Positions 1 to 32,573 of a DNA stretch of 32,573 bases are shown here, in pieces (position 1 is the first letter of the stretch; every line of letters starts with the position of its first letter). Position numbers and translations under genes: made by a program. Where the stretch lies: NCBI RefSeq assembly GCF_002855575.1, contig NZ_PKRQ01000011.1, positions 1-32,573 of the forward strand. The letters are read 5' to 3'. A model generated the notes under the pieces. The model searched no databases and was not told the DNA's origin. It saw nothing but the letters and a program-made list of their open reading frames with translations. The stretch comes from Tabrizicola sp. TH137. GTDB taxonomy: Bacteria > Pseudomonadota > Alphaproteobacteria > Rhodobacterales > Rhodobacteraceae.

Positions 1-526
1 GTGCCGGACGCAGATCGCCCACCTCCATCGACCAGCCAACGATCGGAATTTTTGGTCCGTTGACAGAAGGTGTGCCGATGTAGCGCCCACCATTCCCGGC
101 CAACTCGCCTGCAACCCAAAAGGTCAAAACGACTGTCAAAAGGAAGCCAAGGCCGATGCTGAGGCGCAGGCACTGATCAAGGCGTGCGTCCCGATCAAGC
201 AGCGTTACCACCGCCACGATACTGACGGTAAGCATGAGCACTGTGGCGCCGGTTCCCATGAGTCCATACATCATCTCATGGAACGTTGTGGCCTCGTTGA
301 AATGTGATAGTTCCTATCGCGACGCTTGCGCACCGACGTAGGACATCTCGAAGAAGAAGGCGGCAGCGGACGCACCGGCACCAGTGACCAAGACCAAACT
401 ATTCCGCCACGGCCCTGACAGTTTTTTCGAAGCCCAGGCAAGTGTCGCGAACAGAATGGCGAATGAGACCGCAAACTTGAATGGCTTTAGCCAAATTGGC
501 TCGCTGTTGAGCATCCTGTCGTCCAG
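1..526. repeat. Left arm of window-spanning inverted repeat
   Basis: The reverse complement of this stretch matches the last ~526 bases of the window base for base, with scattered substitutions and no indel found where I checked. Position x pairs with 32574-x. Similarity stops near 526, inside the membrane-protein gene. The repeat runs to the very edge of the window on both sides, so its outer limit cannot be seen and the window may simply be a contig that stopped in a repeat. Confidence 0.93.
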
Positions 527-531
527 TGTGT
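1..531 (-). pseudogene. Broken copy of a multi-pass membrane protein gene
   Basis: This is the degraded counterpart of the gene at 31907-32573. On the minus strand it encodes the same hydrophobic protein, including the conserved run RMLNxEPIWLKPFKFAVSF. The 5' part is missing: similarity begins near the codons for LDDRML, so the first transmembrane segment is lost. It also carries a nonsense codon at 314-316, TAG where the right copy has CAG (Gln) at 32258-32260. The remaining frame downstream stays similar to the intact copy. Both lesions argue that it is not functional. The family is a conserved hypothetical; I know no function for it. Confidence 0.85.
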
Positions 532-720
532 CAATCGGCACGCAAACTTGCCCCCGTTTCGGCGTCCAAAATTGACCCCCCTATGCGGCGTGGAGATCAG
601 GGCCTGAGCCGCCATTGATCGCGCCTGATTGACAGCGTTCGGTTTGGCTAATTGTAGAACGCATCGAGACGTTGATCGCGCTTCGGCAATCGCGAAGCAG
701 GCAACCGGCTGATTTGTTTG
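527..720. other. Junction without a gene, possible IS remnant
   Basis: This is the stretch between the break in the membrane gene and the stop codon of the oxidoreductase. The run CGTCCAAAATTGACCCCC at 563-580 has the look of insertion-sequence terminal DNA, but no mate or transposase is present. Nothing else is recognisable. Confidence 0.3.
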
Positions 721-1848
721 CTAGGGCAGAACTCCGGAACCTCGCAGGTCAAGGACGAGACGGCCTACGACCGAGCCGTCCTCGATGAGGCGATGTGCTT
801 CTGCTGCCCGCTCTGGCGGAAAGACCCCGGATATGTGCGGCGCGATGCGCCCATCGGCCAGAAGCGTCGCCAGAGTGGTGAGATCCTCCCTGAACCAGTC
901 CGGGTGTGCTTTCCTGCGCCCTGCGATATCGTAGAAATGAACGTTCGGGTTTCGCAGTCGCGTTGCAAGTATCCGCAAGACTTTCATGCCAAGGCGCAGT
1001 CTTCCGAAGATCAGTCGCAGCCCTTTGGCATCCGCCCCGGCCCTGCGGAGTAGGGCCGTCAGGCCGAAGCCCACGTAGTGACCGCCCCTGGTCAGCCGGC
1101 GAAGGTGGGTCGGCAAAGGCTCGTGCGAAGCACCGTCGAGGATCACGGCAAAGCCGCCCTGCTGTGCTGCGGCAAGGTCGATCCGTCGGCTGAAATCCGG
1201 CGCGTCATAAGCGATGAAATCGGCCGCCATCTGCTCGACGAGGGCCTTCCGTCGGGACGACGCGACCCCTGTGGCCCGAAGGCCAAGCGCGCGGGCCAGA
1301 TCCAGGGCGGCAAGGCCCACGGCACCCGTGGCGGCGATGACGAGGATATGCGCCCCTGCCGATACGCCTGCCTCACGGAACAGGCCCTGGTAGGCGGTCA
1401 TGTAACTGAGAATCAAGGGCTCCACCTTGATCGGGTCAAGGTGACCGGGCAGAGGAACGAGGGATGCGGCGGGCAGGTTCACCCAGTCCTGTGCGCCGCC
1501 AACCTGGGTCAGCGTGGCGACCAGCGTCCCCGGGGCTGGGCCGGTGGTTTCGGGGCCAAGCGCCTCCACGTGCCCCACGACGTCGTAGCCCAGGGTCTCG
1601 CCCGGGAGGGTTTTTAGCATCGGATACAGGTTTCTTCGGATGAGCATGTCGGTAAAGACAAGACTTGATGCCATTACGCGAATGCGGGCCATGCCTTTGC
1701 CTGGGGAGGCGACCGCGGGCTCGGTCACAACCGAAATGACCTCCGGCCCACCATATGCGTTGAAGGTCACGCGGCGGTTGTTCTTCGGCGACCAAGGTAG
1801 GCTTGAAGTGACCAGATCAGAGTGTTCGGACGGCGGGGTATGGTGCAT
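721..1848 (-). CDS. Zinc-independent MDR oxidoreductase (quinone-reductase-like)
   Basis: The 375-residue product belongs to the medium-chain dehydrogenase/reductase superfamily. It has an N-terminal GroES-like substrate domain, then a Rossmann domain with the nucleotide-binding run VIAATGAVGLAAL. The usual zinc motif GHE is replaced by GETLGYDVVG and no structural-zinc cysteine cluster is present, which fits the NADPH-dependent quinone/enal reductase branch. The ATG at 1848 was chosen because AGGAG stands six bases upstream; an earlier in-frame ATG has no such site. The gene is divergent from a TetR gene, and two operator-like repeats lie between them, so it is probably the target of that regulator. 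Substrate is unknown; a role in reducing electrophiles or quinones is inferred from the family. Confidence 0.85.
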   Translation of the reverse strand: MHHTPPSEHSDLVTSSLPWSPKNNRRVTFNAYGGPEVISVVTEPAVASPGKGMARIRVMASSLVFTDMLIRRNLYPMLKTLPGETLGYDVVGHVEALGPETTGPAPGTLVATLTQVGGAQDWVNLPAASLVPLPGHLDPIKVEPLILSYMTAYQGLFREAGVSAGAHILVIAATGAVGLAALDLARALGLRATGVASSRRKALVEQMAADFIAYDAPDFSRRIDLAAAQQGGFAVILDGASHEPLPTHLRRLTRGGHYVGFGLTALLRRAGADAKGLRLIFGRLRLGMKVLRILATRLRNPNVHFYDIAGRRKAHPDWFREDLTTLATLLADGRIAPHISGVFPPERAAEAHRLIEDGSVVGRLVLDLRGSGVLP

Positions 1849-1942
1849 GGAATATCTCCTGGACGTTGGTGGCCCAAAGCGGTTGCGACTGGTCCGGTGC
1901 CCCTTGCGGGTGTGACCAGTGTGCGGCCTTTTCAGGCTGCGG

Positions 1943-2018
1943 AATCTAGACAATGGTCAGATTAAGCTGCCTTGCACGTCCCGGGCTGTCAAGCTAGAAT
2001 TTGACCATCGTCCAGATT
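1943..2018. promoter_or_regulatory. Two inverted copies of a TetR-type operator
   Basis: Two 21-bp sites, 1943-1963 and 1998-2018, are near-copies of each other in opposite orientation. Each is itself a dyad: half-sites AATCTAGAC and GTCAGATT in the first, AATTTGAC and GTCCAGATT in the second, separated by about four bases. They lie in the 193-bp gap between the divergent MDR gene and tetR, where a TetR repressor would control both promoters. Confidence 0.7.
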
Positions 2019-2041
2019 AACGACCAGCAGCAGAGACAGCG

Positions 2042-2641
2042 ATGGCCCTCGCCGAGCGACGAAAGCGGGATACATATCATCACGGCGATCTTCGGACCGC
2101 CCTTATCCATGCGGCCGAGGTGGAGCTGACAGAGAGCGGCATCCCGAACTTCTCACTGCGCCGTGTGGCCGCACGGGTGGGTGTCAGTCATTCTGCCCCG
2201 TCACATCATTTCGGGGACACGCAGGGATTGCTGATCGCGCTGGCGGTCCGCGCGCTTCAGCAAGTTCTGGCGTCGATGCAGGTCCGTTCGGAGACGGAGA
2301 CGGACCCACACGAGCGGGTCGTGGCATCCGGTCTTGGGTACATCGACTTTGCCCAGGCCCATCCTTCTATGTTTCGCCTGACTTTCGGGTCAGACATGAT
2401 CTGCGGATCGCCAGAGCTTGACCGAGCCAGCGAAGCGGCGTTTGGCCATTTCGCCGAGGCGATCTTTGCTGTCAGCCCGGACGAAGATCGCGAAGCCCAC
2501 CGCGAGAAGGTCTACCTTGCCTGGGCCGTCACGCATGGCTTTGCCGAGATGCTTCTGGCAGGACGGCTTGACTGCCTTCGCGACGACGGGAACGCGCGGA
2601 TCGAGCGCATGTATCGCCGCGCTGTCACAGCGTTGCTTTAA
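2042..2641 (+). CDS. TetR/AcrR-family transcriptional regulator
   Basis: The 199-residue protein has a canonical N-terminal TetR helix-turn-helix at about residues 18-62 (FSLRRVAARVGVSHSAPSHHF, where the usual YYHF is SHHF) and a helical ligand-binding domain after it. A second region containing FAQAHPSMFRLTF is typical of the C-terminal domain that follows the HTH in many such regulators. It is divergent from the MDR oxidoreductase with paired palindromes in between, so it most likely represses itself and that gene until a small ligand binds. The ligand is unknown. The stop codon lies 77 bases before a transposase fragment, so the insertion landed just behind the gene. Confidence 0.9.
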   Translation: MALAERRKRDTYHHGDLRTALIHAAEVELTESGIPNFSLRRVAARVGVSHSAPSHHFGDTQGLLIALAVRALQQVLASMQVRSETETDPHERVVASGLGYIDFAQAHPSMFRLTFGSDMICGSPELDRASEAAFGHFAEAIFAVSPDEDREAHREKVYLAWAVTHGFAEMLLAGRLDCLRDDGNARIERMYRRAVTALL

Positions 2642-2718
2642 CAGGTCGCTGAAGAATCCGGCCTCGACGCGGGTTGCAGAACTGTTTCACCCTTCCGGGA
2701 AGCACGGGGGGTCTCTGG

Positions 2719-2865
2719 ATGCGCGGGACGGACGAGACGAGCGGGTCGCTGTTCAGCGATGTTGACCTCGCGGAGCGCATTCCTGCCCGTCACCCGCTTC
2801 GCAATATCCGCCGGGTCGTGAACGACGCGCTGGTCAGCATGAACGTCGAATTCGACCGGCTCTAG
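2719..2865 (+). pseudogene. N-terminal fragment of an IS5/IS1182-type transposase
   Basis: Forty-eight codons starting MRGTDETSGSLFSDVDLAER and including PARHPLRNIRRVVNDAL match the conserved N-terminus (DUF772-type) of IS5/IS1182-like transposases. The frame then stops and the catalytic domain is absent. It is a scrap left between tetR and the nitroreductase promoter. The right-hand copy of the nitroreductase locus lacks it. Family assignment rests on remembered consensus only. Confidence 0.7.
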
Positions 2866-2900
2866 CCCATTGACTATGGTTCTTCATCGAATTACTATGG

Positions 2901-2914
2901 TTCTATGAAGAACT
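2901..2914. promoter_or_regulatory. MarR-type operator before the nitroreductase gene
   Basis: The dyad GTTCTATGAAGAAC lies just upstream of the ribosome-binding site. A second GTTCTTCAT element at about 2880-2888 pairs with ATGAAGAAC to form a larger inverted repeat. The other copy of the locus keeps the same 5-4-5 dyad (GTTCTATAGAGAAC on its coding strand) although surrounding bases differ. This conservation points to the binding site of the MarR protein encoded downstream. Confidence 0.65.
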
Positions 2915-2926
2915 AAGGAGTCAATG

Positions 2927-4075
2927 ATGAACCTGTCACGACGCAAGATGATCTTCCTTGTCGGTGGGGGCGCCATTCTGGCAGCGGGCGGCGCCTTTGG
3001 CTTCGCAGCCACGCGCACCCCTCAGACGGCCTACCTGCCCTGGAGCCGGGCGGGCAGCTATGACGATCCCCGAATGAGGGCGCTGTCCTGGGCGCTTCTC
3101 GCTCCGAACCCGCATAATCGCCAGCCGTGGCTGGCAGACTTGTCCGAGGACGGTGCCATCACGCTCTACGTCGACACGGACCGCCTGTTGCCGCATACCG
3201 ACCCCTTCAACCGGCAGATCACCATCGGGCTTGGGTGTTTTCTGGAACTCTTGCGGATGGCCGCGGCAGAGGATGGCTATCGCGCCGACATAACTCTCTT
3301 CCCGCAGGGCAGCAGCGCCACGGCCCTCGACAAACGCCCCATCGCACGCATCGCGTTGACAGCGGACTCCGCGGTTGTGCGCGATCCCCTGTTTGCCTGG
3401 GTTCCCGCGCGCCGTTCGAACAAGGAACCCTATGACACGACCCGCTCTCTGGCGCCGGAAGTCCTGACGCAGATGGCTGCAGCAGCCCGCAACGGCACCC
3501 GGTTCGGCGGCACCGTTGACCCCGCAGAGGTCGCCAATTGGCGCGCACTGACACGCGAGGCCCTGCGGATCGAGGTCGAGACGCCCCACACCTATCAGGA
3601 AAGCGTCGATCTGTTCCGCATCGGACGACGGGAAGTCGACGCGAACCCGGATGGCATCGACTTTTCGGGGCCGATGTTTGAATCGATGCACCTGACCGGC
3701 ATGTTCAGCCGTGAGATCGCCGCCGATCCGACCAGCTTCGCCTTCACGGCGGGCATGGACGCGGTTTATGCCAATGCCGATACAGCGATGGGGCATGTCT
3801 GGCTTGTCACCGCCGACAACAGCCGCGAAACGCAGATCGCCGCCGGGGCAGACTGGCTCCGCGTCAACCTGGCAGCGACGGCACAAGGCATCGGGTTCCA
3901 GCCCCTTAGCCAAGCGCTGCAAGAGTTTCCCGAAATGGCCGGGCCTTACGCCCAGGTCCACGAACGGCTCGCCCCAGATGGAGGCACTGTCCAGATGCTC
4001 TCGCGCATCGGATACGGGCCGATGGTCGGAAACAGCCCCCGCTGGCCCCTAGAAAGCAAGATCATTTCTACCTGA
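2927..4075 (+). CDS. Tat-exported Acg-like nitroreductase, left copy
   Basis: The 382-residue protein opens with a twin-arginine signal (NLSRRKMIFLVGGG followed by an Ala/Gly-rich hydrophobic stretch), so export of a folded cofactor-bearing protein to the periplasm is expected. The mature part begins with the nitroreductase-like motif APNPHNRQPW; the Acg-type FMN oxidoreductases share this layout. A second FMN-contact-like region, GADWLRVNLAATAQGIGFQPL, is near the C-terminus. I chose the ATG at 2927 over 2924 because GGAG then lies six bases upstream, exactly as in the right copy. It differs from the right copy at roughly 14 positions. It is followed by a membrane protein and a MarR gene; the MarR protein probably regulates it. 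Substrate unknown. Confidence 0.85.
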   Translation: MNLSRRKMIFLVGGGAILAAGGAFGFAATRTPQTAYLPWSRAGSYDDPRMRALSWALLAPNPHNRQPWLADLSEDGAITLYVDTDRLLPHTDPFNRQITIGLGCFLELLRMAAAEDGYRADITLFPQGSSATALDKRPIARIALTADSAVVRDPLFAWVPARRSNKEPYDTTRSLAPEVLTQMAAAARNGTRFGGTVDPAEVANWRALTREALRIEVETPHTYQESVDLFRIGRREVDANPDGIDFSGPMFESMHLTGMFSREIAADPTSFAFTAGMDAVYANADTAMGHVWLVTADNSRETQIAAGADWLRVNLAATAQGIGFQPLSQALQEFPEMAGPYAQVHERLAPDGGTVQMLSRIGYGPMVGNSPRWPLESKIIST

Positions 4076-4180
4076 TCGTCAGTGCTTCCCGAATCTCGCC
4101 CGCACGGTCTTCGCTTCGCTTTGCAGATGAATGGCAGTGCGGACGTGGATCCTTCTCTGCCGCACAAGGGGTCACCACCA

Positions 4181-4888
4181 ATGCAGTCAAATTTCTATCG
4201 TCCTGCAGGATATGCCACTGTCACACTCGGATTCCTTAGCCTTGGCTACGGCTTGACGACTTTGCTCGTCCGTATCGACTTTTTCGGCATCGAGGCCGCC
4301 AGCCCATCGGAAGTCATTAGCTTCTTGCAGACCAACACAGGGACTCTAGAACTGGCACTGATGTCGGCGATGGTCGGCTACCTCCTCGCCGTTCCCATGA
4401 TGCTGATCATAACGGCGGCAGCATTTCAGGGCCTGACCACCAGGACGCTCGGCCGCGATGTGGCCGTCGGTCTCGTCTGGGCATCCCTGCCGCTCCGCCC
4501 GCTGTGGTGGGCAGCGATGATCGTGCTGATGCCGACGATGTTGGCGGTATCGGGCAGTTCGACAGAACCGGCGACGACGGCTGCGACCGTCGTGGGATAC
4601 CAGATGATCTACACCGTGCTGAATACGGCCACCGAAGATATCGCGGTAAACATCTTGGGCGGGATCTGGTTCGGCATCGTCGGCGTCGTGATGGCGAAAT
4701 CTGCCGGAGTGTCCCGCATTCTCGGTCTCACGGGCGTATTCATCGGAGCGTGCTATGTGGTCTCATCCGCGGAACTGTTCGGGCTGTCGATGGGAACAAG
4801 CGGAGAGATCATCCCGCTGCTCGCTGGCGTCCTCGGTCCTTTCTGGCTGGGCGCAGCGGGCCTTTACGCCGTCCGCAAGATCACCTGA
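4181..4888 (+). CDS. Multi-pass membrane protein, possibly DUF4386-like
   Basis: The 235-residue product is strongly hydrophobic with about six likely transmembrane segments, the first near residues 8-28 and the last ending at the C-terminus (LGPFWLGAAGLYAVRKIT). Its layout and the segment GVSRILGLTGVFIGACYVV recall the DUF4386 family, but I would not rely on that. The ATG at 4181 has AAGGGG nine bases upstream; an earlier ATG at 4082 would add an unlikely polar leader. It lies between nitroreductase and marR on the same strand. The right copy of the locus has only seven bases at this place, so this gene was gained on the left or lost on the right. Confidence 0.7.
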   Translation: MQSNFYRPAGYATVTLGFLSLGYGLTTLLVRIDFFGIEAASPSEVISFLQTNTGTLELALMSAMVGYLLAVPMMLIITAAAFQGLTTRTLGRDVAVGLVWASLPLRPLWWAAMIVLMPTMLAVSGSSTEPATTAATVVGYQMIYTVLNTATEDIAVNILGGIWFGIVGVVMAKSAGVSRILGLTGVFIGACYVVSSAELFGLSMGTSGEIIPLLAGVLGPFWLGAAGLYAVRKIT

Positions 4889-4969
4889 CGGGCTCGTGCA
4901 AACTTCGGAGTTGTCCAAACGTGGCAGCCCAGTTACGCAGAACTGCCAATCTCGTGGAAATAATCGTTC

Positions 4970-5410
4970 ATGTCCGACTACTTTCGCCTTTTCAACGAAA
5001 TTGGCATCATCGGCCAACTTTCGCGCGCGCTTCTGGAGGCCCGGCTTCCGCCGGGCTTCGTCGCGGCTCAGTTCTCGGTGTTGAACCACTTGGTGCGGGT
5101 CAGGGATGGCAGCACCCCGCTTGACATCGCCCAGGCGTTCCAGGTCCCCAAGAACTCGATGACGCACTCGTTACATGTTCTCGAGCGCGAGGGCCTGATC
5201 GAAATTCGGAAGAACCCACAGGATGGACGGTCGAAGTTAGTCTATATCACGGACAAGGGCCGAATGTTCCGCGAAGACGTGATTGGTGCGCTCGCGCCAG
5301 ATATCGCGCGGATCGCTGCAGCCTTTCCACCGGACTTTGTGGCGCGTTTGCTGCCTGACCTTGAGACGCTTCGAAGGTTTCTCGATGCGGATCGGGATGT
5401 CCCAAAGTAG
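4970..5410 (+). CDS. MarR-family regulator, left copy
   Basis: The 146-residue protein has the MarR winged-helix fold: dimerisation helix at the N-terminus (DYFRLFNEIGIIGQLSRAL), recognition region PLDIAQAFQVPKNSMTHSLHVL, and the wing NPQDGRSKLVYITDKG, where the DGR and K-R pattern is the usual wing signature. It is about 92% identical by eye to the right copy at 29809-30249. It sits downstream of the nitroreductase and its membrane-protein neighbour, and likely recognises the GTTCT-N4-AGAAC dyad before the operon. Homology to the right copy ends six bases after the stop codon, so the duplicated block ends with this gene. Confidence 0.9.
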   Translation: MSDYFRLFNEIGIIGQLSRALLEARLPPGFVAAQFSVLNHLVRVRDGSTPLDIAQAFQVPKNSMTHSLHVLEREGLIEIRKNPQDGRSKLVYITDKGRMFREDVIGALAPDIARIAAAFPPDFVARLLPDLETLRRFLDADRDVPK

Positions 5411-5517
5411 GCTGACAAACAGACACTGTCCTTTCGCGCTTGCTTAGAAGATCTGCGCTCGATCTCGCTTGGGACAACTCTGTACCAGAAGCCTATGCCC
5501 CCACATCTGACTCTGTT

Positions 5518-6429
5518 CTATGGGTCGAGCAATTCAGGCAAGACCTCCTCTGCTACGTCGAGTACGGCACCTACGCGCGCAACTTTTCTTATACCGGGGC
5601 GGAATGCTAAGAAAACCGGCGCCTCGGGGGAGGTCCAATCAGGCAAGCAGCGCACGAGCTTTCCACTTTGCACGTCATCGCCAAGCATGAAAGACGGAAT
5701 GAAGGCAAGGCCTTGTCCGCTGCGTGCGAGCTCCCGAAGGATGCCGAAGCTCCGCACGGCGATGGGTCCGTTCACCTCTACGGCCGCCTGCAAGTCACCC
5801 GACACGAAGCGCCATGTTGCACCTGGTCGATCACCGCGGAAAGTGAGGCAGGGACTACCGGCAAGGTCTGCAGGCCGCTCTAGGGTCAACGTTTCAGCAA
5901 GGCTCGGCGCGGCCACCAGCCATCGCGCGAAGCTCCCCATACGGCGGGCAACCAGCCGGTCGTCATCGATACTGCCCACACGAATGGCGAAGTCAGTATC
6001 GGGATCCTGCATGTCCTCGAAGCCGTAGTCTACGCGCATTACGATGTTGAGTTCGGGATGGCGACGCCTGATTTCGGGGAAGAGTCGCGTGGCTACCAGG
6101 GAACCGAATTCAGGCGTAGCCGCAATCGTCACCTGCCCAGAAACGGTGACGCGTTCTTCCCGCACGGTTTCCTCCAGAAGGCCGATTTCCGCGAGGATGG
6201 ACCTAATGCGATCATCGAGTCTCCGTCCCACCGGCGTCAGGCGCAAAGAACGGGCACCCCGCTCCACAAGGCGCACACCGAAGTGATCCTCAAGCTGGCT
6301 GACGTGGCGGCTCACGCCTGACTTCGCCATGCCGAGATGATCAGCCGCAGCACTGATTCCACCGAGGCGGGCGACAGTGTGGAAGCTATGCAGCGCGGAC
6401 AGACTTAAGGTTCCAAAATCAGCAACCAT
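5518..6429 (-). CDS. LysR-family transcriptional regulator
   Basis: The 303-residue protein has normal LysR length. The N-terminal HTH (LSALHSFHTVARLGGISAAA through LGMAKSGVSRHVSQLE) is followed by a linker helix and a two-lobed substrate-binding domain beginning near VSGQVTIAATPEFGS. The ATG at 6429 gives the standard LysR start just before LSLSALHSF; longer starts would read through the divergent promoter. It faces away from the SDR at 6526, the classic arrangement in which a LysR activator controls the divergent gene. Ligand unknown, probably the SDR substrate. Confidence 0.92.
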   Translation of the reverse strand: MVADFGTLSLSALHSFHTVARLGGISAAADHLGMAKSGVSRHVSQLEDHFGVRLVERGARSLRLTPVGRRLDDRIRSILAEIGLLEETVREERVTVSGQVTIAATPEFGSLVATRLFPEIRRRHPELNIVMRVDYGFEDMQDPDTDFAIRVGSIDDDRLVARRMGSFARWLVAAPSLAETLTLERPADLAGSPCLTFRGDRPGATWRFVSGDLQAAVEVNGPIAVRSFGILRELARSGQGLAFIPSFMLGDDVQSGKLVRCLPDWTSPEAPVFLAFRPGIRKVARVGAVLDVAEEVLPELLDP

Positions 6430-6525
6430 TGGTTCAATATTACCAATCTGTTCTGATTTGTGAAGCGGATTTAACTCTTGCTTCGTCACCGCGCCAGATC
6501 GGCGCAATGCAGGAGAAACAAGTTC
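6430..6525. promoter_or_regulatory. Divergent LysR/SDR promoter region
   Basis: This 96-bp gap between the LysR and SDR start codons must hold both promoters. A dyad AATCTGTTCTGATT at 6445-6458 lies 16 bases before the LysR start and could be the autoregulatory recognition site. It does not show a clean T-N11-A core. AGGAGA at 6511-6516 is the ribosome-binding site of the SDR. Confidence 0.5.
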
Positions 6526-7410
6526 ATGAACATTCTTATCACCGGTGCGAACAGTGGGTTCGGTCAGCTTATCATTGCCGAACTGCTGAAGTCGGGGCAC
6601 CGGGTCGCAGGATCGATGCGTGATGTGGACGGGCGCAATGCCCGGGCGGCCGCGACGTTGAGGGCGAGTGGTGTGGAGATCGTCGAGATCGACGTGACCA
6701 ACGACGCCTCGGTTGCGGCGGGCGTCGCAGCTGCAACGGAGCGGCTCGAACGGATCGACGTCCTCATCAACAATGCGGGTGTCGGCGCACACGGGTTACA
6801 GGAGAACTTCTCTGCCGAGGATTTCCGCCGCCTCTTCGAGATCAATCTCTTCGGGGTCCAGCGCATGATTCGTGCGGTTCTGCCTGAGATGCGGGAACGG
6901 GGCACAGCACTGATTCTCAACGTTTCCAGCCTCTTGGGACGTGTCGCACTGCCTTTCTATGGACCGTACAACGCGACGAAGTGGGCACTCGAGGCTTTGT
7001 CGGAGAACTATCGTGCCGAGCTTAGCCGGTTCGGGGTGGACGTGGCACTGGTCGAACCGGGCGGCTTCCCGACAGGCTTCATCGGCAACCTGATGCTGCC
7101 CTCGAATCCTGACCGTGACACTGGGTATGGTGCGATGGCAGCGGCACCGCGGGAGAGCCTCGCGCATTTTGAGGGATTCCTTGCCGCGAACCCGCAGCAG
7201 CATCCGCGGCTCGTGGCCGAAGCGGTCGCTGCCGTCGTGAACACGAAGCCTGGGGAGCGATCGTTCCGTACCGAAGTCGATCGCATCGGTATGGCGGATG
7301 CTATCCGCCCGATGAACGACTTGCAGGCAGAGGTTACGACAGGCCTCTTTGTCAACTTGGGCATCGCCGAAATGCTCCAGGTCAATCTGTCGGCACCTAA
7401 GGCGGCTTGA
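6526..7410 (+). CDS. Short-chain dehydrogenase/reductase (classical SDR)
   Basis: The 294-residue enzyme has the classical SDR signatures: the cofactor loop TGANSGFG at the N-terminus, NNAGVG near residue 85, the catalytic Ser in LNVSSLLG, and YNATK with catalytic Tyr and Lys, followed by VEPGGFPTGF. The arginine-rich stretch after strand 2 (SMRDVDGRN) favours NADP(H). The ATG at 6526 has AGGAGA nine bases upstream. The C-terminal extension after the core is longer than in minimal SDRs. A divergent LysR gene is the likely regulator. The substrate cannot be told from sequence. Confidence 0.9.
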   Translation: MNILITGANSGFGQLIIAELLKSGHRVAGSMRDVDGRNARAAATLRASGVEIVEIDVTNDASVAAGVAAATERLERIDVLINNAGVGAHGLQENFSAEDFRRLFEINLFGVQRMIRAVLPEMRERGTALILNVSSLLGRVALPFYGPYNATKWALEALSENYRAELSRFGVDVALVEPGGFPTGFIGNLMLPSNPDRDTGYGAMAAAPRESLAHFEGFLAANPQQHPRLVAEAVAAVVNTKPGERSFRTEVDRIGMADAIRPMNDLQAEVTTGLFVNLGIAEMLQVNLSAPKAA

Positions 7411-7420
7411 CGCGTATGGA

Positions 7421-7445
7421 GCTCCGGACTGCCGCGGTCCGGAGC
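7421..7445 (+). terminator. Hairpin after the SDR gene
   Basis: GCTCCGGAC at 7421-7429 pairs perfectly with GTCCGGAGC at 7437-7445 across a seven-base loop, ten bases behind the SDR stop codon. No run of T follows, so it may end transcription inefficiently or protect the mRNA 3' end. Confidence 0.6.
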
Positions 7446-8005
7446 ACTCCTTGACAGGGTGAAACAACAAGGAGCGGAATTCTGATCGCCCGGGTGACGC
7501 GGCATGCACTGGCCGTTATGTTCCGAAGTGTTCAGTTATCGCGCTGGAGGGATTGGTGGGGCGTTCTTACCTTTGTTCTTTTCGACGGAAATCGCTAAGC
7601 CAATGATCCTGTAGACCTAAAAGGGTTTGACGGGGAAACACTCTCAGGTTGCTGTCGCGTTCTTCGGTGCAACGACCAGTTCGCCACAGTCGACACGCCG
7701 TCCTGTCAACTGCAGATATCCGATCGCACCGTCAATGATACCGCACTCCTCCAACATCGGCAGTTGCCTGCCAAGGCTCTGGCAGCTTAGCCAACCGCAC
7801 ACAAAGCGGCGTGTTCGATTTGTTGCGGGAGAACGTCGTTCCCAACTTGGTTCGAATTCGCTGGTTAAGTGAAATCGCTGCACGGCCAAACAACCGACCC
7901 ACTTGAGAGGGTTTGATCTCAGTGGCGTTTGGTAGCGGAGGGAACGGATCTGACGTAGACCTTCTCTCATTTTTCGACAGCTGGCCCTCTTGCCGGGCTG
8001 GCCCG
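7446..8005. other. Gene-poor stretch with a possible degraded reading frame
   Basis: No convincing gene. A minus-strand frame at 7644-7970 is open for 108 codons. Its last third (RQLPMLEECGIIDG, then GYLQLTGRR) has a helix-turn-strand look reminiscent of the C-terminal winged helix of Crp/Fnr regulators, while its beginning resembles nothing. It is best read as a decayed remnant. I see no promoter or repeat here. Confidence 0.25.
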
Positions 8006-8511
8006 CTAGACCGTCCCTGCGGATTTCATTCGAGGGGTATCGAGCGCGTTCAGAAGGAGATCGCGGGAATAAGCGATGCGAGGGTGCCGCAAGGCCCCCC
8101 TGGCCCAGACGAGACGCAGGCCATTGCTTGGACGCGCAGCGGGGGCTGGAATCTCCGCAAGCCTATCCGCTTCTATATCGCCTTGGCACAGATAGTCGGG
8201 AAGCACCGTCCAGCCGGCGCCTGACAAGACGAGTGATCGCAAAGCGCGGAGGTCGGGGACAGACACCACCGGACGCCGTCCGTCCAACGACAGTCCGTTC
8301 GCAGCGATCCAGGTGCGGATGAGCGGTAGATCAAGGTCGTAAGAGACGAAGGGTGCGTCAATACCGCCATCCGCCATGGACGGAAGTGTCACAGCGACAA
8401 GCGCCTCGGTCCCGATCAGGTGGCTGTCAAGGCGCGGGTCCTCGGGTGAAGAGGCGGTAACCGCCAGATCGACGGCGTCGGAGAGCAGAAGTTCGTAAAG
8501 GCTCTTTTTGT
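8006..8511 (-). pseudogene. C-terminal half of a LysR regulator, cut by Tn3
   Basis: The minus-strand frame encodes the second half of a LysR substrate-binding domain: SLYELLLSDAVDLAVTAS, then a lobe-2 region containing FVSYDLDLPLIRTWIA and the typical LRSLVLSGAGWTVLPDYLC. The DNA-binding N-terminus and the first part of lobe 1 are missing. At about 8511-8517 the sequence switches to Tn3-family transposase coding on the opposite strand. The gene was therefore cut by arrival or deletion of that transposon and can no longer bind DNA. The lost half is not elsewhere in the window. Confidence 0.8.
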
Positions 8512-8516
8512 TGCCC

Positions 8517-10071
8517 GTCTGACGGGGGCCGTCTGTGGGAAGTCGCGGTCCTGTTCCATCTACGCGAAGCCTTCCGTTCGGGGGATGTCTGGCTCGCTCA
8601 TTCCCGGCGGTATGGCGATCTGAAGGAGGCGCTTGTTCCGGCAGCGGTTGCCCGCGCCACGCCACGGCTGGCCATGCCGTTTGAGCCCGAAGCCTGGCTC
8701 GCCGACCGCAAGACACGAATGTCCGACGCCCTGCGTCGCTTGGAGCGGGCTGCAAAGGCCGGGGCCATTCCGGGCGGATCGATCGAAGATGGTGTTCTGA
8801 AGATCGACCGTTTGACTGCCGCTGTGCCCGAAGAAGCGGGCGCCATGGTCCTCGACCTCTACAAGCGCCTGCCGGAAATCAGGGTCACGGATCTGTTGCT
8901 AGAGGTGGATGACGAGGTCGGCTTCACCGAAGCCTTCACCCATCTGCATACAGGCGTGCCGTGCAAGGATCGGATTGGCCTCTTGAACGTACTGCTCGCC
9001 GAGGGGCTGAACCTCGGCCTCAGCAAAATGGCGGGCGCCACCAACACCCACGATTACTTCCAGCTCTCCCGCCTGTCGCGATGGCATGTTGAAGGCGAGG
9101 CGATGTCGCGCGCCCTGGCAAAGGTGATCGAGGCGCAGTCCGCGCTGCCGATGGCACGGTTCTGGGGTGCGGGACAAACGGCATCGAGTGATGGGCAATT
9201 CTTCCCGACAACCCGGCAGGGCGAAGCGATGAACCTCATCAATGCCAAATATGGCCAGGAACCCGGGCTGAAGGCCTACACCCACGTGTCCGACCAGTTC
9301 GGCCCCTTCGCCACCCAGACCATCCCGGCCACGGTGAACGAGGCGCCCTACATTCTCGACGGTCTGCTGATGACGGGCGCGGGCCAGAATATCCGCGAAC
9401 AGTATGCCGACACGGGCGGCTTCACCGACCATGTATTCGCGGTCACCGCCCTCCTGGGCTTTCAGTTCATCCCCCGCATCAGGGATCTGCCCTCGAAGCG
9501 CCTTTACCTCTTCGATCCGGCGGCCTGCCCCAAAGAGCTGAAGGGGCTGATCGGCGGCAAGATCAAGGAGCCGCTCATCGCGGCAAACTGGCCCGACATC
9601 CTGCGCAGCGCGGCCACCATGGCGACAGGGGTCATGCCCCCGAGCCAGTTATTGCGGAAGTTCGCAGCCTACCCCCGACAGCATGAACTGGCGGTGGCCT
9701 TGCGCGAAATCGGACGGGTGGAACGGACGCTCTTCATTGTCGAATGGCTGCTTGATGCCGACATGCAGCGCCGCGCCCAGATCGGCCTGAACAAAGGCGA
9801 GGCCCATCATGCCCTGAAAAACGCCCTCCGCATCGGTCGCCAAGGCGAAATCCGCGACCGCACAACCGAAGGCCAGCACTTCCGCATGGCAGGCCTCAAC
9901 CTGCTCGCCGCCATCATCATCTACTGGAACACCAAGCATCTCGGGCAGGCCGTCATAAGCCGCCGCCGCGCCGGTCTGGATTGCTCACCCGACCTTCTGG
10001 CCCACATCTCGCCTCTCGGATGGGCGCACATCATGCTCACCGGCGAGTACAGGTGGCCGAAAAGGGCTTAG
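8517..10071 (+). pseudogene. tnpA: 5'-truncated Tn3-family transposase
   Basis: About 518 codons of the C-terminal catalytic half of a Tn3-type TnpA (full length is near 1,000 residues). The reading frame enters at RLWEVAVLFHLREAFRSGDV, without a start codon. Family landmarks follow: NLGLSKMA, the acidic motif SSDGQFF, EAPYILDGLL with the second acidic residue, the long GEAHHALKNALRIGRQGEIR region and AIIIYWNT near the end. The C-terminus is intact, and its TAG stop lies inside the terminal repeat at 10067-10104. With the N-terminal recognition domain lost and no resolvase or second terminal repeat found, the element cannot move by itself. Confidence 0.93.
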
Positions 10072-10104
10072 CGTAGGATTTAGCACCGTCCGGCAGCAGA
10101 CCCC
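10067..10104 (-). repeat. 38-bp terminal inverted repeat of the Tn3-family element
   Basis: Read from outside in (minus strand) it begins GGGGTCTGCTGCCGG and ends CCTACGCTAAG. It is exactly 38 bases, starts with GGGG and ends with TAAG, as Tn3-family ends do; the inner part resembles the Tn5393/Tn163 branch. It overlaps the tnpA stop codon. The first base beyond it belongs to another transposase gene. No left-end partner was found. Confidence 0.9.
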
Positions 10105-10674
10105 AACGTCCTGCGCGGGAAGATCGCGCATCAGCTGACGCGCCCCGTGGGGCGGCCTTCGCTGACCAAAGTCAAACGGTTCTACGAGGACTTCGAGTAT
10201 CAGGCGGCGTCCTGGGACAAGCCGCGCCGCGTCATCGCCAAGATCGAATGGCACCCGGGCGAGCTGTTCCCCAAAGTCGGCTTCATCGTCACCAACCTGC
10301 CGATGGAGCCGGATTGGGTGGCGCGGTTCTATAACCAGCGTGGCACCGCCGAGCAGCACATCAAGGAAGGCAAGTATGCCTTTCGCTGGACGCGGCTGTC
10401 ATGCCGGAAGTTCCGCGACAACGAGGTACGGCTGCAACTCCACGCGCTGGCCTACAATCTGGCTACCTTCCTGCGCTGCATCGAACTGCCCGAAGCCATG
10501 GCCGAGTGGTCATTGACCAGCCTGCAACTGAAGCTGATCAAGATCGGCGCCCGTGTCGTGCGCCACGCCCGCGCCATCACCTTCCAGCTGGCCGAGGTGG
10601 CCATCACCGGCCTGATGGTCCGCGCTATCCTCGCCGCCATCCGCCGATTGCGAGCGCCTCCGTCATGCGCATGA
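10105..10674 (+). pseudogene. C-terminal part of an IS1380-family transposase
   Basis: The frame is open from the base next to the Tn3 terminal repeat and gives about 189 codons without a proper start; GTG at 10147 is only an internal codon. Motifs typical of IS1380 transposases are visible: GELFPKVGFIVTNL, then RFYNQRGTAEQHIKEGK with the conserved catalytic-region glutamate, followed by TRLSCRKFRDNEVRLQLH and AYNLATFLR. The N-terminal half has been replaced by the Tn3 remnant, so the Tn3-type element evidently landed inside this IS. Non-functional. Confidence 0.88.
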
Positions 10675-10968
10675 CCGCGATCCGGACCCAAACTGAACAA
10701 AAGCGGCAGGACAGGTCTGTCCGCTGCGCTGAAAAATGACGCTGCCGAGCAAGGACGCGGCGGTCTCGCGGTCCGATCCGTCCAGCTCCAGCAGTCTGCG
10801 CGACCGCAGAGGCCGCTCGGGGCGAAAACAATTGTCCAGCGGTCGGATTCAGGCGATCTTCACGTCAGTCGGCACCCCACTTGGGGAATCTCGGGTTGAA
10901 ATCGAGTAAACCACGAGCATGCCTGCAGTAGCCTCCTGTGATCAGATCCGGTCACTCAGAGGTTCACT
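10675..10968. other. Gap between IS1380 remnant and recombinase
   Basis: This 294-bp stretch should contain the distal end of the IS1380 element and the promoter of the tyrosine recombinase. A short hairpin (CCCCA, two bases, TGGGG) lies at 10875-10886. No gene and no clear attachment-site core was recognised. Confidence 0.4.
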
Positions 10969-12453
10969 ATGTCTCAAATGCTCCAGGCCCGTCTCGCAGG
11001 GCCGCAGGACAGGATTGCCACCTGTCCGTTTCAAGCAACACGCCAGATTGAGGGCCTGAATCCGCGCAATGCCCCCTATTGGCATCATCTGCTCATTGGG
11101 CGCCATATTGGCATTCACCGCCCCGACGGGCGGCACTGCAACTGGGTGGCTCGGCTCCTCACCGCGGATCGGCGACACGTTCAGAAATGTCTAGGACCAG
11201 CTCTGAACTTGGGACGAGGCTCCCTGAGCTTCGATGAGGCCATAAGCGATGCATTCGCCTGGTTCGAAGAATATGCTGCGAGGGGAGAAGCCGCTGAGCA
11301 GGCACCAAGGGGCCGAACTGACTGCCTCTGCTTCTCGCCTTTGGGGGAGATCTATACGGTCGGTCACGCTCTTCAGGATTACACGGCCTGGTCAAAGATC
11401 GCCCGATCAAGGGGTGGCCATTACAACATGGTCACTTTGGCCAACCATCATCTCACTCACGGTGTCACACATGTCCCGCTTGAGGAGTTTACGGCTCAGC
11501 ACCTTCAGACCATCGCCTTGCAGATCATCCGCACGCCACCGCGACATGGTTTCTCAAAGAGGCATTCCCCTGTGGATCGGGACGACCTTTCGCCTGATGA
11601 GCTGCGCCGGCGTAAGCGGACGTACAATTCCATCATCGGCATTCTGAAGGTCGCTTTCTCCCACGCCTGGGATGCAGGCAAGATCGAGACAGACCGTCCG
11701 ATCCGCTGTCTCAAGCGCATTTCTGTGGTGCACACCCCTCGGCTGCTCTTTCTGAACCGTGACGAATGCCGCACCTTGCTCAAACGCTGCACGCCAGCTC
11801 TTCGTAACCTGGTTCTCGCTGGCCTCTACACCGGATGCCGCGTCGGGGAACTCGCAAACCTTCGGGTCGAGGATGTTGGGTACCAGATTTTTGGCCTCCG
11901 GATATCTGCATTCAAGCGCAGCCCGGCCCGCTTCGTCTTTCTTCCAGACGAAGGGATGGCCTTCTTCTTGCGCATGATTGAGGACAAGGCACCAAGAGAT
12001 CACGTCCTCCTGTCAGACAAAGGAAAGGTCTGGCAGCGTCAGCACACAAACCTGTTCCGGCGCGCGGTCCGGGAAGCAAAACTCCCGCTAGAATTCGTGT
12101 TTCATGGGTTGCGGCACACCTACGCAAGTGACCTCATTCGACAGGGCGTCCCTATCGAGGTGGTTGCCAGACAGCTGGGGCATGCGGACATCCGAACCGT
12201 CGCAGACACCTATGGCCACATCGCGGAACAGTTCCGGGAGGAACAGATCCGCACACGGTTCTCTCCGCTTGATGATGCCGAGCTTCGGGAAGCGCATCTG
12301 CGATCAGCACAGATTGAGGCGCTCTGGCACGATGTGCGAACCTATGATTGGCGAATGTATGGAGCAACTCCGACGGGCAATGAACGGCGGCCAAGAGCGC
12401 TCGTCAGGACGCCGAGGGAAGTCCTCGAGGCGTTCGAAGGGCAACTGGGCTAG
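10969..12453 (+). CDS. Tyrosine recombinase / phage-type integrase
   Basis: The 494-residue protein carries a complete C-terminal tyrosine-recombinase catalytic domain: Arg291 in TGCRVGEL, probable beta-hairpin Lys316 in SAFKRSP, His379 and Arg382 in HGLRHTYAS, His405 in QLGHAD and the nucleophile Tyr415 in ADTYGH. The N-terminal 250 residues would hold the arm- and core-binding parts, and the protein is longer than XerC/D (~300). It is intact, unlike most of the mobile genes around it. No excisionase, phage gene or tRNA attachment site accompanies it, so it may be an orphan from an integrative element or mobilise a cassette not recognisable here. Confidence 0.9.
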   Translation: MSQMLQARLAGPQDRIATCPFQATRQIEGLNPRNAPYWHHLLIGRHIGIHRPDGRHCNWVARLLTADRRHVQKCLGPALNLGRGSLSFDEAISDAFAWFEEYAARGEAAEQAPRGRTDCLCFSPLGEIYTVGHALQDYTAWSKIARSRGGHYNMVTLANHHLTHGVTHVPLEEFTAQHLQTIALQIIRTPPRHGFSKRHSPVDRDDLSPDELRRRKRTYNSIIGILKVAFSHAWDAGKIETDRPIRCLKRISVVHTPRLLFLNRDECRTLLKRCTPALRNLVLAGLYTGCRVGELANLRVEDVGYQIFGLRISAFKRSPARFVFLPDEGMAFFLRMIEDKAPRDHVLLSDKGKVWQRQHTNLFRRAVREAKLPLEFVFHGLRHTYASDLIRQGVPIEVVARQLGHADIRTVADTYGHIAEQFREEQIRTRFSPLDDAELREAHLRSAQIEALWHDVRTYDWRMYGATPTGNERRPRALVRTPREVLEAFEGQLG

Positions 12454-12693
12454 GTATCGAGAGGCGTCTCGCTGAGTAGTAGTGTTGAAGGATACCGATA
12501 GCAAAGCGGACACGCTGAAACTCGCGCGGCTTGCCGACACATCGTGTTGAACTTCCCAATTGGATAGTCCCCTGGAAATTTCACTGGAGGTGACCTGCCC
12601 CCCGGTCGTCCCTCGTTCATAACGAGAGTCCTTGGGGTTGATAGTGGTCGTTTTGGGCTTGGGCAAGCGCGCCGGGCGCGGAGCCCTCAGATT
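12454..12693. other. Gap between recombinase and IS5 element, possible solo IS end
   Basis: No gene. The run GGAGGTGACCTGCCCCCC near 12584-12601 resembles a terminal repeat of IS3-family elements, with no transposase next to it. A small dyad CGTTCATAACG is near 12614-12624. Otherwise nothing. Confidence 0.3.
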
Positions 12694-12711
12694 GGCTCTG
12701 TTGCACAAATC
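12694..12711 (+). repeat. IS5-element left inverted repeat
   Basis: GGCTCTGTTGCACAAATC; it pairs with the inverse copy at 13726-13743, the only differences being in the outermost bases. Confidence 0.88.
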
Positions 12712-12747
12712 GGCTGATGGCCGGAGCTTCCCCATCCCCGGACAGAC

Positions 12748-13680
12748 TTATCCTGTGACTTTCGTGATGGGCGTGCCGAGCGCGGTGAAGCCGTTGAGCA
12801 CGGCGACCCTGACCTGGAACTCCGCAACCTGACGGTCGAAGTCTCGGGCGGACAGGCGCTGCCCCAAGAGCTTGACGCAGTGCATCTTGGTCTCGGCGCG
12901 GCTTCGGCGGTGATACCCGCTCCATCGTCGCCAGATCGTCCGGCCAACCCGCTTCGATGTCCGCAGGATTTCGTTCCGGGCTATGGCTCCTGCGGTGTCG
13001 GGCTTCCATGGTTTGGCGTTCTTGCGGGGCGGGATGATCGCGGCCGCACGACGGGCCGCGATGGCGTCGTGGCACTTTCGGGTATCGAAGGCGCCATCGG
13101 CGGTAACGGTGGCGATCTCCTGATCGGGCGGGATCTGATCGAGCAACTCGGGCAGCATGGGCGCGTCGCCGATCTCGCTGGTGGTGAACTCGGCAGCGCG
13201 GATTTCCAAGGTCTTCTCGTCGATCCCGATGTGGATCTTGCGCCAGACCCTGCGCTTCGTGCCGCCATGCTTACGGGCGTTCCACTCCCCTTCGCCCTCG
13301 ACCTTGATCCCGGTGCTATCGACCAGCAGGTGCAGGGGGCCGTCCGAGCCGCGGTAGGGGATGTTCACCTTCAGGGTCTTCTGGCGCCGCGACAACGTGC
13401 TGAAGTCTGGCACGGCCCAGTCCAGGCCGATCAGCCGCAGCAGGCTCTCGACAAACCCCGTGGTTTGCCTGAGCGCCATGCCGGAGAGGACCTTCATCGT
13501 GAGGCAGGTCTGGATCGCGGCATCGCCGTAGTCGCGCTGTCGACCACGCTTGCCGGTCGGCGCCGCTTCCCAGGTCATGGCGGGGTCGAACCAGATCGTC
13601 AGCGAGCCGCGGCGCTTCAGCGCTTCGCTATACGCCGGCCAGTTCCTGGTCTTGTAGGTCGGGGGTGTCGGTCTGCTCAT
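12748..13680 (-). CDS. IS5-family DDE transposase
   Basis: The 310-residue protein is full length for IS903-like transposases. The DDE triad is complete: Asp121 in LLVDSTG, Asp195 in TADGAFDT and Glu263 in the signature Y-(2)-R-(3)-E, seen here as YHRRSRAE from Tyr256. An N-terminal DUF772-like segment (YGDAAIQTCLTMKVLSGMALR) precedes it. The ATG at 13680 lies 46 bases inside the right end. With both ends and all catalytic residues present the element may still be able to move. Confidence 0.93.
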   Translation of the reverse strand: MSRPTPPTYKTRNWPAYSEALKRRGSLTIWFDPAMTWEAAPTGKRGRQRDYGDAAIQTCLTMKVLSGMALRQTTGFVESLLRLIGLDWAVPDFSTLSRRQKTLKVNIPYRGSDGPLHLLVDSTGIKVEGEGEWNARKHGGTKRRVWRKIHIGIDEKTLEIRAAEFTTSEIGDAPMLPELLDQIPPDQEIATVTADGAFDTRKCHDAIAARRAAAIIPPRKNAKPWKPDTAGAIARNEILRTSKRVGRTIWRRWSGYHRRSRAETKMHCVKLLGQRLSARDFDRQVAEFQVRVAVLNGFTALGTPITKVTG

Positions 13681-13725
13681 GCCTTCCAGCTACCACGCTG
13701 GATTCACAAGATGAATCCCTCACGT

Positions 13726-13743
13726 GATTTGTGCAACAGGGCA
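13726..13743 (-). repeat. IS5-element right inverted repeat
   Basis: Inverse of the left end; GATTTGTGCAACAGGGC on the plus strand. The catabolic operon leader begins directly after it. Confidence 0.88.
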
Positions 13744-13772
13744 TTTTGTCGACATCAAAGATTTTTGTTGAC
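13744..13772. promoter_or_regulatory. Repeated operator-like boxes before the FAD dehydrogenase operon
   Basis: TTTTGTCGAC at 13744-13753 and TTTTGTTGAC at 13763-13772 repeat with a 19-base period, about two helical turns. The first includes the perfect 8-bp palindrome TGTCGACA. They sit between the IS5 end and the first gene of an operon that ends with a GntR/FCD regulator, whose family commonly binds short TTGTNNACAA-type dyads. I take them as its candidate sites; the IS may have removed further upstream promoter DNA. Confidence 0.5.
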
Positions 13773-13802
13773 GAAAGTCCGAATACCTTGTGTCTTTCCA
13801 CC

Positions 13803-15521
13803 ATGACCAACGCCACGTCCCAAAGCTTCGATCTTGTCGTTATCGGCTCCGGCGCTGCGGGGCTGATGGCCGCCCTCACCGCGGCCGAACGGGGCCACAG
13901 CGTCGCCGTGGTCGAGGCGGATACCCGCATTGGCGGGGCGACCGCGCTGTCCGAGGGCATGGTCTGGGTTCCGAACACGCCCGAGGCGCGGCACCTGCCC
14001 GATGCGCCCAACCCGGCGGAGGAGGCGGCTGCCGCCCTTGCCTATCTGCGCGCCACCTCTGGCAATCTCTTCGATCAGGACCGGGCGCGCGCCTATCTTG
14101 ACCTGGCGCCCCAGGCGCTGGCACTGGCCGGGCGCGCGGCGGGGCTGACCTTCACGCTCAACCGCGGCTCACGCGATTACTACCCCGATGCCCCGGGGGC
14201 GACGCTGGGTCGGCGGGCGCTGAACCCCGATCCGGCCGTGATGCGGCAGATGGACCGCAGCCTCTTTGCCCGCCTGCGCTGGCCGCTCGGGACGATGCTG
14301 GTGCTGCGAGGCCTGTCCATCGCCAGCCGCGATGCGCCCGACTATCAGTCGCTGGGCCGCAGCCTGGCGGCGGTGCTCAGGGTGGCGGGCCATGTGCTGC
14401 GCTATGGGCTCGATCGCCTGCGCGGCTGGCCACGGGGCACGCGGCTGGCCAATGGCAATGTCATCGTCGCCAGCCTGGCCGAGGCGGTCCGCGCCAAGGG
14501 CGGGGTGATCGTCACCGACTGGTCGGTAGAGGGCCTGTGGCAGGCCGACGGCCGCGTGGCCGGGGTCACCGGCCCGCGCGGCCGGATTCTGGCGCGGCTC
14601 GGGGTCGTGCTGGCATCGGGCGGGTCGAACGCCGTGCCCGGCTCGCGCGCGGCCCTCGTCGGTGACCACCCCCATATCGCCATCCCGGCCGAGGCGCCCG
14701 TGCCGCCGCTCGAAACCCTGGTCGCCGGAACGGGTGCGGCCATCGTGACCGATGTCTCGCAGCCCGTCCTCTGGGCGCCCACCTCGGTCGTGCCGGCCTC
14801 GGTCGCGCGGGCCGGGGCCTGGCCGCATTTCGCCGACCGCGCCAAGCCGGGGGTGATCTGCCTTGGCCCCGATGGCCGCCGCTTCGCCAACGAGGCGCAG
14901 GTCTACCAGGATTTCGTCCCCGCGCTGATCGCCGCCACCGGCACCCACCCCGAGGGCCCGCATTGCTGGATCGTGACCGATCACCGCGCGCTGCGCCGCT
15001 ACGGCCTGGGGCCGGTCGGGCCCTTCCCGGTGCGGCTGGGGCCCTACCTGCGCGCGGGCTATCTCAAGCGCGGCGCGACGGTGGAGGATCTGGCCCGCGC
15101 CATCGGCCTGCCACCGTCTGCGATGCGCGACAGCATCGCGCTCTTCAACGCTTATGCCCGCGATGGCCGCGACGGGGATTTCGGCCGCGGCGACAGCGCC
15201 TATGACCGTGGCAACGGCGATGCGGCCCACGGCCCGAACCCCACGCTCGGCCCGCTGGAGCGGGGGCCGTTCTACGCCATCCGCATCGTGCCCGGCGATA
15301 TCGGCACGTTCATCGGCCTGCGCACCGATGCCAACGCCCGCGTGCTGGACCCCTCCGGCGCGGCCGTGCCCGGCCTCTGGGCCGCCGGCAGCGCCGCCGC
15401 CCCGATCACCGGCGGCAGCTATCCGGCGGCGGGGCTGACCATCGGGCAGGCGCTGACCTTCGGCTATGCCGCCGCTGAAGACGCTTGCGCCCAGGCGGGG
15501 CTGGCGAGGGCTGCCGAATGA
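13803..15521 (+). CDS. FAD-dependent dehydrogenase, KstD/fumarate-reductase-like
   Basis: The 572-residue flavoprotein begins with a dinucleotide fold (DLVVIGSGAAGLMAALTAAE) and the adjoining IGGATALSEGMVW loop characteristic of the FAD-binding-2 family (fumarate reductase flavoprotein, 3-ketosteroid delta1-dehydrogenase). The C-terminal FAD region with GLWAAGSAAAP and ITGGSYPAAGLTIGQALTFG is typical of the 3-ketosteroid dehydrogenase-like branch. Such enzymes introduce or remove C=C bonds next to a ketone. No export signal is seen, so it acts in the cytoplasm. It is the first gene of a nine-gene operon; its stop overlaps the next start by four bases (ATGA). The ATG at 13803 precedes the dinucleotide fold at the normal distance. 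Substrate unknown. Confidence 0.88.
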   Translation: MTNATSQSFDLVVIGSGAAGLMAALTAAERGHSVAVVEADTRIGGATALSEGMVWVPNTPEARHLPDAPNPAEEAAAALAYLRATSGNLFDQDRARAYLDLAPQALALAGRAAGLTFTLNRGSRDYYPDAPGATLGRRALNPDPAVMRQMDRSLFARLRWPLGTMLVLRGLSIASRDAPDYQSLGRSLAAVLRVAGHVLRYGLDRLRGWPRGTRLANGNVIVASLAEAVRAKGGVIVTDWSVEGLWQADGRVAGVTGPRGRILARLGVVLASGGSNAVPGSRAALVGDHPHIAIPAEAPVPPLETLVAGTGAAIVTDVSQPVLWAPTSVVPASVARAGAWPHFADRAKPGVICLGPDGRRFANEAQVYQDFVPALIAATGTHPEGPHCWIVTDHRALRRYGLGPVGPFPVRLGPYLRAGYLKRGATVEDLARAIGLPPSAMRDSIALFNAYARDGRDGDFGRGDSAYDRGNGDAAHGPNPTLGPLERGPFYAIRIVPGDIGTFIGLRTDANARVLDPSGAAVPGLWAAGSAAAPITGGSYPAAGLTIGQALTFGYAAAEDACAQAGLARAAE

Positions 15522-16240
15522 CCGCGATCCACGGCTTTACCGCAGACCTGTTCGCCGGCCGGCAAGTTGTCGTGACCGGGGCCGCGGGCGGGATCGGTCA
15601 GGCGATCATGGCCGCCTTCGCCGCCTGCGAGGCCACCACCATCGGCATCGACCGGGCCGAGGCGGTTCCGCAAGGGGCTCCCGACTGGATTGCCTGCGAT
15701 CTGGCCGACCGCGCCGACCTTGCCCGCGCCGCCGCCGCCATCACCGGGCCGGTCGCGGCGCTGATCCACTGCGCCGGCGTCTTTCGCCGCGTGCCGCTGG
15801 ACGATGCCACGACCGTGGCCGAATGGGATCGCACCCTTGCCGTCAACCTGACCGCGCCCTTCCTCATGACCCGCGCCCTCGTGCCGCAACTCGCTGGCGG
15901 GGCGATCGTCACCGTCACCTCGGTCCGCGCCAGCACCTCGGCCCGGCGGGCAGCGGCCTATACCGCCTCGAAGGGCGGGCTTGCCGCGCTGACCCTTGCC
16001 CTGGCCGATGAGCTTGCCCCACTGGGCATCCGCGCCAATGCCGTCGCCCCCGGCGATGTGGATACCGCCATGGGCCGCAGCGACCCCGCCATGACCCAGA
16101 AGCTGATCGCCCGCACCCCGCTTGGCCGCATGGCCCGGCCGATGGAGGTGGCCGCCGCCTGCGTCTACCTCGCCTCGCCTCTCGCCGCCTACATCACCGG
16201 CACCACCCTCCACGTCGATGGAGGGTTCCTCGCCGTCTGA
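15518..16240 (+). CDS. Short-chain dehydrogenase/reductase, operon gene 2
   Basis: The 240-residue classical SDR shows VTGAAGGIG (cofactor loop), HCAGVF, the catalytic Ser in TVTSVRAS, YTASKGG with catalytic Tyr and Lys, and NAVAPGDVDTAM. Acidic Asp after strand 2 (GIDRAE) suggests NAD(H), in keeping with a catabolic oxidation. It begins inside the stop codon of the FAD dehydrogenase, so translation is coupled. It probably oxidises an alcohol to the ketone that the FAD enzyme then desaturates, but the order of steps is inferred only from gene company. Confidence 0.9.
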   Translation: MTAIHGFTADLFAGRQVVVTGAAGGIGQAIMAAFAACEATTIGIDRAEAVPQGAPDWIACDLADRADLARAAAAITGPVAALIHCAGVFRRVPLDDATTVAEWDRTLAVNLTAPFLMTRALVPQLAGGAIVTVTSVRASTSARRAAAYTASKGGLAALTLALADELAPLGIRANAVAPGDVDTAMGRSDPAMTQKLIARTPLGRMARPMEVAAACVYLASPLAAYITGTTLHVDGGFLAV

Positions 16241-16312
16241 CCCGCCGAAACGACCAAAGACCAAGAAGCCGCCCTTCACCGGCGGCACAACCCCAACGAC
16301 AGGAGGATTGCA

Positions 16313-17122
16313 ATGAACAGAAGACTCTTCGCCCTCGCCCTCGCCTGCGCCACCGCGTTCGGCGCCATGGCCCAGACCGCCGTCGCCCGCTCCCTGGAAG
16401 AGATCATCGCCAGCGGGGTCCTGCGCGTCGGCACCTATGCCGACCAGCCGCCCATGGCCTCGCTCAACAACGCCGGCGAATATGAAGGCTTCGATATCGA
16501 GGTCGCCAACCATATCGCCGCCGTCATGCAGGTCGAGGTCGAGATCGTGCCCCTGACCACCGCACAGCGCATCCCCTTCCTGCAATCGGGGCAGATCGAC
16601 ATTTCGCTGGGCGCGCTGACCCGCACGCCGGAACGCGCGCTTCTGGTCGATTACACCATTCCGCTCCATTCGGAATCGGTGCTGGTCCTGACGACCGAGG
16701 AAAACGCGATCACCACCTGGCGCGACCTGAACGCGCCGGACCAGACGCTGGCCTCGGGGCGCGGCTACTGGACGACCGACATGGTCAAGGCCGAACTGCC
16801 CGAAGCGAAGCAAGACCTCTACGACGCGCCCGCCGATCAGGTGCGCGCGGTGGCGCAGGGCCGCGCGACCGCCATCGTCGACATCATCGACACGATGATG
16901 GTCTTCACCGAACAATACCCGGATGTGAACTGGAAGGTCATCGAATCCGAGATCTATTCCGCCTGGTGCGCCATCGGCGTGCCGCGCGGCGAGGAAGGGC
17001 TGAAGAACTTCCTCAACGTGGTGATCTACAACATGCACAGCAGCGGCAAGACGCAGGAATACTGGGCCAAATGGTATGGCGCGCCGAACCAGAAGCCGGT
17101 TCCGCTTGACCCCGTGTTCTGA
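16313..17122 (+). CDS. ABC importer periplasmic binding protein, polar amino-acid type
   Basis: The 269-residue protein starts with a Sec signal peptide (MNRRLFALALACATAFGAMA, cleavage likely near AVA-RS) and continues as a family-3 solute-binding protein: LRVGTYADQPPMAS, then EGFDIEVANHIAAVM, the ligand-loop region DISLGALTRTPERALLVDYT, and a second lobe. The strong site AGGAGG lies six bases before the ATG. A small hairpin, GCCGCC (16268-16273) with GGCGGC (16281-16286), precedes it. Proteins of this class bind amino acids or related zwitterionic or acidic small molecules; the exact ligand cannot be read. Two permeases and an ATPase follow. Confidence 0.93.
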   Translation: MNRRLFALALACATAFGAMAQTAVARSLEEIIASGVLRVGTYADQPPMASLNNAGEYEGFDIEVANHIAAVMQVEVEIVPLTTAQRIPFLQSGQIDISLGALTRTPERALLVDYTIPLHSESVLVLTTEENAITTWRDLNAPDQTLASGRGYWTTDMVKAELPEAKQDLYDAPADQVRAVAQGRATAIVDIIDTMMVFTEQYPDVNWKVIESEIYSAWCAIGVPRGEEGLKNFLNVVIYNMHSSGKTQEYWAKWYGAPNQKPVPLDPVF

Positions 17123-17130
17123 CATCAACA

Positions 17131-17160
17131 GGCCCGGGCCCCGCAAGCTGCGCCCGGGCC
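17131..17160 (+). terminator. Intergenic hairpin between binding protein and permeases
   Basis: GGCCCGGGC at 17131-17139 pairs perfectly with GCCCGGGCC at 17152-17160 over a 12-base loop, directly after the binding-protein gene. No T-run follows. In ABC import operons such a hairpin often stabilises the upstream mRNA or causes partial termination so that more binding protein than permease is made. Confidence 0.65.
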
Positions 17161-17182
17161 GCCCTCGAACCCGCAAGGCAAG

Positions 17183-17857
17183 ATGAACTACAGCCTTCAA
17201 TACGGCCAGATCGCCGCCGACGTGCCCTATATCCTGGCGGGCGCCTGGCCGACGCTGTGGCTGACCTTCGTGATCTTCTTTGCCTCGGCCGCCCTCGGCC
17301 TCTTCATCGCCATGGCCCGGCTGAAGGGCGGGCCGGTTGCGGCGCGCGCGGCGGGGGTGTGGGTGACGCTGACCACCAACTCGCCGCTGTTCGTCGTGCT
17401 GTTCTTCCTGTTCAACGGCCTGCCGAACTGGGGCATCCTGCTGTCGCCCGTCGCGGCCACGCTGATCGCCTTCATCGCCATCTCCTCGGGCTATCTGGCC
17501 GAGATCCAGCGCGGCGGCATCCTTTCCGTCCGCGCCTCCGAACTTGACGCGGCCGAAGTGCTGGGCATGTCCCGCCTGCAGACGCTGCGCTTCGTCATCG
17601 CGCCCCATGTCATCAAGACCACCTACCCGGCGCTGTCGAACTTCTTCATCTTCACGATGCTTGGCACCTCCATGGCGTCGCTCGTGGGCGTGAACGAGCT
17701 GACCGGCCGCGCGATCGAGGTCACGTCGCGCACCTTCCGCTCGATCGAGGTCTTCTCGCTGGTCGCCGTCACCTATGTCGTCCTGTCGCTGCTGGCCAGC
17801 CTCGCGCTGGCGCTGGTGGGCAGGATGCTGTTCCGCGTCAAGGCGCGGGTGCTGTGA
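17183..17857 (+). CDS. ABC importer permease, HisM/GlnP type, first
   Basis: The 224-residue inner-membrane protein has five likely transmembrane helices and the cytoplasmic EAA loop that docks on the ATPase (ELDAAEVLGMSRLQTLRFVI). The N-terminal region WPTLWLTFVIFFASAALGL matches the polar-amino-acid uptake family. Its stop overlaps the next permease start by four bases. It is predicted to form a heterodimeric channel with the second permease. Confidence 0.92.
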   Translation: MNYSLQYGQIAADVPYILAGAWPTLWLTFVIFFASAALGLFIAMARLKGGPVAARAAGVWVTLTTNSPLFVVLFFLFNGLPNWGILLSPVAATLIAFIAISSGYLAEIQRGGILSVRASELDAAEVLGMSRLQTLRFVIAPHVIKTTYPALSNFFIFTMLGTSMASLVGVNELTGRAIEVTSRTFRSIEVFSLVAVTYVVLSLLASLALALVGRMLFRVKARVL

Positions 17858-18543
17858 TGCAGGACCTGGCCGCCCTCTTCACCCTTGGCAACATGCAGTT
17901 CCTCTTGCGCGGGGCGCTGATGACGCTGCTACTCACCCTCATCGGCTGCTCGGTCGGCCTGATCGCGGGGTTCCTCCTTGCCTATGCGCGCGGCAGTCGG
18001 GGCATGGCGCTTGCCCCCCTCCGCTGGGCTGTCATCGCCTTTGTCGAGGTGTTCCGCCGCATCCCCTTTCTGGTGACGCTCTTCCTCGTCCTTTACGCCG
18101 CCCAGCTTTTCATCCCGCGCGCGCCGCTGTTCTGGGTGGCGGTCACCTCGATCTGCCTGCTCTCCAGCGCCTATATGGCCGAGATCGTGCGCGCCGGCAT
18201 GGAAAGCGTGCCCCGCGCCCAGATCGAGGCGGCCGAGGTGATGAACCTGCCGCGCTGGCGCATCACCGCGATGATCGTGATGCCGCAGGCCTGGAAGGTG
18301 ATCCTGCCCTCGGCCGTGTCCTACATGGTGATGTTCGTCAAGGACACGGCGCTCGCCAGCCAGGCCGGGGTGTTCGAACTCATGTTCGCCGGCAAGGCGC
18401 TGGCCAACCGGGGGCTTGACCCGTTCCTGGTCTTCGCAACCGTGCTGTTTGCCTATTTCATCATCTCGTGGCCCCTCGCGCTCCTCGGCCAGACGTTGGA
18501 GCAGAGGCTGGCCCGCCGCCCCACCCGAAAGGACATCCGATGA
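17854..18543 (+). CDS. ABC importer permease, HisM/GlnP type, second
   Basis: The 229-residue membrane protein is homologous in layout to its upstream partner, with an EAA loop at IEAAEVMNLPRWRITAMIVM and the typical VSYMVMFVKDTALAS segment. It begins with an ATGA overlap with the first permease and ends with the same kind of overlap with the EthD-domain gene, so three genes are translationally coupled. It forms the second half of the importer channel. Confidence 0.92.
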   Translation: MMQDLAALFTLGNMQFLLRGALMTLLLTLIGCSVGLIAGFLLAYARGSRGMALAPLRWAVIAFVEVFRRIPFLVTLFLVLYAAQLFIPRAPLFWVAVTSICLLSSAYMAEIVRAGMESVPRAQIEAAEVMNLPRWRITAMIVMPQAWKVILPSAVSYMVMFVKDTALASQAGVFELMFAGKALANRGLDPFLVFATVLFAYFIISWPLALLGQTLEQRLARRPTRKDIR

Positions 18544-18899
18544 TCAAGGTCATGTGGTTTCTGAAACGCGCGCCGCATCTGACGCAGGCGGAATTCGCCG
18601 ACTGGTGGCTGCACCGCCACGCCCCCGACATCGCGGCGGACCAGGCGCCTTACCTGAAACGCTACGTCATCGACCTGCGGGTCGAGGATGAAAGCGCCCT
18701 TGCCGGCAAGCCCGCCCATGACCCCGAATGGGATGGCATCGCCGAACAGTGGTTCGCGACCGAAGCGGATTATAACGCCGTCTACGCCCGCGCCGACCGC
18801 CCCACCCGCGCCGATACGCTGGCCCATACCTCGGCCTTTCAACGCATGGTGGTGCGGGAATATGAACAACCGCTGGGGGGCCCCGATGCCGCATCTTGA
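18540..18899 (+). CDS. EthD-domain protein
   Basis: This small 119-residue protein has the EthD/dimeric alpha-beta-barrel pattern: an opening strand (IKVMWFLKRAPHL), the characteristic segment FADWWLHRHAPDI and a closing stretch with FQRMVVREYE. Members of this fold act as small decarboxylases, dehydratases or cyclases, or as helper subunits in catabolism of ethers and aromatics; no single reaction can be assigned. It is unusual that it lies between the permease and ATPase genes of an importer, overlapping the permease by 4 bases and the ATPase by 14. That points to an enzymatic step tightly tied to uptake. Confidence 0.85.
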   Translation: MIKVMWFLKRAPHLTQAEFADWWLHRHAPDIAADQAPYLKRYVIDLRVEDESALAGKPAHDPEWDGIAEQWFATEADYNAVYARADRPTRADTLAHTSAFQRMVVREYEQPLGGPDAAS

Positions 18900-19623
18900 G
18901 ATCACGGGCCTCGATGTCCGCTATGGTGCCGCCACGGTCCTGCAAGGCATCGACCTGAGCGTGGAGCGGGGCGAACTGGTCGGGCTGGTCGGCCCCTCTG
19001 GCTCTGGCAAGTCCACGCTGCTGCGCGCGCTGGTGGGGCTGGTGCCGCCGGTGGCGGGGCGGGTGGTGCTGAAAGGGACGGCGGTGGATTACGCCAGCAA
19101 AGCCTCACTCCGGGCGTTCCGCGACCATACCGCCATCGTGTTCCAGCAATACAACCTCTTCCAGAACATGTCGGTGCTGGACAACATCACCGTCACCCCG
19201 ATCAAGGTGCGCCACCGCCCGAGGGCCGAGGCCGAGGCCGAGGCCCGCGCCCTTCTGGCCCGCGTGGGCCTGGCCGACAAGGCCGATGCCTTCCCCGACC
19301 AGCTGTCCGGCGGCCAGCAGCAGCGCGTCGCCATCGCCCGCGCCCTTGCCCTGAAACCCGCACTGATCCTGCTGGACGAGGTGACAGCAGCCCTTGACCC
19401 CGAACTTGTCCGCGATGTGCTGGATGTGATCCAGGATCTGGCCCGCGACGGGATCACCATGCTTCTGGTCAGCCATGAGATGGGCTTCATCCGCGAAGCC
19501 GCGCATCGTGTGGTGATGATGGACGCCGGCCGCGTGGTCGAGGTCGGGCCGCCCGCCCAGATCTTCGACGCGCCGCAGCAGGACCGGACGCGCGCCTTCA
19601 TGTCCAAGATCATCCGGCATTAA
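18886..19623 (+). CDS. ABC importer ATPase, polar amino-acid type
   Basis: The 245-residue ATPase has all motifs: Walker [11 protein letters not shown]-loop VFQQYNLF, signature LSGGQQQR, Walker [13 protein letters not shown] and the switch histidine in VSHEMGF. The ALDPELV run after Walker B is typical of the amino-acid-uptake branch. The ATG at 18886 gives the standard start before [10 protein letters not shown]; an alternative ATG at 18862 would lengthen the overlap with the EthD gene. It powers the importer formed by its upstream neighbours. Confidence 0.94.
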
Positions 19624-19632
19624 GGGGGAAAC

Positions 19633-20376
19633 ATGCGGTTCTCAGGCAAACGGGTTCTGATCGTCGGCGCCTCCTCCGGCCTTGGTGCCGCCGCGGCGCG
19701 GGCCTTCGCGGGCCAGGGCGCGGCGCTGGTGCTGGTGGACCGGGACGCGGCGGGGGTGCAGCACCTCGCCGCCACACTGCCGGATGCCACCGCGATTGCA
19801 GGCGACGCCACCGACGCCGCCACCGTCGCCGCCGCCACGGCAGGCGCGGTGGATATCCTGATCCACACCGCCGGGATCGACCCCTTGTCGGCCACCGATG
19901 TGCCCGGCACCAGCCTGGACGACTGGCAGGCGATCCTCGCGGTCAACCTGACCTCGGCCTTCCTTTTCGCCCGCGCCGTCCTGCCGGGGATGATCGACCG
20001 GCGCTGCGGCACGTTGCTCTTCACCGGCTCCATCGCCGGGCTGAAACCCACGCCGAATGAGGTCGCCTATTCCGTCTCGAAGGCCGGGGTCATCCAGCTG
20101 ATGCGGGCCATCGCGCTGGACCATGCGCGCCAGGGCATCCGCGCCAATGCGCTGTGCCCCGGCTTTCTGGAATCCGTCATGGCCGATCGCAAGGGGGCCA
20201 TGACCGCCGACGCCCTCGCCGCCCGGTCCGAGGCCGCCGCCGCCCTCGTCCCCCTCGGGCGCGAGGGGCGCTATGCCGAAATGGCCGCCCTGGCAATGAC
20301 CCTATGCGACGATGCGGTCTCGGGCTACATCACCGGCCAATCGATTGTGGCGGATGGTGGGATGATGCTCGCATGA
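19633..20376 (+). CDS. Short-chain dehydrogenase/reductase, operon gene 8
   Basis: This 247-residue classical SDR shows IVGASSGLG, VDRD after strand 2 (favouring NAD(H)), HTAGID, the catalytic Ser in LFTGSIAG, YSVSKAG with Tyr and Lys, and a C-terminal YITGQSIVADGG. It begins nine bases after the ATPase stop and its own stop overlaps the GntR start (ATGA). With the SDR at 15518 it gives the pathway two separate alcohol/ketone steps, for example on two different hydroxyls of one molecule. Confidence 0.9.
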   Translation: MRFSGKRVLIVGASSGLGAAAARAFAGQGAALVLVDRDAAGVQHLAATLPDATAIAGDATDAATVAAATAGAVDILIHTAGIDPLSATDVPGTSLDDWQAILAVNLTSAFLFARAVLPGMIDRRCGTLLFTGSIAGLKPTPNEVAYSVSKAGVIQLMRAIALDHARQGIRANALCPGFLESVMADRKGAMTADALAARSEAAAALVPLGREGRYAEMAALAMTLCDDAVSGYITGQSIVADGGMMLA

Positions 20377-21077
20377 CCAAGGAACCGAAGCTGGCCACCG
20401 AAAAGCAGCCGCGTGGCGGGAATGTCGACCTCGTCTATTCCACCCTGCGCGACGATATCCTCGAACTGCGCCGCGCCCCGGGCGAGGTGCTGGACGAAGC
20501 CGAGATTGCCGCCACCTTCGGCCTGTCCCGTTCCCCCGTGCGCGAGGCGATCGTGCGCCTGACCGCCGAAGGCCTGGCCGAGGCGCTGAAGAACCGGGGC
20601 GCCGTCGTCTCCCGCCTGGATATCGAGACGCTGCCCGCCTATTTCGACGCGCAGACGCTGCTCTTTCGCCTGACCTCGCGGCTGGCGGCGCAGCGGGGCG
20701 GCCCCCTGGCGGCCGCCCGCCTGCAACGCATCCAGGATCGGCATGAAACCATCGTCGCCGCGCGCGATGCCAACGGGGTGATCCTGTCCAACCGCCAGTT
20801 CCATCTGGAAATCGCGGCCATCGGCGGCAACCGCTATTATCAGGACTGGCTGGGCGGCATCCTCGACCAGGGCCAGCGCATCATGCGGCTCTACGTCCGC
20901 CTGCATGACGAGGCGGTGCCGACCGACCAGCTCTCGTTTCACCACGCCCTGATCGACGCCATCGCCCGCAAGGATGTCGACGCCGCCGACCGCGCCGCCG
21001 CCGCCGATGCGCAGATCGTCCGCGACGAGATCTCGCGCCAGATTTCGGCGGGGGCCGCGCTGACGGTGCCGCTTTAG
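20373..21077 (+). CDS. GntR-family regulator, FCD subfamily
   Basis: The 234-residue protein has an N-terminal winged helix (VYSTLRDDILELRRAPGEVL, then AEIAATFGLSRSPVREAI and LTAEGL) followed by an all-helical FCD ligand domain with metal-ligand-like histidines in NRQFHLEIAAI and LSFHHALIDAI. FCD regulators typically respond to organic acids or sugar acids. It is the last gene of the importer/dehydrogenase operon, coupled to the SDR by a 4-base overlap, and likely controls the operon through the boxes at 13744-13772. The gene ends four bases before the convergent hppD stop. Confidence 0.92.
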   Translation: MTKEPKLATEKQPRGGNVDLVYSTLRDDILELRRAPGEVLDEAEIAATFGLSRSPVREAIVRLTAEGLAEALKNRGAVVSRLDIETLPAYFDAQTLLFRLTSRLAAQRGGPLAAARLQRIQDRHETIVAARDANGVILSNRQFHLEIAAIGGNRYYQDWLGGILDQGQRIMRLYVRLHDEAVPTDQLSFHHALIDAIARKDVDAADRAAAADAQIVRDEISRQISAGAALTVPL

Positions 21078-21080
21078 GCC

Positions 21081-22178
21081 TCAGGTCAGCGACAGGACCC
21101 CGCGATCCAGCTGATCCTGCTCGATGCTTTCAAACAGCGCGCGGAAGTTGCCTTCGCCAAAGCCGTCGTCGCCCTTGCGCTGGATGAACTCGAAGAAGAT
21201 CGGCCCGATCACGGTTTTCGAGAAGATCTGCAGCAGGATCTTCGTCTCGCCGCCGCCGACCACCCCCTCGCCGTCGATCAGGATGCCATGGCGCGCCATC
21301 CGGTCGATGGGTTCCTGATGCCCCACCACACGCGTCTTCGACAGCTCGTAATAGGCCATCGGCGGCTTCGGCATGAACTTCAGACCCCGCGCGGCGATGG
21401 TATCGGTCGCGCTGTAAAGATCGTCCGAGCCGACCGCGATATGCTGGATCCCCTCGCCGTTATAGCGCTTCAGGTATTCGACGATCTGCCCCGTCTCGCC
21501 CCGATCCTCGTTGATCGGAATACGGATGCGCCCGCAGGGGCTGGTCAGCGCGCGCGACAGCAGGCCGGTATACTTGCCGGCGATGTCGAAGAACCGTATC
21601 TGACGAAAGTTGAACAGCCGCCCGTAGAAGTCGAACCACCTGTCCATGTTGCCGCGATGGACGTTGTGGGTCAGGTGATCCAGATAGTGGAACCCCACCC
21701 CCGGCGGTTTCGGCTGGGCAACCCAGTCGAAACCCGCGTCATAGGGCGACAGGCCCGCGCCATAACGGTCGATGAAATAGATCAGCGATCCGCCGATCCC
21801 CACGATTGCCGGCAGGTCCAGCACGCGATCCGCACCCGCATAGGGCTCTGCCCCATTGGCCAGCGCATGGGCATAGGCTTTGGCCGCATCCGCCACCCGC
21901 CAGCCCATCGAGGGCGCGCAGGGCCCGTGCTCCTGCACGAAACGGCGGGCATGGCTGCCGGGGTCATCGTTCAGGATATAGGTGATGTCGCCCTGCTGCC
22001 AAAGTTCCACCGCGCGGCTCTGGTGGCGGGCGACCAGGGTATATCCCATCCGCTGAAAAAGACCGCGCAGCTCCTCGGGGTTCGGATGGGCGAATTCCAC
22101 GAATTCGAACCCGTCGGTCCCCGCCGGATTGTCGGCGCTGATCCGGGCGCGGGGGGCATCATGCGGAAAGGGACCCAT
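21081..22178 (-). CDS. hppD: 4-Hydroxyphenylpyruvate dioxygenase
   Basis: The 365-residue enzyme converts 4-hydroxyphenylpyruvate to homogentisate with release of CO2. Both vicinal-oxygen-chelate halves are present and the Fe(II) facial triad is visible: His168 in DHLTHNV, His246 in GIQHIAV and Glu330 in IFFEFIQRKG. The C-terminal signature GDDGFGEGNFRALFESIE is diagnostic. The start at 22178 (MGPFPHD) is preferred over ATGs at 22184 and further upstream because AGGAG lies six bases before it. It is transcribed divergently from an Lrp-type regulator across a 132-bp gap with an inverted repeat. Confidence 0.97.
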   Translation of the reverse strand: MGPFPHDAPRARISADNPAGTDGFEFVEFAHPNPEELRGLFQRMGYTLVARHQSRAVELWQQGDITYILNDDPGSHARRFVQEHGPCAPSMGWRVADAAKAYAHALANGAEPYAGADRVLDLPAIVGIGGSLIYFIDRYGAGLSPYDAGFDWVAQPKPPGVGFHYLDHLTHNVHRGNMDRWFDFYGRLFNFRQIRFFDIAGKYTGLLSRALTSPCGRIRIPINEDRGETGQIVEYLKRYNGEGIQHIAVGSDDLYSATDTIAARGLKFMPKPPMAYYELSKTRVVGHQEPIDRMARHGILIDGEGVVGGGETKILLQIFSKTVIGPIFFEFIQRKGDDGFGEGNFRALFESIEQDQLDRGVLSLT

Positions 22179-22234
22179 CGGCATCTCCTGAGGTGCTTGC
22201 CCTGTCATCGTCGCACCGAACCGCCCGGCCTTGT

Positions 22235-22270
22235 GCGCATTATCAGGCTTGAATCCGCCCTGATATGCGC
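22235..22270. promoter_or_regulatory. Inverted repeat between hppD and the Lrp gene
   Basis: GCGCATTATCAG (22235-22246) and CTGATATGCGC (22260-22270) form an inverted pair differing by one T, with 13 bases between. The location between divergent genes and the spacing fit a binding site for the adjacent Lrp/AsnC regulator. Confidence 0.65.
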
Positions 22271-22310
22271 GATCATCGCACCAGACGACCGAATGACGCG
22301 AGCATCCCGC

Positions 22311-22766
22311 ATGATCGACCAGACCGATTCCCGCCTGCTGGCCGAGGTCCAGCGCCGCGCCGACATCACGGCGGCGGACCTGGGGCAGATCCTGAACCTC
22401 TCTCCCAGTCAGGCCGCCCGTCGCCGCCAGCGGCTGGAGCAGGCCGGCGTGATCACCGGCACCCGCTGCCGGCTTGATCCGGGAAAGCTGGGGCTGACCG
22501 TGCAGGCCTTCGTGCAGGTCCAGATGGCCGCGCACAGCCCCGAGGCCGCGCGATCCTTCCTGACCCTGATCGCCACCCTGCCCGAGGTTGTGGCCTGCTG
22601 GACCCTGACGGGAGAGGCGGATTACCTCCTCCGCGTCTGGTGCGCCGATCTGGCCGCGCTGAACCGGCTGATCCATCACCGCCTTCTGCCCCACGCCGCC
22701 GTGTCGCGCGTGCAAAGCCAGATCGTGATGGACCAGCCGAAGGCGGATTCCGGCCTGCCGGTCTAG
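22311..22766 (+). CDS. Lrp/AsnC-family transcriptional regulator
   Basis: The 151-residue protein begins with the typical Lrp opening (MIDQTDSRLLAEVQRRADIT) and helix-turn-helix (DLGQILNLSPSQAARRRQRLE, close to the usual AxxxGLSxxxVxxRxxxLE), then the RAM effector domain with LTVQAFVQVQM and VVACWTLTGEADYLLRV. The ATG at 22311 matches the family start; another at 22293 is possible. Such regulators sense amino acids, here plausibly tyrosine or phenylalanine, and often activate the divergent catabolic gene, here hppD. It overlaps the convergent MarR gene by four bases. Confidence 0.92.
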   Translation: MIDQTDSRLLAEVQRRADITAADLGQILNLSPSQAARRRQRLEQAGVITGTRCRLDPGKLGLTVQAFVQVQMAAHSPEAARSFLTLIATLPEVVACWTLTGEADYLLRVWCADLAALNRLIHHRLLPHAAVSRVQSQIVMDQPKADSGLPV

Positions 22767-23191
22767 GCGCCCGCGATCAGCCGCCGCAGCGCGGCCTCCA
22801 GCGGGCCCGCCGCCCCGCCCAACCGGTCGCGCAGCGCCTGGTCATGCTGGCGGGCCTCTTGCCCCAGCGCGGCAAAGACCGCGCGGCCGGTATCGGTAAG
22901 CCGCAGCACCTCGGCCCGGCCGTCCTGCGGGTCGGGCGCGCGCTGCAACAGACCCTGCCCCTCCAGCGCGGTCACCGCACGGCTGACCTTGGTCTTCTCC
23001 ACATGGCTTGCCGCACAGATCGCCGTCGCCGTCATCGCGCCGAACCGGCCAAGGTTCGCCAGCACCCGCCACTGCGTCCGCGTCATCCCATAAGCGGCGT
23101 AGACCGGCTGAAACCCCCGCGACGTCGCCTCGGCCGCCTGGTTCAGAAGATAGGGCAGGAACTGGTCAAGGTCGAACTCCGGGTCCGTCAT
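22763..23191 (-). CDS. MarR-family regulator of the homogentisate genes
   Basis: The 142-residue MarR protein has the helix-turn-helix region MTATAICAASHVEKTKVSRAV and a wing with PQDGRAEVLRLTDTG. It follows maiA with a 4-base overlap and is transcribed with it. In Pseudomonas the IclR protein HmgR fills the equivalent role; here a MarR protein linked to hmgA/maiA is the obvious candidate, and an 18-bp perfect palindrome between maiA and hmgA fits a MarR dimer. The inducer would be homogentisate or a neighbour metabolite (inferred). Confidence 0.9.
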   Translation of the reverse strand: MTDPEFDLDQFLPYLLNQAAEATSRGFQPVYAAYGMTRTQWRVLANLGRFGAMTATAICAASHVEKTKVSRAVTALEGQGLLQRAPDPQDGRAEVLRLTDTGRAVFAALGQEARQHDQALRDRLGGAAGPLEAALRRLIAGA

Positions 23192-23814
23192 GTGTCGGGC
23201 CTGGTCTGGTCAGGGTGGGCGGCGGCAAAGGCGGGCAGGGCCCCGGCCCGGTCGGCGATGCCGGTCAGCCGCGGAAAGGCGGCCAGATCAACTCCCCAGC
23301 GCCGCGCGTTGTAAACCTGCGGGACAAGGCAGATGTCGGCAAGGCTCGGCCGGTCGCCATGGCAGAACGGGCTGCCCCCTTGCAGCAACCCCTCCACCCC
23401 CGCCAGGCCAAGCGTGATGAAATGCCCCATCCACGCCGCCATCGCCGCCGGATCATCCCCTGCCGCATGGCGTGCCACGCGCAGGTTGCAGACCGGCTGG
23501 ATATCCATCGCGATGGCATGGGCCAGCGCCCGCACCCGCGCCCGATCCGCCGGACCGGCAGGCAGGAACCCGGGGCCCCGCGTCTCCTCCAGATAGTCCA
23601 GGATCGCCAGCGACTGCGTCAGCCGCAGCCCGTCGATCTCCAGCACCGGGACCAGGCCTTGCGGGTTCAGCGCCAGATGCGCGGGCAAGGCCTGCGCGCC
23701 CGCCGCAAGGTTCACCTCGACCCGGGCATAGGGCAGCCCCGTCAGGTTCAGCGCAATCCGCACCCGGTAGGCCGAGGAAGATCGCCAGTAATCGTGCAGC
23801 ACAATCCTTGGCAT
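23188..23814 (-). CDS. maiA: Maleylacetoacetate isomerase (zeta-class GST)
   Basis: The 208-residue protein isomerises maleylacetoacetate to fumarylacetoacetate with glutathione. The zeta-class active-site motif is seen as [16 protein letters not shown] (usual SSCSWRVRIAL; here Ala replaces Cys), followed by [13 protein letters not shown] and the [10 protein letters not shown] glutathione-binding segment. The C-terminal helical domain has [16 protein letters not shown]. The start at 23814 (MPRIVLHDY) fits family length; upstream ATGs would overlap the operator. It is the first gene of a two-gene unit with marR, divergent from hmgA. Confidence 0.93.
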
Positions 23815-23864
23815 CCCGGCCCCCCGTGCCACGATCACCCTTTGCGCCCCACCCTTGCTCAAAC

Positions 23865-23882
23865 TGGTTGCATTTGCAACCA
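23865..23882. promoter_or_regulatory. Perfect 18-bp palindrome between maiA and hmgA
   Basis: TGGTTGCATTTGCAACCA is an uninterrupted dyad (8-base arms, 2-base centre) lying between the two divergent units. Its position, about 50 bases from each start, and size fit the operator of the MarR protein encoded next to maiA. Confidence 0.8.
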
Positions 23883-23930
23883 ATATCGCCGATCATGCCT
23901 CCGAACCCGCCGCAAGCGCAGGACCCCCCG

Positions 23931-25262
23931 ATGACCGACCTGATCCAGGGCCACTCCGGCCTGCACGCCCGCTACATGCCCGGCTTCGGCAATGACTTCG
24001 AGACCGAGGCCCTCCCCGGCGCCCTCCCGCAGGGCCAGAACAGCCCGCAGAAATGCGCCTACGGGCTTTATGCCGAACAGCTTTCCGGCTCGGCCTTCAC
24101 CAAGCCGCATCCCGAACGCACTTGGTGCTACCGCATCCGCCCCAGCGTCAAGCACACCGGCCGGTTCCAGCGGATCGACCTGCCGCTGTGGAAGACCGCC
24201 CCGCATGTGCTGCCCGAGGTGACAAGCCTCGGCCAATACCGCTGGGATCCGGTCCCGCATGAAGACCGGCCGCTGACCTGGGTCACCGGCATGCGCACCG
24301 TCACCACGGCGGGCGATGTGAACACGCAGACCGGCATGGCGGCGCATGTCTACCTGGTGACCGCCTCGATGCAGGACGACTATTTGTATTCGGCGGATGG
24401 AGAGCTTCTGGTCGTCCCGCAGGAAGGCCGCCTGCGCTTTTGCACCGAGCTTGGGGTGATCGACCTCGAACCGAAAGAGATCGCGCTTCTCCCCCGTGGC
24501 CTGGTCTACCGGGTAGAGGTGCTGGACGGCCCCGCCCGCGGCTTTGTCTGCGAGAATTACGGCCCGCCCTTCACCCTGCCGCATCGTGGCCCCATCGGCG
24601 CGAATTGCCTGGCCAACCCGCGCGACTTCAAGACCCCCGTCGCCGCGTTCGAGGATCGCGACGCCCCCACCACCGTCACGCTCAAGTGGTGCGGCCAGTT
24701 CCACCGCACCAAGATCGGCCACAGCCCCCTCGACGTGGTCGCCTGGCACGGCAATTACGCGCCCTGCAAATATGACCTGCGCAGCTATTCCCCGGTCGGC
24801 GCGATCCTGTTCGACCATCCCGACCCCTCGATCTTCACCGTCCTGACCGCGCCCTCCGGGCTGGAAGGAACGGCGAACATCGACTTTGTCCTGTTCCGCG
24901 ACCGCTGGCTGGTGGCCGAGCACAGCTTTCGCCCGCCCTGGTATCACAAGAACGTGATGTCAGAGCTCATGGGCAACATCCACGGCGTCTACGATGCCAA
25001 GCCCAAGGGCTTTGTCCCTGGCGGCATGTCCCTGCACAACTGCATGTTGCCGCACGGGCCTGACCGCACCGCGTTCGAGGGGGCCTCCAACGCCACCTTG
25101 CGGCCCGAAAAGCTGGAGGAGACGATGTCCTTCATGTTCGAAACCCGCTTTCCCCAGCACCTGACGGACTGGGCGGCGCGCACCGCCCCGCTGCAGGACG
25201 ATTACATCGACTGCTGGGCCAGCCTGGACAAGAAGTTCGACGGCACAGCGGAACCGAAATGA
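23931..25262 (+). CDS. hmgA: Homogentisate 1,2-dioxygenase
   Basis: The 443-residue ring-cleavage enzyme converts homogentisate to maleylacetoacetate. It opens with the conserved [19 protein letters not shown] and keeps the Fe(II) ligands His339, Glu345 ([11 protein letters not shown]) and His375 (LPHGPD), with exactly the spacing of the human enzyme's 335/341/371. The ATG at 23931 has CAGGA eight bases upstream; ATG at 23895 is an alternative. fahA follows ten bases behind, so the two form one transcription unit divergent from maiA-marR. Confidence 0.97.
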
Positions 25263-25272
25263 AGGGGTCGGC

Positions 25273-26544
25273 ATGGGCCTGATCAGAAGCTGGGTCGCCG
25301 GGGCCAATCGGCCAGAGGGGCCGTTTCCCCTGAACAACCTGCCCTGCGGCGTGTTTTCCACCGAAGGCACCGCCCCGCGTTGTGGCGTGGCAATCGGCGA
25401 CCATGTGCTTGACGTTGCGGCGGTTGAGGCAAGTGGGCACTTACCCCTGCCCGGCGACCCCTACTTCACCGCCCCCGCCTGGAATGCGCTGATGGCCGCC
25501 GGTCCGTCCGTTTGGGCAGAACTCCGCGCCCGTCTGACCGCCCTGCTGGCCGAGGGCGCAGATCCCACCGCCGTTATATCCCATCTCGTGCCCCTTGCAG
25601 GAACGCGCCTGCACTTGCCGTTCCGCATTGCCGAGTTCACCGACTTCTACGCTGGCCGCCATCACGCGGAAAACGTCGGCACCATGTTTCGCGGGGCCGA
25701 GCAGGCCTTGCCGCCGAACTGGCTGCATATCCCCATCGGCTATAACGGGCGGGCCTCCTCGGTCGTCGTCTCGGGCACGCCGTTCCGCCGCCCCTGGGGC
25801 CAGATCAAGGGGCCTGGCGACAGCGCCCCCCGCTTCGCCCCCTCCGCCTGCTTCGATATCGAGCTTGAGCTGGGCGCCATCGTCGGCACCCCCTCGCAGG
25901 GCCCGGTCACGGTGGCCGAGGCCGAGGCGATGATCTTCGGCTATGTCCTTCTCAACGACTGGTCGGCGCGCGACATCCAGGCCTGGGAATACCAGCCCCT
26001 CGGTCCCTTCCAGTCAAAGGCCACCGCCACCACGATCAGCCCCTGGATCGTCACCAGCGCCGCGCTGCAGCCGTTCCGCATCCCCGCCCCGCCCCGTGAA
26101 CTGCCGCTTCTGCCGCATCTGCGGGACCCCGGCCCCCTGCACCACGACATCGCGCTGGAGGTCGCCCTGACCCCCGCCAACGGGCGGGAAACGGTGATCA
26201 GCCGCACCAACGCGCGCCAGCTTTACTATTCCGCCGCCCAGCAACTGGCGCATCACAGCACCTCGGGCTGCCCGATGACCACGGGCGATCTTCTGGGGTC
26301 CGGCACGATCTCCGGCCCGACGAAAGACAGCCGTGGCAGCCTGCTGGAACTGTCCTGGGGCGGGGCGGACCCGATTGCGGTAGACGGTTGCATCCGGAGC
26401 TTCCTCGAAGACGGCGATACGGTTGTGCTGCGGGGCGAATGCCTAGGCGATGGGTATAGGGTTGGCTTCGGCGAGTGCAATGGAACGGTTTTGCCGGCGT
26501 TGGAGAACCCATTTCACGGAATCAATTGCGCGGCTGAAGTCTGA
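25273..26544 (+). CDS. fahA: Fumarylacetoacetase, with altered C-terminus
   Basis: The 423-residue hydrolase splits fumarylacetoacetate to fumarate and acetoacetate, the last step of the pathway. Catalytic-metal residues are in place: Asp in FTDFYAGRHHAENVG, Glu pair in CFDIELELGA and Asp in LLNDWSARDIQAWEY; the QPLGPFQSK stretch is diagnostic. The protein reads normally to the family's usual end (GFGECNGTVLPA) and then continues for 14 residues, LENPFHGINCAAEV, that belong to no FAH protein I know. The DNA beyond this point changes character and contains IS remnants, so the original stop was probably lost at a junction near 26500. Activity is likely retained. Confidence 0.95.
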   Translation: MGLIRSWVAGANRPEGPFPLNNLPCGVFSTEGTAPRCGVAIGDHVLDVAAVEASGHLPLPGDPYFTAPAWNALMAAGPSVWAELRARLTALLAEGADPTAVISHLVPLAGTRLHLPFRIAEFTDFYAGRHHAENVGTMFRGAEQALPPNWLHIPIGYNGRASSVVVSGTPFRRPWGQIKGPGDSAPRFAPSACFDIELELGAIVGTPSQGPVTVAEAEAMIFGYVLLNDWSARDIQAWEYQPLGPFQSKATATTISPWIVTSAALQPFRIPAPPRELPLLPHLRDPGPLHHDIALEVALTPANGRETVISRTNARQLYYSAAQQLAHHSTSGCPMTTGDLLGSGTISGPTKDSRGSLLELSWGGADPIAVDGCIRSFLEDGDTVVLRGECLGDGYRVGFGECNGTVLPALENPFHGINCAAEV

Positions 26545-26699
26545 GCGGGAAACACCGAACCGGACTGCAAGTAGATCAGCGGCCAGACCCACCCGAGCTA
26601 CGGCGGGCGACCCTCTGCGACCGTCAACCGGACGAGCCTCCTCATAAATCTGTCGCTCGATCATCGTTCCATTTCGCCTGCCACTACGGCTCTTCCGTG
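26545..26699. other. Junction DNA behind fahA
   Basis: No clear gene. A minus-strand frame starting at 26664 (MIERQIYEEARPVDGRRG) runs back into the antisense of fahA; it could be the 5' remnant of an unknown gene truncated at the fahA junction, but it has no recognised family. Confidence 0.25.
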
Positions 26700-26921
26700 G
26701 ACGGCGAGTGCCGCCGTGAACACCTAGCGCCCATCGTGCGGTTCGCCCGAACCTTGAACAGAGACATTGATGCGGTCAGGAATGCGGTCAAAATGGAGTG
26801 GAGCAATGGTCAAGCCGAAGCCCAGATCAACAAGTAGAAGACCTTGAAGCGCGCGATGTATCGGCGAGCGGGCCCGAACTTGCTGAGGGTTCGAATGCTC
26901 CCTCAGCATCACACAAATTGA
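26700..26921 (+). pseudogene. C-terminal remnant of an ISL3-family transposase
   Basis: The plus-strand frame encodes RREHLAPIVRFARTLNRDID and then WSNGQAEAQINK, followed after a TAG at 26835-26837 by KTLKRAMYGRAGPELLRVRML. This matches the very conserved ISL3 C-terminus (WSNGQVEGQINRLKTLKRxMYGRAGFxLLRxRxL) with a nonsense codon in place of the usual Leu/Arg codon. The N-terminal four-fifths are missing. A dead fragment marking the edge of the metabolic island. Confidence 0.85.
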
Positions 26922-27064
26922 GGATGACCCACTTTCCAGCCACGTGCCCGCGCCGGTGCAACCGGATTCAGAACTTCCACACAGCCCATCGCATATCTCC
27001 CGCGACGGGCGCCGGGAGCCACTCTCCCAGCCCTTAACCCGTCACCGGGAAACCGGCATCCCTC
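26922..27064. other. Gap behind the ISL3 remnant
   Basis: No gene recognised. The segment CACACAAATTGAGGATGACC overlapping its start could be the outer end of the ISL3 element, which typically begins GGGTCATCC when read inward. Confidence 0.35.
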
Positions 27065-27658
27065 TCACTCCCCGGAAGGGGCGCGACGGCCATCAGTTGC
27101 GACCAAGGGATCAAGCACCCTCAACAAAAGGTCGCGGTCTAGAGTGATCTCTGCGACCCGCTCATCCATCGAAAGCAGAACGTAGCCGTGGACGCATGCC
27201 CATAAACGAACTGCCTGCTCCAAAACAATCAGTTCATCGCGACGGCGGCCGACCGAAGAAGCCACTGCATCGAGGTACATATCCCACGCGGGATCGGGCC
27301 GAAGAGCCCCGTTTGCATCGCGCAGGGAAACTGTGTTGCCGAACATGAGCCGAAACATTGCTGGTCGTCTGTTCGCAAAGCCGAAGTATGCTTCCGCCAT
27401 CGCAAGTAAGCGCTTGGGCGAAGCAGACGGCGGGATCTTCCCGAACTCGGTCGCGAGGTCTGCGGAGCCGGCCGCGGCAATTGCAGCCAGCAACTCGTCC
27501 TGTGACGCAAAGTGGCGGTAGGTTGCAGTCGGTGTCACGCCAGCGCGGCGAGCAATCTCGCGTAGGCCTGGCCGCGCTCTTCCTTCCTCAAGCAGGTCGA
27601 TCCCTGCGTTCAGCAGCGCTTCGCGGAGACGACCCGGTGAGTATCCTATTGTCATCAT
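27065..27658 (-). CDS. TetR-family transcriptional regulator
   Basis: The 197-residue protein has the N-terminal TetR HTH (LREIARRAGVTPTATYRHFASQDELLAAIA) and a C-terminal WHG-type domain suggested by RRPAMFRLMFGN and VRLWACVHGYVLLSMDE. Adjacent ATGs at 27658 and 27655 are both possible starts and neither has a good ribosome-binding site. It is divergent from an alpha/beta hydrolase, with a palindrome in the 85-bp gap, and likely represses it. Ligand unknown. Confidence 0.9.
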   Translation of the reverse strand: MMTIGYSPGRLREALLNAGIDLLEEGRARPGLREIARRAGVTPTATYRHFASQDELLAAIAAAGSADLATEFGKIPPSASPKRLLAMAEAYFGFANRRPAMFRLMFGNTVSLRDANGALRPDPAWDMYLDAVASSVGRRRDELIVLEQAVRLWACVHGYVLLSMDERVAEITLDRDLLLRVLDPLVATDGRRAPSGE

Positions 27659-27666
27659 TCAGGTCC

Positions 27667-27681
27667 GTTTACACTGTTCAC
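27667..27681. promoter_or_regulatory. TetR-type operator between tetR and hydrolase
   Basis: GTTTACACTGTTCAC is a 15-bp imperfect dyad of the form GT-N2-ACA-N-TGT-N2-AC, a common TetR operator form, nine bases from the regulator start. Confidence 0.6.
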
Positions 27682-27743
27682 GGGATATGAAGAATGGGTG
27701 ACGTGTGGCGCAGTCGCCGCGCCTCAAACACGGACGGAGCCCT

Positions 27744-28577
27744 ATGGAAGGCAAGATTACGATCAGAGACATTGAATACGCCTACACCGATTCAGGCGGT
27801 GACGGCCATCCAGTTCTTCTTCTACACGGATGGCCAGATGATCAAACTATCTGGCGCAATCAGATTGCCGCGCTTCCAGCGTCAGGTTTTCGAGCCGTCG
27901 CCCTCGACTGGCCTGCCCACGGAGGAAGCTCGGTTCCGACGCGTGTCCAAAGACTCGCCGCGCCAGAGCTTTGCTGCGACTTGCCAATGATCTGCGAAGC
28001 CCTCAGGCTCGACCGTCCGCATCTGGTCGCCCATGATTATGGAGCCACGATCGCATGGGAGGCTGCCGCCCTGTATCCGGAGTGCTTTCGAAGCTTCGCG
28101 GCCGTGTCGGTTGGTCACTCCATGGCGCTTCTGCGCGATATCGTGTTCCACCCGTTGCGATATAGCTGGCTGGTCCTTCATGGCATGCCCCGCGTAAGTC
28201 GCGCATGGTACCTGTCTCGAGATGCTAGACGCTTTCGACGGGCTTTCGCCGACCACCCGGATGCCGAGCGCATACTCCAGAAGTTGACCAATGGAAACTA
28301 TTTGTTCTGGACGGTCTGGGAGCGGGCGAACCCGGCCCCTGCCGTTCTCGCACGGCATCTTTTCGGGAAACTCCGAAATAGACAGGTGCAAGTTCCAACC
28401 CTTGGCGTCTATGGCGAGAATGATCCGTATATGACGCCGGCACAGATGATCCGCTCACGCCGATACGTAGTCGGGGAATGGCGGCACGAAACCTTGAAAG
28501 GAGGGCACTGGCTTCCACTCGAGACACCGCAGGCCGTCAATGATCTTCTGGTTGAGTGGATGCGCTCGATCAAATAA
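27744..28577 (+). CDS. Alpha/beta hydrolase, epoxide-hydrolase/dehalogenase-like
   Basis: The 277-residue enzyme has the fold's oxyanion-hole motif LLLHGWPDD, a nucleophile elbow HDYGAT with Asp98 (not Ser) as the likely nucleophile, an acid candidate Asp227 in YGENDPYM and His255 in KGGHWLPLE. An aspartate nucleophile preceded by His is the hallmark of the epoxide hydrolase and haloalkane/fluoroacetate dehalogenase branch, which form an ester intermediate. The ATG at 27744 has GGAG six bases upstream. It is controlled, in all probability, by the divergent TetR. The substrate, an epoxide or halogenated compound, is inferred from the motif only. Confidence 0.88.
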   Translation: MEGKITIRDIEYAYTDSGGDGHPVLLLHGWPDDQTIWRNQIAALPASGFRAVALDWPAHGGSSVPTRVQRLAAPELCCDLPMICEALRLDRPHLVAHDYGATIAWEAAALYPECFRSFAAVSVGHSMALLRDIVFHPLRYSWLVLHGMPRVSRAWYLSRDARRFRRAFADHPDAERILQKLTNGNYLFWTVWERANPAPAVLARHLFGKLRNRQVQVPTLGVYGENDPYMTPAQMIRSRRYVVGEWRHETLKGGHWLPLETPQAVNDLLVEWMRSIK

Positions 28578-28594
28578 GGCGGTAAATGCCGCCT
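28577..28594 (+). terminator. Hairpin at the hydrolase stop codon
   Basis: AGGCGG and CCGCCT pair around a six-base loop, starting on the last base of the stop codon. No T-run follows, so efficiency is doubtful. Confidence 0.45.
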
Positions 28595-28754
28595 GCAAAC
28601 CAGACGCGGGCTCCCGCCGGAAACGCGATCATGCTCCGTACAGAACCGTAAGCAGCCGCGCCGCGAGGGCAGGATCAGTCGTCGGAGAAACCGTGAGACG
28701 TCGGCCATTCACCGCACTTTGAGGTTAGTCTGTTCTCCAGTGAAGGAGACGGAC

Positions 28755-29021
28755 ATGAAGCGCAGCAGGTTCACGGAAGAACAGATCATCGGCGTGCTGA
28801 AGGAGCACCAGGCCGGGTTGGGCGCGGCGGAGCTTTGCCGGAAGCACGGGATCAGTGATGCGACGTTCTACAATTGGCGCTCGAAGTATGGCGGCATGGA
28901 GGTCAGCGAGGCCAAGCGGCTGAAGCAGCTCGAGGATGAGAACGCGAAGCTGAAGCGTCTGCTGGCCGAGCAGATGATGGACGTCGCGACTCTGCGCGAG
29001 ATGCTCGGAAAAAACTTCTAA
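28755..29021 (+). CDS. IS3-family transposase OrfA
   Basis: The 88-residue protein has the OrfA helix-turn-helix (FTEEQIIGVLKEHQAGLGAA followed by LCRKHGISDATFYNWRSKYG) and the leucine-zipper-like coiled coil KRLKQLEDENAKLKRLLAEQ that ends in MDVATLREMLGK. An AAGGAG site lies before the ATG at 28755. It ends just after a slippery heptamer that would normally allow fusion to OrfB. As OrfB is truncated, OrfA can only act alone, for instance as a DNA-binding inhibitor. Confidence 0.92.
   Translation: MKRSRFTEEQIIGVLKEHQAGLGAAELCRKHGISDATFYNWRSKYGGMEVSEAKRLKQLEDENAKLKRLLAEQMMDVATLREMLGKNF
29009..29015 (+). promoter_or_regulatory. Programmed -1 frameshift site
   Basis: A-AAA-AAC in the orfA reading frame (codons GGA AAA AAC) is the classical slippery heptamer X-XXY-YYZ. 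The orfB frame is -1 relative to orfA, as required. Confidence 0.85.
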
Positions 29022-29173
29022 GGCCCAGTTCAAGGAGATCTGCCGTGACCTGGGCCATGACCGAGAAGGGCTATTCACAGCGTCGTGCCTGCCGTCTGGT
29101 GGGCATTGATCCACGCGTCCATCGTTACCAATCCAGCCGTCCTGACGACGCCGAGCTACGAAGCCGATTGCGC
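29016..29173 (+). pseudogene. 5' fragment of IS3 orfB
   Basis: In the -1 frame the sequence reads MTEKGYSQRRACRLVGIDPR and then PDDAELRSRLR, the typical N-terminal OrfB region before the DDE integrase core. It breaks off there; the following frame (NGPLSERKSLT) is unrelated. The transposase core is missing. Confidence 0.85.
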
Positions 29174-29200
29174 AACGGGCCGCTTTCGGAAAGGAAATCT

Positions 29201-29662
29201 CTAACTTGTCTTTTTCTCGAACGCGGCTTTTGCCTTTCCGAACGCCGCCTCGATCAGGTCATCCATATCCGCCAAGGTAGAGGCCGATGGGTTCAGAACG
29301 GCGACCCAGTTCATCCAGCCATAGACCGGATGGGGCGTAAGGATATCCGGCGCCGTGAAGTCCCACGGCCCGTCAACCACACCGCCTTTGCGAGGGCGTG
29401 CGGGTGGAGGCCCGAACCTTTCCGTGAACAGCGGCCCTGTGGTTCCGACATTCAACCGGAACATCCCTGCGCGATCCAGATGCGAGGCCTTGTCGTTTTC
29501 ACCGTCCTTTTCCTTGATCGTTGAAAAATAGACCCCGCGCTGCAGTTTGCCGCCGGGATTGTAGAAGATGGACCTCTCCCCCCAGGCCGCAACCACGCGC
29601 GTGCCTTCGAAACGGTCGAGGAGATGCTGAATGATGCTGTCCGGCGTTGGGTCAGGTACCAT
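29201..29662 (-). CDS. DUF6194-family protein
   Basis: The 153-residue protein shows the pattern of DUF6194: an early strand pair (VVAAWGERSIFYNPGG), the central SHLDRAGMFRLNVG and the closing LTPHPVYGWMNWVAVLNPS. Function is unknown; the fold resembles small YjbR/MmcQ-like proteins. The stop codon lies about 28 bases from the broken end of the IS3 element, yet the C-terminus (AFGKAKAAFEKK) looks complete. It is followed at a distance by the MarR gene of the right inverted copy on the same strand. Confidence 0.75.
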   Translation of the reverse strand: MVPDPTPDSIIQHLLDRFEGTRVVAAWGERSIFYNPGGKLQRGVYFSTIKEKDGENDKASHLDRAGMFRLNVGTTGPLFTERFGPPPARPRKGGVVDGPWDFTAPDILTPHPVYGWMNWVAVLNPSASTLADMDDLIEAAFGKAKAAFEKKTS

Positions 29663-29808
29663 CTGGTTTCATCCTCTTGAGGTAATCATAGAAGGTTTTG
29701 CGATACGGGCACGCTGCCTTCCTACGCGTGCAGCATGCGGTTTGCCCAGCGTCGGTGTAGGGCCAAAGTAAGGGCAACCACCCAAAGCAACTCCATTGCG
29801 GAGTCAGC

Positions 29809-30249
29809 CTATTTTGGTACATCCCGATCCGCATCAAGGAACTTTCGAAGCGTCTCAAGGTCAGGCAGCAGACGCGCCACGAAGTCCGGTGGAAAGGCTG
29901 CGGCGATCCGCCCTATATCTGGCGCGAGCGCACCAATCACTTCGTCCCGGAACATTCGGCCCTTCTCCGTGATATAAACCAACTTCGACCGTCCATCCTG
30001 CGGGTTTCTTCGAACTTCGATAAGGCCCTCACGCTCCAGGACGTTCAAGGAATGGGTCATCGAGTTCTTTGGAACCTGAAATGCCTGCGCGATGACCAGC
30101 GGGGTGCTGCCGTCTCCAACCCGTGCCAGATGGTTCAGCACGGAAAACTGTGCTGCAACGAAGCCCGGTGGCAACCGAGCTTCGAGAAGTGCGCGCGAAA
30201 GCTGCCCGATGATTCCGATTTCATTGAAGAGCCGGAAGTAATCAGGCAT
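29809..30249 (-). CDS. MarR-family regulator, right copy
   Basis: The 146-residue protein is nearly the same as the left copy (4970-5410), differing at about a dozen positions, for example Val for Asp in PLVIAQAF and Asn for His in THSLNVLE. The helix-turn-helix and the wing NPQDGRSKLVYITEKG are kept. The start at 30249 is chosen because it matches the left copy's MxDYFRLF; an upstream ATG at 30264 would overlap the nitroreductase stop. Only seven bases separate it from the nitroreductase gene, so the two form an operon. Confidence 0.92.
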   Translation of the reverse strand: MPDYFRLFNEIGIIGQLSRALLEARLPPGFVAAQFSVLNHLARVGDGSTPLVIAQAFQVPKNSMTHSLNVLEREGLIEVRRNPQDGRSKLVYITEKGRMFRDEVIGALAPDIGRIAAAFPPDFVARLLPDLETLRKFLDADRDVPK

Positions 30250-30256
30250 CGTTCGT

Positions 30257-31405
30257 TCAGGCATTCATGATCCTGCTTTCCAGTGGCCAACGCGGGCTGT
30301 TTCCAACAAGGGGACCATATCCGATGCGCGAGAGCATCTGGACAGTGCCTCCATCCGGGGCAAGCCGTTCGTGGACCTTGGCGTAAGGCCCCGCCATTTC
30401 GGGAAACTCTTGCAGCGCTTGGCTAAGGGGCTGGAACCCGATGCCTTGTGCCGTCGCTGCCAGGTTGACGCGGAGCCAGTCGGCACCCGCGGCGATCTGC
30501 GTTTCGCGGCTGTTGTCGGCGGTGACGAGCCAGACATGCCCCATCGCAGTATCCGCATTGGCATAAACCGCGTCCATGCCCGCCGTGAAGGCGAAGCTGG
30601 TCGGATCGGAGGCGATCTCACGGCTGAACATGCCGGTCAGGTGCATCGATTCAAACATCGGCCCCGAGAAGTCGATGCCATCCGGGTTCGCGTCGACTTC
30701 CCGTCGTCCGATGCGGAACAGATCGACGCTTTCCTGATAGGTATGGGGCGTCTCGACCTCGATCCGCAAGGCCTCTCGCGTCAGTGCGCGCCAGTCGGCG
30801 ACCTCTGCGGGGTCAACGGTACCGCCGAACCGGGAGCCGTTGCTTGCGGCCGCAGCCATCTGTGTCAGGACTTCCGGCGCCGGGGAGCGGGTCGTGTCAT
30901 ACGGTTCCTTGTTCGAACGGCGCGCTGGAACCCAGGCAAACAGGGGATCGCGCACAACCGCGGAGTCCGCCGTCAAGACGATGCGCGCGATGGGGCGTTG
31001 GTCGAGGGCGGTGGCGCTGCTGCCCTGCGGGAAGAGAGTTATGTCGGCGCGATAGCCATCCTCTGCCGCAGCCATTCTCAACAGTTCCAGGAAACACCCC
31101 AGACCGATGGTGATCTGCCGGTTGAAAGGATCGGTTTGCGGCAACAGACGGTCCGTATCCACATAAAGCGTAATCGTGCCGTCTTCGGACAAGTCTGCCA
31201 GCCAAGGCTGGCGATTGTGCGGGTTTGGGGCAAGAAGCGCCCATGACAGGGCCCGCATCCGAGGGTCGTCGTAGCTGCCCGCCCGGCTCCAGGGCAGGTA
31301 GGCCGTCTGAGGGGTGCGCGTGGCTGCAAAGCCAAAGGCTCCGCCCGCTGCCAGAACAGCGCCCCCACCGACAAGGAAGATCATCTTGCGTCGTGACAGG
31401 TTCAT
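30257..31405 (-). CDS. Tat-exported Acg-like nitroreductase, right copy
   Basis: The 382-residue protein duplicates the product of 2927-4075 with about 14 substitutions, all outside the twin-arginine motif (NLSRRKMIFL) and the APNPHNRQPW motif; the last four residues also differ (IMNA against IIST). GGAG lies six bases before the ATG at 31405, as on the left; a longer start at 31417 would overlap it. The upstream DNA has two palindromes. It is likely co-transcribed with marR. The membrane-protein gene at 31907 points away from it. Confidence 0.88.
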   Translation of the reverse strand: MNLSRRKMIFLVGGGAVLAAGGAFGFAATRTPQTAYLPWSRAGSYDDPRMRALSWALLAPNPHNRQPWLADLSEDGTITLYVDTDRLLPQTDPFNRQITIGLGCFLELLRMAAAEDGYRADITLFPQGSSATALDQRPIARIVLTADSAVVRDPLFAWVPARRSNKEPYDTTRSPAPEVLTQMAAAASNGSRFGGTVDPAEVADWRALTREALRIEVETPHTYQESVDLFRIGRREVDANPDGIDFSGPMFESMHLTGMFSREIASDPTSFAFTAGMDAVYANADTAMGHVWLVTADNSRETQIAAGADWLRVNLAATAQGIGFQPLSQALQEFPEMAGPYAKVHERLAPDGGTVQMLSRIGYGPLVGNSPRWPLESRIMNA

Positions 31406-31415
31406 CGCAAACTCC

Positions 31416-31453
31416 ATAGTTCGTCAATGAACTATAATGGTTCTCTATAGAAC
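31416..31453. promoter_or_regulatory. Two palindromes before the right nitroreductase gene
   Basis: ATAGTTC and GAACTAT (31416-31422, 31429-31435) form a perfect 7-6-7 dyad next to the ribosome-binding site. GTTCTCTATAGAAC (31440-31453) is the counterpart of the left-copy dyad at 2901-2914. Both sites share the half-site GTTC/GAAC and probably bind the MarR protein. Confidence 0.65.
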
Positions 31454-31906
31454 TATAGTCAAGCGCTATTCGATGCTCCGCCGAGGCAGTTGCTTTAGTG
31501 CCAAATCATGCGCGTTGACTACCTTGGCCAAACTTATGAAAAACTGATTGTTCATTAGTACGATAGTGAGGCGCGACGGCCATCGGCACCCTCTCCAGGA
31601 GCAGCGTTCCGCTCCAGCCGGCCGCTGAAGACGCAGTGTTTTCGCGGAGCCGATGCTCGGGGCAGGGAAGCGAGCGACCTCGCTATGAATTGAGGCAACC
31701 GGCAACGCGATCGACAGAACTTGATAGGGCGCCTTAACAGGTGGGACGAATACTTGCCGTATTTTTCGCTGCATTTGGTCGATGTGCCCGCGCAGTGCGC
31801 TTCGGCATGGCCGTTGGTGCATATAGGCTGGCTGTTGGTGCAGCTTTGCTCGCCCTAGTGAGCGTGCAATGTCATTGTATTGGCACACAAAGCTTGGAGT
31901 GCTGAC
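31454..31906. other. Intergenic region between nitroreductase and membrane gene
   Basis: A 453-bp stretch holding the divergent promoters of the nitroreductase and the membrane-protein gene. The matching left-hand place has lost this sequence entirely (replaced by 527-2870). A minus-strand frame of 155 codons at 31466-31930 has no recognisable family and overlaps the promoter; I do not accept it as a gene. No other feature. Confidence 0.45.
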
Positions 31907-32573
31907 ATGCATGAATTGCGACAAATGCACATTAGATCCGCGATAGAAGTCTTTGCCTGGCCGACCCGTTTCGATGCCGCGCGTTTCTTTGATCGTCTGT
32001 TCTTCGCAGCGCTTGGGATGACGATGTTGACACTCGGAATGTACGCGCTGGACAACAGGATGCTCAACGGCGAGCCAATTTGGCTAAAGCCATTCAAGTT
32101 TGCGGTATCATTCGCCATTCTGTTCGCGACCCTTGCCTGGGCTTCGAAAAAACTGTCACGGCCGTGGCGGAAAAGTTTGGTCCTGGTCACTGGCGCCGGT
32201 GCGTCCGCTGCCGCCTTCTTCTTCGAGATGTCCTACATCGGTGCGCAAGCGTCGCGACAGGAACTGTCACATTTCAACGAGGCCACACCTTTCCATGAGA
32301 TGATGTATGGCCTCATGGGAACCGGCGCCACAGTGCTCATGCTTACCGTCAGTATCGTGGCGGTGGCAACGCTGCTGGATCGGGACGCACGCCTTGACCA
32401 GTGCCTGCGCCTCAGCATCGGCCTTGGCTTCCTTTTGACAGTCGTTTTGACCTTTTGGGTTGCAGGCGAGTTGGCTGGGAATGGTGGGCGCTACATCGGC
32501 ACACCTTCTGTCAACGGACCAAAAATTCCGATCGTTGGCTGGTCGATGGAGGTGGGCGATCTGCGTCCGGCAC
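31907..32573 (+). CDS. Multi-pass membrane protein, runs off the window
   Basis: The open frame gives 222 codons without stop to the window edge. About five transmembrane segments are visible: FFAALGMTMLTLGMYAL, FKFAVSFAILFATLAWA, LVLVTGAGASAAAFFF, TVLMLTVSIVAVA and FLLTVVLTFWVAGE. The motif NGEPIWLKPFKFA is typical of a conserved hypothetical membrane family without assigned function. The ATG at 31907 has GGAG seven bases upstream. This is the intact version of the broken copy at the left end; it lies divergently to the nitroreductase operon and is probably the original arrangement. Confidence 0.8.
   Translation, partial: MHELRQMHIRSAIEVFAWPTRFDAARFFDRLFFAALGMTMLTLGMYALDNRMLNGEPIWLKPFKFAVSFAILFATLAWASKKLSRPWRKSLVLVTGAGASAAAFFFEMSYIGAQASRQELSHFNEATPFHEMMYGLMGTGATVLMLTVSIVAVATLLDRDARLDQCLRLSIGLGFLLTVVLTFWVAGELAGNGGRYIGTPSVNGPKIPIVGWSMEVGDLRPA
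32048..32573. repeat. Right arm of window-spanning inverted repeat
   Basis: Inverse of 1-526 with scattered substitutions. The match ends inside the membrane gene near 32048, where the left copy was cut. Confidence 0.93.

Follow-up and report, generated by a model that had tools for sequence, protein, structure and literature searches.

A nine-gene import-and-oxidation operon of Tabrizicola sp. TH137 and its possible role in converting an alicyclic imino acid to tyrosine

Which compound is taken up and oxidised by the products of the nine genes at 13803-21077 in a 32,573-nt stretch of DNA from Tabrizicola sp. TH137 (hereafter the window)? A preliminary description of the locus proposed that a polar, possibly amino-acid-like, hydroxylated alicyclic molecule is imported and oxidised towards an aromatic ring. 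Our analysis supports that reading in part, and the general idea of import followed by oxidation towards an aromatic ring is largely upheld.

Layout of the operon and its importer

Gene calling on the window placed all nine genes on the + strand, as had been described, and a Pfam profile search assigned each of them to a family, so that every part of the expected importer and set of oxidising enzymes is accounted for. The nine genes are certainly genuine, and GC3 exceeds GC1, which exceeds GC2, in each of them. The operon and the site ahead of it are laid out as follows.

13748..13773, + strand: predicted near-palindromic operator / -35 region GTCGACANNNNANATNNNNNTTGNCG, 26 bases, ahead of gene 1
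13803..15521, + strand: KstD-like FAD dehydrogenase (FAD_binding_2; Pfam 3.3e-64, also NCBIfam)
15518..16240, + strand: SDR1, short-chain dehydrogenase (Pfam adh_short_C2, 2.6e-47)
16313..17122, + strand: periplasmic binding protein, SBP (Pfam SBP_bac_3, 5.1e-31)
17183..17857, + strand: ABC permease 1 (BPD_transp_1, 7e-15; TIGR01726, 75.1 bits, cut-off 42.2)
17854..18543, + strand: ABC permease 2 (BPD_transp_1, 1.4e-14; TIGR01726, 67.6 bits, cut-off 42.2)
18540..18899, + strand: EthD-family protein (Pfam EthD, 1.4e-7)
18886..19623, + strand: ABC ATPase of the importer (ABC_tran, 1.8e-37; the match run took the start as 18892)
19633..20376, + strand: SDR2, short-chain dehydrogenase (adh_short_C2, 1.3e-46)
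20373..21077, + strand: GntR/FCD regulator, proposed for the operon (GntR, 1.8e-16; FCD, 1.6e-15)

The four ATGA junctions reported earlier are indeed four 4-base overlaps of start and stop, but only three of them (at 15518, 18540 and 20373) read ATGA, while the fourth, at 17854, is GTGA. The EthD and ATPase genes share 14 bases.

The amino-acid-type ABC importer is complete, with an SBP_bac_3 binding protein, two HEQRo-type permeases above the TIGR01726 cut-off and an ATPase. The closest SBP relatives found outside the operon are 39-52% identical, and at 9 of the 10 loci read they adjoin hydroxyproline-type genes. Specifically, a 3-hydroxyproline dehydratase gene lies beside the SBP relative at five loci (L141, L142, L145, L146 and L147); two of these enzymes were scored against named NCBIfam models, and both pass the cut-off, L145 as trans-3 and L146 as cis-3. 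At four further loci (L140, L143, L144 and L148) the neighbours are DAO and DHDPS-family genes, whose matches to named models were nil at the threshold used or below cut-off, and L139 has no hydroxyproline-type gene by the SBP relative. In other words, the operon has an importer subfamily in common with the 3-hydroxy-L-proline catabolic clusters of Rhodobacteraceae, with SBP identities of 46-52% at all but one of the eight genome loci read, the exception being L148 at 40%, whereas the enzymes of those clusters (dehydratases, DAO and DHDPS-family proteins) are wholly unlike its own.

Because this subfamily occurs in hydroxyproline-type clusters, we infer from the relatives' gene neighbours that the ligand may be a cyclic secondary amino acid. 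The proposal of an amino-acid-like substrate thus gains support from these loci, although the importer is not of a generic amino-acid type. Nothing in the analysis pointed to quinate-like acids or opines. The structure model of the SBP is poor (pLDDT 67), and ligand contacts are not readable from it. The same neighbours would suit a hydroxylated imino acid of smaller size (hydroxyproline, hydroxypipecolate or one of their betaines) that is oxidised to a pyrrole or pyridine, with hppD nearby by coincidence. We consider such a substrate unlikely: none of ten hydroxyproline-cluster enzyme queries matched in the window (1e-10) or at the five loci that carry all nine genes (1e-20), and the flavoenzyme has the KstD tetrad typical of enzymes for cyclic ketones.

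The oxidising enzymes and the EthD protein

Residues Y126, Y368, Y540 and G544 of the flavoenzyme align with Y119, Y318, Y487 and G491 of KstD1 (allowing for an offset of 20 residues in the 4c3x chain), and all four are invariant in the 12 enzymes aligned, which bears out its description as KstD-like. The catalytic roles of the KstD1 residues are given in the passages of PMC5348764 that concern them. Although the operon enzyme has the flavoprotein family and four catalytic residues in common with KstD, it falls short of the NCBIfam KstD models. Its best functionally named NCBIfam match is ChcC2, 4-oxocyclohex-2-ene-1-carboxylate 5-dehydrogenase, also below cut-off; the curated cut-offs left unreached were those of ChcC2 (359.8 against 900), PRK12844 (353.7 against 789) and PRK07843 (342.6 against 788). 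On the strength of their sequences, we propose that the flavoenzyme may be an aromatising enone desaturase and SDR1 a ring-hydroxyl oxidase.

In the cyclohexanecarboxylate route, an SDR oxidises a ring hydroxyl, a KstD-like enzyme then desaturates the 4-oxocyclohexane or -cyclohexene acid, and the product is 4-hydroxybenzoate. The enzymes of this aromatisation (ChcB, ChcC1/ChcC2; NF053676, NF053677, NF053701) give below-cut-off matches to our flavoenzyme and to an SDR of a variant operon, namely the third SDR of L045, which matches ChcB2 at 159.4 against 350. These matches could point to a similar pathway for an ordinary alicyclic acid, a steroid fragment or a naphthenic acid, to which the importer would be unrelated. 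We judge this quite improbable, as the ChcC2 score is far under its cut-off, the SBP is kin to those of hydroxyproline-type clusters, and the nine-gene form has one KstD-like enzyme, whereas the conversion of a saturated cyclohexanone to a phenol takes two desaturations. The EthD protein, the amino-acid-type importer and the hppD linkage are also features of the nine-gene operon that set it apart from cyclohexanecarboxylate aromatisation. Pfam scans recognised no steroid genes in the window, and the steroid reading is ranked low.

The EthD protein passes the Pfam EthD gathering score (33.0 against 22 bits). In fold comparison its predicted model (pLDDT 85.8) resembles ferredoxin-like dimeric proteins, and the best PDB match is 4-methylmuconolactone methylisomerase (E 7.4e-7, TM 0.70 by query length). 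With that enzyme (3hfk, 3hds), which works by addition/elimination, the EthD protein has the fold in common at about 20% identity; the match by sequence is weak (E 0.06). Judging from the model, the EthD protein might, hypothetically, be a lyase or isomerase for a retro-aza-Michael ring opening.

Distribution, regulation and linkage to hppD

A genome scan returned 11 loci, eight of which are close relatives (63-74%). Locus gene maps were built from tblastn, because the codon-position-GC gene caller missed some genes. All nine genes, with order and orientation kept, are present in five of the eight (L042, L043, L044, L046 and L049), which come from Tabrizicola, Pseudorhodobacter, Yoonia, Aestuariivirga and a 'Rhizobium' MAG. 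Yoonia vestfoldensis DSM 16212 is a named strain among the carriers. This recurrence argues that the gene set did not come together by chance, and it provides the conservation that the preliminary description had wished to see checked. Across these five relatives, identity is 87-91% for the SBP, 82-88% for the EthD protein, 79-83% for the GntR/FCD regulator, 70-77% for SDR2 and 66-75% for SDR1. Three further genomes carry a rearranged variant with a different SBP (24-26% identical), and in the Aestuariivirga family the same lrp-flanking place is taken by two versions of the system, that of L044 and L049 and that of L047. Few genomes carry the operon, which has spread by horizontal transfer.

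We also considered the EthD gene as a wide marker and rejected it: 20 of 385 class-sample genomes, the window genome included, matched at 1e-8, mostly weakly, and in the ten larger stretches read, the flavoenzyme and EthD genes occurred together only in L073 (genome G526). On viral contigs, none of the eight stretches that matched by pattern encoded a relative, and plasmids held no close relative of the FAD enzyme (best 43%) or of the EthD protein (best 35%).

The upstream site GTCGACANNNNANATNNNNNTTGNCG is common to the aligned upstream regions of six nine-gene loci, against a background that is otherwise poorly conserved. As a search pattern derived from those same six loci, it has one exact match per genome in all six nine-gene genomes, with no other match there, and zero matches in the three variant genomes. 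Positions 13748-13773 are probably bound by the GntR regulator that the operon itself encodes, a predicted pairing. Co-control of hppD by this regulator was looked for and not found: none of the 50 sites in nine genomes with up to 2 mismatches lies at any hppD gene; a reversed control pattern matched 20 places. The GntR-type site is absent from the homogentisate genes, which therefore show no sign of control in common with the operon.

Directly downstream of the operon lie the following genes.

21081..22178, - strand: hppD, 4-hydroxyphenylpyruvate dioxygenase (Pfam Glyoxalase_5, HPPD N-terminal, 2.9e-48)
22311..22766, + strand: what we take to be an Lrp-type regulator, next to hppD at every hppD locus mapped
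22763..23191, - strand: MarR regulator (MarR_2, 6.5e-17)
23188..23814, - strand: maiA-like glutathione transferase, presumably maleylacetoacetate isomerase, partly from its place in the cluster (ORF with inferred start; in other clusters a homologue accompanies hmgA/fahA)
23931..25262, + strand: hmgA, homogentisate 1,2-dioxygenase (HgmA_N, 3e-113; HgmA_C, 4.1e-70; start inferred)
25273..26544, + strand: fahA, fumarylacetoacetase (FAA_hydrolase, 7.2e-39; FAA_hydrolase_N, 1.3e-21)

A complete homogentisate cluster (hppD, hmgA, maiA, fahA) thus adjoins the operon, and hppD, hmgA and fahA are adjacent there with uninterrupted ORFs. The window genome has two complete clusters, the second being L095 on contig C33. 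L095, L098 and L102 hold complete clusters, and the stretches read there contain no nine-gene operon. The suggested linkage to hppD/hmgA was found, with hppD near the operon at four of nine operon loci. It is absent from the flanks read of L042, L045, L046 and L048, the flank of L043 is too short to tell, and genome searches gave no hppD match at all in G693, G698 (completeness not stated for either) and G526.

The hppD gene of the window and those of the Aestuariivirga family flank the operon on opposite sides, and the three hppDs of that family group alone (99/98) with the window copy outside, in a tree where several other branches are weak. Since the sides differ and the copies do not group together, the simplest reading is that the linkage arose at least twice; a single co-transferred operon-hppD block is disfavoured by the place of the window hppD outside that group. 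The hmgA and fahA trees have no starred branch and leave the place of the window copy unsettled. Given the hppD linkage, tyrosine or 4-hydroxyphenylpyruvate is the likely product of the operon pathway, and a small imino acid as substrate would leave this recurrent linkage without explanation.

A proposed route from Choi to tyrosine

The importer probably takes up a cyclic, hydroxylated amino acid, which the enzymes probably oxidise to tyrosine for the homogentisate pathway. Tentatively, and with somewhat less than even confidence, we read the operon as a horizontally transferred upper pathway whose substrate is an alicyclic imino acid built on the tyrosine carbon skeleton, most likely Choi (2-carboxy-6-hydroxyoctahydroindole) released from cyanobacterial aeruginosins, protease-inhibiting peptides that are common in harmful blooms. 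Most aeruginosins contain Choi as a conserved unit. By our own calculation, Choi (C9H15NO3) less 4H has the composition of tyrosine (C9H11NO3).

In this scheme, Choi would enter through the ABC importer with its hydroxyproline-type binding protein, and an SDR would turn the 6-hydroxyl of Choi into a ketone (-2H). Now beta to that ketone, the nitrogen could leave by retro-aza-Michael elimination aided by the EthD protein, which would give 3-(4-oxocyclohex-2-enyl)alanine. The KstD-like flavoenzyme would then desaturate the ketone's other side (-2H), much as KstD acts on a 4-en-3-one, and the dienone would tautomerise to tyrosine. Housekeeping transamination would yield 4-hydroxyphenylpyruvate, which the adjacent hppD-maiA-hmgA-fahA genes would convert to fumarate and acetoacetate, while the GntR protein would regulate the operon from the conserved site. 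Choi itself, the reaction of EthD and the order of steps are hypothetical. The scheme needs just one SDR, and the second might act on the opposite hydroxyl epimer or on a congener. There is no peptidase and no aminotransferase among the nine genes.

MAG names of the M..S..QC/MG form occur in four of the eight close relatives, and would fit a study of Microcystis single colonies (PMC8477515). That study describes colonies from Lake Champlain (Quebec) and Pampulha (Minas Gerais), with M083S1 as a reference genome. A biofilm study (PMC10620996) reports loss of aeruginosins in a bacterial system, and its passages on this loss name no genes for it.

The same logic might act on another substrate, such as tetrahydrotyrosine, an anticapsin-like compound or another 4-hydroxycyclohexyl- or cyclohexenyl-alanine or -pyruvate, which would be converted to tyrosine or 4-hydroxyphenylpyruvate with EthD as an isomerase. 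The hppD linkage, the KstD tetrad and the similarity to ChcC2 fit such compounds as well as they fit Choi, of which tetrahydrotyrosine is by our calculation an isomer. We nevertheless doubt this, because the kinship of the SBP with hydroxyproline-type clusters favours a ring nitrogen, and because the sources of these compounds, bacilysin-type Bacillus products, do not match lake or cyanobacterial habitats. Mycosporine-like amino acids or gadusol-type cyclohexenones, which cyanobacteria and algae make, would suit the habitat suggested by the MAG names, and they offer a cyclohexenone ring with an amino-acid substituent. Their carbon skeletons do not lead to 4-hydroxyphenylpyruvate, so that it would be an accident both that the operon is linked to hppD and that a second homogentisate cluster exists; we rank this reading low and regard it as very improbable.

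With clear reservations, we put forward Choi as the substrate of what may be the first Choi catabolic operon. Cyanobacteria-associated heterotrophs would revert Choi to tyrosine: it would be oxidised, its ring opened by retro-aza-Michael elimination with EthD as the lyase, and the product aromatised by the KstD-type enzyme, using an operon that spreads between bacterial orders and docks beside hppD. If true, this would supply the first marker genes for the breakdown of aeruginosins and Choi and a biological route from an alicyclic to an aromatic amino acid, and it would assign an EthD-family protein a function in catalysis.

Gene layout, conservation and distribution

All nine genes of the operon are present as the preliminary description had them: flavoenzyme, SDR1, periplasmic binding protein (SBP), permease 1, permease 2, EthD protein, ATPase, SDR2 and GntR/FCD regulator. 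Overlaps were likewise found at the four junctions described, but the overlap is ATGA at only three of them and GTGA at the other; the EthD and ATPase genes share a 14-base overlap. Orthologues and a conserved site directly upstream both favour 13803 as the flavoenzyme start. An integrase and three transposases lie 5' of the operon in the window, the closest being the IS transposase, with its reading frame opening 122 bases ahead of the flavoenzyme start codon.

8674-13680, upstream of the operon: mobile-element cluster (Tn3 transposase, DDE transposase, phage-type integrase, IS transposase)
13803-21077, plus strand: nine-gene operon

Relatives were sought in genome contigs by one flavoenzyme scan with two short peptide patterns, so that further relatives may exist. 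The scan found at least 11 loci, 8 of them at 63-74% identity to the window. Five of these eight close relatives keep the nine-gene set, with order and strand unchanged, and the other three have a variant form; the operon is rare. In the Tabrizicola relative (L042), transposase-like open reading frames were seen by eye on each side of the operon.

Close relatives carrying all nine genes
L042: Tabrizicola, nine-gene form
L043: Pseudorhodobacter, nine-gene form
L044: Aestuariivirga, nine-gene form
L046: Yoonia vestfoldensis, nine-gene form
L049: MAG labelled Rhizobium, nine-gene form

Among these five, identity to the window is 87-91% for the SBP, 83-90% for permease 1, 82-88% for EthD, 81-88% for the ATPase, 79-83% for GntR, 72-81% for permease 2, 70-77% for SDR2, 66-75% for SDR1 and 66-74% for the flavoenzyme. 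The variant loci, two in Rhodobacter MAGs (L045, L048) and one in Aestuariivirga (L047), keep the flavoenzyme, SDR1, EthD and SDR2 without the window-type importer, and add one further EthD, flavoenzyme and SDR each (making two, two and three), a more distant GntR and a different importer. (The contig of L045 is identical to that of L033, from genome G274, and was counted once.) All three have one flavoenzyme and EthD pair in each half of the operon, which suggests that the two proteins act as a unit. The three distant loci comprise a flavoenzyme alone at 35% (L050), an EthD-like and flavoenzyme pair with a different importer (L051), and L052.

EthD matched at 1e-8 in two of the 295 genomes sampled from the family (one is the window genome), and the SBP in one of 19 from the genus, the window's own; at operon-like identity the SBP was found in 1 of 390 genomes of the order, again its own. 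In the family of L044, 3 of 69 genomes had EthD matches, namely the previously found L044, L047 and L049, so that the "Rhizobium" MAG belongs to this family as well. Because the flavoenzymes of L044 and L049 nest among Rhodobacterales in the tree with strong support, the operon is, on this phylogeny, horizontally transferred.

The Yoonia strain presumably came from an Antarctic microbial mat. The MAGs of L044, L045, L047, L048 and L051 have names of the form M...S..., ending in QC or MG. A study that sequenced individual Microcystis colonies, sampled at Lake Champlain (Quebec) and Pampulha (Minas Gerais), has a genome named M083S1 (PMC8477515), and since the name form matches its sites and this genome, we infer that the five MAGs derive from it.

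Two other gene sets were observed. Elsewhere in the window genome, locus L037 (G000:C38:17000-33000, features at about 1-11261) has an EthD-domain protein (31%) followed by another KstD-like flavoenzyme (39%). With them are an importer of PotABCD type, a class III aminotransferase, an edge SDR fragment, a LysR regulator and an aldehyde dehydrogenase; the set may form an analogous pathway, acting on a ring compound that bears an amine. A third set type (L073, G526:C47, 2671-7923) has EthD (62%), an SDR, an FAD enzyme (45% to the B type), an SDR1-like protein (48%) and a DAO-family oxidase.

Homogentisate genes and the upstream site

The last base of the operon is 21077. The converging hppD (4-hydroxyphenylpyruvate dioxygenase) has its stop codon from 21081 on, and behind this gene come lrp, marR, maiA, hmgA and fahA. 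At L044 and L049 the operon begins directly after lrp, on the opposite side of hppD, and at L047 the variant cluster occupies that place. Linkage to hppD, which the preliminary description had proposed to look for, is thus present at 4 of 9 loci (window, L044, L047, L049); L042, L045, L046 and L048 have no hppD in the flanks read; the stretch of L043 is too short to show linkage either way. Matches to hppD occurred in 7 of 10 genomes searched (none in G693, G698 or G526), lying on another contig or far off in those of L042, L045 and L046 (G692, G695, G696).

Two complete homogentisate clusters, differing in gene order, are present in the window genome, at window 21081-26544 and on C33 (L095), in a genus where only 5 of 19 genomes have hppD. 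In the hppD tree the C33 copy groups with three congeners and a Rhodobacter MAG (100/99), with the window copy outside; the latter is nearest to congener G297 (86%), its placement otherwise having no resolution in the tree. A separate group (99/98) holds the hppDs of L044, L047 and L049; no branch of the hmgA and fahA trees was starred. Most simply, linkage of operon and hppD would have arisen at least two times, which argues for a shared function.

All six nine-gene loci have GTCGACANNNNANATNNNNNTTGNCG 5' of the first gene (window 13748-13773), a near palindrome whose end is a TTGACG-like -35. Exact matches number one per genome in all six nine-gene genomes and none in the three variant genomes; as the pattern was derived from the same six sites, only its absence elsewhere is informative. 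Allowing up to 2 mismatches gave 50 places in 9 genomes versus 20 for a reversed control pattern, none of the 50 at an hppD gene. The regulator of the site is likely the co-conserved GntR.

Enzymes and importer

The flavoenzyme can be aligned with solved KstDs. The roles of four catalytic residues have been described for KstD1 (PMC5348764); their counterparts by alignment, with KstD1 numbers converted to the 4c3x chain by a fixed shift of 20, are Y126, Y368, Y540 and G544, invariant in 12 of 12 aligned enzymes, both paralogue types included. The protein scores under the cut-off for the best 25 of 79 NCBIfam models matched, the first functionally named being ChcC2, 4-oxocyclohex-2-ene-1-carboxylate 5-dehydrogenase. 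Given its family, the expected chemistry is alpha,beta-dehydrogenation of a cyclic ketone.

The EthD model (pLDDT 85.8) best matches 4-methylmuconolactone methylisomerase (E 7.4e-7, TM 0.70, 19% identity), to which the sequence match is weak (E 0.06). H27, invariant in 12 of 12 aligned members, lies within one residue of methylisomerase H26 in the alignment; no conserved counterpart of the methylisomerase's H52, mutated in one PDB entry, was seen there.

Among solved structures, the SBP is closest to reconstructed ancestors of cyclohexadienyl dehydratase and to amino-acid binding proteins. At 1e-60 its family occurs in 13 of 390 genomes of the order, the 12 besides the window genome at 40-52% over the match. 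We read neighbourhoods at ten loci (8 of those 12 genomes and two plasmid loci), mapping hydroxyproline-type genes by tblastn with queries from five of the ten. A 3-hydroxyproline dehydratase gene is present at five, of cis-3 type (L141, L142, L146) or trans-3 type (L145, L147); four have DAO and DHDPS-family genes without it (L140, L143, L144, L148), and tblastn found none of the three at L139. Two dehydratases exceed named-model cut-offs (L145, 581.1 versus 550; L146, 861.6 versus 700); the DAO and DHDPS-family proteins tested had no named model at 1e-40 or matched only under cut-off, and we take their role to be in hydroxyproline use. Loci L141-L148 show a Rhodobacteraceae ABC importer subfamily in hydroxyproline-type clusters, often beside further conserved genes. 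The six operon rows separate from the hydroxyproline-type rows in the SBP tree (100/100, with a warning for two long branches).

R108 and the Asp at 193 are kept in 13 of 13 aligned SBP members. In one alignment this Asp stands two residues later than that of AncCDT-1, and another gaps both together. The canonical Asp holds the alpha-ammonium group; one might speculate that the shift suits a ring nitrogen.

Candidate substrate

Choi (2-carboxy-6-hydroxyoctahydroindole) is the candidate substrate to which several lines point together: a cyclic secondary amino acid that carries a hydroxyl on its ring, a desaturase of KstD type, a fold like that of a lyase, and entry into 4-hydroxyphenylpyruvate. 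Choi is the characteristic unit of the cyanobacterial aeruginosins and is made by AerD-F (PMC12838216, PMC8609519, PMC10744761). In a literature search largely without subscription journals, neither an aeruginosin or Choi catabolic pathway nor one for tetrahydrotyrosine or anticapsin appeared in titles or openings among the matches listed. The enzyme families are already known; their combination appears new to us.

Choi and tyrosine differ in formula by exactly four hydrogens. The nitrogen of Choi is beta to the hydroxyl-bearing carbon, so that oxidation of the hydroxyl would yield a beta-amino ketone; elimination would convert this to an enone, which one desaturation would turn into tyrosine. 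Such a scheme would explain why the nine-gene form needs no more than one KstD-like enzyme.
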